Origin: a virus
Length of the DNA stretch: 64,000 bases
Strand: one strand, 5' to 3'
IMG/VR virus record: IMGVR_UViG_3300030103_003222
Coordinates: 18,762-82,761 of that record
Position numbers and translations under genes: made by a program. The notes below the pieces were generated by a model that had not been told where the DNA came from, did no database searches, and saw only the letters and a program-made list of their open reading frames with translations. Below are positions 1 through 64,000 of this stretch, in pieces (the first letter of the stretch is position 1; each line of letters starts with the position of its first letter).

Positions 1-17
1 TGAATGATGCGGGCATC

Positions 18-599
18 GTGAAAAAGTCCTACACGGACAAGAAGTTCTCCATGCTACTCTCACTCTATGGTGAGGAATACGACATCATCAAAGGCGCTCA
101 ACGTGGGACATACGTTCGCATCACCACCGATGGACTGGTGATGAAGGATTCGTGGGCCTACGGCGCTGGCTTTCTCGATGCTGACGGCTACATCACCATC
201 ACCGAAAGAGGCGAACCTCGTGCGGGCTTGATTGCTACAGGCGACCGTGGTAGGACACACTGCGAAGACCTCTATAAAACGCTGGACTGCGGGGTGCTTC
301 AGTTGGACAGCAAGGTGTATCACAAAGCCTCGCAGCGAAGTCAACACCGTCTTCAGTTCTATTCCAAAGCCGACCTACGGAAGTTCCTTACCGGGGTCCT
401 ACCTCACCTGCGTATGAAGTCGACGCAGGCAAAGGCCGTCCTCGCCTTCATTGACGAGAAGGACGTCACTCGAAAGCAGGAACTCAAACGCCTTGTGCGC
501 TATGAAAACTGGAAAGACCACACGAAGAAGTCTGCTGAACTTCTGAGTGGTTGGGGTATTGACGCTGACACTGTCGGCACTTACGCGGAGGGTCTGTGA
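18..599 (+). CDS. LAGLIDADG homing-endonuclease-like protein (open at left edge)
   Basis: The protein carries one LAGLIDADG-type helix, YGAGFLDADGYI, at residues 48-58, followed by a basic strand and helix region and LAFIDEKD near residue 143. This is the signature of the single-motif family, which dimerises to cut DNA; D54 and D56 fall on the acidic end of the motif. The first in-frame start inside the window is GTG at 18, but the frame is open to base 1, so the true start may lie outside, or this may be the tail of a larger protein. It stops one base into the portal start (TGATG). In tailed viruses the gene before portal is normally the large terminase, so this could be a free-standing endonuclease inserted beside it. 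The family call is firm; activity is unknown. Confidence 0.7.
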   Translation: MKKSYTDKKFSMLLSLYGEEYDIIKGAQRGTYVRITTDGLVMKDSWAYGAGFLDADGYITITERGEPRAGLIATGDRGRTHCEDLYKTLDCGVLQLDSKVYHKASQRSQHRLQFYSKADLRKFLTGVLPHLRMKSTQAKAVLAFIDEKDVTRKQELKRLVRYENWKDHTKKSAELLSGWGIDADTVGTYAEGL

Positions 600-2341
600 T
601 GGCTGAAGAAGAACGAGGACCAGTCAGCCGATTTTTGTCGGCCATCGCCAGCCCATTTCGACGTCGCACGACGCCGCAGCCGCAAATGCCCCTCTACACC
701 ACGGGCATTCAGGAACCTGTGCTCGCACAGGGTATCACCATCCCATCGCTGTATGCGGTCAGTCACGAAAACCTGATTCTACGCACGGTTCAATCCAAAC
801 TCCAGCAAGAGGTCTTCAGGCGTGGCTACTACTGGGAGAAGCGTTTTGAGTCCAAGTGCATCGAATGTGAAGAGGAGTTCAATCACTCAGTCGACGTCTG
901 CAAGTCCTGCGGTGGTGAGGTTCGCAAGCCTGACCCTGAGCAAGTCATTTACGCCAAATGGCTGCTAAATCAAGAGAACTCGATGGAGCAGTCCTTCATG
1001 CAAGTCTTGCGTGAAGTTGAAAACGACCTCAACATCGTGGATGACGCCTTTCTCATTCTTATCAAGGAGTATTACGTTGACCCTGAATCGGGCGATATTG
1101 CCTTTTTCCGCGTCAAGGAAATCATTCGAGGCGACCCTATCTTCATGCGCATCATCGCAGACAAGCGTGGTGTCCGTGGTGGGCGGTATAAGGTGTGCCG
1201 CATCCATCGCGACCAAGTCGCATACCCCGGTCAAGAATCGAAATGTCAGACCTGTGGCTCACGCATGGTTGACGCACACTACGTCAACATGGCTGGGAGC
1301 GGTAAGAACCAGTATTTCACCAAGGGCGAAGTCATCCACATCAGCAAGTATAACCCGTCCAAACTCTACGGGCGCAGTCCTGTCAACACCATGTGGCGAC
1401 AGGCGATGAGCCTCACGGCCATGGACAACTACATCTACACCGCGTATCAGAAGCGACGCACGCCAAAAGGCATCATTTCCGTCACCACTGATAATCTTGA
1501 GTCGATGAAGTCGTTTTGGAAATCTGTCGATGAGAAGATGGAGCGTGACCCGCACTACGTGCCGAAGGTCGGTATCGAAAGTCAGACTGGGCGCGGTGGT
1601 GTGAACTGGGTCAAGTTCATGGACACGTTGGAAGAGATGCAATACATCGCTGTGCGCGACGAGATTCGCAACCGTATCGCGGCGTATTACGGTGTCTCGT
1701 CCATCTTCATGATTGACAACGGTAAGTCTGGTGGCCTCAACAACGAGGGGTTGCAGATTCTTGTCACCAACCGCGCAGTCGAGTTTGGTCAGAAGGTCTA
1801 CACCGACGTTCTGTTCCCCCGTATGTTGCGTGAGATGGATGTCTCAGATTGGAAACTCACTCTCTATCCCAATGAGGAAGAAGACGAAATCACTCGCCTG
1901 CGACGCGACGAGATGGAGGTCAACCTCGCTCAGCGTATGGCTATGCTCGGCTATAAGCCGGAATTGCTTGAAGAAGGCGACCGCGACATTCGCTTTGTCT
2001 ACAAGCAACAGGAAGAGCAACAGGGTGGGCAACAGGGTGGGCAACCCGGTATGCCTCCGGGTATGCCTCCCGGTATGCCTCCGGGTATGCCACCGGGTGG
2101 TGCAATGCCTCCGGGTGGTGCAATGCCTCCGGGTGGCGCGATGCCGCCCATACCTCCCTCTCAACCGGGCGGTGAAGGTGCGGGCATTCGCACACCGCGT
2201 TCACCGGCTCGGCCGCAGGCTCGCGGTAGTCCGGGTGCAGGCTCACCTGTAACCAGCGTTCAGCAGCGAGGTCCAGCACCCACGCAGGGGATGCAGAACT
2301 CAAGAGCGATTGGCGATGCGCGACGACTTCGCGGGGCTTAA
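599..2341 (+). CDS. Portal protein with two zinc ribbons
   Basis: Probable portal: the dodecameric ring at the capsid vertex through which DNA is packaged and the tail attaches. Size (about 580 residues), position before protease and capsid genes, and the core (FTKGEVIHISKY, then YGRSPV, then RNRIAAYYGVSSIFM) agree with the HK97-type portal family. Two four-ligand metal sites are visible, numbering from GTG 596: C88, C91, C102, C105 and C201, H204, C217, C220. The C-terminal 100 residues are low-complexity, with GMPP and GGAMPP repeats. The frame also offers GTG at 596. ATG at 599 is preferred because it overlaps the upstream stop as TGATG. Zinc ribbons in a portal are unusual among bacterial phages. 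Confidence 0.85.
   Translation: MAEEERGPVSRFLSAIASPFRRRTTPQPQMPLYTTGIQEPVLAQGITIPSLYAVSHENLILRTVQSKLQQEVFRRGYYWEKRFESKCIECEEEFNHSVDVCKSCGGEVRKPDPEQVIYAKWLLNQENSMEQSFMQVLREVENDLNIVDDAFLILIKEYYVDPESGDIAFFRVKEIIRGDPIFMRIIADKRGVRGGRYKVCRIHRDQVAYPGQESKCQTCGSRMVDAHYVNMAGSGKNQYFTKGEVIHISKYNPSKLYGRSPVNTMWRQAMSLTAMDNYIYTAYQKRRTPKGIISVTTDNLESMKSFWKSVDEKMERDPHYVPKVGIESQTGRGGVNWVKFMDTLEEMQYIAVRDEIRNRIAAYYGVSSIFMIDNGKSGGLNNEGLQILVTNRAVEFGQKVYTDVLFPRMLREMDVSDWKLTLYPNEEEDEITRLRRDEMEVNLAQRMAMLGYKPELLEEGDRDIRFVYKQQEEQQGGQQGGQPGMPPGMPPGMPPGMPPGGAMPPGGAMPPGGAMPPIPPSQPGGEGAGIRTPRSPARPQARGSPGAGSPVTSVQQRGPAPTQGMQNSRAIGDARRLRGA
2047..2148 (+). repeat. Gly-Met-Pro-Pro coding repeat in portal C-terminus
   Basis: About four copies of a 12-base unit encoding GMPP are followed by three copies of an 18-base unit encoding GGAMPP. 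Synonymous changes between copies (cct/cca/ccg, ggt/ggc) show selection for the peptide rather than very recent slippage. The product is a flexible, collagen-like extension. Confidence 0.85.
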
Positions 2342-2383
2342 TGCTTTAAGCAGGAGCGTTCTACGGGGAACAGAGGGACTTCG

Positions 2384-2734
2384 ATGGACCTACTCAAAAT
2401 GCACCCGATGGCTCGAAAAATGGCTGTTCACAGCGAAGCCTTTGCGAAGGCGCTGGAAAGCGGTAACGCACAAGATGCGCAAGACCACATCAACGAGGTG
2501 TTGAAGTTCGCCGGCTTCCTTTCAGACGACATTCACGGCGCCATTGTCAAGGCTGAAACCGACAAGCACAACGAAATCGCCGGCAACATGATTCAGAAGA
2601 TGAACGTGACCGGGCAGAAGTTCGATGTTGCTCAGCGCGCTGATGTTCTTCCCGGCACCATCATCGCCGCTCGCACGCACAACCGTGCTCGCGTTCACCG
2701 TGGCACCTTTGGCCGTTTCGTCCCCGACTCGTGA
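2384..2734 (+). CDS. Small head-region protein, unknown
   Basis: A 116-residue protein, mostly helical and mildly basic at the end (RTHNRARVHRGTFGRF). I recognise no family. It lies 42 bases after portal and is followed at once by GGTGAGCAG and the next ATG, so it belongs to the head operon. GAGGGAC upstream can serve as its ribosome-binding site. The basic C-terminus could contact DNA or capsid; this is a guess. Confidence 0.7.
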   Translation: MDLLKMHPMARKMAVHSEAFAKALESGNAQDAQDHINEVLKFAGFLSDDIHGAIVKAETDKHNEIAGNMIQKMNVTGQKFDVAQRADVLPGTIIAARTHNRARVHRGTFGRFVPDS

Positions 2735-2743
2735 GGTGAGCAG

Positions 2744-3079
2744 ATGACGGAGGAAGTGTCCACGACAGAGCGCTTGATGAACGCGCTCATTTCCAAAATG
2801 GAAGCCATGGACAGCGATGTGCAGGCGTTGAAGGCTGAAAATGCCAATCTCCGAAAGGCACTTCGCGACCCTTCAGCCATGCTCCGCAAGGCAGGATTCG
2901 TCTCCGCAACCACCCCATTGAGCGAAGACGTCCCCCAAGACCCCTTCCGTGCCGATAGTGGTGCGCTGCTCAAGGGTGAGCAGGGAGGCTTCCCCTCAAA
3001 CGCTGAGATTCATCAGATGTCTTGGGACGATATTCACGAAATGGCCGAGCAGGCTCGTTCCGTGGAGGTGGTGCCTTGA
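2744..3079 (+). CDS. Small coiled-coil protein with scaffold-like C-terminal motif
   Basis: 111 residues. Residues 8-45 look like a coiled coil (KMEAMDSDVQALKAENANL). A variable Pro/Gly-containing linker leads to MSWDDIHEMAEQA close to the C-terminus. The same motif, MSWDEVHSLANRA, ends the protease-scaffold protein at 11114, also after a coiled coil and a linker. This suggests both proteins dock on the same partner, most likely the capsid protein or portal during assembly. The start ATG follows the stop of the preceding gene through GGTGAGCAG. Role in head assembly is inferred from this motif and from position. Confidence 0.75.
   Translation: MTEEVSTTERLMNALISKMEAMDSDVQALKAENANLRKALRDPSAMLRKAGFVSATTPLSEDVPQDPFRADSGALLKGEQGGFPSNAEIHQMSWDDIHEMAEQARSVEVVP
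3064..3070 (+). promoter_or_regulatory. Shine-Dalgarno GGAGGTG for TTG start at 3076
   Basis: GGAGGTG sits 5 bases before TTG 3076, inside the last codons of the upstream gene (encoding EVVP), and selects a TTG start that overlaps the upstream TGA as TTGA. Confidence 0.6.
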
Positions 3080-3885
3080 AGCCGATTCCCAGCCCAGCAT
3101 CCCGCGAAGCCATGGACCTGCTCAACAAGGCGATGCGCCTGCTTCAAAAAGCCGAAGAACTCGACATGGTCGAGCACGAGGGCGAAGAGGTCCCCGCTTT
3201 TGCTGCTGACGGCAAAGGCCCCAAGGACAAGAAGAAGGGCAAAAAGTGCCCTGAGTGTCAGGGTGAGGGCGACGACTGCGAATGTGACGATGAAGACGAA
3301 GGGCCTCAAGACGAGGGCGACGACGACATCAAACTGGAAAAAGGCAAGTGCAAGTGCAAGAAGGGCGAATCTTGTCGCGATTGCGAAAAGTGCCCTGAAT
3401 GTGGCGGGGCCATGAACAAGGGCAATTGCATGAAGATGAACTGCGGTGGGCCAACTAAGATGGCTAAGGCCAAGTGCGACTGCAAGAAGGGCGAATCTTG
3501 TCGCGATTGCGAAAAGTGCCCTGAATGCGGTGCTAAGATGGTAAAGGGCGCTTGCATGAAGATGAACTGCGGTGCAAAAATGCAGAAGGCCCAACCCGGT
3601 TTCTCGACCACGTTTGGTTTTGAGCCTCAGAACATCATGTTCGCATCCGAGTCCGGTGGGCAGACGCGCAACGCGTATTATTCCACCAACCAGTATGTCA
3701 TCAACTCGCAAGATGTTACCAACAAGGGCGGTCAATCGTCTTCTATCAACTTCGACGGACTTTCTGCTCAATTGAATCCACATGATGGTGGCGGCGTTGA
3801 CCGACAAGTGCAGGGTGAGACACTCACCAAGCAACAGATTGTCAAAATCCGCGATATTGTCAGGAAGTCAGGGCTTCAGGGGTGA
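3076..3885 (+). CDS. Cys-rich tandem-repeat head-region protein
   Basis: About 269 residues from TTG 3076. A Lys-rich stretch is followed by CPECQGEG, an acidic run, and two 42-residue repeats, each containing KKGESCRDCEKCPECG and CMKMNCG. Each repeat has about nine cysteines, so several zinc sites, or possibly metal clusters, are likely. The last 95 residues are Cys-free and rich in Ser, Asn and Gln, like a virion surface or connector segment. The frame is open further upstream, but the internal TTG has an excellent ribosome-binding site and overlaps the stop of the previous gene. No family is recognised. Location between portal and protease suggests a virion or head-assembly protein. Confidence 0.75.
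   Translation: MKPIPSPASREAMDLLNKAMRLLQKAEELDMVEHEGEEVPAFAADGKGPKDKKKGKKCPECQGEGDDCECDDEDEGPQDEGDDDIKLEKGKCKCKKGESCRDCEKCPECGGAMNKGNCMKMNCGGPTKMAKAKCDCKKGESCRDCEKCPECGAKMVKGACMKMNCGAKMQKAQPGFSTTFGFEPQNIMFASESGGQTRNAYYSTNQYVINSQDVTNKGGQSSSINFDGLSAQLNPHDGGGVDRQVQGETLTKQQIVKIRDIVRKSGLQG
3355..3527 (+). repeat. 47-base direct repeat within Cys-rich gene
   Basis: Bases 3355-3401 and 3481-3527 are identical over 47 positions and lie 126 bases (42 codons) apart. The flanking codons are also repeated with some divergence. This is an in-frame tandem duplication of one Cys-rich module. Confidence 0.85.
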
Positions 3886-3891
3886 GCCTGT

Positions 3892-6800
3892 GTGGAGGAA
3901 GACCCAGCGGAGGTCTACATTCGCGCCCGTAATGACCTGCTGAAAAGCGCGGTTGATTTTCACGATTACGAAGACAACATCGCGAACTACGCGTTTGCGA
4001 AACTCAGTCTTGAGCACCACGGTATCGAGTTCGAGCCGCTGTGGGAAGACCGTCTTTGTGAGTCCATCCTCAAATCTGCTTTCAGGACTAAACTCGATGC
4101 AGAACCAGCCCTCTCTGAGAACGCTCTGCTCGACTTGCAGGTCAACAACCCTGAACTTGCTCGGGAATACGCGGAGGCGTTGGGCGAACTCAAAGATGCG
4201 CGTAACGCAATGAGTGGTAGCGTTAGTGTCGATGAGATGTTGAGTTTCGGCAAACTTTCTGACCGCGTCGCTGCGCTTGAAGCACAGGTAACTGGACGCA
4301 GCACTGAGCAGCAGAAAGAGGAAGGAGCGCTCGGTGGAAACATCAGCGATGAGGCTGCTCGAATCCCCCAGCATACCTTCTCTGACCGCATCGTGGAACA
4401 CTCTCTACGCGACATTCATCGAATGTGGCCTCAAGTCAAACCTATCGGTCGCTATGACGAGTCTTTCCTGAGTGACGGTCACGGTTTGCTCTCCTATGAC
4501 CCGACAGACCCGACAGGTCGTCCCATGTGGGCGCGTTTGCTTCGTGGTTTCTATCTACCTCAACCCTATCAGAAGGGCGACAAGAACTTGCGAATGTCGC
4601 TGGCCGAACGATACGCCTCCGCTGAGTTGGCGCACCTCAAGGCCAACAAGGGCAAGCGAGCCTTTGAGCCTCGAAAGCGTAGCGGTGCTGAAGATGAAGA
4701 GCATATCCCTCACTTTGGGCCACTGATGTCCACCTCGCACGCCGTCTATGAGCAAGCGTATCAGGCGTGGCGTCAAAGTCGCGGCGGAAAACTGTCTGAA
4801 CTGATGGTCTTTGCAGATACCGAAAACCCAGTCGAGCGAGACTATCGCATGCGTGAAGAGCACTTCAAGGCGGTTGAAGACCACGCTTGGTTCAGCACTG
4901 GTATCGGGGGTAACGTCGACCCCAAAAGCACCATGAGTCAAGAGGAAATCGCGGAGCGTGGTATCAACGACCCCGAGTCATTGGAGGAATATGACATTGA
5001 CCATGGCTTTGGGATTTGGCCGTATCTTCTTGGTTTGGACTTTTTGCCACCTGCCGACATGCACCGTGTCTTGAAACACATTGACGAACACGGCACCGAT
5101 AAAGCAGACCAGCAAATTGTGAAACTCAGCGGCCCGGTTCCTTTTATCGACATGGGGCGTGTGAAGCGTGACTTCGCTCAGCGTTTCACCCCTCTTTTCC
5201 ACGCTGCGGCGCGGAACGCACATCACCCCGGAGCCACCATGCGCAAGCGCAACGAAGGGTCGAGGTTGACCGACGCTCGTGGTTTTGAAGGCCTCGAAAG
5301 GGACAACCTCTTCTACGCTCTCAGTCACACTCCTCACCCAAGCAATCCTGACAGGACGTTGCGCGATTTCGTCAACGAGCGCTTTTCACGTTATATGAAC
5401 CCCGGAGATACAGAGGACGATGTCGTTGACGAGAACTATCCCATTCCCAACATCACTGCTGCACTCGCCAAGAATATGGAGGGTAACACACCCGAGGAGA
5501 ATCGGGAATTACTCGGTAGACTGAAACCCGCATACGCACATTCTGAACACAGCGTGAACTGGTTCCTCGGGAGAGACAAGGACGGTGCGCTCATCAATGA
5601 CCACCCCCTCTATCCTGATGCTACCGATGCAAACCACCCTGCTGGGCAGGAAGATTTGATTGAGCGTCTGCACGATGCCTCTGACGAACTCACTGATGCT
5701 GTGATGTCTTCCAAGTTTTCACGTGACATTGACGCCTTCTATCATCTCGGGAACAACGTCCCATCGCTTGACGACATCCCCGAGTCTGAGCGAGAATCGT
5801 GGCTACGCGCCGATGACGGCTCTTTGCTCGGTCTTGCACATTACTGGGGCAAGCCGTTCCACTACGAGGGTGGTTATGGGAAGCATCCCAAGATGCTGAT
5901 TGAAATGCTACATCAGATGTGGCCCGGTGAGCGTTCTCCTTTCGGTCAACTCGAAGGCGGTCGCATTACGCCGAACGAGGATGCACTCGGCCTCACCAGC
6001 CGCTACATCTCAATGGGTTTTGCACCTGAAACACAACACGCGGGCAGTCCACGTGTTCAGTTGTCATTCTTCAACGCCTCTCAACCAAGGAGTGAAACGG
6101 CAAAGCGTCGCTCTCGCACTCGAAATCAGGCAGCATTCCACGGCAAAGTCAGCACTTCACCGGCATATTCCAATTCGGTTGCTGGCAAAAGCGACGACGA
6201 GATTCGTCAAGTCACTGGCGGTAAGGTGCAGAAATTTTCTCTTGATAATACCGGATGGACCACGGGCGACTCCTATGGCGCGATTGGCTCCAAGCAACGC
6301 TTCACGATGCGGGAAAGGGCATCTCGTTGGTGGCACTGGTTGGCTACGCGAATGCGCACTGGCTCAGGTGAAATCCCCGACAAGTTTCATTCGCAGCAAG
6401 AGATGGAAGCCGGTAACGTTGAGCGCACTCGTGGCACAAAGCGTGAGTTTGACCGCTTGCAGGGGTGGGCTGATAAGGACAAGACTTCATCGAAGAAGTT
6501 TGCTGAAATGCTGGATGAGGCGGGTCATGACGAAGCCGTTGACGAAATCACCCTCAATCACTTGTCCGACACACAATTGGCTTTGGAAGAAGCACTTCAG
6601 GAAGAGTTCTCTTCCTCGTTCAAAGATGAAATCGGCAACGCTTCTTCTGAAGAAGTGCAAGCGCTCATTGCAGGTGTTGAAGACCCCAACAAGCGCGCTG
6701 ACATGATGCGTCGCTTCCGTGAAATCTACGACTCCAGCGGAATCGTTGACGCCCATCGCGAGTTCGATGAGATGATGGAGTCCTACGAGCGGGTCGGTGA

Positions 6801-9693
6801 AAGCGAGTTTGACCCATCGAAAGATGACTTCAGCAGACGCGCGCATGTGAACAAGAAGTTCGACATGGACATGGCTGCTGTGACTTCTCGCGCTCGTCAG
6901 ATGTTTCAGTCTGCGCTCAAGACGCATCCTGAACACTTCAACCCAAACAACCCACAGTTCATCCCTAACGTCGTTCAGTTGTTCCATGCTGCTGAGAAGG
7001 ACCTTCTCATGAACGGAGGTGAACAACATGGACTCAAGACGTGGGGCTACGCAGTCGGGGAAAAGCCGGGTGCCTCGCTTGAAGAAGAGATTGGTGGCGA
7101 CCTTTCTTCTTCACCTGCGAAGGTGTTGGCTCACGGACTGAATCTCGTCAACGAAGATATGCGCATTAACATGAACTCCTCGAACGCTCGCATTCTCGAC
7201 GTGCTTCGGATTCCCGAGGACCAGCGCGACCAAGCCCATATCGAAATGGCTGAGCGCATCAAAGAGCAGTTAGAAGGCCACACTGAGAACGCCGTCATCA
7301 TGACTGTCGGTGAGGCACTTCGACAGGGCATTTCACCAAAGGTGCAGACAAGTCGAGGCGTTCAAACCATTCCTGCCCCTTACGACATGGAGACTCCTGA
7401 CGCTGAAGGTCCTGTTGACCACTGGGCAGCCAGCAAGGCACACTACCGTGGCCTCATCCCATTGAAGAAAGAAGTCGGGGAGACGGCGTATAAGCGAGCG
7501 CGGCGTCAGGCAGACGCTTGGGCGAAAGGCGCCGCTCGCAACATCCCTCGATATTTCACTGAGCATCGACAACTTGGTTTGTTTGGTGATGACCGCAAAC
7601 AGGAAGCGGAGCAGCATGGCCTCATGATGGTGCCACTCGAACGCCAGTTTCAAGGCACGGACAGAACGGGAATTGCGCTCGCGCAGCATGAGATTGAGAA
7701 CGCCATGCACGCCGTGCTGATGTTCTCACCCGGACATCCCGGCTTCGACCCCGCCGTGATGCAGGGAGCCAAGAAGGCCACCATGGGCAACGTGAAACAC
7801 GCTGAGTGGCAAGAAGTCCCAGTCGGTCCTGTGCACCCTGATTCACAAGGCGTCATCAACACTCATTACACGGGCGGTCTGATGGACCGAGGTGTTGTCA
7901 TCGCTCCCCCGTCCATCGGTTTCTCTGTAGGGAAGGGACGAGAGCCGACCGTTGGCACCAACATCGTGGGCGATGTCCGCCGCGTTCTTCCCAGTAAGGA
8001 GCAGATGGCGATGGTCACTGGAGCCGAGATGACCGAGACGGCTCTCAACAATGGCTTCCCATATGTGCAGCAACAAGCCCAGCACTTCTCTGTCGACCCG
8101 TTCACAGGCACCGCGCCCGTAGACGGCGGCTATGACCTCATTCACACCAGCGACCCTGTCGAGACACTGATGGTGCTTCTTGACCCTCAAGCCCTGCTGA
8201 AGAGTGATGAAAGCCGGCCACCGCCTGTGTTGGCGATGCACCGCATTTTTGCTCTACGCGACCTCGACTCGTTGCGTGGCTTCAGCGATGACTGGGCTGT
8301 TTCGGGCCTTCCCCGTGGTGAGCGCCTTATCGTCAAGCGCGAAAGTGACGATGTCACAGCGTATGACGAAGGTGGGGAGGATGTAAAACTCAAGCCTGCT
8401 GACGTCAAGCAGTTCAAGGCCTTGGCCGACAGCGACTACGTGATTGACGTTGTGCGGGCAAAGAAGGAGTTCGTCGTCTATGACCTGCTGTCCTATGACG
8501 ACAACAATGTGTCGGACATGCTGTTGCGTGAGCGCATCAAACTCTTGCGCGCTCAATTCGACAGCCACGAGCACGTCATTGTCCCCGGCCCGCACAATTT
8601 CCGCATGACCGACCGTGAAGGGCTTGAAGCCGTGGTCGAGGCCTTGTCACCTGACCACGATTACCTGATGCTACGCGATGCGACTTCGACTTACATGAAG
8701 GGAGAGCGACGCCATCCGAAGTGGTTTATGCTCCGCAAAGACAAGGTCTTGTCCTTCATGGTGCTCGACGCTCGTGGGAAAGGACCGTTCGTCTATCGCC
8801 TCGGTGCTGGACCTGTCGACGCTGAGGACAGCGGGAACCGTGTGGTCGAACACGAAGGTAAGCACTACGTTGACGTCGGCACGGTGCGCAGCCCCAAGCC
8901 ATTCAATGAAGGCGACGTCATCCAAGTCCGCGTGTCTGGTGTTCGCGTTAAGCGCGACAACAAGACCTACGACGTCACCGTGTCCAATGTGAAAGGCACG
9001 AGTGAGGACGAGTCCCCCGCTTCGCTGGAAACACTCAGTCTTCTGACCAAGTCCCATCCCATTATCGCCGTGCCCTTCGACGTCACCATGGGTAGCGAAC
9101 GGCTAACGCTGGACATCTCCGAAGTGGACAGCATCACGTATCGCTTGGAGAAATCACAACACGGTGTGTGGGCCATTGAGGGGCGTGCAGCGCTCGGTGC
9201 TGTGCAAAAGAGCGACTACGCCATGCGCCTCGCAGAAAGTCTGCGACCTCTGTGGATGGAAGCAGCGGCTCTCATCTCAAAGGGAACAGAGAAAGTCCGT
9301 AGCATGACCGAACCCAAGAATCAACGGCAATCGGCCAAAGAGTCTGCGGGTATCATCGAGGAAGACGATGAAGAGGCCATCCTCAAGCCAAAGAAGGTCG
9401 AGGTGATGGCTAAGACGCTGATGCGAATTGCCGACTTGATGGACCGCATCGAGAAAGAGCGCATGACTGGCGGTCCCGGTGCCCGTGGCTTCTCGTTTGA
9501 CGCAGGGAGTCAGGTTGAGTCGCCTCGTGGACCCACTCGTTTGACCTCCGAAGAGTCGCTACCTGACTGGGACATGAAGGAGCGCCCCACTGAGGACCCC
9601 GAGGAAGAATACCCTGAAGCGCGTCGTAAGCGTCTGAAAGACAAAAATGAGCGGCAGTCTACCGATTTGGAAGAAAACGTCGACTCATATTGA
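3892..9693 (+). CDS. 1933-residue head-region protein with DNA-ligase-like domain
   Basis: A very large protein between portal and prohead protease. Residues 1 to about 1450 are mixed helical sequence that I cannot place. Residues about 1465-1620 resemble the nucleotidyltransferase domain of ATP-dependent DNA ligases: a motif-I-like lysine at 1482 (VKRESDD), FVVYDLLSYDD around 1527-1537, LRERIKLLRAQF next, then LMLRDATSTYMKGERR around 1592-1607 and W1611. Residues about 1620-1705 look like the following OB fold (KHYVDVG, then FNEGDVIQVRV). Key positions are altered: motif I lacks the usual KxDG and the motif IV lysine is arginine 1595. The C-terminus is acidic and Lys-rich. GTG 3892 follows GGTGAGCCTGT after the upstream stop. 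It may be packaged in the head; whether it has enzyme activity is open. Confidence 0.7.
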   Translation: MEEDPAEVYIRARNDLLKSAVDFHDYEDNIANYAFAKLSLEHHGIEFEPLWEDRLCESILKSAFRTKLDAEPALSENALLDLQVNNPELAREYAEALGELKDARNAMSGSVSVDEMLSFGKLSDRVAALEAQVTGRSTEQQKEEGALGGNISDEAARIPQHTFSDRIVEHSLRDIHRMWPQVKPIGRYDESFLSDGHGLLSYDPTDPTGRPMWARLLRGFYLPQPYQKGDKNLRMSLAERYASAELAHLKANKGKRAFEPRKRSGAEDEEHIPHFGPLMSTSHAVYEQAYQAWRQSRGGKLSELMVFADTENPVERDYRMREEHFKAVEDHAWFSTGIGGNVDPKSTMSQEEIAERGINDPESLEEYDIDHGFGIWPYLLGLDFLPPADMHRVLKHIDEHGTDKADQQIVKLSGPVPFIDMGRVKRDFAQRFTPLFHAAARNAHHPGATMRKRNEGSRLTDARGFEGLERDNLFYALSHTPHPSNPDRTLRDFVNERFSRYMNPGDTEDDVVDENYPIPNITAALAKNMEGNTPEENRELLGRLKPAYAHSEHSVNWFLGRDKDGALINDHPLYPDATDANHPAGQEDLIERLHDASDELTDAVMSSKFSRDIDAFYHLGNNVPSLDDIPESERESWLRADDGSLLGLAHYWGKPFHYEGGYGKHPKMLIEMLHQMWPGERSPFGQLEGGRITPNEDALGLTSRYISMGFAPETQHAGSPRVQLSFFNASQPRSETAKRRSRTRNQAAFHGKVSTSPAYSNSVAGKSDDEIRQVTGGKVQKFSLDNTGWTTGDSYGAIGSKQRFTMRERASRWWHWLATRMRTGSGEIPDKFHSQQEMEAGNVERTRGTKREFDRLQGWADKDKTSSKKFAEMLDEAGHDEAVDEITLNHLSDTQLALEEALQEEFSSSFKDEIGNASSEEVQALIAGVEDPNKRADMMRRFREIYDSSGIVDAHREFDEMMESYERVGESEFDPSKDDFSRRAHVNKKFDMDMAAVTSRARQMFQSALKTHPEHFNPNNPQFIPNVVQLFHAAEKDLLMNGGEQHGLKTWGYAVGEKPGASLEEEIGGDLSSSPAKVLAHGLNLVNEDMRINMNSSNARILDVLRIPEDQRDQAHIEMAERIKEQLEGHTENAVIMTVGEALRQGISPKVQTSRGVQTIPAPYDMETPDAEGPVDHWAASKAHYRGLIPLKKEVGETAYKRARRQADAWAKGAARNIPRYFTEHRQLGLFGDDRKQEAEQHGLMMVPLERQFQGTDRTGIALAQHEIENAMHAVLMFSPGHPGFDPAVMQGAKKATMGNVKHAEWQEVPVGPVHPDSQGVINTHYTGGLMDRGVVIAPPSIGFSVGKGREPTVGTNIVGDVRRVLPSKEQMAMVTGAEMTETALNNGFPYVQQQAQHFSVDPFTGTAPVDGGYDLIHTSDPVETLMVLLDPQALLKSDESRPPPVLAMHRIFALRDLDSLRGFSDDWAVSGLPRGERLIVKRESDDVTAYDEGGEDVKLKPADVKQFKALADSDYVIDVVRAKKEFVVYDLLSYDDNNVSDMLLRERIKLLRAQFDSHEHVIVPGPHNFRMTDREGLEAVVEALSPDHDYLMLRDATSTYMKGERRHPKWFMLRKDKVLSFMVLDARGKGPFVYRLGAGPVDAEDSGNRVVEHEGKHYVDVGTVRSPKPFNEGDVIQVRVSGVRVKRDNKTYDVTVSNVKGTSEDESPASLETLSLLTKSHPIIAVPFDVTMGSERLTLDISEVDSITYRLEKSQHGVWAIEGRAALGAVQKSDYAMRLAESLRPLWMEAAALISKGTEKVRSMTEPKNQRQSAKESAGIIEEDDEEAILKPKKVEVMAKTLMRIADLMDRIEKERMTGGPGARGFSFDAGSQVESPRGPTRLTSEESLPDWDMKERPTEDPEEEYPEARRKRLKDKNERQSTDLEENVDSY

Positions 9694-9700
9694 TGCCGCC

Positions 9701-9708
9701 TTATTTAT
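9701..9708 (+). promoter_or_regulatory. Possible TATA box before capsid genes
   Basis: TTATTTAT lies in the 44-base gap between the giant head protein and the protease gene. An archaeal start site about 26 bases downstream would fall near 9731, just before GTG 9738. The upstream BRE position (CCGCC) is not purine-rich, so the case rests on the TATA-like octamer alone. Confidence 0.3.
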
Positions 9709-9737
9709 GTAGGTGAACACACCAACGGGGGATTAGT

Positions 9738-11114
9738 GTGCTACTCCGAAGCAGCAATCAGTCCGGCCTCACTCTCCTCAAGGGGAGCAGTGACCTCGTC
9801 GTTGCTGGCTATGCTTCAGTAGAACTCGTAGACAAACAGGGGGACTTGATTACACGGTCGGCGCTTAAGGACGCGTTCAAGAAGTTCATGTCCGACCCCA
9901 AGTATTCAAACGTCCAATTAGCACACTCAAACATTCAAGTCGGAGAAGTAATACCGTCATACACAGACAACGAAGGGAGGTTTTGGAAGAGCGAGGTTGA
10001 TGATGCGGGAATGTTCGTCGTCGTCAAACTGAGAAATGACATCGAGAAAGCCCGAGAAGTGGCCGCCGAGATTCGTAAAGGAAACCTTGCAGGATTCAGC
10101 ATCGGGGGACAAGCGTTCAAGCGAGTTCACAAAGCAGACGCGAATCACGGCTCATATCAGGAAATCTCCAAACTCGAACTTCACGAAATCACAATCTGCG
10201 AAAAAGGAATCAACCCCGAAGCCACATTCAAAATCCTAAAGGAAGACACTGAAAACAACAAGGTGAGTAAAATGACTGACGATGTAATGAACCAAATGAA
10301 CAGCGTGTTGGAGCGACTGGAAGGTCGCCTCGATGACATGGAAAAGGGCATGCCTCCTCAACTGAAGGAGCACATGGAAGACAAGAAGTCCAAGAAGGAC
10401 GACAAGGAAAAGGCCGCATATAAGGCTGAAGCCGAAGAGGACGAGAAGGAGAAGAAGGACGAGAAGAAGAAGTCCGAGTTCTCCGACGTCATCACGGCCG
10501 AATACCTCGACTGGATGGAGAACACCCTCAAGTCCGCTGGTGTGGACACTGATGGTGCTCGCGCCCACTTCGACGGCATCACCAAGGCCAACCTCGGCTC
10601 CACCCCCGAGTCCATCGGTGACGGCGCTTCCTACTTTGCTGGGCAGGTCAACGGCCGTGCTCAGGAAGGCGGCTCCCCGTCCACCAACGCTCTTGCTCGC
10701 GCCGGCCTCTCTCGTGGCGGCGGCGGCGAAGTCAGCAAGGGTGACTTCCTCACCTCCATTGACCCCGTCAGCGCCGAAGAGGCCTACGAGGTCTTCAAGG
10801 CCGCTAAGCAGGAAGAAGAACTCCGCAAGGCCCTTGAAGGAAACTTTGAGCAGCGCTACACTCATGAGCGCACGGTCGAAGTTCAGAAGGCTCAGGCCCA
10901 AGCGTTTGACCCTCGCGGTCCCCTCGATGAAGTCATGAAGGCGCTCGGCGCCCTCAATGAGCGCATCGACAACCTGTCTACCGGCGGCGGCACCACGCTC
11001 GCCAAGTCGGCTGACGCTGCCCCGACGGTCGCTGTCCCTGAGACGGCTGACCTCGCCAGCATGTCATGGGATGAGGTCCACTCGCTCGCGAACCGAGCGA
11101 TTCGTGGAGAGTGA
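9738..11114 (+). CDS. Prohead protease fused to scaffold-like domain
   Basis: Residues 1-165 match the HK97 prohead protease family (U35/S78): VVAGYASVELVDKQGD, the catalytic His63 in LAHS, the nucleophile Ser121 in GFSIGG, and LHEITICEKGINPEA. This enzyme matures the capsid after assembly. Residues about 175-260 are a charged Lys/Glu coiled coil, and the rest is low-complexity with another coiled coil (VMKALGALNERI), ending in MSWDEVHSLANRA. Protease followed by a long helical region is typical of fused protease-scaffold proteins, in which the C-terminus binds the capsid protein. The gene sits directly before the major capsid gene. The C-terminal motif recurs in the protein at 2744-3079. Confidence 0.9.
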   Translation: MLLRSSNQSGLTLLKGSSDLVVAGYASVELVDKQGDLITRSALKDAFKKFMSDPKYSNVQLAHSNIQVGEVIPSYTDNEGRFWKSEVDDAGMFVVVKLRNDIEKAREVAAEIRKGNLAGFSIGGQAFKRVHKADANHGSYQEISKLELHEITICEKGINPEATFKILKEDTENNKVSKMTDDVMNQMNSVLERLEGRLDDMEKGMPPQLKEHMEDKKSKKDDKEKAAYKAEAEEDEKEKKDEKKKSEFSDVITAEYLDWMENTLKSAGVDTDGARAHFDGITKANLGSTPESIGDGASYFAGQVNGRAQEGGSPSTNALARAGLSRGGGGEVSKGDFLTSIDPVSAEEAYEVFKAAKQEEELRKALEGNFEQRYTHERTVEVQKAQAQAFDPRGPLDEVMKALGALNERIDNLSTGGGTTLAKSADAAPTVAVPETADLASMSWDEVHSLANRAIRGE

Positions 11115-11150
11115 GCAATCACCAAACACACAAAATGAGGAGTGAATAAT

Positions 11151-12329
11151 ATGGCACGAAACTACGTCCGAACTGTTACCGACATGGAGCGCTATTACTA
11201 CGGCGCCGGAAACGCGATGGGATATTCCTACAGCGGCTCTGAATTGCTCAAGGCTGACGCACCGATGCTGTCCACCACTGGTGGCACCTATCAGGCCATC
11301 TACGGCCGCAAAGTGTGGTCCCAATTGAACCAAGAGTTCAACGCCTTCTCCATCCTTCCCAAGAAGCCTTGGGAGCGAAGTGGATGGCGCGTCATCACCG
11401 CCAAGCCTAACGGCGGCTCTCTGAGCGGCGGAATCGCTGAGAACGGCACCCTGCCGGAAACCATCAAGCCTACCTTCCAGCACGTTGCTGCGAAGCCCAA
11501 GACCATCGCTCACACCTTCGACCTGAGCGAAGTCGCCATCTTCTTGTCCGACAAGGACGACGGCCTCGGTGACATGCGCGCCGTGATGAAGGAAGAGATG
11601 GGTAAGCACCACGCTGAGATGGTGAACCTGATGCTCACCACCGACGTCAGCACCGTTGCGGGCAACAACTTCGAGTCCCTCGACCGCATTACCGCTGCCG
11701 ACGGTGGCTCCAGCCCCTCCAACAACGCTGGTCTGAAGACGGCTGGCGGCAACCAACACGTTGACGCCGCCTCCGACCTCGACATCTACAGCATCGCCCG
11801 CGCCTCAAACTCGTGGTCCCACGCTGAGATGAACTGCGCCAACGACACCACGGCGGGCAACAAGCGTGTGCTCTCCCTCGACTTGCTCGACACGATGTTC
11901 CAGCAGATGTGGGAGCGCGGTGGCAACCCCAAGGTCATCCTGACGGGCTACGACACCCTGATGCGCCTCCAGCAACTCTTGCAGGCGCAGCAGCGCTTCA
12001 TGGAAGAGAAGCGTGTGACGCCCACCTACAACGGTGTGAAGGGTGTTCCCGGTATCGAAGCCGGTTTCATCGTCGCTACCTACAACGGTGTGCCCATCAT
12101 CCCCTCGAAGGACGTCAACGACGACGATGGCCTCGCCCGCATGTATTTCCTCGACACTGACTACCTCTACTTCAGCACGGCCATCCCCACGCAATACTTC
12201 GAGTCCGGCATCGAGACTGGCGACCCATTCGCCATCAACCGTCTTGGTCAGGAAGGCCTCTACCGCACGATGGGCGAGGTTTGGACGACTTTCTTTGGAG
12301 CGCAGGGCCAAATCCGCGACCTTAAGTGA
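11151..12329 (+). CDS. Major capsid protein, HK97 fold
   Basis: 392 residues from ATG 11151, preceded by TGAGGAGTGA. An in-frame GTG at 11142 lies inside that ribosome-binding site and is less likely. It follows the protease-scaffold gene, as expected for HK97-like capsid proteins. Sequence hallmarks are the E-loop-like KPNGGSLSGGIAENGTLPE, the P-domain helix KEEMGKHHAEMVNLML, and the C-terminal GVPIIPSKDV followed by RMYFLDTDYLYF. Its flanking spacers (11115-11150 and 12330-12360) are longer and more A-rich than elsewhere in the operon, which may help heavy translation. No zinc motifs are present. Confidence 0.88.
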   Translation: MARNYVRTVTDMERYYYGAGNAMGYSYSGSELLKADAPMLSTTGGTYQAIYGRKVWSQLNQEFNAFSILPKKPWERSGWRVITAKPNGGSLSGGIAENGTLPETIKPTFQHVAAKPKTIAHTFDLSEVAIFLSDKDDGLGDMRAVMKEEMGKHHAEMVNLMLTTDVSTVAGNNFESLDRITAADGGSSPSNNAGLKTAGGNQHVDAASDLDIYSIARASNSWSHAEMNCANDTTAGNKRVLSLDLLDTMFQQMWERGGNPKVILTGYDTLMRLQQLLQAQQRFMEEKRVTPTYNGVKGVPGIEAGFIVATYNGVPIIPSKDVNDDDGLARMYFLDTDYLYFSTAIPTQYFESGIETGDPFAINRLGQEGLYRTMGEVWTTFFGAQGQIRDLK

Positions 12330-12360
12330 ACACAAAAAAAACAACACGGAGTGATTAAAC

Positions 12361-12783
12361 ATGGAAGAACTTACACTGTCTGGAACTGCAACTGCGACCC
12401 TTGTGGGCGCATGGGAACTTCGCGCTGGCTCTCAGTCCACCACCGAGTGGCAAGACGGAGCCGCTGACACCTCCTACCCCGGAGGCGGTCCCGGCACCTT
12501 TAGTGCTGTGAACAGCGACGGAGCGAACGGCTACGACCCCGCCCCGAAGATGGCTCTGATTTCCCTCACTGGAGTGGCGGACAACGAAACCGTCATCCTT
12601 GGAGGAGGAATCTCCTCTATCTACGCGGCCTTCATCCAAGAGAACGACGCTACGCCTGTCAACGACGCTCACGGGAGCAACAACATGGCGCTTGACATCT
12701 CGCGGAGTGGAACCACCGTCACGCTTCACGTTGTTGGCGGAGCCGCTGACATCATCGCTGACTTGATGGTCCTCTATTCGTGA
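12361..12783 (+). CDS. Probable capsid decoration protein
   Basis: 140 residues, beta-rich and rich in Gly, Ala, Ser and Thr, with no charged clusters. It lies directly after the capsid gene, behind an A-rich spacer with GGAGTGAT before ATG. Position and composition suggest a head decoration or stabilisation protein. No family is recognised by motif. Confidence 0.6.
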   Translation: MEELTLSGTATATLVGAWELRAGSQSTTEWQDGAADTSYPGGGPGTFSAVNSDGANGYDPAPKMALISLTGVADNETVILGGGISSIYAAFIQENDATPVNDAHGSNNMALDISRSGTTVTLHVVGGAADIIADLMVLYS

Positions 12784-12793
12784 GGTGGGCTGA

Positions 12794-13198
12794 GTGCCGA
12801 CCATTACCTACATCGGTAGGCGCTTCCAAAAGCGCTGCGTCGACCCGTCGCATCCAAACTGGATTCGTGGCGAATCACGTGAGGTCACGGCTGCTTGGCT
12901 TGACCGCTACATGCCGAGGGTCGACATGACCCATTACGTCATCGAAGGCTGGGAGCCGAAGGTTCCCGAGGCTGAAACGGTTGACGCTGGCAACGACGGC
13001 GTCCCTGACGAGGGCTGGAACCGCAAGGACATCGCTACGTGGCTCGCTGGCTACGACATCAAGCCCAAGGGCTACGCAACCAAATCCACACTGCTCGAAC
13101 TCGTCGCTACTGTTATGAGTCCTGACGGTGTGGCCGAGACTGAAGAGATGGTGGCCGAGTCCGCTGAATCTGAAGAAGAATCCACAGAGAGTGAGTGA
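12794..13198 (+). CDS. HeH/LEM-like small protein with acidic tail
   Basis: 134 residues. Residues 1-60 are basic to neutral (YIGRRFQKRC). Residues about 74-105, WNRKDIATWLAGYDIKPKG followed by TKSTLLELV, have the helix-extended-loop-helix pattern of HeH, LEM and SAP modules, which often bind nucleic acid or proteins. The C-terminus is strongly acidic, mostly Glu and Ser. GTG 12794 follows the upstream stop within TGAGGTGGGCTGA. A second protein of the same plan lies at 18376-18906, so the pair may act as head and tail accessory proteins. Confidence 0.6.
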   Translation: MPTITYIGRRFQKRCVDPSHPNWIRGESREVTAAWLDRYMPRVDMTHYVIEGWEPKVPEAETVDAGNDGVPDEGWNRKDIATWLAGYDIKPKGYATKSTLLELVATVMSPDGVAETEEMVAESAESEEESTESE

Positions 13199-13200
13199 AC

Positions 13201-13512
13201 ATGACGACGCTAACGATTGACCCCCGACCAACCTACTTTGGCGACCGCATGATTGTGACCGGCTCCTATGCTGCCGGACGCACTGAAATCGCTCTTGGCA
13301 GCCTTCTCGCAAGCATTGACGCGTTCATCCTGAACCCGTCCGCAGTCACCGCTCAGGTGGTTGACACGACGCCTGCTGACGACGGCGGCACTGCCGGCAC
13401 CCTGAATCTCTTGGACGTCGCGACCGTTGACGGGACCACTGTGACCATCGCCGGGGCTGCGGCAGGAACGACTGTTGCTGGCACTTTCCTTGCTATCGGT
13501 CGCCGCTCCTGA
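13201..13512 (+). CDS. Small beta-rich head protein
   Basis: 103 residues from ATG 13201 (GTG at 13195 is an in-frame alternative). It is rich in Thr, Ala, Gly and Val, with alternating hydrophobics that predict beta strands. Composition resembles the putative decoration protein at 12361-12783. No family is recognised. It is part of the tightly spaced head operon. Confidence 0.6.
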   Translation: MTTLTIDPRPTYFGDRMIVTGSYAAGRTEIALGSLLASIDAFILNPSAVTAQVVDTTPADDGGTAGTLNLLDVATVDGTTVTIAGAAAGTTVAGTFLAIGRRS

Positions 13513-13525
13513 AGGCGGTGATTGA

Positions 13526-13699
13526 TTGGCAAAGACCGTGACCATTCTCGGCCCCTTCGCGCAGAAGGACTTCAACAACTCCACTGCACGCACGGTTGTC
13601 GAGACGGCCATTAGCACCGCTATTGGCTCCAACACCTGCGTGTCGGCTGACCCACATCTCATCCTCGGGAACATCTACATCTTTGTGACGACTTCCTGA
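13526..13699 (+). CDS. 57-residue virion-region protein, TTG start
   Basis: A short frame from TTG 13526 to TGA 13699, begins MAKTVTILGPFAQKDF and ends NIYIFVTTS. It fills the only space between two genes, and GGTGAT precedes the start by about four bases. The product is beta-rich and hydrophobic at the end, similar in character to the previous gene product. It is easily overlooked because of its length and TTG start. Function is unknown. Confidence 0.6.
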   Translation: MAKTVTILGPFAQKDFNNSTARTVVETAISTAIGSNTCVSADPHLILGNIYIFVTTS

Positions 13700-13701
13700 G
13701 T

Positions 13702-14007
13702 GTGATGGGTATGGGCTTTGAACTGGCGAGCATCGACTTCGATGACATCAGCCGGATGCAAAAGCAAGCCGTCCGCTCCGACGTGGCTCTTGCACCTGAG
13801 ATGGTGAACCCTGAAGACCCTCTCAAGGGCGTAGTCAAAGAACAGCGCAACCGCAACAGCGAGATTGGCGATGTTCTCAACATCGGCTCAGGGACGCGCT
13901 GCAAGCACTGCGGCATGCTGCACTTCATGTGGCGTGAGAACTGCGGCTCTTGCGGCAAGCCCATGGAGTATAACCTCGGCCACCGTGATGAGGGGGCAAG
14001 AGAGTAA
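13702..14007 (+). CDS. Small zinc-ribbon protein of head module
   Basis: About 100 residues. Numbering from ATG 13705, C66, C69, C80 and C83 (CKHCG, then CGSCG) form a C4 zinc ribbon near the C-terminus; the N-terminal two thirds is charged and probably helical. GTG 13702 and ATG 13705 are both possible starts and neither has a strong ribosome-binding site. The stop overlaps the next ATG (TAATG), indicating coupling to the head-tail adaptor gene. Zinc ribbons also occur in the portal, so metal-stabilised folds are a theme of this virion. Confidence 0.7.
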   Translation: MMGMGFELASIDFDDISRMQKQAVRSDVALAPEMVNPEDPLKGVVKEQRNRNSEIGDVLNIGSGTRCKHCGMLHFMWRENCGSCGKPMEYNLGHRDEGARE

Positions 14008-15599
14008 TGCCTGTCGTCTTCAACCCCGGTGAGCCTGAGACTCGCCCTCTTGACCCCACCGCGATGGTCTACACGACGCCGCAGAAGGTGGCTGACTACC
14101 TCGGTATTGGGCCACAGGAGCCTGTGCTCGCATCTGCTGACTCTGTGAGCGACGGCGTGTTCATCACTGGCGAAGACTACCGCCGCTGCGGCACCGAGGT
14201 TGGCGACACCATCCTCATCTACAGCGACGCCAACCCTCTTGGCGTTGAGAAAGAGATTACCGGCATCAGCAACGGTGGCACCAGTGGTGTGAAACTGGAG
14301 TTCACCGGCTCTTTCACTCACGCTGATTTTGAGGCGGCAGACAACGCCTACGTGCAGAATCTCGCATCGTTCACCAACGCCAAGGTGGGTCGACAACGCG
14401 GTGTCACCAAGGCGATTGTGCAGGCACGTATTCGTGAGGTGCAAGACAAAATCGACAACATCACGCACACAGCGTGGCGTCCCTACATTGTCGCTGCAGA
14501 GTTCATCAATTTTGACACGTATAAGCCATACAGGCGTCGATATTACACCGATTATGTCGGCACTACACCGCTTCTGTTCCGCAGCGTGCAACAGGTTCTG
14601 CGATTGGAACTGTGGCAGGGTGACGACTACCGTGAGATTTGTGGTGCTGAAGCCCGACTGCAGATTCCTGAAGACGTGCGAGCCATCAGTGGCTCTATTG
14701 TTCTGTCACCCGGAAACGGGACCTCCGTGACGTTGACTGCGGAGAAGGACTCTGCTGCCACGGCCACCACCACCAAGTGGCGCACGGACTTTGACGCCAC
14801 GACCACTGCGCAGAACCTCGCGGACCTCATCAACAAGGAAGACCGCGTCAGCAAGGCGTCTGTTGAGTTCAGCCCTGCCTTCACCCTCGAAGGCTCTACG
14901 TCAAACGTGGCCGTCCACAACGAGTTCCTCGCCTCAGCCAATGCCGAATACGGCACGGGAATCGTCAAACTCTCCAGCATGCGTCAAGCGAAGGGCGGTG
15001 AAGTTTGCAGCCTCGTCTGCACTGACAGCACCATCGGCATCTCACAGACTGCGCAGCAGACCACCGCCTTCAGTGCTGTTGTGGACACCGATGACGTGCA
15101 GGTCACTTCGACTGGGGGCTTTGCCAAGGCGGGTGTTGCGACAGATGGCACCAACGTCTTTCGCTACACCGCAGTGTCCGATACCAAGTTTCTGAACTGC
15201 ACAGCGGTCATCGGCTCGCTCGGCTCACTGAGCGGCAACATCAGTCAACACTTGCTGCAACTCGACTTGCAGGGTGGGAGCGCCAGTGGCGACAACGCCC
15301 GTTTCAAGGACTGGTGGCTCGACCACGACATGGGTATCATTTACTTCAACAACTCATACCCCTTCTTCGAGTGGAACGCCGTCAAGGTGTCCTACATCTA
15401 CGGTGAGCGCTATTTGGAGAAGGCCATTGAGGAGGTCGCCACGAAGATGGTGGTCATTGACCTGCTCATGTCTGATGACCGCAGCGTGCTGCTGCCTGAA
15501 GGGACCAACAACATCGACCTCTCAGCCAAGGTGCAGTTGCTGCAGTCTGAGATTGACCGCATTCTCCCACGGTATCAGGAAATCGTCCTGTTCGAGTGA
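14007..15599 (+). CDS. Probable head-tail adaptor, extended
   Basis: 530 residues. The start (YTTPQKVADYLGI) and the end (YGERYLEKAIEEVATKMVVIDLLMSDD in parts, then KVQLLQSEIDRIL) resemble the helices of head-tail connector proteins that stack under the portal. Between them lie about 300 residues of Ser/Thr/Gly-rich beta sequence that looks inserted. Position between capsid and tail-tube genes supports the role. Bacterial adaptors are usually 100-200 residues, so this one is expanded. Confidence 0.55.
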   Translation: MPVVFNPGEPETRPLDPTAMVYTTPQKVADYLGIGPQEPVLASADSVSDGVFITGEDYRRCGTEVGDTILIYSDANPLGVEKEITGISNGGTSGVKLEFTGSFTHADFEAADNAYVQNLASFTNAKVGRQRGVTKAIVQARIREVQDKIDNITHTAWRPYIVAAEFINFDTYKPYRRRYYTDYVGTTPLLFRSVQQVLRLELWQGDDYREICGAEARLQIPEDVRAISGSIVLSPGNGTSVTLTAEKDSAATATTTKWRTDFDATTTAQNLADLINKEDRVSKASVEFSPAFTLEGSTSNVAVHNEFLASANAEYGTGIVKLSSMRQAKGGEVCSLVCTDSTIGISQTAQQTTAFSAVVDTDDVQVTSTGGFAKAGVATDGTNVFRYTAVSDTKFLNCTAVIGSLGSLSGNISQHLLQLDLQGGSASGDNARFKDWWLDHDMGIIYFNNSYPFFEWNAVKVSYIYGERYLEKAIEEVATKMVVIDLLMSDDRSVLLPEGTNNIDLSAKVQLLQSEIDRILPRYQEIVLFE

Positions 15600-15608
15600 G
15601 GTGGGTGT

Positions 15609-15950
15609 GTGGTTAGCGACATCCTCGATGACCTCTTTAACGCAGCAGCGAAAGACATGGCCGACCCCAAAGTGCAGTCTGAACTCCAGCAGTTCGTCAA
15701 GGAGCACGATGGAAACTACCGTCGTGCCGTTGAGCAGCAGGAACTGGGGATGGACGGTATCAACCGCAACGAGTCGGGCGATTATGAGCAGCGTGGACGC
15801 AAACCGGAGGAGAGCGTTCTTAACGCAGCGCTGGGTAGGGTCGATAAGCGGATGCTGACGGAGTCTCCTGACCTCGTCAAGCAAAAACTCACAGTCAGTG
15901 CAGGTAATGTCACTCTTGACAAGAAGGCGTATCGAAGGGAGGTGGAGTGA
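15609..15950 (+). CDS. Small head-tail joining region protein
   Basis: 113 residues, charged and helical at both ends, no recognised motif. GTG 15609 is preceded by GAGGTGGG, which starts at the upstream stop. The end overlaps the next gene as TGATG. In tailed viruses this slot usually holds head completion or neck proteins; that is the working guess. Confidence 0.6.
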   Translation: MVSDILDDLFNAAAKDMADPKVQSELQQFVKEHDGNYRRAVEQQELGMDGINRNESGDYEQRGRKPEESVLNAALGRVDKRMLTESPDLVKQKLTVSAGNVTLDKKAYRREVE

Positions 15951-16396
15951 TGGTCGCAACGTGGACTGAAGGCCTCGATGTAGTCATCGCTGTGCTGGAG
16001 GATTGGAACCGCGCCAACACGAGCAACATCAAGCCGGTCATTGCTGACATCGCCACCGTCAACCCTGAGCGTGGGAAGCGCCTCGACATGAAAAAGTCGG
16101 ACTACGTCATGTGCTACGAGACGGCGCACAACGAAGAAGCGCCTGAATTGCTCTATGACTTCGTCACGACGCGCATCAACATCACTGTTGACATGCGCAC
16201 GATGCGTGGGCGTAAGCACATGCAAGCGATGGAAAACGAGGTGCGTCGCCTCATTCACACCAAGCGCAAGGGCGACGGAGTGTCGTTCGACCGCTTGGTT
16301 TTCAAAACGCGGACAGACCTGTCTGACCGCACCAAGAGCCTATTCCGCATGACCTTTCAAATCGAGGTTGTTATATTCGCGGAACTCGTGCCATAA
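15950..16396 (+). CDS. Probable tail terminator or neck protein
   Basis: 148 residues from ATG 15950 (GTG 15947 is in frame). The pattern (VVIAVLEDWN at the N-terminus, a central strand LYDFVTTRINITVDMRT, a helix HMQAMENEVRRLIH, and terminal strands LFRMTFQIEVVIF) is that of small alpha/beta tail-completion proteins. Location immediately before the tail-tube gene supports tail terminator. The GAGGTGGAGTG before the start lies inside the upstream gene. Confidence 0.5.
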   Translation: MVATWTEGLDVVIAVLEDWNRANTSNIKPVIADIATVNPERGKRLDMKKSDYVMCYETAHNEEAPELLYDFVTTRINITVDMRTMRGRKHMQAMENEVRRLIHTKRKGDGVSFDRLVFKTRTDLSDRTKSLFRMTFQIEVVIFAELVP

Positions 16397-16407
16397 GGTG
16401 AGCCAAC

Positions 16408-18366
16408 ATGCCGTCGACTGTCTACAAGGGTGACTTGACCGAGGTGTCCTTCGGACACGAGACTGCACTTCGGTTGGACCACGACTACGCTGGCTCCTTC
16501 GGTTTCCAACTCACGACCGTGACCGCTGCCGACGAAACGTCGGTCATTACGTTGTCCAACGGGGCATCCGGCACGCCCGTCAACGGCGGTATTCTCAAAG
16601 TGCCCATCGGTATGCTGGTCGGTGTCAAGGTCAGCATTATTGGCGGTGGGAACTTCACTGACGACAATGGGCGACTCTTCACGGTCATCGCTCAGACCAA
16701 GAACACGTTCACGGTGACGCCTGCTCTCAATGAAGCCAACTTGACATCCAGCGCTGCCGGCGATGCGCTCATCTTCCACTCGCTTGCGATGCCCAGCGTT
16801 GACGTGAACTCCGGGCACAACGACAACGCAAATGCTTCGACAGAGCGTTCGCTGCTCGACCAATTCGTCGGTCTGACGGCTACTGTGACGTTGCCCGAGA
16901 CGAAGGTGGACCTCAAGCGCTATCACGTCGTTGGCCTTGGCCGCGACGTCGCTGTGCAGGTGCCGGGTCGTTTCGTCAACCAAGGTGGCTCGTTTGAGGT
17001 CAACATGCATAACCCACGCTGGCTCTATTACTGCCTCGGTATGGAGTCTGTGGACGTCGGCACGACGTATGACGCATTGTGCGACAACAACAACTACACG
17101 TTGAATGGCGCCATCAAGGCGGGTGCGACGGTCATCACCTTTGCTGGCACTGGCACTCCTGATTTCGCCAGCGTCTCTTCTCCCGTTGGAGCGGGTGATT
17201 ACGTTATCATCAAAGACACGACTTCTGCTGACATCATCACGTATCGAGAGGCTGACAGTGGGAAGAAGTTCGGTGATGCCGGCACCGCCATCAACGATTA
17301 CTTCGACACCACCGAAACGAGTGAAATCCGCCGTATCGTGGCCATCACTGGGTCCAACAAAATCTTCCTTGACGGCGCTCTGCTCTTCCCCCATGCCACG
17401 GGTAAGTCGATTCGCTTTGCTCGCTTCAACAGCGATTCTACGCAGGGAAGTCCCGACCGTGCCAGCACGGGCGCGTTGACCAACGGTGTGACCCGTCTGC
17501 TCTATTCCCGCTCTCATGTGCCATCTTTCGCCATGGAGGTCAGCATCCGACGCCGCGATAGCGATGGTGGTGACGGTGCTGGCGTGACGGACGGGGTATC
17601 GGAAACCGACGTGACTGACGAAGCCGTTGACGGTGGGAGCACCGACAACAAGCAATTGACGCGTGTGTTCCGTGGCTGCAAGGTCAAGGACTTCTCGCTC
17701 ACGGCTGATACAGACGCCGCGCTGCGGCTCAACGTCAACTTTGACTCGACGCTCTGCTACACGGACACTGGGCGGCTTGAGGCGTCCAACAAGGGCGACC
17801 GCTACGACACTCACCGCATGTTTGAGGACACGGCCAACACCGACGCCAAGCGCAAGGAGAGCGGCATCGCTCCGGGCACGCAGAAGCCCTTCATGTTCTA
17901 TAACGGGACCGTCACCTTTGCCGGTCGCCGCATTGGGCAGGTTGTCTCTTTCACACTCAACGGTAGCACGGGTGTGCAGCAGTTCTACACCATCAACGGT
18001 GCGGCTGTGACCGACGCTGCAACCGACCAAACGCCGTTCGCTGGTTCGCGCAACGCCTCGTTGTCTGTTGAGGGCAAGACCGAATACAGCATGGACATGG
18101 AAATCATCGTGGAAGACCCAGTCTTCTACCACGAGATGCGCCGCGCAGTCGGCCGCGACCCAACGACCGCTGACATGATTCGCCTGTCTTTCACCAAACC
18201 CGGCACGGCAAGCGGGCGTGAGTCGCTGGACATCATGCTGGACGACTATTACATCACGGAAGCGGGTCTGCCGATTCCTGAAGACAAGGGACCAATCCGT
18301 GCACCACTCAAGGTGCTACCCAAGGCCATTCGCGTGGTATCGACGGACACGCTCTTCCACTGCTGA
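16408..18366 (+). CDS. Major tail tube protein
   Basis: 652 residues, beta-rich, ending in LPKAIRVVSTDTLFH, typical of tube proteins that polymerise into the tail shaft. It is larger than the usual 150-400 residues. The core may be residues about 150-230 and 420-650, with a Gly/Thr/Asp-rich insertion, probably surface-exposed, from about 230 to 400. The next genes (tail chaperones, tape measure) confirm the tail setting. ATG 16408 follows AAGGTGAGCCAAC. No sheath gene is visible next to it, which points to a siphovirus-like non-contractile tail. Confidence 0.7.
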   Translation: MPSTVYKGDLTEVSFGHETALRLDHDYAGSFGFQLTTVTAADETSVITLSNGASGTPVNGGILKVPIGMLVGVKVSIIGGGNFTDDNGRLFTVIAQTKNTFTVTPALNEANLTSSAAGDALIFHSLAMPSVDVNSGHNDNANASTERSLLDQFVGLTATVTLPETKVDLKRYHVVGLGRDVAVQVPGRFVNQGGSFEVNMHNPRWLYYCLGMESVDVGTTYDALCDNNNYTLNGAIKAGATVITFAGTGTPDFASVSSPVGAGDYVIIKDTTSADIITYREADSGKKFGDAGTAINDYFDTTETSEIRRIVAITGSNKIFLDGALLFPHATGKSIRFARFNSDSTQGSPDRASTGALTNGVTRLLYSRSHVPSFAMEVSIRRRDSDGGDGAGVTDGVSETDVTDEAVDGGSTDNKQLTRVFRGCKVKDFSLTADTDAALRLNVNFDSTLCYTDTGRLEASNKGDRYDTHRMFEDTANTDAKRKESGIAPGTQKPFMFYNGTVTFAGRRIGQVVSFTLNGSTGVQQFYTINGAAVTDAATDQTPFAGSRNASLSVEGKTEYSMDMEIIVEDPVFYHEMRRAVGRDPTTADMIRLSFTKPGTASGRESLDIMLDDYYITEAGLPIPEDKGPIRAPLKVLPKAIRVVSTDTLFHC

Positions 18367-18375
18367 GGTGACAAC

Positions 18376-18906
18376 ATGACCGACCGATTGACTGCTTTCC
18401 ATTACCGCCGCAAGACCCCTGTTGATTACGCGCACTGGTTTGCGGAGCACATCGGGGTGGAGGGTATCGTCCTCGACAGGGTGCCTCGTGAGAAGGAGCG
18501 CATCGAAGACCTTGTGTTGACCCTGACCGCCCCGCACGAGTCGGAGATTCAGCCGACCACTGAGTCGAATGACCCGGAGAACATCCCCGACACCGAGGTT
18601 GAAGACATCCCCAACAGCGAGGACTTTCCCGCTGAACTTTCCTACGATGCCATGACGCTTGTTGAACTCCGCGAAGAGTGCAAGCGCCGTGGTCTTCCCT
18701 ACTACGGCACCAAGGCTGAGATTGCTCTCCGCCTAAAGCGTGACGATGAAGGGATTGAAGAGTCCACACCGACGCCGGAGGCCCCCGATGAAGAATCGGC
18801 TGCCGAGGAAGAAGTGGACGCCCCCGCTGATGAAGCGGCTGCGACCGAGGTGGAGATGAATGAAGACAGTGAGCGACAAGACCAAACTGCTGAGACAGAA
18901 GAATGA
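18376..18906 (+). CDS. SAP-domain protein with long acidic tail
   Basis: 176 residues. Residues about 90-125 (YDAMTLVELREECKRRGLP, then TKAEIALRLKR) are a clear SAP motif, a helix-loop-helix found in DNA-binding and virion proteins. The last 50 residues are almost all Glu, Asp, Ala, Pro and Thr. ATG follows TGAGGTGACAAC at the previous stop. The 3' end overlaps the next gene by 47 bases and contains that gene's ribosome-binding site. It shares its plan (HeH/SAP plus acidic tail) with 12794-13198. Confidence 0.65.
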   Translation: MTDRLTAFHYRRKTPVDYAHWFAEHIGVEGIVLDRVPREKERIEDLVLTLTAPHESEIQPTTESNDPENIPDTEVEDIPNSEDFPAELSYDAMTLVELREECKRRGLPYYGTKAEIALRLKRDDEGIEESTPTPEAPDEESAAEEEVDAPADEAAATEVEMNEDSERQDQTAETEE

Positions 18907-19231
18907 GAAGATGCACGAGATTCCTGTAGACCCCGATGACCCAAATGTGGTCATGCGGGTGTGGGTCAGGGACATCTCATTCTTTGACATGCAGCAGGCC
19001 GCTCAAGCCATGCTCGATTTCGAGTCTGACGGTTCATTCAACATCAACCTCGCCGCCTACTGGCGCCACGCTTTCACGCACTGGATTGTCCGCTCTGAAC
19101 CGGAGATGACCAGCAGCGAACTGCTTGACCTCAGAGGCGACATCGGCCAGCGCATTTCGTCGCTGCTACCTTCGCCCAACGCGCTTGCGGAGGCGATTCA
19201 GGGAGATTTTACGCAAGGCGACAGTCAGTGA
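18860..19231 (+). CDS. Tail assembly chaperone, first frame
   Basis: 123 residues. A small helical protein located between tail-tube and tape-measure genes, where tail assembly chaperones (lambda gpG-like) lie. ATG 18860 has GAGGTGG seven bases upstream, inside the SAP gene, so the long overlap is probably genuine; ATG 18911 is an alternative. The stop (19229-19231) overlaps the GTG start of the next gene, which is in the -1 frame. This is the arrangement that produces a G-GT fusion in many tailed phages. Confidence 0.65.
   Translation: MKTVSDKTKLLRQKNEKMHEIPVDPDDPNVVMRVWVRDISFFDMQQAAQAMLDFESDGSFNINLAAYWRHAFTHWIVRSEPEMTSSELLDLRGDIGQRISSLLPSPNALAEAIQGDFTQGDSQ
19207..19213 (+). other. Possible -1 ribosomal slippage site
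   Basis: The first chaperone frame reads GAT TTT ACG here; TTT can re-pair with TTT one base back. Reading on in the -1 frame passes TAC GCA AGG CGA CAG TCA without a stop and joins the second chaperone frame. It is not a canonical heptamer, so confidence is low. Confidence 0.3.
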
Positions 19232-19503
19232 TTGAGGCCTTCCTCAGTCGAAAGACGGTCGCCACTGCAGAAGACATGCAGATGCAATTGGAATTGTGGG
19301 CCTACATCATCGCCAAACACTACGGTATATCGTTGAAGGAAGTGCATGAGATGAGTCCTGAGACGTTCCAGCAGTCGTTGACTTGGGCCTTCGTTGGAAG
19401 GAGTCAAGAGGAAAAGGACATGAAGAGGCAGCGCCAAGAAGCAAACAGCGGGGGCCGTGAGACGGTCAGCCTCGACTATGATTGGCTCAGTGAGGACTTC
19501 TGA
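19228..19503 (+). CDS. Tail assembly chaperone, second frame
   Basis: 91 residues (LWAYIIAKHYGISLKEVHEM is the most regular helix). It may be made as a separate protein from GTG 19228, for which AAGGCGA is a weak ribosome-binding site, or as the C-terminal half of a -1 frameshift product with the preceding frame. Length and position match the T part of lambda GT. Its stop overlaps the tape measure ATG (TGATG). Confidence 0.6.
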   Translation: MIEAFLSRKTVATAEDMQMQLELWAYIIAKHYGISLKEVHEMSPETFQQSLTWAFVGRSQEEKDMKRQRQEANSGGRETVSLDYDWLSEDF

Positions 19504-20840
19504 TGGTGGGACTTTCAGCGATTGCCAGCCTTGGGGCCAGCGTAGGTGCGCTTGGCGGTGCTCTGAGCAGTGCCTCATCTCTACTCGCGGGTATTGGGCA
19601 AAGCGTGAAAAAAGCGGGGCAGGCAATTAAGCAATCATTTGGCGAGGCAAAGGACTTCATCATCGAAAAGTTTGAGGGCATCAAGACGTGGTGGCAGGAC
19701 AACGTCGTGCCAATTTGGCAGACACTGTCTGACGCGGCTATGCCCATCATTCAGTCTGTCGTTGACTTCTTCACCACTACGTTCGGCTCAGGTTTTGATT
19801 TACTTAAGGCAGCATGGGAATCAGTCACCGGAGTGCTTAGCGTCACATGGAATGCTGTTGTCCAGCCCCTCATCGAACTCTTCACTGGTTCATTCACGGG
19901 CGGCATGGCGCTGCTGCAGGGTGATTTCAGCGGTGCGATGGAGGCAGTAAAGGGCATTTGGGACAACGTCGTGATGCCGCTTATCCAGCCGTTTGTTGAC
20001 TCGTTCAAGACAGGTTTGGCTCTCGTTAAGGGTGACTGGGATGGCGTCATTACGGGCCTCAAGGCCGTGTGGGATGGCACCATCGGTCCCTTGGTCAGTG
20101 CGTTTGTCGACCCGTTCCTGAACGCTCTGAGCAGCATTCGTGAGCGATGGAGTGAGATGACTAAAACCATGCGTGAGCGGTTCGGTTTTATTGACGCCAT
20201 CTTCACCAAACTGGAAGAGTTCAAGGCCAAGTTCGACTTCATTCGCGACAACTGGTCACTCATCATAAACGCCATGAAAACGCGTTTTGAGAAGTTCATT
20301 GAACCCCTCAAGGACAAACTCGCAGGGCCTGTTGAGAAACTGAAAGACAAGATGGAGATTGTCAAAACGCGCTTCAGCGAACTCAAGACCAGCATGGAAG
20401 ATTTTCGAGATACGCTTGTGGATGCCTTTGAGACTCACATTCAACCGAAGTTCGAGAAACTCAAGGAACTGATTGACGACATCAAAACGGGTTATGACAA
20501 CATCAAGGGCTTTGTTGGCGATACCAAGGACAACATCTTGGGAAGAAGCGAAGGGGGTGGCGGCGGATTCTCTGCTGGAGGTGTCGCTTCAGGGCCAACA
20601 AGTGGCTACACTGCTACACTTCACGGCACAGAAGCCATCGTTCCTCTACCGAACGGGAGGTCCATTCCAGTGGAAATGAAGGGTGATGCCGCAGGTTCGC
20701 AGACGTTCAACATCACCGTCAACGCCAGCGGCATCACAGACCGCAGCGACAAACGCCAGTTGGCGCGTGAAATTGGCAACATGTTGCAGCAAGAAGTCGC
20801 CCGTGCCGTGGGCGGTAGCACCACACGAGGGAGGTTCTGA
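19503..20840 (+). CDS. Tape measure protein (short)
   Basis: 445 residues. The N-terminus is Ala/Gly/Ser-rich and hydrophobic; the middle has Trp-containing helical repeats (VVPIWQTLSDAAMPIIQ, WNAVVQPLIELF, WDNVVMPLIQPF, WDGTIGPLVSAF) spaced regularly, followed by amphipathic helices. The end (GVASGPTSGYTATLHGTEA, then VPLPNGRSIPVEM) is the conserved C-terminus of many tape measure proteins. At about 0.15 nm per residue it predicts a tail near 65 nm. ATG overlaps the previous stop. Confidence 0.85.
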   Translation: MVGLSAIASLGASVGALGGALSSASSLLAGIGQSVKKAGQAIKQSFGEAKDFIIEKFEGIKTWWQDNVVPIWQTLSDAAMPIIQSVVDFFTTTFGSGFDLLKAAWESVTGVLSVTWNAVVQPLIELFTGSFTGGMALLQGDFSGAMEAVKGIWDNVVMPLIQPFVDSFKTGLALVKGDWDGVITGLKAVWDGTIGPLVSAFVDPFLNALSSIRERWSEMTKTMRERFGFIDAIFTKLEEFKAKFDFIRDNWSLIINAMKTRFEKFIEPLKDKLAGPVEKLKDKMEIVKTRFSELKTSMEDFRDTLVDAFETHIQPKFEKLKELIDDIKTGYDNIKGFVGDTKDNILGRSEGGGGGFSAGGVASGPTSGYTATLHGTEAIVPLPNGRSIPVEMKGDAAGSQTFNITVNASGITDRSDKRQLAREIGNMLQQEVARAVGGSTTRGRF

Positions 20841-20842
20841 AC

Positions 20843-22102
20843 ATGAATCAACCAGTGCGTATTCTGTTCAGCAATCAGAAGAAGATGGACGAGCACTATC
20901 CCGGTGGAATGGAACTCATGGCGACGTCCATTCAGATGGACGTTGAGCGGAAGTTCAACCCAATTCCCATTCCGCTTGGGGGTGGCGCTCGATTCGGCAT
21001 TGACATGAACAGCGTCAACAGTGCCATTCAGATTGAGGGCGTTCTGACTGACGATGACCCAGCAGGGCGCACCGTTAGTGGAACCAAAGCCGTGGCTGAA
21101 ATTGACGTTGCATTCGACTCTTCAAGCAAGGTCGCGGTTGGTGCCCTACAGGCCGTCACAACATCGAATTATGCTTCTGCAAAAGGCATTGGAATCAGCG
21201 TAGGTGGAGTGGAGTGGAGAATCTTCCTCAGCGAAACACATGGCTCCGCCAGCATTGGTGACGTCAGTTTCGAGTCACTCACTCTTGGAACGTCTGCACG
21301 CACAGCAAACGTGCGTATTTTCGTTAGTTCAGGCCCAACATACGCCACTGCCCCGCAGGTAGCAACGGCTATTGCATCCGCCATCAACAACACAACTCAA
21401 AGCGGTTGGGAAATGCCCTTCACTGCCTCAGTTCTGACGTCAAAACTCAAACCGTCTGTGGGTGCCACGCTTGTCTCAATTGAATACGACGAAGTCGGGA
21501 GCGCTGGAAACGACGCCGTCCTCTCTCAATCTTCGTTGACTTCCCGAGCCTTGGGTTCGCCTTTTAAGTTTCAGAGCAGAGACTTTAGCGGCGGTCGAGA
21601 CAAGTCCAGTGCTTTTGCCCGCTCTGCTGGTGACAAACTGCAGGACCTCTACGGTATCGTCCACAATACGCAGAAGCCCGGCTCTTCTATCGTCGCTGGT
21701 GCGGCTATTGGAGCCGGTGCTGCTGCCTTGACAGTCGCTACTGGTGGGGCTGCGGCTATTGCTGGTGCAGCCTTATTCGGTAGTAGTGCGGGTTATTTGG
21801 CGGGTGGAGGACTGGCTCTTTTCGTAGATGGCGACTACCCCAGTCAACTCATCATTCCGTATAATTCGATGCTTACGGCAGACAGCGGTGAACTGTATTC
21901 GGTGCGCCATCTTCGTCTTGCTCTTGGGCTTGGGAAGAGAAGAGAAGACAAATTGTCAACGACAAACACGAGCACGAAGCAAAATGATGGAGACGACATT
22001 GCCATCCGTGGGGGTATCAAGAGCCTGACGTTGGGCCATCAGGCGGGTGAAACCATTTACTCCTTCCGTATGACCTACCTGCCCGTCAACATTCTACTGT
22101 GA
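20843..22102 (+). CDS. Baseplate or distal-tail protein with hydrophobic segment
   Basis: 419 residues following the tape measure, where distal-tail proteins lie. The N-terminus (VRILFSNQKKMDEHYPGG) and C-terminus (FRMTYLPVNILL) are beta-like. Residues about 279-325 are an unusual Ala/Gly-rich hydrophobic stretch (GAAIGAGAAALTVATGGAA) long enough to cross a membrane. That could be a fusion or pore element at the tail tip, or a buried packing segment. The start is backed by GGGAGGTTCTGAAC. Confidence 0.6.
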   Translation: MNQPVRILFSNQKKMDEHYPGGMELMATSIQMDVERKFNPIPIPLGGGARFGIDMNSVNSAIQIEGVLTDDDPAGRTVSGTKAVAEIDVAFDSSSKVAVGALQAVTTSNYASAKGIGISVGGVEWRIFLSETHGSASIGDVSFESLTLGTSARTANVRIFVSSGPTYATAPQVATAIASAINNTTQSGWEMPFTASVLTSKLKPSVGATLVSIEYDEVGSAGNDAVLSQSSLTSRALGSPFKFQSRDFSGGRDKSSAFARSAGDKLQDLYGIVHNTQKPGSSIVAGAAIGAGAAALTVATGGAAAIAGAALFGSSAGYLAGGGLALFVDGDYPSQLIIPYNSMLTADSGELYSVRHLRLALGLGKRREDKLSTTNTSTKQNDGDDIAIRGGIKSLTLGHQAGETIYSFRMTYLPVNILL

Positions 22103-22111
22103 GGTGATACC

Positions 22112-25100
22112 GTGCCCATCATGCTCCAGTCCAATCACGCGCTGTTGTTTGACGGCGTGACGGATTCGGTCATCATCCCACAGGGGCGCAACAGCCGGGT
22201 CGGGGAGAAGTCAGAGCAGGGCGACATCGTTTCGACCAACCTGCTTGGTGAAGACCTCAGCGGAGAACGGGGGCAAGGGCTGATTGGCGACTTGTTCGAC
22301 CGAGGCTTCGCGATTGAGGCGTGGGTCACGCCTGACTGTGGTGGACGTGTTGTGCAGAAAGACGGTCAGTTTCTCCTAAGCGTTGGTGACGTCGACACGC
22401 CCGGACCAGCGGTGTTTGAACTCAACGTGGTAAGCGATGTTGGGCTTGAGAAGGTCATTCTCCGAACAGCCGTGGAGACAACTGCTGGTTATGACGGCAC
22501 CGTCTATCCTGTCAACACGTTTGGTGGAGTTGACGATGCCTTCAATCGCTTCAACAGTGATGATGATGGCACCGCGCTGACGTTGTCGCAGCGTCCGCTT
22601 TTGCATCTCGTCGCTGGTGTTCGTGAGGGCAAGGTTGTGCTTTTCGTCAACGGTGTGTTGATGGCCTCGCAGGAATTGTCACAGGAGTTTGTGCTCAACA
22701 GCAGCAACGAGCCAGTCTTCATCGGCGGACACGGCGGGCAGTTTCGCGGCATTATCGAATCGCTGCACATCTCATCAGCGTTTTCTGATGAGATGACGAC
22801 CCGCAGTGCACCATTGGTCAGTAGTAGAACGGCCTGTTTGATGCGCTTTGAAGAGCCGATTTCGCCTATCAGCGGCACCTATACGTTCAGCAGCATCGGT
22901 AGTTCCAGCGGTCTTTCAACGCTCAACATCGGCACCACAACGGCTGCCTCATTGGCCAGTGCTCTGACAGGAAAGACACAGACATCAGGCACGGTTGATT
23001 TCACCAAGACCCCCTATTCGACAGGTGACTACAGCGTCGTTGACTTCACGACTTCACCGGGCACAAAGCGCACGCACCTTGTCCCCCATGTGCCGTTTAA
23101 CCTCCTCATCAATCCCGGTGCTGTCAAGCGCAGCACCATGAAGCCGAACCAATCTCCGCCTGAGCGCGTCCGGCTGCTCTCAATCGACCTCGGTGCTGGC
23201 ACAGCACTGGTCAGTAGCGTCCACCTCGATTTCGTCAACAGCACGCACGACAGTCGCGATGTCCCGTCGCTGCATGACGGATTGCGACCAGTGCTTCACA
23301 GCCGTAGTTCTGCGACGGGCGATGATTACTTCGTCGTCATCACTGGTGACAGCCTCATTGAAAACGGCTCAGGGCGCCCCTATCAGCCGCCTCATTTTTC
23401 CACTCAGATTGTCGACCGCACAGGTCAGATGGTGCTCGATGAGGGGCATTTCGAGCAACACGGTATTGTGTATTCCGACCGCATGGCCACGACAGCAAGT
23501 GACAGCGACAACCCGTTCGCTGTGACGTGGCCGAGCACGCTTGACGCGTCGTTTCAAGTCGGGCACAGCGGACGCCACACGCTAAACCACGTCCAAGGGC
23601 ACCACTACCTACGTCAGATGGCCGACCCGCAAGAGGAGATTCTCGACCAGCGTATTGACGCCGCCGATGTGCTGACGTTGATTTATGACGCAGCATCGAA
23701 GGGCATTGACAAGCAGTTCCCGATGAACTCACGCGTCGACTATTACCGCGAACTGGGCACTCTACCACTTCTCACCGTCGTTTCTTCTTCCACCGCCTAT
23801 GAGGAGGTGGATAACGGTTTGACGGGCGCATCTCGCGACCTTATCGCCATCGGTGGGCTAAGCGGAGGGTTGAGGTTTGACCCTTCGCCGTTCTTCCTCA
23901 AAGGCCCTGTGCCCGAAGATTACGCGAACGTCGATGCCGAACTGCGCAAGCATCACTTGAGGCCATCAGCGACTTCGCGTATTGCGGTGTTGGAGGTCAG
24001 CGGTCTGTCGAGTTACGGCATGTCCCCATACGTTGAGATTCACTATAACGCCATTGACCTCACTGGCGCGAGCATGGGCAAGACAGCGCCTATGCTGATG
24101 GTGGAGAAGACTATACCAGCGGCCAACACGTTGCTCTCAGGTTCGACGTATGTGCTTGACGTCATCGAAACTGCGTTGTCATCAGGCGCTACGTTGCACG
24201 CTCCCGGTGGCGTCATTTCCTTTGGCGCACCAAGTGACAGCGCGATGTCCCAGTTCTTTGCTTCAAATACTCTGATGGGTGACAACAGCGAAGGTTTCGA
24301 GAGTGACGATGAATTGGATGAGCGGTTCACGCCTCAAAATTACTCGACCATCGTTGCCAATCAACCGCGTAAGCCACCTCAAAACATCGCTGCATCGCAC
24401 ACCACAGCAACCCATGAGTCGCAGTTCAACAGGCTTGTGATACAGCAAATCGACGCCCCAACCGAGACGTTCACCAATCGTCGTGCTGTCCACACTGACC
24501 ACACCTCTCCAAGCAACGGTCAGTTCGACGTTGGGCGCACAGCAAGCGCGAGCAACGTGCACGAGATGTTCGACATCATCGACAACCACGCTGTGCTCTC
24601 TCCAAACGTCAAAGCGCGGTATTTCGTTCAGCCCTCAAATCGCACGCGCACGCGACAACTGACGTATGCCCGTGGCGCTTTCACTCGTCCTGACGACTTC
24701 AACGTGGCCAAGGTCATGTTGCTTATGTCCCCCATGCGACTCCGCTCTGTCGCTGAAGATGAGAGCGATGAGGGTAGCCGCGCCACCATTGTTCGCTGCG
24801 TGGGTATGAACGCTGACGCGATGACCCGTGATGTCAGTGAGATTGGCTCAGGTAGCCCCAACTCGCATGTCGTCAAGGAAATTGAGCCAAACGCACCCGT
24901 CGTCACTGTGACGCTCGGTGGGGTTGGTCAAGGAGCCTATGACACCAAACCTACGTTCGACCCAAGCCCAATGGCTCGTCTGCCCTACAGCACGAGGCGT
25001 GGTTATTCGGTGTATGCGACTTCGGCTCGTGTTGATTTGAGCGCTTCGCCACAGAACTTCCTGAACGTCGTGGCGCTCAACAACGACACAGACGACCTCA

Positions 25101-28100
25101 AAACTTGGGCGACATACCCCTTCCCGAAGAAGGGACGCATCTATCTGAAGACGGGCGCCAGTGCAGAATACGCCAACAAAACGGGTGTCTCGTTCCACTT
25201 CGCCAACGCTTCAATCGGCAGTGGCACCTACGTCTTGTCCGATGGGCGCGAGGTGGCATCGTTCCACGAATGGGTCGTTGGCTCGGGCCTCATCCCTCAA
25301 GCATCTTCTCTGTCGGGCACGAACAGCGATGTCTACCCACTGGGCGAGGTCATCCTTGGCGACGGTCACTTCTTTGCTGAGAATGCCGCAGACGATGGCA
25401 CGACAGTCAACGACCGTATGTTCCAGTCCATGGATAACGTCACGCACGATTATCAGTTGGGCACGCAGTTTGCCAGCACCCGTGCGTTGGTGGAGATTCC
25501 GCTGTTCAACGCGCAGTTTTTTGAGAACGTGAGCGAGGGCGTTCTACCCGGTCCCGATAACTCGTTGAAACTCCACGTCGACCCGACCATGACGGCGCAC
25601 ACGTGGAATCCGTCACCAGTCGGTCGCCGCTTCCCTGAGAAGGCACCAAGCGACCGCTCCGCCCGTGGTGCCTACGCCTATGCTGCCGAGAACTCGGAGC
25701 AAGTGCGTGGTGCGACTATCATCCACAAAGCGGAGATTGTCAGCGGCAAATACCGACTATACGTCGACAAGCCGGAAATCTTCCCTGCAGCCGTCACGTC
25801 GGCAGGTGCGTTCTCTTACGTCACCAACGTCGTGCGCTACCGCCGTGCCTTCCTCAGCAACGGTGAGTGGGTTATCTATGAGAACGACCCGGCTGCGAAT
25901 GGTTTTCTCCGATTTGAGGACGAAGACTGGTCTACGTCTGAGAACTTCCTGCGCGACTACGAGGTAGGACACTCGCTGATGACGGCGGGCGGTTATGAGT
26001 CTGAAGCACTCGTGCCAATGGAGAGTGACATCCTCACCTCGTCCTCAGCCATGGAGCGGCGCAGCGAATATTACCACGACTCTGCAAGCGTCAAGACACA
26101 GGGTGGCAACGTCGATTACGGGCTACGCCAATACGTCAGCGCTGTTGAGTTCAAGGCCGGTCCAAAGTCAAACCCACACGCAAATCGAACGGTGGCTAAA
26201 CGTGCCAGTGGGACTGTGCTGTCGGTCACGCCGCTGGGCACAACGGCAAATTTCGGTGGCCTCGTTCTGCTGACGTTCTCCGAAGAGGACTTCGCAAAGT
26301 TCCCCAAGGTGCCCGTGCCTACCGACACGAACAATCTCATCACATTCACGACTGGCGACTACCACTACGAACTAACGGTGCCGTCGCCCGACGGTAGCAT
26401 TCGTCGCTTCATCTATTGGGGCAGTGCGGCGAACGTAGGATTGCGGTCATCCGACATGACGCCTGAAAATCTCGGCACGTCAATCGTTGTGCAGCCTGTT
26501 TTCACGGCATTGGCTGCGACGACACCAAACTACCTACTCGCAACATCAGCCGACTTCATCGCGGGTGAAAAGGCCACGCTCACCAAGCGTTCGTTTGACA
26601 TTGGCTTCAGCGTGAACCCAGTCGATGTTGCCTTAGAAACCACACTCAACATCAGCGACTCATTCCGACCGGGTGGCACAGGTGTTCGGAAATCATGGAC
26701 AGTCGCAAACGTCGCATCGACGAGCAGCATGACTGTGACTAACACCAGTTCGCTGTTCCTACAGTCCAACACCTTGGGGCTGACAGTGAAAGTCAACGAC
26801 TACCTCTACGCTGAAACCAACACCGGTAGCGCTGTGACCGTAGTGCGCTACCTTGGTCGAGTGACGGCGATTGCTGACTATTCGGCTTCATCCTCTCTAC
26901 CTCTCACCATCACGCTCGATGGCAGCATGACGTCAGCCACGCAATCCAACATCAACAGCGAGATTGCAGGTGGAAGCCTCACCATCCACCTCAGAGTCGG
27001 ATGTCACGACGTGATGAAGAATGACGATGAGGCTGTGCTCAACCGTCAGTGGCTGTCTCCATATGCGCAGGGTGGTCTGCGCCATGGGGACACCGTGTGG
27101 GCGAACATGACGTATAACAACCCGCACGCCGTAGAGGGTATGTTCGCCAAGAGCCGTGGTGTCTTCAACGAAGCCTTGGTGTGGACCGGCTTCAACGACG
27201 GCGACGGCTCTTTGACAACCAGCGCACGCACAAGCATTCCGCTTGAGAACTTCTTGATTGGTGACTCTTGCCTTGAGACAGCGCAGAATTATGCGCAGCA
27301 CGTCAACAAGACAATTGAACTGAACTACACCAATCTCGGCTTGTCGACCGACCTTGCACCCAAGGTCGCGTTTGTCGACCCTTACCTTGCCAACGAAGAG
27401 CACGCTCGGGTGTTGCTCTACGACGTGGCGCACGACCGAGAGTTCGTCGCTTTCCAAGACCTACACATGCAAGTGCAAACCAGCGCCAAAGTGGCAGAGA
27501 TTGGTTGGCAGCGCGAGTTCACAGCCACCAATATTGTTGACTCCAGCACGGAGATTGACCTTGTGCCTTATTCGATTGGCTTTAACGGAGCCAGTCAACA
27601 CGCCTTCCTGACGCAAATTGACGTTGCCGCTGGCTTCCTTTCGCAGAACAAATACGCACGCTCGACAATTCGTTCTCGCTTCATGGAGAGCGCCTATGCC
27701 CACGACATCGCGAATCACGTCGCAATATCGCTGCTCAACCCCATCGCAAGTGGGACTGCGCCGACAAACATCGTCCGTAGCCTGACCAACGTGACGCGTA
27801 TCGCTCAGTTTGGCAAGGCGCATGGACACTTTGTGCACACTGGCTACCACAAGGCAGGCCCATTCGGCAACCGCTCGCTTGGTGACAGCATTCTCCCACG
27901 CACCACAGATGGCTCTGCTATTCCGTATTGGGCTGACAAGATGCACACCTACACGCGCACGTCATTCAGCGACACGGGTAGTTTCTTGCTCAAACTACGT
28001 GAGCATCGAGAGAGCGTCACAGGTGCATCTTTCCGCGACCCATCCACTTTGTTCGATACACCCGATGGCACGCGAGTCGTGCCTGCATTCCTTGCTCTCA

Positions 28101-31100
28101 AGGGCATTCGCTCAGAGGCACTCAGCCTCACCACACATGACGAGGCTCGCTTGCAGCATCTGAAGCAGTGGACTGACATGGACTTTACGCGACGTTTGAC
28201 CATCGACCTTGGTGAAGTCGGTGCGCGTATTGGTGGGACAAGCATCCTCGCGGCTGCGAACGAGGTAGTGCGTCTCATCAATCAGGCCGGTGCAAAGCAA
28301 GGTCGCACACATGCACGTCGTCCATCCGAGCAATACCCCGGTGAATCAGAATCACTCGATTTGACTCGCGTTGGCGCTCGTGCTGCCGATGGCATACGTG
28401 ACCCAGCGTCCTCGCACATCAACGCCGATTTCGCAGCGACTGGTTCGACCCATGACCCTGCGGTATGGTGGGACGAAGACAAGGCGTTCGAGTCGCATGA
28501 CAAGGGCACACACATGGGCTATGTGCGCGCTCACATCGGACGTATCGTGCAGGACACCAACGGCAACGAAGGCTTCAGCATCGTTGTTCACAGCACAGTG
28601 CCCGGTGCGACTGGGCGAAACTTCTGTGTATGGCTCGACAACAGCAAAGGTCAATCGCGCTACACGCCGAAGTTCCTGATTGGTCACGGTGGACGTTATC
28701 GCACGTTCTGGTGCCAACCCGATGAACTCAGTGGAGAGAACATGCACCCCGCGCCGATGCCGCTTAATAAGCACGGTCGTCCGTTTGCACCAGTCACCAC
28801 CCTGCAAGGCTATGTTGTTCCTGACGACAGCGGTGTTGAGTTCAAAGCGAGCAGCGACTTTGCACCCCGTGGTGATGAAACCTCTGACCCAGTTATGCGC
28901 GCCGTCTCTATGGCCACTGGCTCAGGACAGTCGCATAACACAGTGAACACAGAATCACTGGAGGTCGAGGGCTTCAACACGTCCTACGTCACAGGTCTGC
29001 GCACGGGAACCAACGCGGTCGCTCGCGTCAATTTTGGCGGACTTGCCGCTTCCGGTGTTCCGGGCTTTGCTCCTGACGCCGGTAAGTGGGGTTTCGGTCG
29101 CAAGGGCGATGTGCGAATCGCTGAACGCTATGGTCCAGCCAAAGACACCAGTGCTTCATCGACTGCTGCAACGACCTATTCCAGTTATGTGCCCTCTACT
29201 GATGTGCGCGAAGAAGCCATCGGTAATGCACCGCTCTATGCTTTCCGTTTCATTGACCATCGTGGTGTCGGACACGGCATTCGCTTCATCTACCGTAGCA
29301 TGGGAGAGTCATTCGCTTTAGACGAAACACTATTGCCGTCAACGATTGATGATGAAATTGCAGTCTTCATTGACGACCGAGACGTTGGGCAAGGCGGCTT
29401 CACCATCGGCAAGCACATGCACGGTATTGGTGATGCTACGGGCCGTTTTGGCGCAGCGGGAACCAACACGTCGCTCATGTCGTGGAGGGGGAACCGTTGG
29501 AACCCCGTGCCTTCGCCAAGCGCCGCGTATGACTGCAACGCAGCCTACGATTCATCAAGCAACAAAATCACTGTCACGCTACAGGCTCCGTATAACGCGT
29601 GCCCTCATTTCGACGTCCTCGGCTACATGGGCTTCCCGCTAAGCCAAGGTTTGCTCCAACTCTCTGACCCGTTTGTGGATAGCAGCATGAACGGTAGCCA
29701 AGGCCACGTTTTTTCCTACACTCACCGCACACGAGAGGGAAGCAGCGGCACACACGTCTTCCACGGCATCCAAGGCTCGACATTTACACCGAGTCACACG
29801 CACTCAGGCGGCTCAGTTTCAGCAAACTCTTCGTCAGTGTTCGGAACTGGGAGCATCAACATTCGCGCACTCATTTCTTCGACGGTCAATTGGACGACGC
29901 TTGTGACCGACGAACTGCTTGCTGCCATCACAGCCGCAGCCATCAACCTTGCAGACCCTAACGTCGATGAGGGCGTGCCCTTTGACTGCCGCGACATGTT
30001 CGCTTCAGATGGGCGGACATTTGGTGAGTGGGGTGTGGCGGAGGACGCTATTCGCATTCGTGCGTTCAACACCGCTGGTGGCGGCATCCGACCCCTTTCG
30101 GACTTTTTTTCTGCGTCTCTGCATCGAGACTTTGCCATTCAGTCTGCTCACGTTGAGTTTGGTGACATTGAGGAAATCGAAGTCGACAATGGTGGCATTA
30201 GCCTCCCCAGCACTTCACGCGCTGCGACTGACGCCAGCATTGACAACGGTTTGAGGGCAGAGTGTGGGTATTTGCCATTCACCGTTCTGCAAGTCTTCAC
30301 CAAGAGCAAGGGTAGCAACAGCAATACAGCCTCACCAGTTCTCGTTGACTCTCGCAACAACCCGGTAGACCCTGACGAATGGCACCGTCGACTTATCGGC
30401 TACACTTTCACTGCAAACGCGGGGGACCATGTTCTACCGCGCGTCGACAACCCATCGGTCCTTCTATTGGCTGCCGAAGTGACCAGCGACCCAATTCAAC
30501 TGACCACGAATCAGGTGTGGCACTTTGCTCAACCTGCCGGTGAAGAAGGCACAAGCATCAGCAGCAAGACCAAGATTGCATCTTTTGGTAGTGTGAGCAA
30601 CCTGCATGTGCAGAATGGTGACGTCTTGGTGACAAGTCAAAACGGTGCCAACAGCAAGACGCATCTTTCACTGGTGACTGGCACGAAGACCTCAACTTTC
30701 CCTGCAAGTGACCCTGCCAGCAACGCTGTAGCGCAGCGCTTTGGTGACACTGCGCGAGCATTCCGCACTGCTGGGAGCCGCGTCTTGGGTAGCGTGTTCT
30801 CTCGTCCCATGCTCTTCTTCCGTGGTGGGCGCGACAGCATCGACCACTCAGTGCCACTGTTCTTCGGCGGTGGTTTCAGTGGCGTCACACTCGACATCAA
30901 CGACGGCACCAAGAACGACTACAGCGAGTTCTTCACTCATCCATACGCGGCTGGACCAACCGGTGTCGCTGGTGTGCAGCACGCCAACGAGTTCCTCTCG
31001 TCCTACTCAATGCTCGACTGCAACGCTATGATGGCGTTTTTCCCCGGCACCCCGCTTTTGAACCAACATCGCGGCAACATCAATCCGCCGTTCTTCAACT

Positions 31101-34100
31101 CTGAAAACATGCTAACGCCTGACCTGAAACGCGGCACGCAGGGGCATCACAGCGACTACCCTGCCCCGTATTCAAGCGGTGTTAAGGTCCAAGTGCCAAT
31201 TCCATTGGTGTTGCGTTTCGCACACCCCACTGCTCGATACAGCGACCACAGTGGGACCACAGATAGCAAAACCACCTACCTGATTTTCGGTCCCGGTCAA
31301 GCCTTCCCATTCACGGCTCAAACCGCTACCCCAGACAACAGCAGCGAACCACATCCCGGTCGTGCTTTGACTGTCGGCAACACATGGTCGAAGGTGCCAA
31401 CACACACCAGCGGTAAGCAGTTCCTGCACAACCACATTACCAATTCAACCGTCGGTTTCCTTCCCGAACTTCACTCCACGCAGGTCAACCGCTACCGGAC
31501 ACACTGGCGACAAACGATGAACTGGGAGCCTGCGCAGGGCAAGTCCAATGCCACGCGATTGTTTCAGCGTCCTGAGTCCGGCCGTTTCTATGGTGAGATG
31601 TTCACGTCAAACGGCGTGCTCAACAGCACCTCACTCGCTGACTACAGAACCGCTCATCCACTTCGGCATGCTGTGTTTATGGGATTCGGTATGGCCAGCA
31701 ATTCTGATTGGTGTTTCCACATGGACGGCGGTTATCACCCCGGTGGCTCGTGGTTGGACAATCAACTGACGTTCAATCCACCACACCCCAACGACAACAG
31801 CCGCGTAGCAAAAAGCGGCGTGGCTGGTAACGAACTACACCCAAGCGCATTCCGCGTAGCAGCGCCGTTGGCCAACCGGGTGCTCTACGGCTCATCTGCA
31901 TCTTTTGCCAGCGACACCATCGAGAGCGACGACGTCGAACTCGAATACATCGCTGTCGACGCCACGAAATGTCAGAATGGGGAGGAAATGGCTGCCCTGC
32001 TCGGCTCTGCCATCAACTCATTCCCCGGTGCTGGTGCACTGAAGGCTATGGGTGGGACGTTCCTACCCAGCATGGGGACCAGCAACCGGCAAGACCGCTA
32101 CGGTTGGGTCGAAGTCACGGGAGTTGTCGCCTATTTCCTCAGTGGAGAAGACACGGCTGCGAACGTCAAGACCAACGCCATCAAGGACAACTTCATGACG
32201 CTGGCCTTTTCCAGTCAGATTTTGGCTGAGCAAGTTCCTGAAAGCGGTTGGTTGCGAACAAGTGCCGACTTTGACAACGGGGTAGACAGCAACAGCGATT
32301 CTGCTGCTTTCGCACCCTATCACAGTCGAATCGTCAAACTTGACACGAGTTCGAGCCAATACCACGTCACCTTCTATCTCGGTAGCAATCGCATCGCTGG
32401 TTCAAAGGCCTTTGAGTCGCTTAAGACGTGGAAGGACTACCTCGACACAGGTGTTGCTGCAGGCAATGAGGTTGTTCCCAATGTAAGCAGTGCAACCAAG
32501 GTCTACGTGTGGACCAAAGCAGGTGTGCACCGATGGGACAACTCGGGTCGGCTTGAGGGCTATTCGCAAGTGCACTTCAGCGGCTTGGTCGACGCCATCG
32601 ACAGAACGCGGCCAGTTGGGCTACCGGGTTGGCACGGTGAACGCTATTCTTACCTGAACACGTTGGCCGTGTCCGGCGCGTATTCTGCCGGCCTTGGTGC
32701 ATGGCACCCATCCCTCGGCTTCTCTCCGTTCGGAGGTAGCATGGGTTGCGCGTCTGTGCTTGGTCACTTGCCTCACATCGCTCCCATGCCCAACAGTCCC
32801 GAAAGTGGTTTGCCCAACGACGGGAGCAACGGTGCTGCCGACTTCCCCGATGCCGACACACCCAATGGCCCGAACTATGACGCTGACGACGACGGCGACC
32901 AATCCTACAGCGCGAGTTTCGTTGACGGTAGTGGTAACAATAGCCCACCACTCACCACGTTTGACGAAAACGTGCACAAGGACTTACAGCACGCTCAAGG
33001 CGTATATGCCCGAGCCATGTTGGTCGTCGCTCACGAGTCAGAACTGGCTTTGGTGGCCAAGCGCGACCGTGACGGTATCAAGTGCGTTGGTGACTGGTTG
33101 CGCTCCAAAGATGCGAGCAGCATCACGTTGGCCGGCACAACACGTTGGGACGACCGGATTCACGGTCAGGACCGGTTTATCGCAACAGCAAACGCAGGTC
33201 CCAACATTGAGGCTCTCATCGTTGATGACACGGCTTTGCCAACGGTAAGCAGCCCTACAGCAGCCAGTGGTTTGGTGGCCTCACCGTTCAACGCTGAGTT
33301 CTTCTTGCACACGGCCGTTTCAGCAGACACTGAACTCGAAAATGCCGAGCCGTGCCGCAAACCAACTGGTGACTTGTTCCTCGACATTGACAAGAGCATC
33401 GGCTCTTTCTATTCCGCAAGCGCTGGCGCGCAGCGCAACATCATGGACCATTTCTATGAGGCAGGGAGCAACAACCCAATGGGTGGTTTGTGGGGCGGTA
33501 ATACGCAGAAAAACTCCTACTGGATGGGTGACGTCAACGGTTATGAGATGTTCAAGCGTTCGCCGGCCAAGAACTTCAGCATCGAGCACATCGTGTGGAA
33601 GCGCATGGACGGAGGTAGCCTGTCGCTACCCGCCATGAACGCGCGTGGGCTTGGTGCTGTGCCATGGGTCAGTCGCGTTGACGGTAGCAACGCCTACACG
33701 ACCGGTGAGAAATTGCTCGGTAACGTGCGCTTCTCGTTTGAGACGACGAACTCAGCGATGATGCCAATTATGCGAGCGCATGAACTCGGCCATCCTCAAT
33801 TGGCTGTTGACCCACCTGTCGAACTCCGTGATGTGTTGGAAATCCCCAACGAAGAAATGCAGTTTGACGACATGGTCGTTGTCGATGACACGGGACAATC
33901 GCATACGTTGAACGGTGGTTCACCGCTGGGTGTCGTCATTCGCGCCTTCCGCTCCAGCGGTGAACGACTCGCAAGTGGCCTCGCCCCATCTGTTGCAGGT
34001 GCTGGGCTTGAGCCAAACATGACCATCCGGCTACCCGACTCCAACGCGATTCCCGGCAACATTCTTGTTCGCAGTGGTTTTGACCGTGTGCAAGCCTATC

Positions 34101-37100
34101 AGACAGAAACCATGGGCGACGGGGGTATGATGAGCAACCCACAGGGCCTCGGTCAACTGTTTGATGGTTTGACTGGGCCGTTCGGCGCACCTGTGTTGTC
34201 TGAAGCAGGGTGGGAACACATCGACAAGGCAGGATTGGACAGCACCAGCAGCAAATGGGATGCAGCGACGAGCGACAAACCTCTGAGCAGCGCGTATGAA
34301 CTTCACGACCGCACTCTGTTTTTCCACGTCACGAAGATGGGACACAGTCACACCGACCGCTACCCAACGACCTACACGCACAGCGGAGGTCTGCAAAATC
34401 AAGCGCTAACGGTGTCTTCGTATGCGAGCAGCACTGCGATTTTGACCGCGTCCGCATCAATCACGACTGCGATTTTTGACGCCGACTTCGCCACGAAGGA
34501 AGTCATGGACGAAGGGTCGGGTAAGCGACGTAGGTTCCTACGTCTCGCCACCGCAACAGACAGCGTCGTCGTTTCCTACACAGGCATCAGTGGGGCTACG
34601 TTCACAGGAGTGGTTGGTGACATTGACTTCGACCAGTTCTTGCTCGACAACCCACCCGCTTCGTCCACCATCAACGTCACTCCGTCCTATTACGTGCCTG
34701 CTGGTAGCACCCGTTTCTTTGCAGCACGACGTTTGCGTGACCACGCGGAGGTCAGCGGTAACAGCCCCGACATGGCGCACACGCACTACTTGAACGGGAA
34801 CGCTGACACGACAGGCTATGCCCGCTATAGCGTGCCGCGTATGACCCCCATGCCCTACCCACGTATGGGCCACCATTTCGTCAACGCCACCATGCCGATG
34901 CTACCCGGACACTGGGCACACCCTGCCTATCAGGGCCTCTATTCAGGACATGAAGCGGAGCGACGTGCAACGTTGCGCGACCCTGACTACATTCGTCTGT
35001 TGGACCATACCGACCTTGACGACGCCACCTTCGACAGCAACGTCTCAGACTACCTCCACCCCCTCAATCCGCAAATCCGCATTGGGAGTCTGACCGCTAC
35101 ACCAAGCGGACCCAGCGATATTCACGGTGGTGCCTTCACTTTGATGTTTGAGACGAAGGTGCGCTTCGACGGCTACGGTGTTCTTGCCTCAAAGGGCACG
35201 GCAGGGGACATGAACAAGTTAGGAGGTCACTCGATTGTGTTGGAGGCTGGTGGAAACTACACGCAAGACGGTCACTTCCCTGACCCCGCTGAGGTCGGTG
35301 CCTACCAGATTGTCATTCAACCCAATCTACACGAGACACAGATTGCTGGTTTCCATCACAACAACAGCACGACTACCGCTTTGCCAAACGGTAGCAAGCG
35401 TGCGCTCACAGCCCAGCAGATTCACCTCGTGGTCGGTATCAAATATGACAGTGAGCGAGGTGGCTCGCCCATTGGTGGAGCAACGCTAATTCTTGCCGAG
35501 GCGACGTTGGCTGACGTGAGAGGTTGTGAAATCTTCGTGAATGAGGTCATCCTCGACCACGACCCCGACCACGGTAGTCACTTCACAAACATCCCACCGA
35601 TGCTGCTCTATAACCCACTGGGTGTGCAGGGCAGCGAATCCCCGACATTCACACGTCGAACTCAACCGTATCATCCGGGCATGTTTGAGGACAGCACGCC
35701 CGGACACACGCTAAACATCCCGTGGTGGAGCATTTTCCACAAAGTGGCACCTGACGACTCCTCGTCTACCGGTTTCAGGCATTTGGCGCTTTATCGCATT
35801 GACAACTTCTACCAGTTCTGCCGAGCGTCATCGGGCGCAGTGGCAGCACAACTGACGCTGGCTGGCTATCCCTCCATCAGTCCCGACATCTATTCTGACG
35901 TGATGGCTAACGTCTCACTCAGTCCTAAGTGCACCGTTACCGGTAGCGGCTCGGGCTACATCGAGGTTGACGATGCGTCGTTCTTCCCGAACAAACCAGC
36001 CTATGGGGAGCGTCTGCACTACGTTGACGCAAGTGGGAATGACAAGTTCATCACCTACACTCAACGTAGCGGCACGACGGCGAATGCGGCGACGATGAAC
36101 CAACCTGACCGCTTCGTCACCAGTGCAAGTTCACCCGGTGACGGAACGGTTCTGCGGTTGACGCGACCTTACAGTGAGCGCATGACCGACACGCTGTTCA
36201 CTCATTCCAAGAGCAGTGTGTTGACGCGCATCATGCCGCAAATGTTGCCGGGTTCACGCGACACGAACAGCCTCTATACGGCTGACGCGTTCTTGTGCAT
36301 GTGGCACCACAACCTCGGTCGTCCTCACACGTTCTATTCCGACAGTCCGAGGACATGGGGTGGCACAACAACAGACCGCGCTATCAACAAAGCAGCGTAT
36401 AACGGCATGCCCGAGCACTTCGAGACTGTCCATTACCACGCGGTGAACTACGCGGCAAGCCATGGCCCGTTCCATCTTGACTTCAAGACGCCCAAACCCG
36501 CGCAGCACTTGTCAGGCACCTTCAGTTCGGTCAGCGGTTCACCCTCTACACTGGTGTTTGGTGCAGACGTTTCAGGCGACGGTTTGGTCGGTAAGGTGCT
36601 GTTCACCGATGGGCGAGTCATTGGAACGGTTGCATCTGTTTCAACCACCGACGTCACGTTGACCGGTGACATCCTCTACACCCCCGCTGCTTCAACGACC
36701 GTCTACGTCGGTGCAGATGGTTCGGTTGACACGGCGGCCAACATTCACGCCATGACCGGTTATCAGGCTCAGGGTGGCACTTCAACGATGCTGACTCATT
36801 ACTGGCCGTGCGGTAGTCGAGGTGGGCCGCTGGTCAGCCGACTCGACGGCTATGCGGCTTGGGCTGCCGGGTGGCATGTGCCTCGCCAATATTCATCCGG
36901 TGGCGGTAAGCACTGGGTCGATGATGACGACAGCGGCTCATATTCTGTTTCAAGCGGCTTGAGTGACGGCTCGTTGGTTGCGTCTCGCACCTATCCGTTT
37001 GGCTATCGCTTTGGCCTACGCCAACCGTGGAATCGACCGCAGTGGGGCTTCTACGGTATGCGTGCACATCGTGAGGAGGGCCTGTTCAGTGGCTCACCAG

Positions 37101-38953
37101 CCAACGCCAATTATGCTGTGGGTAATGGCACTGGACCATTGGTCGCGTATGAGACTCAGACGTTGATTGCGAAGGGTGGAAGCAACAGCGACCAAACGCT
37201 GAAGCCGACATACGCCGGTATCATGGAGCGACAGACCAACTTCAGTGCCATGCTCGGTCCCGACAAGGCTGAGTGGCAGGTTCGCTACAGTGACGGTCGC
37301 CGCATGACTCGCTCATTCGGTTGCCCTGTGCGCACCATTCGCAACGGTAGCGGCGCTCCGCGCGATTGGTGGGGTGACAGTGCCGGTTTGGGCATCTCCA
37401 CGATTGATGCTGCTGTCGGGTATTACCTCGTTGACTGGTGGGGCAACACGCGTGGTGAAGACATTCGACGTGCCCCGGTGCGAGGCTTTGGTATTCGCCC
37501 AGCATGGGACGCGGGTGATGCGTATGAGTATGACCGCACCAACGGCCGCACGCCCTACGCTCGGCTCTATAACAACGGCAAACCGATTGTCAACCTCAAG
37601 GGTATTGCTGACAGCAGCGGTGACGTGCTGAGCAGTCCTACCGCCGTCGTGCCTCGCTTTGGCGGTCGAGTCAACAACACCAACAACAAAAGCACAACAA
37701 CGCTGGTTGACGTTTTCGCTCCCACCAACGCACTACGCGTGGGTGATATGGGTGGTGGTCGTGGTGTCCGTTATCCAACGCAGTTTAACGAAGACGTGCT
37801 GGTCGAAATCAGCGACGTGTATCAAGCGTCAGGTGTTGTCTTGTCAGGTAACACTGCTGAGCCTGCCTTTGGTCAAGGACTCATCCGTCCGCTTGACAGC
37901 GTGGTGCAACCTGACGAAATCAAGCGCGGCATCAGCCGTCGTCTTGGTGTTGACGAGGATGGTTTGCTGAAACCCGATGCCGTCGTCAGCGACCGAGTCG
38001 AAAGCGTCACTGGCACCAGCGTCCACAAGGATGCGGTGTCGCGCTCATCTCCTCGCATCGGTATTGACGGTGAGACGACTGAATCGCTGTTCAACGGTGT
38101 TTCGACAGACATGGTCGCCATTAACAGCGAAGCCCACAGCCTACACACTGACCTCGGCGTGGGGCAGCGAATTGTGCTTGAAGGCGGTATGCAGGCTGGC
38201 TCACAGACGCTTGGCGACTATGACCTGACGGCTCTGTCCTTCGCTGGTCAACCGCATGGTGGTGTCATGCGATTTACGCACACAAGCAACATCAAACCAA
38301 GTGGCGGCACCTATGTCCTTGAGTCGCGCTCTTTCGCTGCGCCGTTTGATGACACAGGATGGGGACGCTCAGGCTCCGGTAGCACCAGCAACCCGTTCCA
38401 AACCACAACTGCGACGTCTGCTCCGCACAACCTGACAGCCACCAAGGTCACGTTCATGCTGCGCCCAGTTCGACTGCTTGACAACCAACACGTTGCTGTC
38501 TTCCGTAGTCCACGTAATCTCGGCGGCTCGACACCTCAAGACGGCGGCACGGCTTACGGCGCGACTGCGGGTGGAAAATATGGTCTGTTCACGTATGAGG
38601 CGACGGACGCGACATCAACGAACTACGTGCGCACGACCATGCCTGACGGTGACGCTCCGTATCACCCGGTCTACTTGATGGAGAGTAGTAGCGACACGGT
38701 GCCTGTCTCCAAGGGTCCGAAACTACCGGGCACTGCTGTCGCTGGTTTTGACAGCGACTCGCTCAAGAGCGTGGTCACACGACTCGTTGTCAGTGAGAAC
38801 ACGCTACAGCACTTCCGTAGCGACGCACCTCGTCGCAGCCTTTCCAAGAAGGACTTCTCAGTCAAGCCTCGGTTCAGTCAATCGTTGCACAGCAAGGGGC
38901 ATAAAGGAGATGTGGACTACGGTGCATCAGACCACAGCGGTGACGCATCATGA
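22112..38953 (+). CDS. Giant tail-tip protein with LamG-like domains (5613 residues)
   Basis: One uninterrupted frame of 16.8 kb, about a quarter of the window. Near the N-terminus, residues about 68-230 have the pattern of a LamG/concanavalin-like lectin fold (FAIEAWVTPDCGG; LHLVAGVREGKVVLFVNG; FRGIIESLHISSAFS). A second such region occurs at about 4333-4480 (FTLMFETKVRFDGYGVL; LVVGIKYDSERGG). The rest is beta-rich, strikingly rich in His, Ser, Thr, Gly and Asp, and poor in Cys. Context after tape measure and distal-tail genes, and carbohydrate-binding-type folds, suggest a host-recognition or tail-tip structure. GTG 22112 has GAGGTGAT upstream. No enzyme motif or cleavage site was recognised. 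Confidence 0.75.
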   Translation: MPIMLQSNHALLFDGVTDSVIIPQGRNSRVGEKSEQGDIVSTNLLGEDLSGERGQGLIGDLFDRGFAIEAWVTPDCGGRVVQKDGQFLLSVGDVDTPGPAVFELNVVSDVGLEKVILRTAVETTAGYDGTVYPVNTFGGVDDAFNRFNSDDDGTALTLSQRPLLHLVAGVREGKVVLFVNGVLMASQELSQEFVLNSSNEPVFIGGHGGQFRGIIESLHISSAFSDEMTTRSAPLVSSRTACLMRFEEPISPISGTYTFSSIGSSSGLSTLNIGTTTAASLASALTGKTQTSGTVDFTKTPYSTGDYSVVDFTTSPGTKRTHLVPHVPFNLLINPGAVKRSTMKPNQSPPERVRLLSIDLGAGTALVSSVHLDFVNSTHDSRDVPSLHDGLRPVLHSRSSATGDDYFVVITGDSLIENGSGRPYQPPHFSTQIVDRTGQMVLDEGHFEQHGIVYSDRMATTASDSDNPFAVTWPSTLDASFQVGHSGRHTLNHVQGHHYLRQMADPQEEILDQRIDAADVLTLIYDAASKGIDKQFPMNSRVDYYRELGTLPLLTVVSSSTAYEEVDNGLTGASRDLIAIGGLSGGLRFDPSPFFLKGPVPEDYANVDAELRKHHLRPSATSRIAVLEVSGLSSYGMSPYVEIHYNAIDLTGASMGKTAPMLMVEKTIPAANTLLSGSTYVLDVIETALSSGATLHAPGGVISFGAPSDSAMSQFFASNTLMGDNSEGFESDDELDERFTPQNYSTIVANQPRKPPQNIAASHTTATHESQFNRLVIQQIDAPTETFTNRRAVHTDHTSPSNGQFDVGRTASASNVHEMFDIIDNHAVLSPNVKARYFVQPSNRTRTRQLTYARGAFTRPDDFNVAKVMLLMSPMRLRSVAEDESDEGSRATIVRCVGMNADAMTRDVSEIGSGSPNSHVVKEIEPNAPVVTVTLGGVGQGAYDTKPTFDPSPMARLPYSTRRGYSVYATSARVDLSASPQNFLNVVALNNDTDDLKTWATYPFPKKGRIYLKTGASAEYANKTGVSFHFANASIGSGTYVLSDGREVASFHEWVVGSGLIPQASSLSGTNSDVYPLGEVILGDGHFFAENAADDGTTVNDRMFQSMDNVTHDYQLGTQFASTRALVEIPLFNAQFFENVSEGVLPGPDNSLKLHVDPTMTAHTWNPSPVGRRFPEKAPSDRSARGAYAYAAENSEQVRGATIIHKAEIVSGKYRLYVDKPEIFPAAVTSAGAFSYVTNVVRYRRAFLSNGEWVIYENDPAANGFLRFEDEDWSTSENFLRDYEVGHSLMTAGGYESEALVPMESDILTSSSAMERRSEYYHDSASVKTQGGNVDYGLRQYVSAVEFKAGPKSNPHANRTVAKRASGTVLSVTPLGTTANFGGLVLLTFSEEDFAKFPKVPVPTDTNNLITFTTGDYHYELTVPSPDGSIRRFIYWGSAANVGLRSSDMTPENLGTSIVVQPVFTALAATTPNYLLATSADFIAGEKATLTKRSFDIGFSVNPVDVALETTLNISDSFRPGGTGVRKSWTVANVASTSSMTVTNTSSLFLQSNTLGLTVKVNDYLYAETNTGSAVTVVRYLGRVTAIADYSASSSLPLTITLDGSMTSATQSNINSEIAGGSLTIHLRVGCHDVMKNDDEAVLNRQWLSPYAQGGLRHGDTVWANMTYNNPHAVEGMFAKSRGVFNEALVWTGFNDGDGSLTTSARTSIPLENFLIGDSCLETAQNYAQHVNKTIELNYTNLGLSTDLAPKVAFVDPYLANEEHARVLLYDVAHDREFVAFQDLHMQVQTSAKVAEIGWQREFTATNIVDSSTEIDLVPYSIGFNGASQHAFLTQIDVAAGFLSQNKYARSTIRSRFMESAYAHDIANHVAISLLNPIASGTAPTNIVRSLTNVTRIAQFGKAHGHFVHTGYHKAGPFGNRSLGDSILPRTTDGSAIPYWADKMHTYTRTSFSDTGSFLLKLREHRESVTGASFRDPSTLFDTPDGTRVVPAFLALKGIRSEALSLTTHDEARLQHLKQWTDMDFTRRLTIDLGEVGARIGGTSILAAANEVVRLINQAGAKQGRTHARRPSEQYPGESESLDLTRVGARAADGIRDPASSHINADFAATGSTHDPAVWWDEDKAFESHDKGTHMGYVRAHIGRIVQDTNGNEGFSIVVHSTVPGATGRNFCVWLDNSKGQSRYTPKFLIGHGGRYRTFWCQPDELSGENMHPAPMPLNKHGRPFAPVTTLQGYVVPDDSGVEFKASSDFAPRGDETSDPVMRAVSMATGSGQSHNTVNTESLEVEGFNTSYVTGLRTGTNAVARVNFGGLAASGVPGFAPDAGKWGFGRKGDVRIAERYGPAKDTSASSTAATTYSSYVPSTDVREEAIGNAPLYAFRFIDHRGVGHGIRFIYRSMGESFALDETLLPSTIDDEIAVFIDDRDVGQGGFTIGKHMHGIGDATGRFGAAGTNTSLMSWRGNRWNPVPSPSAAYDCNAAYDSSSNKITVTLQAPYNACPHFDVLGYMGFPLSQGLLQLSDPFVDSSMNGSQGHVFSYTHRTREGSSGTHVFHGIQGSTFTPSHTHSGGSVSANSSSVFGTGSINIRALISSTVNWTTLVTDELLAAITAAAINLADPNVDEGVPFDCRDMFASDGRTFGEWGVAEDAIRIRAFNTAGGGIRPLSDFFSASLHRDFAIQSAHVEFGDIEEIEVDNGGISLPSTSRAATDASIDNGLRAECGYLPFTVLQVFTKSKGSNSNTASPVLVDSRNNPVDPDEWHRRLIGYTFTANAGDHVLPRVDNPSVLLLAAEVTSDPIQLTTNQVWHFAQPAGEEGTSISSKTKIASFGSVSNLHVQNGDVLVTSQNGANSKTHLSLVTGTKTSTFPASDPASNAVAQRFGDTARAFRTAGSRVLGSVFSRPMLFFRGGRDSIDHSVPLFFGGGFSGVTLDINDGTKNDYSEFFTHPYAAGPTGVAGVQHANEFLSSYSMLDCNAMMAFFPGTPLLNQHRGNINPPFFNSENMLTPDLKRGTQGHHSDYPAPYSSGVKVQVPIPLVLRFAHPTARYSDHSGTTDSKTTYLIFGPGQAFPFTAQTATPDNSSEPHPGRALTVGNTWSKVPTHTSGKQFLHNHITNSTVGFLPELHSTQVNRYRTHWRQTMNWEPAQGKSNATRLFQRPESGRFYGEMFTSNGVLNSTSLADYRTAHPLRHAVFMGFGMASNSDWCFHMDGGYHPGGSWLDNQLTFNPPHPNDNSRVAKSGVAGNELHPSAFRVAAPLANRVLYGSSASFASDTIESDDVELEYIAVDATKCQNGEEMAALLGSAINSFPGAGALKAMGGTFLPSMGTSNRQDRYGWVEVTGVVAYFLSGEDTAANVKTNAIKDNFMTLAFSSQILAEQVPESGWLRTSADFDNGVDSNSDSAAFAPYHSRIVKLDTSSSQYHVTFYLGSNRIAGSKAFESLKTWKDYLDTGVAAGNEVVPNVSSATKVYVWTKAGVHRWDNSGRLEGYSQVHFSGLVDAIDRTRPVGLPGWHGERYSYLNTLAVSGAYSAGLGAWHPSLGFSPFGGSMGCASVLGHLPHIAPMPNSPESGLPNDGSNGAADFPDADTPNGPNYDADDDGDQSYSASFVDGSGNNSPPLTTFDENVHKDLQHAQGVYARAMLVVAHESELALVAKRDRDGIKCVGDWLRSKDASSITLAGTTRWDDRIHGQDRFIATANAGPNIEALIVDDTALPTVSSPTAASGLVASPFNAEFFLHTAVSADTELENAEPCRKPTGDLFLDIDKSIGSFYSASAGAQRNIMDHFYEAGSNNPMGGLWGGNTQKNSYWMGDVNGYEMFKRSPAKNFSIEHIVWKRMDGGSLSLPAMNARGLGAVPWVSRVDGSNAYTTGEKLLGNVRFSFETTNSAMMPIMRAHELGHPQLAVDPPVELRDVLEIPNEEMQFDDMVVVDDTGQSHTLNGGSPLGVVIRAFRSSGERLASGLAPSVAGAGLEPNMTIRLPDSNAIPGNILVRSGFDRVQAYQTETMGDGGMMSNPQGLGQLFDGLTGPFGAPVLSEAGWEHIDKAGLDSTSSKWDAATSDKPLSSAYELHDRTLFFHVTKMGHSHTDRYPTTYTHSGGLQNQALTVSSYASSTAILTASASITTAIFDADFATKEVMDEGSGKRRRFLRLATATDSVVVSYTGISGATFTGVVGDIDFDQFLLDNPPASSTINVTPSYYVPAGSTRFFAARRLRDHAEVSGNSPDMAHTHYLNGNADTTGYARYSVPRMTPMPYPRMGHHFVNATMPMLPGHWAHPAYQGLYSGHEAERRATLRDPDYIRLLDHTDLDDATFDSNVSDYLHPLNPQIRIGSLTATPSGPSDIHGGAFTLMFETKVRFDGYGVLASKGTAGDMNKLGGHSIVLEAGGNYTQDGHFPDPAEVGAYQIVIQPNLHETQIAGFHHNNSTTTALPNGSKRALTAQQIHLVVGIKYDSERGGSPIGGATLILAEATLADVRGCEIFVNEVILDHDPDHGSHFTNIPPMLLYNPLGVQGSESPTFTRRTQPYHPGMFEDSTPGHTLNIPWWSIFHKVAPDDSSSTGFRHLALYRIDNFYQFCRASSGAVAAQLTLAGYPSISPDIYSDVMANVSLSPKCTVTGSGSGYIEVDDASFFPNKPAYGERLHYVDASGNDKFITYTQRSGTTANAATMNQPDRFVTSASSPGDGTVLRLTRPYSERMTDTLFTHSKSSVLTRIMPQMLPGSRDTNSLYTADAFLCMWHHNLGRPHTFYSDSPRTWGGTTTDRAINKAAYNGMPEHFETVHYHAVNYAASHGPFHLDFKTPKPAQHLSGTFSSVSGSPSTLVFGADVSGDGLVGKVLFTDGRVIGTVASVSTTDVTLTGDILYTPAASTTVYVGADGSVDTAANIHAMTGYQAQGGTSTMLTHYWPCGSRGGPLVSRLDGYAAWAAGWHVPRQYSSGGGKHWVDDDDSGSYSVSSGLSDGSLVASRTYPFGYRFGLRQPWNRPQWGFYGMRAHREEGLFSGSPANANYAVGNGTGPLVAYETQTLIAKGGSNSDQTLKPTYAGIMERQTNFSAMLGPDKAEWQVRYSDGRRMTRSFGCPVRTIRNGSGAPRDWWGDSAGLGISTIDAAVGYYLVDWWGNTRGEDIRRAPVRGFGIRPAWDAGDAYEYDRTNGRTPYARLYNNGKPIVNLKGIADSSGDVLSSPTAVVPRFGGRVNNTNNKSTTTLVDVFAPTNALRVGDMGGGRGVRYPTQFNEDVLVEISDVYQASGVVLSGNTAEPAFGQGLIRPLDSVVQPDEIKRGISRRLGVDEDGLLKPDAVVSDRVESVTGTSVHKDAVSRSSPRIGIDGETTESLFNGVSTDMVAINSEAHSLHTDLGVGQRIVLEGGMQAGSQTLGDYDLTALSFAGQPHGGVMRFTHTSNIKPSGGTYVLESRSFAAPFDDTGWGRSGSGSTSNPFQTTTATSAPHNLTATKVTFMLRPVRLLDNQHVAVFRSPRNLGGSTPQDGGTAYGATAGGKYGLFTYEATDATSTNYVRTTMPDGDAPYHPVYLMESSSDTVPVSKGPKLPGTAVAGFDSDSLKSVVTRLVVSENTLQHFRSDAPRRSLSKKDFSVKPRFSQSLHSKGHKGDVDYGASDHSGDAS

Positions 38954-40167
38954 GTCAAGAACCCATGACCGATGCTGAATATCAGCAGTGGTTGCAGGGG
39001 CAAATTGCCTCTACCATGCGGCCGGGGTTCCAAATGCGTGAGGGCCAGCAATTAACGCTCAATGATTTGTTTGGTGTGCAACCGGCTGACGACAATTTCA
39101 ATCTGAGAACATTTGCGAGTGGGGAAAATCCTAACGCGTGGTGGTTTGACAACCGACCTCCTAACGCTCAGAGTTCGCGAGGACCTACCGACCACAGGGG
39201 GAAAATCGCACAAGCCATGCGGTCCTCCATGTATGCTGAAAACGCCACAAGAGTGCCCACCGCTCAACCAGTGGAAAACACGCGCAGACCCGTCGCCATT
39301 GTGGAGCGCAGAACCCCGAAAACACTCAGCCCCCGTGACCATGACGGTGTGAGGCATGCTTGGAATCCTGACCAATACATTAGGAGTTTCAGACTGGTGG
39401 ACGATGATGGAAAAACGCTGTCTGTTATTGATGATGGTGGGTATAGGCAACCGGGACGCGGACATCAAGAAGCGATTCGGGGCTTTAGCGGTCAAACGTT
39501 TGGTCCCATGCGTAGAGGCCACTACCGCAATTTGATGGAAGGTTTGATTCGTCACGGACTCAATGTTCGCTCAAATGACCGCAACTCGATGTCGCATCCG
39601 TTCCACACCAAGTTGCAGCGAACACTCCCTCCTGACATGACCGTTGAAGCGAGAATGTTTCGCGGCGACGGAGATGTCGAACACTATGATGAAGGAGAAT
39701 ATGACCCTTCAGATGTAAGCACAGATGACGTTTTGCTCTATGAACGAATCATCCCATCCTCACCTGAAAACTGGGGCGACCTGAGCGGCCCAACACGCAG
39801 CCAATTCCCGCTCTTTGTGCAACACAGAGAGCGTCCGCCTTATCATGAGCACCCCGAGTCGGAGAAATCGCAACAAACGCAGTTGTTTGCCCCGAGACGA
39901 CCAATCGGCGTATCACCGTCTACGTGGGCGGCCACAAATCGAACTGAGCGTAGGAAACAGGCTGAGCGCGATTTGAGAGAGCGCATGGACAGATGGTTTA
40001 GCCGGCAACAGCAGGGGGAGCAGGCGCTACGGCAGGGCGGCGTCTCGCTGGACGAAACATTGGATTTGGGTCTGTTGCCCGGAATAAGCCAACCACCGAT
40101 GCCTCGAATGGAGTATGAAACAAACCCTCGCTTCGTAGGTGTTAAATCTACACCTGATGTGATGTGA
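38950..40167 (+). CDS. Unknown tail-region protein, weakly GNAT-like
   Basis: 405 residues; ATG overlaps the giant gene's stop (ATGA), with GCGGTGA in its last codons. The N-terminal 130 residues are polar and probably disordered. Residues about 175-235 (GHYRNLMEGLIRHGLNVRS, then MSHPFHTKLQ) recall the acetyl-CoA-binding helix and following strand of GNAT acetyltransferases, but the Q/RxxGxG/A loop is not clear. The C-terminus is charged. A tail-tip accessory or modification role is possible. Confidence 0.5.
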   Translation: MSQEPMTDAEYQQWLQGQIASTMRPGFQMREGQQLTLNDLFGVQPADDNFNLRTFASGENPNAWWFDNRPPNAQSSRGPTDHRGKIAQAMRSSMYAENATRVPTAQPVENTRRPVAIVERRTPKTLSPRDHDGVRHAWNPDQYIRSFRLVDDDGKTLSVIDDGGYRQPGRGHQEAIRGFSGQTFGPMRRGHYRNLMEGLIRHGLNVRSNDRNSMSHPFHTKLQRTLPPDMTVEARMFRGDGDVEHYDEGEYDPSDVSTDDVLLYERIIPSSPENWGDLSGPTRSQFPLFVQHRERPPYHEHPESEKSQQTQLFAPRRPIGVSPSTWAATNRTERRKQAERDLRERMDRWFSRQQQGEQALRQGGVSLDETLDLGLLPGISQPPMPRMEYETNPRFVGVKSTPDVM

Positions 40168-40169
40168 CC

Positions 40170-41015
40170 ATGCGCGTGACCATCTACGAAGTCGGACCTC
40201 GTGATGGGCTACAGTCGCTGCCACATGTCGTGCCTGTTGAACAGCGGCGGCAACTCATTTCATCGCTCTATAACGCAGGCTTGCAGCACGTCGAAGAGGT
40301 GTCTTTTGTCCACCCCAAATTGCTACCGCAGATGGCTAATGCAGAGGACGTCTACAGCGGTAAGGGCGATGCCCTTGTGCTCAACAAGCGGGGTCATGAG
40401 CGAGCCGTCGCTGCGGGTGTTGAGCGCATCAACATCGTGCTTTCGCCTTGTGAGTCGTTCTGCATCAACAACATGGGTCGCAGGTATGACGAATTGGTGT
40501 TGAACTATCGGACGTTTATGCAAGACGTTCCGAAGGACAAGGTGCGTGTCTACCTATCCATGGCGTTCGGCAGTCCTGACAGCGGCGTGTTTGATGCTCG
40601 CACGCTGCGTCGCTGCATCAGCGATGCCAAAATGTTCGGTGACACCATCGTGTTCGCAGACACCGTCGGCGTGGGCACAGCCAACGACGTTTGGGAAATG
40701 TCGCGCTTAGCGCAAGACTACGGTATGCGTCCCGCCTTGCATCTGCATCATCGTGGTGATGAGGGTAAGCCGCTCACGCTCGTGCGTGCGGGGATTCTCG
40801 CAGGTATCAGCGAGTTTGACGCCAGTATCGGTGGGCTGGGAGGATGCCCATTCGCAAGGGGAGGTGGGGCAAACATCGCCACTGAATCATTGGCTCGTCA
40901 TCTTCACGCTTGGGGTCTTGAGACTGGTCTTGACAGTCGGGCATTGAGGAGTGCAGCGGCTCTTGCCTTTACCATGAAGCATCCACAGCCGCAGATAACA
41001 GAGGCGCACTGCTAA
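40170..41015 (+). CDS. HMG-CoA-lyase-like enzyme (DRE-TIM metallolyase family)
   Basis: 281 residues, near the family length of about 300. Family enzymes split 3-hydroxy-3-methylglutaryl-CoA to acetyl-CoA and acetoacetate using a divalent metal. Signatures, numbered from ATG 40170: YEVGPRDGLQ with R11 and D12; SFVHPKLLPQMANAEDV; FADTVGVGTAND; HLHH with H191 and H193 as metal ligands; and GLGGCPFARGGGANIATE with the lid cysteine C226 and metal ligand N235. All residues known to be catalytic in HMG-CoA lyase seem present. Relatives (pyruvate carboxyltransferases, aldolases, isopropylmalate synthases) lack this combination. It lies within the tail module between 38950-40167 and a hub-like gene, in normal spacing. 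In archaea HMG-CoA is the mevalonate-pathway precursor of membrane lipids, so a role in lipid or CoA metabolism is possible but unproven. GTG 40164 is an alternative start. Confidence 0.85.
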   Translation: MRVTIYEVGPRDGLQSLPHVVPVEQRRQLISSLYNAGLQHVEEVSFVHPKLLPQMANAEDVYSGKGDALVLNKRGHERAVAAGVERINIVLSPCESFCINNMGRRYDELVLNYRTFMQDVPKDKVRVYLSMAFGSPDSGVFDARTLRRCISDAKMFGDTIVFADTVGVGTANDVWEMSRLAQDYGMRPALHLHHRGDEGKPLTLVRAGILAGISEFDASIGGLGGCPFARGGGANIATESLARHLHAWGLETGLDSRALRSAAALAFTMKHPQPQITEAHC

Positions 41016-41041
41016 AACGCACCACCGCTTGGGGTGAAGTG

Positions 41042-42424
41042 ATGGCTTACCTTGGCAGCAAGCGCAGGTCCAGCGACTATAACGCTGTGATGAAGCAAGT
41101 GCGCAAGCCGGTGTTTGTCGACAACGCCCTACACCTCGGTGAGTTCACTGCTCAAGGCGTTGACAAAACCAAGGTCACGGTGCGGCAGCGTAAGGCTGCA
41201 AACTACCCTATTGCGACAGAGCGCACCTTCACCATCGAAGAGGGACAGGACGAGATTACGCTCACGCACACTGGTGCACCGGGTCACTCGACGACCACTG
41301 CACGATATGACGACACAGCACCCATGCTCTACAGCAGTGAAAACCCATCGCAACGCCTACGCCTCGGCTCTACGCTCAGCACCACCGACGGTCTACGCAT
41401 GTCGGTGCGAAACAAGCGCGGCATGACGTTGAGCGAACTTGGCTTTGAAGGCGACACAGGACACGTCGCTTTCCCGTGCGATGCTGGCTTAAGAACTACG
41501 GACATGGCAATGCGACTTGGGCAGGACATTGACTCGCTCACGTCGGTCAACCTGACCGGTCCCCGCACTGCTCAGTCAGGTAACGCGCGCCGTCGTCACA
41601 GCACGACCTTCGTTGCGAAGAACTTCAAAGCCGTGAACCTGCTCACTGCGTTGCGTTTCCTCGGTCGGCACGACAACCGCGTTGCTTTGTTCGACCGCTT
41701 CGGCAACCTCATCTATGCGCCGTTCACTTACGGTGGACCCGGTCGCATCGTTGAGGCCAGTTTGCGCTCAGGCGGAGCCAACACTGACCCAACCGACGAA
41801 AGCGTCACTGCTGTAGCGGTTGTCGGTATTCCTTTGGCTGTGAACGAGAGAGCCTTTGCCAAAGTGCGAGACTCAGAGCGAGAAAGCGGGCGTGGAGCCA
41901 ACATCATCGAAGAACCGCAGCGCATCGAGGACTTCACCGTTAGCAGCAACGAGGGCGCCCGTCGTGTCGCGCGTGCGGTGCTCAAGGCCAACAACCTGAG
42001 CGCTGGCAAGAAGACCAGTGCAGGCCATCCTGACGCATTCGATTTGCGACCCGGTAGCGTCATCGAATATGAGAACGTCAAACGTGTGTTGACTGAAGTG
42101 AGGCACCGCCTGAGTTCCAACGAATCTGACCTCGTTTTCCTCAATGTGGACATCGGTATCGAGGGTGTGCTGCAGGGCATCAGTGAGGGTATAGGGAACG
42201 TCGACCTTGAGCCTGAGACGCAGGAGCAGGTCCGCGAACATGTGCTGTCACTGTTCGGAGATGTCAAAATTCGCTCCATTGCCATCGTCACGCTTAGGGG
42301 GCATGGCGATTCAGGTATGCTTGTGGGGCGTGCTATGGGTCGTGGCATCATCGGTGGCACGTCGTCATCGCAGACCATTGGTGGTAGCAAGACGCAGGCC
42401 ATTGTGTTGAGAGGTGAAAACTGA
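41042..42424 (+). CDS. Probable baseplate hub protein
   Basis: 460 residues from ATG 41042, preceded by GGGGTGA. Alternating strands with PGSVIEYENVKRVLTEVRH followed by a short helix and VDIGIEGVLQ are reminiscent of tail hub proteins (T4 gp27 and phage D-protein class). The C-terminal 40 residues are Gly/Ser-rich (GRAMGRGIIGGTSSSQTIGG). It lies between the lyase and fibre genes. The hub assignment rests on pattern and context, not on a diagnostic motif. Confidence 0.5.
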   Translation: MAYLGSKRRSSDYNAVMKQVRKPVFVDNALHLGEFTAQGVDKTKVTVRQRKAANYPIATERTFTIEEGQDEITLTHTGAPGHSTTTARYDDTAPMLYSSENPSQRLRLGSTLSTTDGLRMSVRNKRGMTLSELGFEGDTGHVAFPCDAGLRTTDMAMRLGQDIDSLTSVNLTGPRTAQSGNARRRHSTTFVAKNFKAVNLLTALRFLGRHDNRVALFDRFGNLIYAPFTYGGPGRIVEASLRSGGANTDPTDESVTAVAVVGIPLAVNERAFAKVRDSERESGRGANIIEEPQRIEDFTVSSNEGARRVARAVLKANNLSAGKKTSAGHPDAFDLRPGSVIEYENVKRVLTEVRHRLSSNESDLVFLNVDIGIEGVLQGISEGIGNVDLEPETQEQVREHVLSLFGDVKIRSIAIVTLRGHGDSGMLVGRAMGRGIIGGTSSSQTIGGSKTQAIVLRGEN

Positions 42425-42765
42425 TGCCAGTGAGCGACCGACTGAAGCGTATGCTGCTTGAAACCATTGAGTCCAACATTGATGAAATGGTCATCGGCTT
42501 TGATGGCACACCGTCAACCAGTCAGGACGGGGCTGCGGGGCGACCTGCCATCGTCATCACACCCACAGTGCGTATCACCAGCGACAGCACTATTCTTGTC
42601 GAAGGCTTCATACCAGCGACCGAGTCATTCACGGACACGCTGAAGGAAGTCTTCGTTCAACTGCGCGGCACCAACCCCATCCCAATCGCTCGCCACACTA
42701 TCGCTCCAATCTTCAAAACGACCGGCAACGAAATGCGGATTCAAGTCATCATCGAGGTGAAGTGA
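42424..42765 (+). CDS. Small baseplate-region protein
   Basis: 113 residues; ATG overlaps the previous stop as TGATG. A short N-terminal helix is followed by beta strands (AIVITPTVRITSDSTILVEG; MRIQVIIEVK). No family is recognised. The last codons (IEVK) carry GAGGTGA for the fibre gene 2 bases downstream, so the two are probably translated together. Confidence 0.65.
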   Translation: MPVSDRLKRMLLETIESNIDEMVIGFDGTPSTSQDGAAGRPAIVITPTVRITSDSTILVEGFIPATESFTDTLKEVFVQLRGTNPIPIARHTIAPIFKTTGNEMRIQVIIEVK

Positions 42766-42766
42766 C

Positions 42767-45418
42767 ATGGCAAACCCAATCTCAGGACACACAAAGGGCA
42801 GTAACGAGGGGCTTACCGACGGTGAGCATATCATCTCGCCCTCGCTGACGAACATCTACGAGGGTCTGCATGGCAACGGTATTCTGTCGCCATATGACAC
42901 GGCCTACACTGGTGCGAACCGCAACACACCTGCGTCTTTGCCCGGAGCCATCAGTCAAGGTGCCAATGCTTCAAAGGTGACAGTCAAGGCCTTTGAGGCC
43001 ATCATTGACGGCATCCTGTATGACTTCGGCGGAGGCTCTGATATCACCATCACGCTCGGCTCTACGGGCGACCACCTAAGCGGTGGCTCAACCACCAGCC
43101 TGACCAGTGGACAGGAGTGTCTGTTCATCATCATCGCGACTGCTGCCGGTGTGAAGTTCACTCAATCCAACATCATCACAACCGCTGTAGGCGCATACCC
43201 GTCTGTCACGGGCACTTCGGCTGCATACCTGACGGATGGCAAAGGAACGCAGAACCAGCAGTCGTTCGTGTTGGGGACGGTGCGTGCGACCAACTCAGGA
43301 GGCTCGACCGTTGGTCCGGGCATCCAAGCCCTCTCTGAGTTCAACGACAAGCGTGTATTCCTACGCCCAACACCTCTCTTCTTCTCGCCCGTGACCAAGG
43401 GCAACGTCGGCACTACGACGGGTATCAACAGCCACACAGCGCTTGCCGGTGCTCACACAGGCGAATCGGGTGACTTGGGTGATACGGGCGTGATTTGGCA
43501 GTCGTTCAACAGCGACAACGAGTCAATGCTGTATTACACTCGCAAGGACAGCAGCAACCGCCACACTCACCTGCTTGGGCCGACGAACATCAACGTCAGC
43601 AGCCCAAGCGGCAACCTGACGTTCACGTTCGACAGCGACCAAGTCTTTGTGTTGACGCCGACCACGACCATCAACCTGAACCCCAGTGGCACGTTCCCAC
43701 CGGGACATACGGTCTTCGTGTCTGTGCCCAGCGGTAGCACCGTCACCTTCGACTCGACTGGTTTGAACTCCAGCGTGGTTGCGACTGAAGCCACCATGTT
43801 CGTCTATGACGGTGCGAACTGGAAGAAGGTCATGGTGAGTGGCACCATCAGCCCAGCCTCCAGCGGAGCCAGTGGCATTGTGCAACTGTCCGACGGCGCG
43901 GGTGGCTTCACAAGTGACACGACGCTCTCATACGACACTGCGGCTAACGAACTCATCGTTAACGGCAAGTTGACGGTTAGTGGTTTGATTGACCCAACTG
44001 GGCTTGAAATCACCCCACAGTCCAGCAACCCTGCTGCTGCTGATGGGAGTGTTGTGGATGCTAACACGTTGTGGCTCGACAGCACGGCGAGTAACCGATT
44101 GAAGCAGGGTTCGGCTAACGTCATCCGTGCCACGGACAGCGTCACTGAACTGAGCGACGTGAGCAGCGTTGGCTCCGGTGCCATCATCACTGGTTCCGAG
44201 CGTAGCAAATTGAGCGGCATCGCGACTTCCGCTACGGCGACAGCAGCGCCAGCAATCGAGGACAACAGCGGCACGCCTGCGTTCGCTACAGGCATCACGA
44301 AGGGCGGAGTGCAGTCGCTTCTCAACATCGCTGACGGGGCGACTGCAAACGCAGGCACAGTCACGAGTGTCGCTACGACGGCACCCATCACGGGCGGCAC
44401 CATTACGGGGTCGGGCACAATCGGTATCAGCCCAGCATCGGCAACTGACGCAGGTTCAATGAGTTCTGCCCACTACTCTAAATTGGAAGGCATCGAAGCG
44501 GCTGCAACGGCAGACCAAACAAACGACGAGATTCGGGCTGCGGTCGAAGCAGCCACAGATTCCAATGTCTTCACCGACGCCGACCATAGCAAGTTGAACG
44601 CTATCGCCACAGGCGCGACCGCATACGCAGATGCAGACGCCATCGCTGCCGTTGAAGGAGAAGCAACATTGGCTTTAACGGGCGATGTTACCATCGCCGC
44701 AGGCAAAGGTCTGACTGTTGACGGGACTACCTTACACGTTGACGCTGCCAACGACCGAGTTGGCATCGGAACTGCTTCACCCGCTACTGCCTTGCACGTT
44801 GAGGGGGCAAACCACATCATCAGGGTCAAAGACACGTCTGCCGGTGATACCGCACTTACCCGCACAATGGGTGGACTTGAATTGTCTGCTGCGGGAATGA
44901 ACACCTCGTCGAAGTTCGGCGTCCCCATCAAGTTCATGTCCACGGACAGCGCTTTCACTACGGAAAACCCGAAGTTCTTGGCGGCGATTGTGCCTATCGC
45001 ACGAGAGTCCTACACCGCCGACACAAAGGGTGGAATGGCAATCGGGTTCGCGGTGACGGCTAACACCGCCGGGGCTTCAACCGTTCCTCAAGTTGCGATG
45101 ACCCTCGACTCAAACGGAAGGTTGGGCATCGGGACTGGCGGGCCACAGGCTCCTCTCCACGTCACAGGAACCATCAGGCAAACAACGGTAACGAACGCTG
45201 TTCTTGTCGCGAATGCTAACGGTGACTTGGCGGCTGCGAGTAATCTTGCTGACTTAGCCTATCTCGCCCCCGGTGGTGCGCAAACCGACACCTTCACGCC
45301 CACAACCTCTGCTGCGAGTTGGGTAGCGCCCGCCCCCACGACAATCCAACAGGCCATCGAAAGGATTGCGGCATTTGTTGTGGCTCTTCCGGGCGCACCA
45401 GCGCAAATCCCACCATGA
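42767..45418 (+). CDS. Tail fibre protein
   Basis: 883 residues, Ser/Thr/Gly/Ala-rich and Cys-poor. The N-terminal 250 residues may be the tail-attachment part. The middle holds trimeric-fibre motifs: SGIVQLSDGAGGF, SGTIGISPASATDAGSM, HYSKLEGIEAAATADQTND, HSKLNAIATGATAYADADA and twice VGIGT or LGIGT followed by LHVEG or LHVTG. Such repeats are typical of phage fibre shafts, which form beta-helical trimers. The C-terminus (TTIQQAIERIAAFVVAL) is a short helix; no S74 chaperone domain is seen. It is the last + strand gene. Confidence 0.8.
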   Translation: MANPISGHTKGSNEGLTDGEHIISPSLTNIYEGLHGNGILSPYDTAYTGANRNTPASLPGAISQGANASKVTVKAFEAIIDGILYDFGGGSDITITLGSTGDHLSGGSTTSLTSGQECLFIIIATAAGVKFTQSNIITTAVGAYPSVTGTSAAYLTDGKGTQNQQSFVLGTVRATNSGGSTVGPGIQALSEFNDKRVFLRPTPLFFSPVTKGNVGTTTGINSHTALAGAHTGESGDLGDTGVIWQSFNSDNESMLYYTRKDSSNRHTHLLGPTNINVSSPSGNLTFTFDSDQVFVLTPTTTINLNPSGTFPPGHTVFVSVPSGSTVTFDSTGLNSSVVATEATMFVYDGANWKKVMVSGTISPASSGASGIVQLSDGAGGFTSDTTLSYDTAANELIVNGKLTVSGLIDPTGLEITPQSSNPAAADGSVVDANTLWLDSTASNRLKQGSANVIRATDSVTELSDVSSVGSGAIITGSERSKLSGIATSATATAAPAIEDNSGTPAFATGITKGGVQSLLNIADGATANAGTVTSVATTAPITGGTITGSGTIGISPASATDAGSMSSAHYSKLEGIEAAATADQTNDEIRAAVEAATDSNVFTDADHSKLNAIATGATAYADADAIAAVEGEATLALTGDVTIAAGKGLTVDGTTLHVDAANDRVGIGTASPATALHVEGANHIIRVKDTSAGDTALTRTMGGLELSAAGMNTSSKFGVPIKFMSTDSAFTTENPKFLAAIVPIARESYTADTKGGMAIGFAVTANTAGASTVPQVAMTLDSNGRLGIGTGGPQAPLHVTGTIRQTTVTNAVLVANANGDLAAASNLADLAYLAPGGAQTDTFTPTTSAASWVAPAPTTIQQAIERIAAFVVALPGAPAQIPP

Positions 45419-45445
45419 GGTAAAGGACGGGGTTGCTCTCTTGAT
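45419..45445. other. Convergent junction of late and early modules
   Basis: The + strand fibre gene and the - strand zinc-ribbon gene end 27 bases apart. I see no strong T-run or hairpin, so transcription from the two sides may overlap. Confidence 0.5.
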
Positions 45446-45682
45446 TCACAACCGCTTCTTGGCTGGCGTTGTGTTGGTTATCTTGTTGGTGCTGGCTTTT
45501 CCCTTGCTCCTCTTTGAGCGCTTGAAAACGCTGTCCACCCACAAGTGACTGCACTCCCTACACTGCCAAATCGAGATGCGCTCCTTGTCAGCATCAAGGA
45601 AACGACCGTTGATGCGACGAGGAATGTGACGATGTCCGCACTGGCGGCAGACGACCTTCATACGGTCGAGGAGTCGACCCAT
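45446..45682 (-). CDS. Small zinc-ribbon protein after thermosome
   Basis: 78 residues with C12, C15, C41 and C44 (CRQCGH, then CRECSH), a C4 zinc ribbon, followed by a Lys/Arg-rich tail. The basic tail suggests nucleic-acid binding. ATG 45682 is preceded by AAGGAAGGTTGAG, which spans the thermosome stop, so the two are probably cotranslated. It is the last gene of the - strand module. A hydrophobic frame on the opposite strand is its shadow. Confidence 0.7.
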   Translation of the reverse strand: MGRLLDRMKVVCRQCGHRHIPRRINGRFLDADKERISIWQCRECSHLWVDSVFKRSKRSKGKASTNKITNTTPAKKRL

Positions 45683-45688
45683 AGAGGC

Positions 45689-47200
45689 TCAACCTTCCTT
45701 GCGACCGATGATGTCGTCAATGCGCAGCATAGCGGTCGTGACCTCTGTTGCGGTCGTGATAGCGCTGCGGACGAGCGTTTCAGGCTCGTAGACGCGCCAC
45801 TTAGCCATGTGAACGATACCGCCGTTGTGCACGTCAGGACCGTAGCCATAGCCTTCGTGACGCATGGCGAGAACAGTGTCCAAACCTGAGTGTCCGGCGT
45901 TCTCAGCGATGGTGCTGGGAATGATTTCCAGCGCGTCAGCGAAAGCGTCAATCGCCATCTGTCCTCGCCCACCGACCTCCGATGCACGGGAGCGTAGACG
46001 AGAAGCCAGTTCAAGGTAGGCGGTGCCGCCGCCGTAGCAGAGCCTGTCGCCGTTATGAATGAGCGAGACGACACCGAGGGCATCATCGAAGCCACGTTGC
46101 ACCTCATCAAGTGTGGACTGTGTCGCACCAAACAGCACGAGTGTGGCCTCACTGGAGGCGATGTCGCTGGCCACGAAGAGGTAGTCCACGTCGTTATACC
46201 GGCGGCGGTCAACGACCGCTCTGCTAACGTCCATACCGTCCTCGGCCATATGGTAGGGCTTGGAGCCGAACTCATTTCCGAGGCGCTTCATGGTGCTCTC
46301 AGGCACGCGCCTGACGACGAAGATGTTGCGCTTTCGCAGGTATTGCACGACCGTGTCGTGCACACCGTCGCGCACGAACACGATGTTGGGCTGCGCTGCT
46401 TCGATGCGCTGCGCGGCCTCCAGCAAATGCTCGCGGCCTGCATTCTTCACCGCGCCGTATGACGTAGCATCGACCTGCACCTGCACGTTTCCGTCTTGCT
46501 TCTGCTCTTCCAACCCGCTGTTGATGAGCAGAGCGGACAGCGATTCGGTGTCCGTGAATTGACCGTCAGTAGTGACCACGTCTTTGTTGATGACGACGCC
46601 CTCAAACAGATAGGAGTCTTGCAGTGAGCCACCGGGAGCGGCCAGCACGCGCACGTCCTTGACATCACCAACGGCTTCAATCGTCTTGACGCAGAGTTCA
46701 GCCACAGCGTCTGTAGCAGCCTCCAACGACTTGCCCGTAATCGCCGTGCTTGCGATGTCCGTAAGTCGGGGAGAGTCAGTGCGTTTGCTACCTTTGCCGG
46801 AAACGTCGGGGAGCGTCTCCAATTCAGGAAGTTCCTCCAACACCATGCGCAGTGCGTCGCTGTAGCCACGTCCGATGATGTTGGGGTGTAGGCCCTTGTC
46901 GAAAAGCGTCTCTGCGTTGCTGAGCAACTGTCCTGCGAGCACCACACTGCTGGTCGTGCCGTCGTAGCAGTTCGTCTCCTGCACCTTGGCTACTTCAACC
47001 AGCATCTTCGCAGCCGGGTGAGCGCTATCGAGTTCGCGTAGAATGGTCGCACCGTCGTTCGTGACGATGACGTTGCCGCCACCGTCAACCATCATCTTGT
47101 CCATACCCATCGGACCAAGCGTGGTCTTCACGGTCGCGACAACGCGCTTCGCTGCCTCGATGTTCAGTCGCTGTGCCTTGTGATTCGTGTTCTCTGTCAT
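45689..47200 (-). CDS. Group II chaperonin (thermosome subunit)
   Basis: 503 residues. Group II chaperonins form double rings that fold proteins with ATP. Conserved motifs: TLGPMGMDKMMVD (28-39), NDGATIL (48-54), DGTTS with D80 for ATP binding, GGGTAYLELASRL in the second equatorial half, and RGFDDALGVV carrying the hydrolytic Asp region. It is shorter than cellular subunits (about 540-560): the apical region is abbreviated and the Gly/Met-rich tail is absent. The usual GDGTT reads YDGTT. ATG overlaps the exonuclease stop, with GAGGTGG within its last codons. Likely use: folding of the virus's large virion proteins, either alone or mixed with host subunits. Confidence 0.93.
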   Translation of the reverse strand: MTENTNHKAQRLNIEAAKRVVATVKTTLGPMGMDKMMVDGGGNVIVTNDGATILRELDSAHPAAKMLVEVAKVQETNCYDGTTSSVVLAGQLLSNAETLFDKGLHPNIIGRGYSDALRMVLEELPELETLPDVSGKGSKRTDSPRLTDIASTAITGKSLEAATDAVAELCVKTIEAVGDVKDVRVLAAPGGSLQDSYLFEGVVINKDVVTTDGQFTDTESLSALLINSGLEEQKQDGNVQVQVDATSYGAVKNAGREHLLEAAQRIEAAQPNIVFVRDGVHDTVVQYLRKRNIFVVRRVPESTMKRLGNEFGSKPYHMAEDGMDVSRAVVDRRRYNDVDYLFVASDIASSEATLVLFGATQSTLDEVQRGFDDALGVVSLIHNGDRLCYGGGTAYLELASRLRSRASEVGGRGQMAIDAFADALEIIPSTIAENAGHSGLDTVLAMRHEGYGYGPDVHNGGIVHMAKWRVYEPETLVRSAITTATEVTTAMLRIDDIIGRKEG

Positions 47201-47805
47201 TCCCAGTCCACCTCAATTTCAATCAGAGAGCCATCCTCCAATGAACGGCTCTTGACAATCCCGTGCTCTTGCCCGTGACGGTAGAGGTCATAGGTCAATT
47301 GAGCGTCTTTGAGACAATATTCGGCCACCTCAAGGTAGCGTCCCGCACGCCATGCTTCGGGCGCGTCAGCGCTTGTCATGCTCTTACCCACGTCAAGCGT
47401 GTTGCGGCACAGCATCTCAAGGCTGGTCGCAACATCGTTCCCACCTGTCGCCTTGGAGACGAGCAGTTTCGTGTCGATGACGCTGTCGGCCTTACCGATG
47501 AGGTCGCCTGCTGTCCAGCAATCCAACGCCGCGCTCAGGACAGGTAAGTCGAACTTGCGAATGTTGTGTCCGAGCACCTTCCCACCTTCATCGAGGTGCT
47601 TCTGCAAGTGGTCGCCAAGCGTGCGAGGGTGCAGTTCGTGCACCGTAGCCGCAGCCATGTCGATGTCTTGCTTGCTGAAGACGTTGCCCGATTGACCGTC
47701 CCACGTCGCCACCACAGTCGGCTCAAACAGCGAGTGTTTGTCCCACCCGCCAATCTCGTAGGAGTAGTTCCCAGTCTCGATGTCGAGAGCCATAATGCCA
47801 CTCAT
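47197..47805 (-). CDS. DEDDy 3'-5' exonuclease
   Basis: 202 residues, RNase H-like exonuclease fold. Motif I is ALDIETG with D8 and E10; motif II is GHNIRKFDLPVL with D86; motif III is YCLKD with Y163 and D167, giving the DEDDy subclass, the same type as the proofreading domain of family B polymerases. It is free-standing. ATG 47805 overlaps the helicase-like gene's stop (ATGA) and has GAGGAGGC upstream. A role in proofreading, end trimming or host DNA breakdown is possible. Confidence 0.8.
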   Translation of the reverse strand: MSGIMALDIETGNYSYEIGGWDKHSLFEPTVVATWDGQSGNVFSKQDIDMAAATVHELHPRTLGDHLQKHLDEGGKVLGHNIRKFDLPVLSAALDCWTAGDLIGKADSVIDTKLLVSKATGGNDVATSLEMLCRNTLDVGKSMTSADAPEAWRAGRYLEVAEYCLKDAQLTYDLYRHGQEHGIVKSRSLEDGSLIEIEVDWE

Positions 47806-49211
47806 GCGACTGCCTCCTCTTTCAGACGTAGATAGACCTGCCGCCCGTCCTTGGCGACATCAAACTGATGTGCTGCCCAATCGTTGAACTTCTTGAAGGC
47901 TGTTGGTTTTGTGACATGTTGATTGACCATGAAGAGGTCCAACATGGCCGCCTTCTTGCGCCAGCCCTCGCCTCGCTTGTCCAGTTCGACGGGAGCGGTG
48001 GCGTTGTAGACATCCAGCCAGTCCTTCCAGTTGGCAGCCTTCTCAGCCTTCTTGGCACCGACTTCGACCTCACCCTCCAACCACTGAATCAGGTTCTTGA
48101 ACAGGTCATACAGAATGTCCTTGGCCATGTCGACGTGCCTACCCGTCACCGTCCATGTGTTGTCCATGAGCGCCATATGTGTGGCGAGGATGACGGTGTA
48201 GTTCTCCATCGCGGGCACGAAGGACGCGACCACGTCAGAAATGGTGAAGTCGAGGTTGTCGAGCAGGCTGTAATAGTCGTCAATCGCATCATCTGCGGCT
48301 GCGTAGAACGAGTCGTCGGCGCTGAACATGTCGAACATGATGTCCTGCAGAATGTCCTCTTGGTCCTCGCGGTCCATCTCGTCCCACTCGGTGAACGTCG
48401 TCTCGGAGAGGTTCAGCACACGGTCGCGTAGCCGCTTCTCCAAGTCGGTGAAATACGTCACGATGTCGTCATAGGAAACCTCGCTTGGCTTCGGCTTGGT
48501 GAACGCCCTACGCACACGGCGGCGACTCACCTTCTTGCGACGGTCTGTGTCCCAGTGTGCCCAGTAAAGCAGCACACGCTGGAAGATACCCTTGGTCAGC
48601 ACGTATTCCTTCACGCCCTTGGGCGGGAACGTCGTAATCCACATGGACGCCAGCGACTCTGTCTCGATGGTGCGACCGCTCAGGTGCTTCACCAGTTTGT
48701 TGCTGTTGCTTCCGATTGGGTTGCACGCTGACTGCAGGTAGAGCACCGTCTCCTGACTGTGCTTACCGGGGTTAAGGATGATGGACCCCTCGTCAAAGTT
48801 CAACGCCTTCTGACCACCGAGCATGCCCTCCGTTTCGACTGTGATTTGCTCCTTCTTGCCATCGTCGTTGACGATGGTTTCTGTAGCCGTGCCGCCCACA
48901 AGCCCAGCGTCAGAACCTGTGGTGTAAGCGACCGTCTCCAAGCCGACGTCATCCATCACGTCACCGATGAACTCCCATGCGATGGACTTGCCAGTCCTCG
49001 ATGGTTGAATCCAAAACATGTGAACACGAGGGTCGAGGTGTGTCTCATCCCAGTAGATGCGTAGGTATGGAGCAGCAATCTGCCCTTGGATGAAAAAGAA
49101 CGACAGCATCGCTGGAATGTCGTTGTCAATGCTGACTTTGCTGAACTGCTCAATGTAGCCCCGCATGAAGTCGTTGTTCTGCACGATGTCGTAGCCTTCT
49201 GCCTTTCTCAT
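47802..49211 (-). CDS. MCM-like AAA+ ATPase, probable replicative helicase
   Basis: 469 residues. Walker A is PSRTGKS (70-76) and Walker B LNFDEG (137-142). Between them YTTGSDAGLVGGTATE mimics the MCM segment that follows Walker A (YTTG..S..GLT), and EGMLGGQKALNFDEG mimics its GALVLADGG..CIDE. WITTFPPKG fits sensor 1 and GIFQRVLLYW may hold the arginine finger. N-terminal MCM domains and zinc finger are missing or highly reduced, while a long helical region and a possible winged helix follow. Operon context with primase, polymerase, clamp and loader supports a replication helicase. MCM kinship is by motif only. Confidence 0.6.
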   Translation of the reverse strand: MRKAEGYDIVQNNDFMRGYIEQFSKVSIDNDIPAMLSFFFIQGQIAAPYLRIYWDETHLDPRVHMFWIQPSRTGKSIAWEFIGDVMDDVGLETVAYTTGSDAGLVGGTATETIVNDDGKKEQITVETEGMLGGQKALNFDEGSIILNPGKHSQETVLYLQSACNPIGSNSNKLVKHLSGRTIETESLASMWITTFPPKGVKEYVLTKGIFQRVLLYWAHWDTDRRKKVSRRRVRRAFTKPKPSEVSYDDIVTYFTDLEKRLRDRVLNLSETTFTEWDEMDREDQEDILQDIMFDMFSADDSFYAAADDAIDDYYSLLDNLDFTISDVVASFVPAMENYTVILATHMALMDNTWTVTGRHVDMAKDILYDLFKNLIQWLEGEVEVGAKKAEKAANWKDWLDVYNATAPVELDKRGEGWRKKAAMLDLFMVNQHVTKPTAFKKFNDWAAHQFDVAKDGRQVYLRLKEEAVA

Positions 49212-49921
49212 GTTCTTCCTCTCCTGACTGTTTGCTGTAGTCGAACTTCCTCTTCGCTGCTGAGGACCTCTATTATCATAGCCCTCTTCTTGTCACCAAG
49301 TCCCTTGACCTGCTTCAGTGAGGCTGGATGCAGCATCTCTTCGATGCTACCGCACTTGTCCAATAAGCGGTCGGCCAAGTCAGGCCCGATACCGGGCATG
49401 GCGAGCAGAACGTCCTTGCGAACGTCGTTGGTTGAAACACGGCGGATGGCGCGTGCGCCATGTGCGCTCGCAGGCTTGTGCAGTTTGTCGTGAAGTTTCA
49501 CGACGAATAGGGACGCCTCGCTGACGTTGGCAGTGTAGAACACCTGACAGTCAAAGTCTGCCATAATTCGCGCAATCGTGCCGGTCAGTTCGCTTTGAAT
49601 GCGACTGTAGGTCAAACGCTTGCGGGGGTTCTTGTTCTTGGCCATGGCCAAGTATTTGTCAATGCCTCCGTGGATGAGCAGGAAGAAGCGTTCGTGGTTT
49701 GCATCCATGTTCTCCAACTGACGCCATAGGTGCCCACTGTGACTGGACTGGAACAGGTCGGTGATGCTCTTGGCTTCGACACAAGACCGGCCCAGCAGGT
49801 AGTCCCCTACCACCAGTCGCTGTCTGACAACGGCAAGACCGGCTTTGTTCGCCTTACGCTCCACAGCGTCGCACAGAGGGCCACGCTCGTTGCTGTCAAT
49901 GATGAGGTCAGGTTTTGGCAA
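49208..49921 (-). CDS. ERCC4/XPF-type nuclease with C-terminal HhH
   Basis: 237 residues from TTG 49921. The nuclease core is LIIDSNERG (D9, E12, R13) and VGDYLLGRSCVEAKSITD (G39, D40, E49, K51, D55), corresponding to GDxnERKxxxD of XPF, Mus81 and Hef, but with EAK for ERK. Residues about 190-235 (MPGIGPDLADRLLDKCGS, VKGLGDKKRAMI) are two helix-hairpin-helix motifs. Family enzymes cut branched DNA, suggesting processing of forks or recombination intermediates. The open frame extends to 50095, but that extension overlaps a zinc protein; the TTG has AGGAGGG seven bases upstream. Confidence 0.85.
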   Translation of the reverse strand: MPKPDLIIDSNERGPLCDAVERKANKAGLAVVRQRLVVGDYLLGRSCVEAKSITDLFQSSHSGHLWRQLENMDANHERFFLLIHGGIDKYLAMAKNKNPRKRLTYSRIQSELTGTIARIMADFDCQVFYTANVSEASLFVVKLHDKLHKPASAHGARAIRRVSTNDVRKDVLLAMPGIGPDLADRLLDKCGSIEEMLHPASLKQVKGLGDKKRAMIIEVLSSEEEVRLQQTVRRGRT

Positions 49922-50117
49922 CGACTTCCCTCCTGTGATATGGGCACAAGTCTGCCCATTGACCGCAGCGCTTACCGCTGCGCGTAGTGGCCGAGCAACG
50001 CCAGTCTTCAGGTGGTCCCAAAGACCGGCACGATTGACAGAAAAACGGCCCCGTGTAGCAGGGCTTGCGAATCCTCCGAGCGTTGCAGAGTTCACATTTG
50101 ACCTTCGGCATTGTCAT
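49908..50117 (-). CDS. Small two-site zinc-binding protein
   Basis: 69 residues with C8, C11, C27 and C30 (first ribbon; C20 extra) and C41, C51, C58, H61 (second site, C-x9-C-x6-C-x2-H). The second site, RCSATTRSGKRC followed by CPYH, is a recurring phage zinc motif and reappears with the same C-x9-C and C-x2-H spacings in the protein at 62126-62752. ATG 50117 has AAGGAGAGG immediately upstream. It overlaps its neighbours by 26 and 14 bases. Function is unknown; zinc-mediated nucleic-acid contact is likely. Confidence 0.7.
   Translation of the reverse strand: MTMPKVKCELCNARRIRKPCYTGPFFCQSCRSLGPPEDWRCSATTRSGKRCGQWADLCPYHRREVVAKT
49929..49934 (-). promoter_or_regulatory. Shine-Dalgarno AGGAGG for nuclease TTG start
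   Basis: AGGAGG (minus strand) precedes TTG 49921 by 7 bases and lies in the end of the zinc-protein gene (residues RREVVAKT). It decides the start of the ERCC4 nuclease and shows that the longer frame is not the translated one. Confidence 0.6.
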
Positions 50118-50451
50118 TCCTCTCCTTGATGCGCTCTTTGCTCGTGTCGTAGCGCCCTTCCTGAACGGCTGAGAACAGTTCCTCTCCTGTTGGACTCAGC
50201 ACGTAAGTGAGTGTCGTGTAGCGACCGCCCATGATGTCGGTCGTGGTGCTTTGACCTACCTGCTCGAACGCCTCGTCTTTGCTCAAGATGTTCGACAACT
50301 GCGGGCTGGTCATGCCGTGTTTGGTTGTGTTGTTCACGACTCGCAGGATTTCATCATGGCTCATCGCGTCGGGCGCCTCGCCCAAAATGCACACAACCCA
50401 GCGTCGCAGTCGCTTGTTCTTCGTCTTCCTCGGTATTTTTGCCACGGTCAT
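50092..50451 (-). CDS. Winged-helix protein
   Basis: 119 residues from ATG 50451, which overlaps the primase stop (ATGA) with GTGGAGGC directly before it. A basic N-terminus (KIPRKTKNKRLRRW) leads into a helix-turn-helix and wing (SHDEILRVVNNTTKHG, TSPQLSNILSKD, then TTLTYVLSPTGEEL). The C-terminus is charged. The frame extends upstream to 50523, but the overlapping primase end and ribosome-binding site favour the shorter form. It may be a transcription regulator or replication accessory. Confidence 0.65.
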   Translation of the reverse strand: MTVAKIPRKTKNKRLRRWVVCILGEAPDAMSHDEILRVVNNTTKHGMTSPQLSNILSKDEAFEQVGQSTTTDIMGGRYTTLTYVLSPTGEELFSAVQEGRYDTSKERIKERNDNAEGQM

Positions 50452-51551
50452 GCCTCCACAATGGTGCCGTCGTGATAACGACACTTGCCGACGCACATCC
50501 CGTCGTTCTCGATGGTCGAGCAACGGGGTGCGCTCAGACCTGTCTTGTTAGGGCCACCGTATATGATGCTCTCGACTTGAACTCGTGTCGTGTGGGCGTC
50601 ATAATCGACCCACCCCTGACGCTCGATAATGCTACATATCTCGTCAATGTGCTTCTGCCTGTCCTCATTTGTGACGGCCTCGGGGCGGAAGAACCAGCGC
50701 AAACGTGCAGCAAGGTAGGACACAAGGTGCAACCGTTGCCGATGCGTTGGGTTGCCCATGCCGAGTGCAGGTGAGAGACACGGGAGCACGATGATGTCGT
50801 CCAGCGTCACGTCAGGTAAGTCCTCTACCTTCTCGACGTTGGCCTTGAAATTGTTGCGACGTTCGGGTAGTGTGATGCTGACTCTTGTTGAGCCGTGCTC
50901 GATGTAGCCGGGGCGTGGGTCTTGGGCGAGGTCGTCCAAGTCGTCGTAGTCGCACGTCATGATTTCCTCGCTGCTAAGCGGAATGCTCCAGCACGCTCGC
51001 CTCGCGTTATATGAGTTCGGAATGCGAATCATGCCACTGGTGTCGAAGGCGACGGCTGGGTCGCTGCAGCCAAGTTCCAGTTTGTTGTGCCACTCCCTCA
51101 TCAACAGTCGCCCACCCTCCTTGATGCGGCGCACGTCCGACGCTGAGGTGGGCATGTAGGTCTGACTCAGGGGCACCCATACGTGGAAGCCACCACCGCT
51201 GAACCACACGTAGTGTTGCAGGTCTTGCTCAAGCAGATAAGCGTGTAGCCGGCGGACCTGCTTCTGCATGTAGTCGAACTCGACCTCGGCTCCTCGCTGC
51301 TTGAAATCCTTGCAGTCAAAGTCCAAGATGAAGTGATGAATGACCGGTGTGTCATAGTCAACACGATGATGTCGTGGGGCCTGTGTTGCTCTATAACCGT
51401 AGGCTGTGAAGTAGGCGTTGCCGCTTCCATTCTTCCCACGCCAGTAGCGCTCCAGTTCAGTCCACGAGCGCACGATGTAGCGACCGCCCTGCTTTCCATC
51501 CGACCCAATCTCCAGCACTTCGCGAGGGAAGTCGAGCGGAACGAAAGCCAT
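50448..51551 (-). CDS. Archaeal-type primase, PriS-like with PriL-like C-terminus
   Basis: 367 residues from ATG 51551. The AEP catalytic core is visible: ILDFDCKD with D77 and D79 (motif I), FSGGGFHVW with S118 and H123 (motif II), DTSGMIRIPNSYN (motif III). The last 120 residues hold C258 (LPCLSPAL) and C344, C353, C357 (CSTIENDGMCVGKC), resembling the four-Cys 4Fe-4S region of the large primase subunit PriL. The protein may thus combine both archaeal primase subunits. It makes primers for the polymerase encoded in the same operon. GTG 51560 is an in-frame alternative, but GGAGTGAGCCAC precedes the ATG. Confidence 0.85.
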   Translation of the reverse strand: MAFVPLDFPREVLEIGSDGKQGGRYIVRSWTELERYWRGKNGSGNAYFTAYGYRATQAPRHHRVDYDTPVIHHFILDFDCKDFKQRGAEVEFDYMQKQVRRLHAYLLEQDLQHYVWFSGGGFHVWVPLSQTYMPTSASDVRRIKEGGRLLMREWHNKLELGCSDPAVAFDTSGMIRIPNSYNARRACWSIPLSSEEIMTCDYDDLDDLAQDPRPGYIEHGSTRVSITLPERRNNFKANVEKVEDLPDVTLDDIIVLPCLSPALGMGNPTHRQRLHLVSYLAARLRWFFRPEAVTNEDRQKHIDEICSIIERQGWVDYDAHTTRVQVESIIYGGPNKTGLSAPRCSTIENDGMCVGKCRYHDGTIVEA

Positions 51552-51556
51552 GTGGC

Positions 51557-51868
51557 TCACTCCAAGATGCGCTTGATTTTGCGGCTGGCCTCGTTGAAGA
51601 CGAGGTAGGCTTCAGTTTCATGCAGCAGTTGCGGGGTATGAGCGACAACGTGGATGGTCCAACGACGGGTGCCTGCATCTTCGTCTACGCCGAGTTCGAC
51701 GTAGTCAGTCAGTCGCATCTGCTTGTGAACGGTGACTTGCGCCAGTTCGTCATGCAGCAGGCTGTGACCCACAACCACTTCGACACCTTCGGGCATTTTC
51801 TTCTGTAGCACGTGGCGCAGTTCTTCACAACGCTCTGCTGTCTTCTTCTTCAGTTCATCTCTGTTCAT
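51557..51868 (-). CDS. Small protein beside primase, unknown
   Basis: 103 residues, alpha/beta with an N-terminal charged helix (DELKKKTAERCEELRHVL) and strands VEVVVGHSLL and RRWTIHVVAHTP. ATG overlaps the upstream stop (ATGA) and has GGAGGCC before it. Its own last codons (RILE) supply the ribosome-binding site of the primase, indicating tight coupling. No family is recognised. Confidence 0.65.
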   Translation of the reverse strand: MNRDELKKKTAERCEELRHVLQKKMPEGVEVVVGHSLLHDELAQVTVHKQMRLTDYVELGVDEDAGTRRWTIHVVAHTPQLLHETEAYLVFNEASRKIKRILE

Positions 51869-52818
51869 TGTTCAGGCCTCCATCGTGGGCACAGTTCCAT
51901 GTAGTCGCAATAGCCGCACTTAAAGTCGGATGAGGTTGGGAGGAAGTCGCCACTGAGGTGGGCGTCCACCAAGGCAGTGAGGCGCTTCTCAACGGTCTTG
52001 GGCGCATATCGCCCACCCGGACCACTGACCGACTCATAGTCCCAGTGCGGTCCAGTGCCGCCGTTGATGCCACCGCCGGGGAAGGCCCAGCCCCATCCTG
52101 TGATGGGGAGGAACTCACCGTGCGGACTGTTCTCCAGCATCATGCGATAGAACTGCATTTCAGCGCGCATGTCTGATGCCTTGTTCGGCTTCCACTTACC
52201 CGTCTTCAGTTCCATCAGGACAACCCCTTGGCGACTGTCATCAAGGAACATACGGTCGATGTAGCCCTTCATGTGGATGGGAACCTCTGTGCCGTCGCTC
52301 GCGACGACCGTGCGAGACGCATGAATCTCGGCCTCGTTGCCCACTGGGAACCAGTCGCGCACTTCGTCCTCTGCGCAATTGCATAGTCGCTCAAACTGCC
52401 ACGTCACGTAAATGCGCAACTGCTCAGGCTCACCGTAGATGTAAGGCTCGGGTGGGGTGGGTAGTGCCTCAATGCACATCGTCAGAGCCGTCTCTCTGTC
52501 ACCTGATTGGATGAGTTCGTAGACCGTGTCTACGATTGGGGTCATGGTCTTCCACCAATATTCCACAGCGTCGTGAACGTTGCTCCCACGAACGTGGTAG
52601 TCGCGCGTCTCTCCCGTGTGGCCGAGCACCTTCTCGATGAAATATTGCTGAGCGCACCAGTGGAATGTGCCCAGCGTTGATTTGCTCACGCGCAAGATGG
52701 TGTCTTTCATGTCAGGTTGCCACGCATAGGTGCTCTTGTCATAGGACTTGAGTAGGTCTTTGTGCTCGTAAGAATCACGCTCGTTGTTTCCCCCTTCGGG
52801 GTTGGGATTCCACCTCAC
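51865..52818 (-). CDS. Cas4/RecB-like PD-(D/E)XK nuclease with Fe-S cysteines
   Basis: 317 residues. Features of the Cas4/AddB class: SKSTLGTFHWC with C55, RGSNVHDAVE with H82, GYIDRM with D188, LMELKTGKW with E203 and K205, Q222 downstream, and CGYCDYMELC with C301, C304 and C310. The four cysteines should hold a 4Fe-4S cluster. Family members are ssDNA exonucleases that prepare ends for recombination. GTG 52818 overlaps the preceding stop (GTGA) and is preceded by GGCGGTG. There is no CRISPR array or other Cas gene here, so a recombination or replication role is more likely. Confidence 0.85.
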   Translation of the reverse strand: MRWNPNPEGGNNERDSYEHKDLLKSYDKSTYAWQPDMKDTILRVSKSTLGTFHWCAQQYFIEKVLGHTGETRDYHVRGSNVHDAVEYWWKTMTPIVDTVYELIQSGDRETALTMCIEALPTPPEPYIYGEPEQLRIYVTWQFERLCNCAEDEVRDWFPVGNEAEIHASRTVVASDGTEVPIHMKGYIDRMFLDDSRQGVVLMELKTGKWKPNKASDMRAEMQFYRMMLENSPHGEFLPITGWGWAFPGGGINGGTGPHWDYESVSGPGGRYAPKTVEKRLTALVDAHLSGDFLPTSSDFKCGYCDYMELCPRWRPEQ

Positions 52819-53111
52819 TGAAACGCACCGCCCATGGACGGCTCGTTGTCTGAGCGGTCATACTCCACGTTCTTGCGCTTCGTGTAGACAGTCTTACCTC
52901 GCTTGAACAGGTCCATGTCCAGTAGGAAATGGTCGGGAACGTCCTCGGACAAGTTCATCTCGATGATGGACTCATATGGCACGATACGTGTCCCGCCCTT
53001 CACGAGTTTGAATGAGGCGAAACCTGCGAACGGTCCATCCATGGGCACGAACTCGCCCGTAAAGGTCGCACGTTCAGTGCGTGAGACAGCGTAGGTGATT
53101 TCCATCATCAT
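52815..53111 (-). CDS. Small beta-rich protein, unknown
   Basis: 98 residues from the first of three tandem ATGs (53111), which overlaps the previous stop after GGAGGTGAAGGA. Strands dominate (MEITYAVSRTERATFTGEF; FASFKLVKGGTRIVPYESI). No metal or catalytic motif is visible. It lies between the MazG-like protein and the Cas4-like nuclease. Confidence 0.65.
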   Translation of the reverse strand: MMMEITYAVSRTERATFTGEFVPMDGPFAGFASFKLVKGGTRIVPYESIIEMNLSEDVPDHFLLDMDLFKRGKTVYTKRKNVEYDRSDNEPSMGGAFQ

Positions 53112-53293
53112 TCCTTCACCTCCTCCATCAGCCGCTGCACGTAGACGGCAGCGTCCATCAGTTCTTCCTGCAGGTGTTGCAGCCACTCAAGTAGCGTGAG
53201 GTCCGCACGTTCCATGGTGACGCCGTATTTGACTTCGCCCACCTTGGCTCTTCCCTGAATCTTCTCGCACACTTCGTCTTCAATTCTGCTCAT
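53108..53293 (-). CDS. MazG-like mini-protein
   Basis: 61 residues from ATG 53293. KYGVTMERADLTLLEWLQH followed by LQEELMDAAVYVQRL is a pattern common in small phage proteins related to all-alpha NTP pyrophosphatases; EELMD supplies part of the EExxE/ExxD metal site. It may act as a dimer on nucleotides or be a degenerate remnant. GGTGATTGAT, spanning the polymerase stop, is its ribosome-binding site. Confidence 0.55.
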   Translation of the reverse strand: MSRIEDEVCEKIQGRAKVGEVKYGVTMERADLTLLEWLQHLQEELMDAAVYVQRLMEEVKE

Positions 53294-53298
53294 ATCAA

Positions 53299-55677
53299 TC
53301 ACCAATAGTTCGTAGGCGCAGGCGCACCTGCGGCGACATTCAAATCCCAGCCGAGGCTGTCATAGATGTTCTTGAGTTTCGACTTGACCATGACGTCAAG
53401 CACCTTCTCCCAGTCGACGTGATAGCGACGTAGTTCAGCCTCTTCACGGAAAGCGATGTAGGTGACTTTGCGCTCCTCTCCCTTGAGAGTGAAGTGGTCG
53501 GGCACCTCGTCTTTGAATCCAGCAACGTAAGTCCACGTCACGCTGTCGCCCTTGCGCCACGGCTCGGTGCCGATGTGTTGATTGTAATACAGAGCCGCCT
53601 TGGCTGCTGGTGTTGGGGAAGCGTAGTCATCAGGTTCTTTGGTCAGACGGGTGGATGCGATGACATCCTCCATCCTGACCTTACCGGCCTTCACGTCAAG
53701 TGCGATGGCGCGTAGCGTTTCAGTGACCTCATCCTCGGAGGCTCCATTACCGACCATGTTCATGGCCGTGCGTTGCACACGCTTTGTGATGGTGGAACTG
53801 CTCGATGCCTTGAGTTCATAGCCCGACACCTTCAGTTGTCCGGCCTCGCTCTCAGGCCACGTCTTGAATCCGAAGTAGCGGTTCTTCACAGGTGCCGTGG
53901 TCCAGTAATCGAAATACGCCTCAAGTTCCACGTCCATGTAGGACAGCGACAGTTTCTCCTGCGCTGTCTTGGTCAGGTGTTCAGCAAGCGCCTGTGCCTT
54001 GTCAAAGGGCACTTGGATGAACGCTGAGTCAGTGTGACCGAACAGTGAACGGTAGCCCAACTCCTCGCTCTCAGACATCAGGTGACGGATGGCCTCACGC
54101 CCACGGAACGTGATGGATGATGCTACGTCGTTGTCGACCCACATACCTTGCACAGCCTTCATTCCCATGTAGCCGTAGCAGGCGTTGACCGAAACCTTCG
54201 CCGCCATCTGTAGCATGTTGAAACCCAGCCGCTCCTCGTCTGTCTTGGCCTCCCGCATCTTGCGCTTATACTCGGCACGCAGTTCCAGCATCTCTTCGAC
54301 AATGGACGGTAGCACGCCCTTCGTCTGTTGGTCCCAGTGCGTGCCGTTGCCCAGTGTCTTGATGCCCACTCCCGGCCCAGCACGTTTAGTGGTGGGGCAC
54401 AGGTTGTCGCTGCGAATGATGTTGGGATATAGGGAAGCGTAGTCAACACAGGCCACACCCTCGTGTCGACCCGGCACTGGGTCGGGGATGTGTGCGGCCT
54501 GCATGTGCTCACGCTGCACGTATTTGGCACTGGGTGCCTTCAGGTCGGTGCGTCTGCTGATGAGGCCACGGATGTAGCGTGAGACGTTGTGCGTGCTCGA
54601 CCACTGCACGCCACACAATTGTTGCATGGCCACGAAGAACTCGATGGCGTTGAGCCGCTCTGAGATGTCAGCCAGCAGTGTGGTGTCGCGCAGACAGTAA
54701 TCCACGAAGTCGTCGTAATACTCACGCCACCCGTTGTGGACGGTCATGCCCTCAATCTCATCTGTGAGTTTGGAACCAAGGTCCAGCAACTCAGCGAACG
54801 TGGCGAGTTTGCGGTTGGGCACCTGCCCACGCCCTGACTTTTGCCACAGCGTCTCAAAGCCGCTGCCGCTCTTCCAATGAGCAGCAGAGTCCCAACACAG
54901 CCGACCCTTGATGGGTTGCTGTGTGTCCTTATACCCACCGTCCTTGAAGGGCTTGAACACCTTACCCAAGGGCGACAGGCGCTCAGGTTCGTCCATGCGG
55001 CTCATCATGTGCGGTAGGTCTGCCCACATGATGGCGTGTGCCACGAGGATGTCGGGGTCGCACTCTTCCATGTGCGTCAGGAAGGCGTCGTGCATGTCGG
55101 CTTCGCTACCGAACTCAAACAGAATGTAGCCACCCTCTCGGTCAACGTATCGTTCACGAGGTGTGGTGATGTTGGGTCGCCATGCGAAGACGACGTTCTC
55201 GTCGCTGTGGCTGTCAGCCACGGCCATGACTGTGGTGAACGGGTTGTCCCTGTCTGTGTTCCACTCCAAGTCGAAGTGCCACACACGCGGGTGGAACTCG
55301 GGTAGTCCGTCCGGGTAGAGGGTGAACAGGATTTGGTCGGAGTAATTCAGGTCCGCCTCATACGTGGGCGGAATGCCACGGGCGTTCTTCAGTTCCCACA
55401 GGTCGGTGGGATTGTCGAAGGACACCTTCATCAGTTCCGTGCCGTCGAGCGCTGTCGCTCGCTCGGTGGGGTGAACCACCGCACTGGGGAACTGGAGCCG
55501 CAGTTTGCGCAACCTACGCTCACGCGATGTGGCTGGAATCCAACAGAACGGACGGACGTAATCTTGATGACCGGGGGCGATGATTCGCTCCACCACGTTG
55601 CCTGCCTTGCTTCGCATACGCAGGTAGATGGATGGGCCTTCGGCCGCACCCTCCGGGTAGAACGTGTCAACAATCAT
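53299..55677 (-). CDS. Family B DNA polymerase with atypical motif C
   Basis: 792 residues from ATG 55677. Exonuclease motifs: WHFDLEW (D136, E138), HAIMWADLP (D220, but without the usual Asn), YCLRD (Y327, D331). Polymerase motifs: A, DYASLYP (D412); B, KVSVNACYG (K494, N498, Y501); C, FGHTDS (H548, D550), where the normal first Asp of DTDS is replaced by His (CAC at 54036-54034). D412 and D550 remain, so catalysis may persist. The usual extended TGR-region insertions are absent and the protein is compact. It follows the clamp gene by 4 bases and is the replicative polymerase candidate. The frame is open to 55704. Confidence 0.93.
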   Translation of the reverse strand: MIVDTFYPEGAAEGPSIYLRMRSKAGNVVERIIAPGHQDYVRPFCWIPATSRERRLRKLRLQFPSAVVHPTERATALDGTELMKVSFDNPTDLWELKNARGIPPTYEADLNYSDQILFTLYPDGLPEFHPRVWHFDLEWNTDRDNPFTTVMAVADSHSDENVVFAWRPNITTPRERYVDREGGYILFEFGSEADMHDAFLTHMEECDPDILVAHAIMWADLPHMMSRMDEPERLSPLGKVFKPFKDGGYKDTQQPIKGRLCWDSAAHWKSGSGFETLWQKSGRGQVPNRKLATFAELLDLGSKLTDEIEGMTVHNGWREYYDDFVDYCLRDTTLLADISERLNAIEFFVAMQQLCGVQWSSTHNVSRYIRGLISRRTDLKAPSAKYVQREHMQAAHIPDPVPGRHEGVACVDYASLYPNIIRSDNLCPTTKRAGPGVGIKTLGNGTHWDQQTKGVLPSIVEEMLELRAEYKRKMREAKTDEERLGFNMLQMAAKVSVNACYGYMGMKAVQGMWVDNDVASSITFRGREAIRHLMSESEELGYRSLFGHTDSAFIQVPFDKAQALAEHLTKTAQEKLSLSYMDVELEAYFDYWTTAPVKNRYFGFKTWPESEAGQLKVSGYELKASSSSTITKRVQRTAMNMVGNGASEDEVTETLRAIALDVKAGKVRMEDVIASTRLTKEPDDYASPTPAAKAALYYNQHIGTEPWRKGDSVTWTYVAGFKDEVPDHFTLKGEERKVTYIAFREEAELRRYHVDWEKVLDVMVKSKLKNIYDSLGWDLNVAAGAPAPTNYW

Positions 55678-55681
55678 GGCG

Positions 55682-56446
55682 TCACGCCCGTTGGTCCACG
55701 ACAATGAGCGTAGCCTCTCCGCTGTCCCATGACTGCATGAGAATCAACGGCGCTGACTCGCCCACGCTGAACTTGGCCTGACTGGGATTGAGCAGGGGTA
55801 GTGTCTCGATGAACCACGCTCCGTAGTTCGCCTTGACCTTGTCACCCACAGCGTCGCTTACCGGCGTCGAGGCGAAATAGCGTGCCTCGTGTGCCTTGCC
55901 TGCGCGGATGACGAACTCCTTCTCGGAAGGGTTGACCGTCACCTCAAACACAGGGCTGCTGTCGAGAATGCCACTCATGGCCTTGACAGACATGAGGTCG
56001 CTCAAATCCACTGAGCCGGACGTGGACACGTCCTTGTTGGCGAACGTCGTCTGCTTGGAGTCAACGTAGGCTTGGAACATCTTGCCGACGATGGATGCAC
56101 GCGATGCACTGGTGATTGATGTCGAGGTAGGGAACTGCACCTTGGACCGGCCGGCGATGACGAACAACGTCTTGCCTGAGCCTGTCTGTTTCAGCGTCAC
56201 GAACTCACTCTTGCAGCGCTTGATGAACTGCCGTGTCTTGTCCAAGTCGCTGATGTAGAACGTCCCGGTGTCCTCCTTGCCCTCATAGGGGATGAGTCCC
56301 TTCCGACGTAGGTAATACGTCTGAAACGCGACCTCAGCCTCCATGACTCCGCCCGCACTCAGCGTGACCAGTAGGTCTTCAGCGACTGCGCCGAAGGACG
56401 ACAGGAATGCGTTTAGTGCCTTCGCGTTGAACTTCATGCTCGGCAT
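55682..56446 (-). CDS. PCNA-like sliding clamp
   Basis: 254 residues, the size of archaeal PCNA. Two similar halves of strands and helices are apparent (FNAKALNAFLSSFGAVAED in the first half, VDLSDLMSVKAMSGILDSS in the second). The C-terminus (KFSVGESAPLILMQSW, then ATLIVVDQ) follows the PCNA pattern in which the product is a ring that tethers the polymerase. It lies immediately upstream of the polymerase, with the clamp loader in the same operon. Sequence is divergent, so the call leans on length, repeat structure and context. Confidence 0.7.
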   Translation of the reverse strand: MPSMKFNAKALNAFLSSFGAVAEDLLVTLSAGGVMEAEVAFQTYYLRRKGLIPYEGKEDTGTFYISDLDKTRQFIKRCKSEFVTLKQTGSGKTLFVIAGRSKVQFPTSTSITSASRASIVGKMFQAYVDSKQTTFANKDVSTSGSVDLSDLMSVKAMSGILDSSPVFEVTVNPSEKEFVIRAGKAHEARYFASTPVSDAVGDKVKANYGAWFIETLPLLNPSQAKFSVGESAPLILMQSWDSGEATLIVVDQRA

Positions 56447-56670
56447 CAGATGGACCCCCTGTATTTGCGAGGCTTAGACCCCATGCCGACACGCTCCGTC
56501 ATTTCGATGGGGAGGCGTCGTTGGTTGTCGCCGGTGATGTCAGCGAAGTCGGTGAGACTGGACTGCTTGAGCACATGCCCACCGCAGTGCACACAGATGT
56601 GCGGCTTCTGCGTAGGCTCAGGCTCAGGCTTGCTGCCCATGACCTTCTTCCACAATTTCCATTTGCTCAT
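56446..56670 (-). CDS. Small CxxC protein, unknown
   Basis: 74 residues from ATG 56670, after GGAGAGAGAAAG. The N-terminus is basic (MSKWKLWKKVMGSKP). One CVHCGG knuckle is present without a partner pair, so it may dimerise around zinc. The stop overlaps the clamp start (TGATG), which implies coupled synthesis with the clamp. It is the first gene after the 150-base gap. Confidence 0.55.
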   Translation of the reverse strand: MSKWKLWKKVMGSKPEPEPTQKPHICVHCGGHVLKQSSLTDFADITGDNQRRLPIEMTERVGMGSKPRKYRGSI

Positions 56671-56703
56671 CTTTCTCTCTCCTTGATGGTGCACAGGTGG
56701 GGG

Positions 56704-56792
56704 GACGCGCAGGAAGAAGAAACGAACCTCCCCTGCAACCTGTAACCACAGCCCTTGGAATAGCCGTGGTGAGGTGAAACCCTTCGCGCGTC
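56704..56792 (-). ncRNA. Putative structured RNA element in intergenic gap
   Basis: The 150-base gap 56671-56820 contains nested complementary segments. On the minus strand: GACGCGC pairs with GCGCGTC at the ends, continued by GAAG with CTTC across a 2-base bulge; ACCTC (56775-56771) pairs with GAGGT (56730-56726); and CCACGGC pairs with GCTGTGG (hairpin 56769-56746, 10-base loop). One pair in the last stem is G-U on the minus strand but would be A/C on the other strand, favouring a role in the minus-strand transcript. It may be a processing site, regulator of clamp/polymerase expression or small RNA. It is not a recognisable tRNA. Confidence 0.45.
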
Positions 56793-56820
56793 TTTACTCC
56801 GCAGACCCCCATGTTGTGCA

Positions 56821-57822
56821 TCACAGCGAGCCGTCGTAGAGTTCGGGCAACCCGAACCACTGCGGCTCCTTTCCTGCCTCCGTGATGAGTGTAGTGCGGC
56901 GCTGTCCCTGCAGTTTCGCATTGGTCTTGCTCTTGTCGAACGTGACCTGATATTCGCTGCGGATGACTTCGCCTGTCTCTTCGTCCTTCTCGTCCTTGCG
57001 CTCACAGCGCAGAATCTGATACACGTAGTTGTTGGATGACTTCTCGTAGTCGGGACGCCACTGTGGTGCAGTGTCCTCGCTCTTGCCGAAGGAGTAGTTC
57101 GTCAAGCGCAGGTGCGTCTCCCAAAAGACACGCACACCGGCCTTGACCAGCCCACGACAAATCGCCGTCAGTTGGTGGAAGCGAGTCTTGCGGATGGCCC
57201 AGTCCCACTGGTGGCCCACCTTCTTGTTCCAGTCAGCGGCCTCGATGCCGTCCTTGGCGATGTTGAGGTCAACGATGCGCATGCAGTTCACACACACGCT
57301 GTCCCACAAGTCGATGCCTGTGATGTGGACACCCCACAGACGAGGACCGTCATAGTCGGGGTTGCGTTGATTCTGAGCGCACTCCAGTGCGAACTGCCCA
57401 AGGCTCATCAGACGTTCGTGTGTGAGCGGGTAGTCGTAGGCTGTGCGGTCCTTCTTCATCATGACCCAAGGCTCCCACACACGAATGCTCTGCTGCGAGG
57501 AGTGGAAGGCCGACTTGTTGGCGGCGAGGCCACCGTCGAAGTCAAAGCCCCACAGTTCCATCTTCCTCTCTTGCTCGGTGCGCTCAGGTGCTTGAAGCCA
57601 CTTGCCGTAGGCGTCTGTGACCACAGCCGTCTTCCCGGTGTTGTCGTGCCCAGCGAGCACACAGAACGTGTGCGTCTGCGGCATGTGGTCCATCGTGGTC
57701 AGTTCTTGCCGAAGGTCTGCGAAGGGGTCAGCGTTCTCACGCTTGTGAGGAGGTGTCTCCTCAATCTCCTTCTGCTCCTTCTGCTCCTTCTCTGCTTGCT
57801 TCGTCTTTCCAAATCCTGCCAT
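56821..57822 (-). CDS. RecA-fold ATPase, RadA/Sak4-like
   Basis: 333 residues. The first 45 residues are charged. Walker A is GHDNTGKT (58-65), and a Walker-B-like strand, WGVHITGIDLWDS, lies near residue 170. The compact core and lack of an N-terminal HhH resemble phage nucleotide-binding proteins of the Sak4 type, which promote annealing or strand exchange with a partner SSB. The start follows AGGAGGAAGAGTGA. The operon also encodes nucleases and a candidate SSB. RecA-type family assignment is good; the precise function is open. Confidence 0.65.
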   Translation of the reverse strand: MAGFGKTKQAEKEQKEQKEIEETPPHKRENADPFADLRQELTTMDHMPQTHTFCVLAGHDNTGKTAVVTDAYGKWLQAPERTEQERKMELWGFDFDGGLAANKSAFHSSQQSIRVWEPWVMMKKDRTAYDYPLTHERLMSLGQFALECAQNQRNPDYDGPRLWGVHITGIDLWDSVCVNCMRIVDLNIAKDGIEAADWNKKVGHQWDWAIRKTRFHQLTAICRGLVKAGVRVFWETHLRLTNYSFGKSEDTAPQWRPDYEKSSNNYVYQILRCERKDEKDEETGEVIRSEYQVTFDKSKTNAKLQGQRRTTLITEAGKEPQWFGLPELYDGSL

Positions 57823-58212
57823 TCACTCTTCCTCCTGCAAAATGTCCGCGCCAAGCATTCCTGCGATTGTCTTGGCGATGTGATTGGTGTTGCCGTCCCC
57901 GAGAGGGATGGTGAGGATGCTGGATGAGAGAGGGTCAATCATGATGACCTCATCCCTTGACTCAAGGTCTTCCATCGTTTCCTGACCGTCGAAGAGCACC
58001 ACATCACCCACGATGGGAGTGCCCGCCATCTGCGATGCCTTGCTGTTGTGTGAAAGGCCCATGCGTTTGCCGTCCTCATTCACATACATGTGCCGCCCGT
58101 CGAAGATGCGAACGCACTCGATGTAGCCACCGACCGCATCTTGCATCTGCTTGGTGGAGGGGTTGATGCACAAGGGAACAATGTCCCCGTCTGCTTTCAA
58201 AACAAGTGCCAT
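57823..58212 (-). CDS. DUF3846-like protein
   Basis: 129 residues. VGGYIECVRIFDGRHMYVNE followed by DGKRMGLSHNSKAS and PIVGDVVLF match the pattern of DUF3846, a small domain often found in mobile elements and phages. No catalytic role is known to me. ATG 58212 is preceded by TGAGGTGAGATGA, in which the upstream stop and ribosome-binding site are fused. Confidence 0.6.
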   Translation of the reverse strand: MALVLKADGDIVPLCINPSTKQMQDAVGGYIECVRIFDGRHMYVNEDGKRMGLSHNSKASQMAGTPIVGDVVLFDGQETMEDLESRDEVIMIDPLSSSILTIPLGDGNTNHIAKTIAGMLGADILQEEE

Positions 58213-58222
58213 TCATCTCACC

Positions 58223-59557
58223 TCAGTTGAACTGGCCTCGGCCAGTGTCCCCGCCAGTCTGTCGACGGCGGATGCGGCGCGGGTCAGCGAAGACACCCAT
58301 GACCTTCAGGTTGGGGATGTCAGCACCGTCCTTGCGCTTGACTGCGACGCGACCGACGACGAGCACCGTTGAGCGCTCAGCGTAGGGAATCTCGTCTTCA
58401 CCGTCACGGGCGATGAATGGATTGGTCAAGTCGTGACACGCACTACCCATCCAACCCATGACCTCGGAGGAGTCGCCACGTCCGTGTTCGGACTGGAGCG
58501 CCATGCTGGTGAGGGCAATCGAATACCCACGCCCGTCCTCGTCATATTGATTGTCGCGAGCCTCGCTGCTCAGGCGGTTGACCGTGCCACGAGTGATGAC
58601 CACCGGTCCCTGCTTCCCTTGCTCACCGTTGTTCAGACTGAACGTGCGGCTACGCGACTCGAACACTTCCACGAGGTCTTCAAGCGGTGCGAAGGCATCG
58701 TGGAGTTCCATGTCGGTCCACGCCCTGAACGGATGCAGAGCAGAGCGGTCGTCCTCGGACACGAAGTCGTCACTGTAGGCGATGCTCTTGTGCACACCGA
58801 GGCCGGTGCTGAGCACGTCGGCCCAGTCCTTCGCCACGTTCTCGTTTGGTGGGCGAGCAGGAACGCGACAAGGGACACCAATCTGAATCTCCATGTCTGC
58901 GTCCTCGCCTTGGCAGTCAAGCCGCCACTGCTGAATCGCCCCATCCTCAGTGAACTTGCTCTCCTCTGCGCCGAGGAAGTAATAGTTCCGACCCATCATG
59001 CTCATGGCCTTGGGCTTACCGCTCTTGGCCAGCAAACAGACACGCTCGTTATCAGCAACGAATGAGTGCTCGGGCACTTCGTCCGAGGGCATGGAGGTGC
59101 TCTGCTCACCCTTGTTGGTGACGAGCGCCCATGTCTCTCCTCGCTTGATGTAATGACCAACGAAGCCGTCTCCAACGGCCTTGTTGGGGTCGAGAGTGAA
59201 GTCACGCTTGGCCCTACGCACGAGGTTCGCGCGGCGGTCATAGCGCTTGGGGTCGACGCCGAGGAACCAACCCACGTAGTTCACAGTGCCAGCCATCGCG
59301 TTGCCACCACTGGCGGCACGCGTTTCGACAAGCATCATCTCGGTCCAGTCAACGAGGAGGTCTTCGTCCTCGTCTTCGGGGTGGTCGCACGAGAACTCCT
59401 TCGCGACGTAGGCTCGCCACTCGGCAAGCACTTCATCATAGGGGCGCTTCGTGCGCTCACCATATTTGGTGAGGCGCTCCACCACCCCTGCGGGGAGAGC
59501 AGCCTCGGCATTCGTTTCACTGGCATCGTAGTTCGGTTCTTCATATTCTTCTGTCAT
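58223..59557 (-). CDS. Candidate ssDNA-binding protein (OB-fold suspected)
   Basis: 444 residues from ATG 59557, with AAGGAGGTGGCGGT just upstream inside the clamp-loader gene. The N-terminal 45 residues are acidic. Beta-rich regions (MAGTVNYVGWFLGVD; AERSTVLVVGRVAVKRKDG; NLKVMGVFADPR) suggest OB folds, and the protein ends in a basic Gly/Gln tail. The position between clamp loader and recombinase supports SSB/RPA. No diagnostic motif is visible, so this is tentative. Confidence 0.4.
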   Translation of the reverse strand: MTEEYEEPNYDASETNAEAALPAGVVERLTKYGERTKRPYDEVLAEWRAYVAKEFSCDHPEDEDEDLLVDWTEMMLVETRAASGGNAMAGTVNYVGWFLGVDPKRYDRRANLVRRAKRDFTLDPNKAVGDGFVGHYIKRGETWALVTNKGEQSTSMPSDEVPEHSFVADNERVCLLAKSGKPKAMSMMGRNYYFLGAEESKFTEDGAIQQWRLDCQGEDADMEIQIGVPCRVPARPPNENVAKDWADVLSTGLGVHKSIAYSDDFVSEDDRSALHPFRAWTDMELHDAFAPLEDLVEVFESRSRTFSLNNGEQGKQGPVVITRGTVNRLSSEARDNQYDEDGRGYSIALTSMALQSEHGRGDSSEVMGWMGSACHDLTNPFIARDGEDEIPYAERSTVLVVGRVAVKRKDGADIPNLKVMGVFADPRRIRRRQTGGDTGRGQFN

Positions 59558-60453
59558 ACCGCCACCTCCTTTCTGAGACGTGCCACGAGGCAGTCCACAA
59601 AGGAATAGGAACTCAACCGCCACTCGAACATGACGGGGAGCATGTCACCGAGCACGGCCATGATGTCGAACGTTCTGTCGGCATCCATCTCGAAAAACTC
59701 GGTCAGACTGTTGAGGAAGCCGTTCATCACGGTGTTGAGGGGGCGTCCATTGTCCAGCGACCTATAGAGCGCGGCACGTAGTTCCATCCACTCGCCGCCA
59801 ATGGCGGAGAGGGATGCGTTGGAATCTTCACCACCCTTGGCCAACATCTCTCTGATGTCATCGGGCTGCATGAGTTCAATGTCGCGCACGAACTTGCGCA
59901 AGTCCTTGCTGTGATAGGCATACAGGGAGGCCGTGTAGTCGTGAACCACTCCGTGCTTGAACAGCGCCCACTCGTTGACTTCCTCAATTGATGGGGGCAC
60001 GAACTCGAATACCATGCACCGGCTCCTGATGGCCGGTCGGATTTTGCTCAGGTCGTTGGCGGTGAGGATGAAGAGAGCATTCTCTGCGCCCTCCTCCATG
60101 ATTTGACGCATGGCGTCCTGCGCGGCAGGCGTAAGCCCACCGGCCTCGTCAATGAAGATGGCTCGCCGCTTAGCACCAAGCGGTGCAGTGAGCGACAAGC
60201 GCTTGAGTTCGCCTCGGATGTAGTCGATGCCTCGCTCATCAGAACCGTTGCTCTTGGTGTAGTTCACTGGGTCGAAGAAGTCGCCCAGCATCAAACGCGC
60301 CAGCATCTCTGCGGCCGTCGTCTTACCCAATCCCGGTGCACCGTGAAACAACACAGCAGGTGGGAATTGCCCACTGGTGTGCCATGCCTGAGCCTGTCGG
60401 CGGAACGCCTCGTGGCCACACAGTCCGTTCAGAATTTCTCCGTAGTCCGTCAT
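59554..60453 (-). CDS. Clamp loader ATPase, RFC small-subunit type
   Basis: 299 residues. Walker A is GAPGLGKT (38-45); NGSDERGIDYIR is the RFC box after it; Walker B is IFIDEAGGLT; sensor 1 is LTAND; and RSRC is the SRC arginine-finger motif. The C-terminal collar is helical. RFC opens PCNA rings and loads them on primed DNA. Only one subunit is encoded in the window, so it may be homomeric or use a host large subunit. ATG 60453 has AGGAGGAGAGG upstream. Confidence 0.9.
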   Translation of the reverse strand: MTDYGEILNGLCGHEAFRRQAQAWHTSGQFPPAVLFHGAPGLGKTTAAEMLARLMLGDFFDPVNYTKSNGSDERGIDYIRGELKRLSLTAPLGAKRRAIFIDEAGGLTPAAQDAMRQIMEEGAENALFILTANDLSKIRPAIRSRCMVFEFVPPSIEEVNEWALFKHGVVHDYTASLYAYHSKDLRKFVRDIELMQPDDIREMLAKGGEDSNASLSAIGGEWMELRAALYRSLDNGRPLNTVMNGFLNSLTEFFEMDADRTFDIMAVLGDMLPVMFEWRLSSYSFVDCLVARLRKEVAV

Positions 60454-60476
60454 CTCAACCTCTCCTCCTCTGTTTC

Positions 60477-60484
60477 TTTAAATA
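60477..60484 (-). promoter_or_regulatory. Possible internal TATA box before clamp loader
   Basis: TATTTAAA (minus strand) lies in the 32-base gap before the clamp-loader gene, one of the best archaeal TATA matches here. A start about 26 bases downstream would be close to ATG 60453 and would bypass the ribosome-binding site, so it could direct a leaderless message or be chance. Confidence 0.3.
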
Positions 60485-60485
60485 C

Positions 60486-60878
60486 TCACAGCGATTTTTG
60501 CTCGTCAAGTGCGCTCTCGGGCGTGAAGTTGTCCCACTGGATGGCCCACTCTTCGATGTTGTCTGCCTTGTTGAGCGGATGCTTGATTTGGAATTGATAG
60601 CGGAGGAAGTTCAGGTAGGCTGTCGGGTTCAGCATCTCGATGCCCACGTAGTGGTCGATGAAGTGGAAGATGAACTCGATGTCCGTCCTGCCTTCATAGG
60701 ATTCCTTTAGCGGCTTTTCAGTGAGAGCCTCCCACGCTTCCGCTGCTTTGGGCGAGAGTGGGGGTATCTTCAACGACGAACGAACTCTGAACCCGTGCTT
60801 ACTTCTCTCCGAGGCGACAACGTAGCAGTGGGCCTTCAGGGATGAAGCGATGTAGAATGCAAGTTCCTTTGGCTTCAC
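60486..60878 (-). CDS. Small helical protein, unknown
   Basis: 130 residues from GTG 60878 (GTGA overlap), with GGAGGGAGAACA upstream inside the preceding gene. Mainly helical and aromatic in the second half (DIEFIFHFIDHYVGIEML). No family is recognised. It lies before the clamp loader. Confidence 0.6.
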   Translation of the reverse strand: MKPKELAFYIASSLKAHCYVVASERSKHGFRVRSSLKIPPLSPKAAEAWEALTEKPLKESYEGRTDIEFIFHFIDHYVGIEMLNPTAYLNFLRYQFQIKHPLNKADNIEEWAIQWDNFTPESALDEQKSL

Positions 60879-62014
60879 TGTTCTCCCTCCAGCAACCCTT
60901 CGATGGCGTCCACGTATTGCGAGATGTCAGAATACCCGAGGTCGGGTCGTTCTTCCCCAACAAGCCCCCGCGTCATCTGACCGTCTTTGAAGTCAATGGG
61001 GATGACCTCGACTACACGGATGTCGTCTTCGTTGTGTGGGCGTCGGGACAGTGTGCCTGCATCAGCCATCTCACCGAACTCGCACAAGTCGATACCGTCC
61101 AGTGCCTCAAAGCGAGCCGGACCCTTCACGCCGAAGCGGAGGTTGAGGTAGCACATGGCTCGCATCGGGTAGACTGCGATGCGGTCTTCGCCGTCCTTCA
61201 TCTCGACACGCATGGTGTTCTCATCGAGCAAGGCTTGCTCTGCTTCCTCCTTCGTGACCATGTGTTCTTCATAGAAGACGAGGCCAGTCTTGGTGAGTGA
61301 GAAGACTGCACCCGGCACCACTTTTCGAGTGCCGATGACTCCCGCTCGCATACGCTCACCGTTCCGCAGGTAGACAGCACCGCTGTCGTCAACGAAGCCA
61401 AGACGCCCCTTGGGCACGATGGCGTAGCACCGTTGTGCAGGCATGTCGGGTGAAGGTAGAGCGCGTGCTGCACGAACAACCGGTAGTCGCTGGAGGGCTG
61501 CGTTCATCTTCGGCGCTCCTGCGAGAATGTGACCGATGTTCTCACGGTTCAGGTCCAAGCCTCGTGGGATGGGGACACGGCGTGAGCGGCATAGTCCCTG
61601 CATGAATGCTCGTCGGCTGATGACGGGTGGCGAGTTCAGCATGCAGCGCCACACGAGGCGGGCCTCCTTCTCGCTGAACTGTCGTGTGATGTCTGAAAAC
61701 GATGCTGCTTCATAAGGGAAGAGCGCGACCTGCATGACCGTCATGTTCCTCGACTCGTAGGCTGCGCTCTCAGATGCGAGAGCGAACCACAAGTCCTCTT
61801 CAGGGAAGTGAGCCATGGCCACGTCAGCGAACAGCCCCGTCTCATGCTCGACCTTACCGGCAACGGTGCCGGGGCGCAGTCGTGCGAATCCGGGGAAGAA
61901 GAAGTCGTAGCAGTGCTCGACCTCTTCGCGCGTTTCCAATCGAGCCAAGGCGTCAACGTGACGCTCGCCATGGCACAGTCGTTCGTGTATGTCTGCCAGT
62001 TTGTTGAATCTCAT
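60875..62014 (-). CDS. Unknown replication-module protein, possibly ligase-related
   Basis: 379 residues. The N-terminal 150 residues are helical (FSEKEARLVWRCMLNS, SRRAFMQGLCRS), slightly like the DNA-binding domain of archaeal ATP-dependent ligases. YAIVPKGRLGFVDDSG then YLRNGE could be a decayed adenylation motif I, and VVEVIPIDFKDGQ near the end could be an OB-fold strand. Motif I lacks KxDG and motifs III-IV are not evident, so no ligase activity should be assumed. ATG follows GGAGGCATGAAGAC, which overlaps the end of a 36-residue gene. Confidence 0.45.
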   Translation of the reverse strand: MRFNKLADIHERLCHGERHVDALARLETREEVEHCYDFFFPGFARLRPGTVAGKVEHETGLFADVAMAHFPEEDLWFALASESAAYESRNMTVMQVALFPYEAASFSDITRQFSEKEARLVWRCMLNSPPVISRRAFMQGLCRSRRVPIPRGLDLNRENIGHILAGAPKMNAALQRLPVVRAARALPSPDMPAQRCYAIVPKGRLGFVDDSGAVYLRNGERMRAGVIGTRKVVPGAVFSLTKTGLVFYEEHMVTKEEAEQALLDENTMRVEMKDGEDRIAVYPMRAMCYLNLRFGVKGPARFEALDGIDLCEFGEMADAGTLSRRPHNEDDIRVVEVIPIDFKDGQMTRGLVGEERPDLGYSDISQYVDAIEGLLEGEQ

Positions 62015-62018
62015 GTCT

Positions 62019-62129
62019 TCATGCCTCCGTAAATTCCCAGTAGATGTATTCCTCAGTCTCGATGACCACCTTCAGGTTCGGGTGGTTGCACGAGCACCAC
62101 GCTTCTTCGCAGTCTTTGCCGTGCGTCAT
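62019..62129 (-). CDS. 36-residue Cys-containing peptide
   Basis: A small gene from ATG 62129 to TGA 62019, beginning MTHGKDCEEAWCSCNH and ending EFTEA. C7, C12, C14 and H16 could bind a metal. ATG overlaps the upstream stop (ATGA) after GAGGTGAGTGA, and its last codons (ACGGAGGCA) provide the ribosome-binding site of the next gene, so it fits the coupling pattern of the operon. Function is unknown. Confidence 0.6.
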   Translation of the reverse strand: MTHGKDCEEAWCSCNHPNLKVVIETEEYIYWEFTEA

Positions 62130-62752
62130 TCACTCACCTCACGATAAAGGACGCCGCGATTTTTCACCGAGTAATGTGATGCGTGTTTCCCCGATTGAGA
62201 ACAAGTGTCACAGGGACAGTGCATCCAGCAGAAGATTTTCTCTTCCAGTTCGCAGTCATCACGAATGTTCTTCCCCTTCTTCCCGCAAGGCTCACCTTGA
62301 TTGTTCACTCCGTGACAGGCGGATGACTTCGCATCTTGCTCTGAAGGGACATCTGATTCTCGCTTCGAGGGTGTGTCTTTCTCAACGGGGTAGCGCAACC
62401 ACGACCTTCCGCCAATGTTTGTGGGCTTAAGCCCCAATTGCTTCAAGTGGAGATAGAATGTCGGTTTTGATTTGATGTGTGCTTTGCAGACAGAATCAGT
62501 AAGATAGAGCGCGTCCTTACGGTCATGGCCGTGGTCGATAGGCTCGCACTTGTCGAAAGCATCGAGCATCTCCGTCAGCACTTGGTTTCTCCTCTCCTCC
62601 TTCCAGTTTGCTTTCCGGGTGTGTAGCATAGGCCTCAGCCTCAGCCATGCGTCTGCGTCGGAGGGGTCCAACTGCATCAGTTGCTCAGGGGTGAAACCCT
62701 CGGTAATCATCCACAATGCCTTTTCCCAGTCAGTCTTGTCGCCGTGCGTCAT
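62126..62752 (-). CDS. Helical protein with C-terminal zinc site
   Basis: 208 residues. Residues about 80-125 resemble a helix-turn-helix (ALYLTDSVCKAHIKSKPTF). The C-terminal zinc-rich region has C146, C156, C175, H178 (C-x9-C ... C-x2-H) plus C167, C179, C181 and C184. The C-x9-C and C-x2-H spacings match the small protein at 49908-50117. ATG 62752 lies in the repeated start cassette (GGAGGCGAGCGCATGA). It may be a DNA-binding regulator. Confidence 0.65.
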   Translation of the reverse strand: MTHGDKTDWEKALWMITEGFTPEQLMQLDPSDADAWLRLRPMLHTRKANWKEERRNQVLTEMLDAFDKCEPIDHGHDRKDALYLTDSVCKAHIKSKPTFYLHLKQLGLKPTNIGGRSWLRYPVEKDTPSKRESDVPSEQDAKSSACHGVNNQGEPCGKKGKNIRDDCELEEKIFCWMHCPCDTCSQSGKHASHYSVKNRGVLYREVSE

Positions 62753-62952
62753 GCGCTCGCCTCCTCTTCAAGTTCCTGAACACGAGCCATCGTCGTGAGA
62801 ATGTGGTCCTGTGCGCTTTCCCATAGAACGTCAGCAAGCGGGGGGTTCGTGTCGGTGGCCCGAGCGTGGCGTTCGCCCATGCGGAACAGTTTTCTGAGGT
62901 CAGCCTCAATGAGTTCATACAGGCTCTCAATCTTCGTGGGTATTCGGGTCAT
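62749..62952 (-). CDS. Small helical protein of micro-gene array
   Basis: 67 residues from ATG 62952 in an exact copy of the 16-base cassette. It is helical (KIESLYELIEADLRKLF; LWESAQDHILTTMARVQEL) and has no cysteines, unlike most of its neighbours. It ends EEEASA, whose codons form the next ribosome-binding site. The frame extends upstream to 63018, but the cassette fixes the start. Confidence 0.65.
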   Translation of the reverse strand: MTRIPTKIESLYELIEADLRKLFRMGERHARATDTNPPLADVLWESAQDHILTTMARVQELEEEASA

Positions 62953-63155
62953 GCGCTCACCTCCACATACCAATTCGCGGTGACGTGGAACTCGCCCGTG
63001 TAGTTCGCGCAGAACCAATTGTGATTCTTCGCGACCTCGCGCACTTGGCGCATGTTGTCGAAGTTGCCGTTTTTGCTGCCGCGCAGAACGTAGCCGTCCA
63101 CGTCAATGCGGCAATTGCAGCCGCAGCAACGGACGTGGTAAATCTTCTCGCTCAT
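62949..63155 (-). CDS. Cys-rich micro-protein
   Basis: 68 residues with CCGCNC near the N-terminus (C10, C11, C13, C15) and another Cys at 49, likely a zinc or metal-binding knuckle. Basic and aromatic elsewhere (KNHNWFCANYTGEF). It ends VEVSA, the translated ribosome-binding site of the next gene. Confidence 0.65.
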   Translation of the reverse strand: MSEKIYHVRCCGCNCRIDVDGYVLRGSKNGNFDNMRQVREVAKNHNWFCANYTGEFHVTANWYVEVSA

Positions 63156-63325
63156 GCACTCACCTCCACGCCTTCTTCTGTTTCAGTGGGAGTCCCGCAG
63201 TAGTTGCACCACAGGTTGTTGTAGTTGTCCTCGTCTTCGTCAACGAAGCAATACCCCACCTGCTCACAATGAGAACACTGGTAGTCACCTCCCGATTTGA
63301 AGAAGTCAATGATGCTGATGCTCAT
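63152..63325 (-). CDS. 57-residue zinc-ribbon micro-protein
   Basis: From ATG 63325 to TGA 63152. C17, C20, C40 and C43 (CSHC, then CNYC) form a C4 zinc ribbon with an acidic loop (VDEDEDN). It ends VEVSA. The start is in a cassette with one mismatch. It is too short to be reported by simple length cutoffs. Confidence 0.65.
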   Translation of the reverse strand: MSISIIDFFKSGGDYQCSHCEQVGYCFVDEDEDNYNNLWCNYCGTPTETEEGVEVSA

Positions 63326-63546
63326 GCGCTCTCCTCCACACTTTCAATCTTCAATAGAACTGCACTCTCATGCAACCCTTCCGAATAATCGTCGTTCTCC
63401 ATTGTGTGCTTCTCGTTATCGCAGATGTTGCAGAAGTAGTAGGCGTATTCATCGTATTTGTTGGTCATCATGCGGAACCATGACGGGGCGTCACACTCTT
63501 CACACCAATGCCAAAAGCGAACCTCTTCATCTATCCATGCACCCAT
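63322..63546 (-). CDS. 74-residue zinc-ribbon micro-protein
   Basis: Contains CEEC (15, 18) and CNIC (39, 42), a C4 zinc ribbon, with an aromatic-rich central part (FRMMTNKYDEYAYYF). ATG overlaps the preceding stop as TAATG, with GAGGTGACGGCATA upstream. It ends VEESA. Confidence 0.65.
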   Translation of the reverse strand: MGAWIDEEVRFWHWCEECDAPSWFRMMTNKYDEYAYYFCNICDNEKHTMENDDYSEGLHESAVLLKIESVEESA

Positions 63547-63707
63547 TATGCCGTCACCTCTACGCTTCTGTTAGGGTGATTGTTAATCTCTTCCAAGTGT
63601 TCTTCAAGCATCGCGTAGGTATCTGCAAGTTCATGAAGTATTCTTTCCATCTCTTTCAGGGCCGCTTCGTAGCCTTCTGCTAATCCATCCATGTATGTTT
63701 TTCTCAT
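63546..63707 (-). CDS. 53-residue helical micro-protein
   Basis: From ATG 63707 in an exact 16-base cassette. One long charged helix (AEGYEAALKEMERILHELA, then MLEEHLEEI), suggestive of a coiled-coil dimer. It ends SVEVTA with a TAA stop, the only one in the array. The frame extends upstream, but the cassette fixes the start. Confidence 0.65.
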   Translation of the reverse strand: MRKTYMDGLAEGYEAALKEMERILHELADTYAMLEEHLEEINNHPNRSVEVTA

Positions 63708-63808
63708 GCGCTCACCTCCATGCCGATGTTGACGAGGAACGCAAGGCTCCCCGTGCAATAGAAACAGACGCGGGTGAAGAACAGGATGCTCTTTCGTCGC
63801 TCGCTCAT
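63704..63808 (-). CDS. 34-residue micro-protein, possible membrane peptide
   Basis: From ATG 63808: a basic N-terminus (SERRKS) followed by a hydrophobic stretch ILFFTRVCFYCTGSLAFLV, which contains a CxxC pair and could be a short membrane segment. It ends MEVSA. It is supported by the cassette at its start and by the coupling to both neighbours rather than by length. Confidence 0.5.
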   Translation of the reverse strand: MSERRKSILFFTRVCFYCTGSLAFLVNIGMEVSA

Positions 63809-63957
63809 GCGCTCACCTCGTAGCCTGAATCACGCACACAATCATGGTCGCAGAAAATGTCGGGGCCTCGGTTGCCCCTGTGGGCATAGACGTGAAAAGC
63901 ACCAACAGGGATTTTCTGTCCGCAGCAATAGCAGGGGGCGATGTATTCGACGCTCAT
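63805..63957 (-). CDS. 50-residue zinc-finger-like micro-protein
   Basis: From ATG 63957. CYCC (9-12) and CDHDC (36-40) give a likely zinc site. The region between is basic (VYAHRGNRG). It ends YEVSA. Start in an exact cassette copy. Confidence 0.6.
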   Translation of the reverse strand: MSVEYIAPCYCCGQKIPVGAFHVYAHRGNRGPDIFCDHDCVRDSGYEVSA

Positions 63958-64000
63958 GCGCTCACCTCCACGCCTCGCCACCAGTCAGGAGCAGGCGTGC
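63954..64000 (-). CDS. Micro-gene, C-terminal end only
   Basis: The last 14 residues (APDWWRGVEVSA at the end) of a gene that begins beyond the right edge. The VEVSA ending and ATGA overlap identify it as another member of the array, which therefore continues past the window. Confidence 0.5.
   Translation of the reverse strand, partial: TPAPDWWRGVEVSA

Follow-up and report, generated by a model that had tools for sequence, protein, structure and literature searches.

Why should a tailed virus carry, between the genes for its tail, what looks like an enzyme of hydroxymethylglutaryl-CoA (HMG-CoA) metabolism? The gene lies in an IMG/VR contig that is 82,761 bases long; we analyzed its positions 18762 to 82761, a stretch of 64,000 nucleotides (the window). 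An initial annotation had read it as an HMG-CoA-lyase-like (HMGL) enzyme inside a tail module and had considered its position unexpected for a metabolic gene.

The virus and its late genes

The features of the window that define the virus and the surroundings of the HMGL gene are as follows.

11142 to 12329, + strand: major capsid protein (PF17236; haloviruses at 31-32%)
22112 to 38953, + strand: giant 5613-aa tail-module gene, an open reading frame homologous to c4, which is upstream of HMGL in relatives
38950 to 40167, + strand: 405-aa gene, fast-evolving, overlapping the HMGL start by 4 bases
40164 to 41015, + strand: HMGL gene, 283 aa from GTG (PF00682, NF004283, AlphaFold2 model, Foldseek)
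41039 to 42424, + strand: 461-aa tail-module gene (cluster c7, in 26 loci)
42767 to 45418, + strand: tail fibre-like protein, 883 aa (phrog_21412 tail fiber, E=2e-17)
45689 to 47200, - strand: thermosome-type (group II) chaperonin (PF00118, E=2e-114), the nearest gene of the opposite-strand replication module
53299 to 55704, - strand: family B DNA polymerase (PF00136, E=5e-40; best phage matches haloviruses)

The capsid protein matched archaeal tailed viruses only, and the chaperonin scored 403 bits with NF041082 versus ~82 for GroEL. A thermosome has been described for clade 1 of Marine Group II viruses (Nishimura et al., PMC5332604), and replication and structural modules on opposite strands are the magrovirus layout (PMC10768690). 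The genome thus has the gene content of a magrovirus, namely, an archaeal-type HK97 capsid, PolB, a chaperonin and two opposite-strand modules. Judged by gene content and layout against the published description (type ON649702), the virus appears to be a magrovirus-type archaeal tailed virus, and its host would be a member of the Poseidoniales (Marine Group II), an assignment that rests on the magrovirus literature.

The location of HMGL in the tail module was confirmed, as the same neighbour genes are found in L113, L114 and L185. The 4-base overlap translationally couples HMGL to the upstream 405-aa gene, and the 461-aa gene begins 23 bases past it, marking the junction that holds HMGL in 15 loci. 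Family profile searches gave no match for either the 405-aa or the 461-aa gene. Among 20 proteins neighbouring HMGL, none had a confident Pfam family and there was no recognisable metabolic neighbour, and for ten neighbour proteins (some among the same 20) the PHROG matches were weak only. A scan for promoters and terminators, which does not cover archaeal promoters, returned no more than expected by chance. In L115, L117, L118 and L195, a homologue of the 405-aa gene precedes HMGL, and homologues also lie near HMGL in several relatives that have HMGL in their variable region.

Several other genes of these late regions deserve mention. The 405-aa gene has a paralogue in the same record (L210:1595-2653, +), with which it shares a domain carrying a conserved RRQGxYRxLxxxLxxxGxxxxSxxRNxxSxPFHxxF signature; this domain recalls an acetyltransferase-like fold. 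The 5613-aa gene (22112-38953, +) occupies 16.8 kb, one fifth of the genome record. Between the portal and prohead-protease genes lies a 1933-aa gene (3892-9693, +), in which residues 1515-1611 resemble an ATP-dependent DNA ligase domain with a score that is weak but above the threshold, a strange place for a ligase. Finally, a nearly invariant peptide, [GS]EPM[DNE][IL]A[FMW][QR]LLK, is present in 38 late-region proteins of magrovirus loci L113-L210, with 73 occurrences in all, up to four per protein, between otherwise unrelated stretches (examples are L150:3242-5845, L123:5448-8060 and L121:555-2942). In the record of the window, there is only a degenerate version, ASEAMDAAWRMLIK (L210:4173-5390). 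The peptide looks like a processing, targeting or packaging signal.

A full-length HMGL protein with an intact active site

Two in-frame starts are available for HMGL, GTG at 40164 (283 aa) and ATG at 40170 (281 aa), with the stop at 41015; the ATG is the likelier, since it agrees with the starts of most relatives. The protein matched the PF00682 profile at E=1.1e-20 over positions 2-258 of 260, and its 74.6 bits exceed the curated cut-off of 29 bits over the full length, which places it in the HMGL-like superfamily. It also matched the NCBIfam model for HMG-CoA lyase, NF004283, at E=2e-58, although its 197.8 bits do not reach the naming cut-off of 246 bits. Matches to solved HMG-CoA lyases were found at E=9e-37 (Pseudomonas aeruginosa, 2ftp) and E=3e-34 (human, 2cw6), with ~30% identity to the human and bacterial enzymes. 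An AlphaFold2 model built from 45 input sequences had a pLDDT of 93.9 and a pTM of 0.91, and when it was compared with the PDB by Foldseek, the best match by E-value was human 2cw6 (E=1e-25, TM 0.88), with HMG-CoA lyases ranking above all synthases and aldolases of the superfamily. We concluded that 40164/40170-41015 encodes a full-length HMGL TIM-barrel protein and that a chance match is excluded. We file it as HMG-CoA-lyase-like and not as a proven HMG-CoA lyase (EC 4.1.3.4).

The initial annotation had listed Arg, Asp, both His, Cys and Asn as catalytic positions kept in the gene. The roles of the individual residues are well established for human HMG-CoA lyase, and in the window they correspond to the following sites, all on the + strand.

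40200 to 40205: Arg13-Asp14, counterparts of the catalytic R41 and the metal ligand D42 of the human enzyme, invariant in the 124 of 124 viral copies that span the site
40293 to 40295: Glu44, the counterpart of human E72, conserved without exception in the viral copies (126 of 126)
40740 to 40748: His193-Leu-His195, whose two His residues correspond to the metal ligands H233 and H235 and are invariant in the viral copies (126 of 126)
40749 to 40763: virus-specific beta7-alpha7 loop (HRGDE), which has lost [DN]-T and is 2-3 residues longer
40845 to 40874: GGC228PF loop containing Cys228 (C266 in the human enzyme) and the metal ligand Asn237 (N275), neither of which varies in the viral copies (126 of 126)

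The equivalent of D204 is invariant as well among the 126 distinct viral copies, so that the counterparts of R41, D42, E72, D204, H233, H235, C266 and N275 are all present in the window, and the catalytic positions named at the outset proved to be invariant across the viral set. R165, Y167 and S169 are also kept in the viral copies (R165 in 125 of 126, with K in one). These three residues are present in the four solved HMG-CoA lyases that we compared and in their close relatives but are lost in most paralogues that adjoin CoA-transferase genes. With R165, Y167 and S169 kept and the nearest solved relatives all HMG-CoA lyases, the HMG-CoA-lyase-type identity first proposed from motifs held up under both profiles and a confident structural model; aldolases and carboxyltransferases, like synthases, fell clearly behind. 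Other positions set the viral proteins apart. Human S201 is Val in every viral copy, the CoA-contact positions N46 and K48 are variable, the C-terminal tail is shorter than in cellular proteins, and the [DN]-T that directly follows H-x-H in all 26 cellular sequences compared is absent, being replaced by H-R in the window (HLHH[K/R/N/G] is commonest among the viruses). Because of the Val at S201, the variability of N46 and K48 and the loss of [DN]-T, the substrate or the kinetics may differ from those of cellular enzymes.

The register of the H-x-H motif needed checking, because in a gapless alignment H-L-H is displaced by two residues and an R falls where the metal ligand His235 should be. We rejected this alternative on the invariance of the two His residues, the variation in loop length and the predicted position of the strand. 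The residue at the gapless 235 position varies among K, G, R, N and T in the 126 copies, and the loop after HLH differs in length among the viruses, being shorter in L090, for example. Profile alignment to Bacillus subtilis 1ydo aligns HLH with HFH. Predicted beta-7 spans residues 187-194 in the viral model and 202-207 in a cellular homologue (L005), and the two strands are centred identically on H-x-H only in the HLH register, the loop before beta-7 being two residues shorter in the viral model and the loop after it 2-3 residues longer. The H-x-H motif as originally read is therefore correct.

Plasmid loci L212, L214, L215 and L218 carry genes annotated as hydroxymethylglutaryl-CoA lyase that adjoin CoA-transferase or isopropylmalate-dehydratase genes and that wholly or partly lack R165, Y167 and S169. 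In these loci, the annotation probably hides other acyl-CoA lyases.

Retention, selection and relocation among related viruses

The initial annotation had treated the gene as an oddity, which was not borne out, as HMGL is frequent in the group and has already been reported for magroviruses. A search with the capsid protein returned 578 related stretches. Of 50 capsid-related records, 23 carry a PF00682 gene; many of the 50 are fragments, and three were fetched via HMGL itself, so that these three count for HMGL by construction. Among the ten records longer than 80 kb, all fetched via the capsid gene, eight carry a PF00682 gene and two do not. A scan with the viral HMGL alignment found relatives in at least 188 viral contigs, and a second scan from another HMGL subgroup found 168, overlapping the first set. 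Presence in related viruses, as the initial reading had required, is thus seen both in the 188 contigs and in the long capsid-related records, and because related viruses carry HMGL so often, it probably matters to infection.

The gene is under strong purifying selection. Between the window virus and its close relative L114, dN/dS was 0.05 for HMGL, versus 0.50 for the 405-aa gene and 0.44 for the tail fibre, and the HMGL median over 17 pairs was 0.12. HMGL therefore has the marks of an auxiliary metabolic gene: it is of cellular type, it is absent from some relatives and its dN/dS is 0.05-0.12. Tree distances of HMGL and capsid were correlated across 19 viruses (Mantel r 0.50, p 0.001), which suggests that HMGL has largely been inherited within the group, with some exchange. 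The viral copies formed one clade with a support of 100 against 14 and then 26 cellular sequences, a set drawn from Pseudomonadota genomes, plasmids and solved structures. The stem of this clade is long (0.69-0.88), and several supports near the viral branch, where its sister group would be placed, are between 55 and 72. A profile search of genome contigs for HMGL returned a single bacterial locus.

In contrast to its sequence, the position of the gene is not conserved. Counting redundant loci, HMGL precedes the 461-aa gene in the tail module, as in the window, in 15 loci; in 19 others it closes the tail module, and it lies before the terminase in 10, elsewhere within the tail module in 1 and in the variable region before the conserved late cluster in 59, and 5 loci could not be placed. 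On the HMGL tree, at least 8 moves are needed, as opposed to 18 when the labels are shuffled, and HMGL arrived at the tail junction on at least two occasions. The relocations took place almost always among late genes, and the gene was kept each time. The position in the tail, which had seemed unexpected, is therefore one among four or more sites in the late genes and looks secondary. The fact that HMGL keeps moving and is yet retained argues that it is cargo selected for its activity and not a structural part; we rejected an obligate tail component, since relatives have HMGL at other places. Its continued presence among late genes suggests that it is expressed late.

Probable function and comparison with known systems

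From the fold, the residues and the selection, the protein is very likely a working HMG-CoA-lyase-type metallolyase. We infer its activity, substrate, timing, host and purpose as follows. The protein would be produced in the late phase alongside the virion proteins and would act in the host cytoplasm, where the equivalents of D42, H233, H235 and N275 would hold a divalent metal that binds a 3-hydroxy-3-methylacyl-CoA, most likely HMG-CoA, and R41 and C266 would support its retro-Claisen cleavage to acetyl-CoA and acetoacetate. HMG-CoA derived from the degradation of leucine, or destined for mevalonate and isoprenoid lipids, would in this way be returned to the acetyl-CoA pool while virions are being made. 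As a whole, this reading (a working DRE-TIM metallolyase of the HMG-CoA lyase type, carried by magroviruses as an auxiliary metabolic gene, made late and acting on HMG-CoA in the host cytoplasm) seems to us probable. HMG-CoA itself is our best guess for the substrate, weakened by the virus-specific loop, the change of S201 to Val and the NF004283 score below the naming cut-off.

The enzyme may serve to feed HMG-CoA back into acetyl-CoA or to block the synthesis of mevalonate and isoprenoids, and the diversion of lipid precursors suggested in the initial annotation is plausible. In 14 records, we found no PF00368, PF00378 or PF01144 gene and hence no HMG-CoA reductase, enoyl-CoA hydratase or CoA-transferase, partner enzymes of leucine or HMG-CoA metabolism that would have told the two purposes apart. 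A late shut-off of the mevalonate pathway, in which HMGL destroys HMG-CoA and halts isoprenoid membrane lipids, perhaps easing lysis, rather than feeding carbon, is a special case of the preferred reading with a different purpose, and our confidence in the one overlaps with that in the other; we give it limited credence. Archaea make their membrane lipids through HMG-CoA and mevalonate, the gene has survived at least 8 relocations while remaining among late genes and the viruses lack catabolic partner enzymes, all of which speak for a shut-off. However, HMGL is not linked to any gene for lysis or lipids, the depletion of lipids may proceed slowly relative to infection and a supply of acetyl-CoA may be the purpose instead. 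The main texts of two Poseidoniales genome papers mention neither HMG-CoA nor mevalonate. To our knowledge, no virus has been described as attacking its host by switching off the archaeal mevalonate pathway, and we regard as rather doubtful the full form of the idea, namely, that a near-core magrovirus gene is a diverged, virus-specific HMG-CoA lyase that drains HMG-CoA late in infection and switches off isoprenoid membrane synthesis.

It is also conceivable, but in our view unlikely, that the same fold and chemistry serve a different substrate, the protein being a lyase (or a reversed synthase) for another branched 3-hydroxyacyl-CoA. Many genes annotated as HMG-CoA lyase probably act on such compounds, and annotated relatives adjoin CoA-transferase and isopropylmalate-dehydratase-like genes, not leucine genes; the long stem of the viral clade, the altered beta7-alpha7 loop, the Val at S201 and the variable CoA-contact residues point in the same direction. 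On the other hand, the viral copies keep R165, Y167 and S169, which those paralogues have mostly lost, and the nearest solved structures are all HMG-CoA lyases. A structural or moonlighting virion protein, that is, a former enzyme built into the tail, as has been claimed for some T4 baseplate enzymes, would fit the place of HMGL between tail genes and its 4-base overlap in the window virus but is very improbable, given that the catalytic residues are invariant in 126 copies and that the copies of most relatives lie outside the tail module. An assembly artefact or host contamination, conceivable for a metagenomic record with no isolate, has a negligible chance of being the explanation: the same arrangement at the same position, sought in related viruses, is found again in three further contigs that, by their names, come from three IMG/VR source datasets, the HMGL start codon overlaps the preceding gene, the viral homologues form a clade and G+C is uniform across the region (0.53-0.60), so that we rejected misassembly.

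The presence of an HMG-CoA lyase in magroviruses is already published. The enzyme is named as an auxiliary gene of the Aoguangviridae type virus in the ICTV profile (PMC10768690) and is listed among magrovirus auxiliary genes by Xu et al. 2023 (PMC10160649). These accounts, which agree with ours in enzyme name, virus group (Magrovirales, viruses of Poseidoniales) and the view of a modulator of host metabolism, mention it briefly, and Xu et al. call the auxiliary genes together sporadic, whereas we found HMGL in eight of ten long capsid-related records. What is new here is this prevalence, the invariance of the site in 126 copies, the virus-specific loop and the repeated relocation within the late region. 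Retention in most long genomes through at least 8 relocations, together with the invariant site, suggests that there is a step in host metabolism that these viruses need to control. Leucine breakdown and the synthesis of archaeal membrane lipids branch at HMG-CoA, and HMGL therefore offers an assayable handle on how uncultured viruses reprogram their hosts.

Compared with cellular HMG-CoA lyases (human HMGCL, 2cw6/3mp5; P. aeruginosa, 2ftp; B. subtilis, 1ydo; Acinetobacter baumannii, 6nds), the viral protein shares the fold (TM 0.88-0.90) and R41, D42, E72, R165, Y167, S169, D204, H233, H235, C266 and N275 but differs in the Val at S201, the loss of [DN]-T with a longer loop, the variable N46 and K48 and the shorter C terminus. 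The only other close viral structure in BFVD is an HMGL-like protein of Klosneuvirus KNV1 (A0A1V0SKU2; TM 0.87, 27% identity), which, unlike the archaeal tailed virus studied here, is a giant virus of eukaryotes. Homocitrate, citramalate and isopropylmalate synthases have the DRE-TIM superfamily and the metal site in common with viral HMGL but match it at no more than 64.6 bits, versus 213-239 for HMG-CoA lyases, and the GGCP cysteine loop of HMG-CoA lyases, which is present in the viral protein, sets it apart from these synthases.
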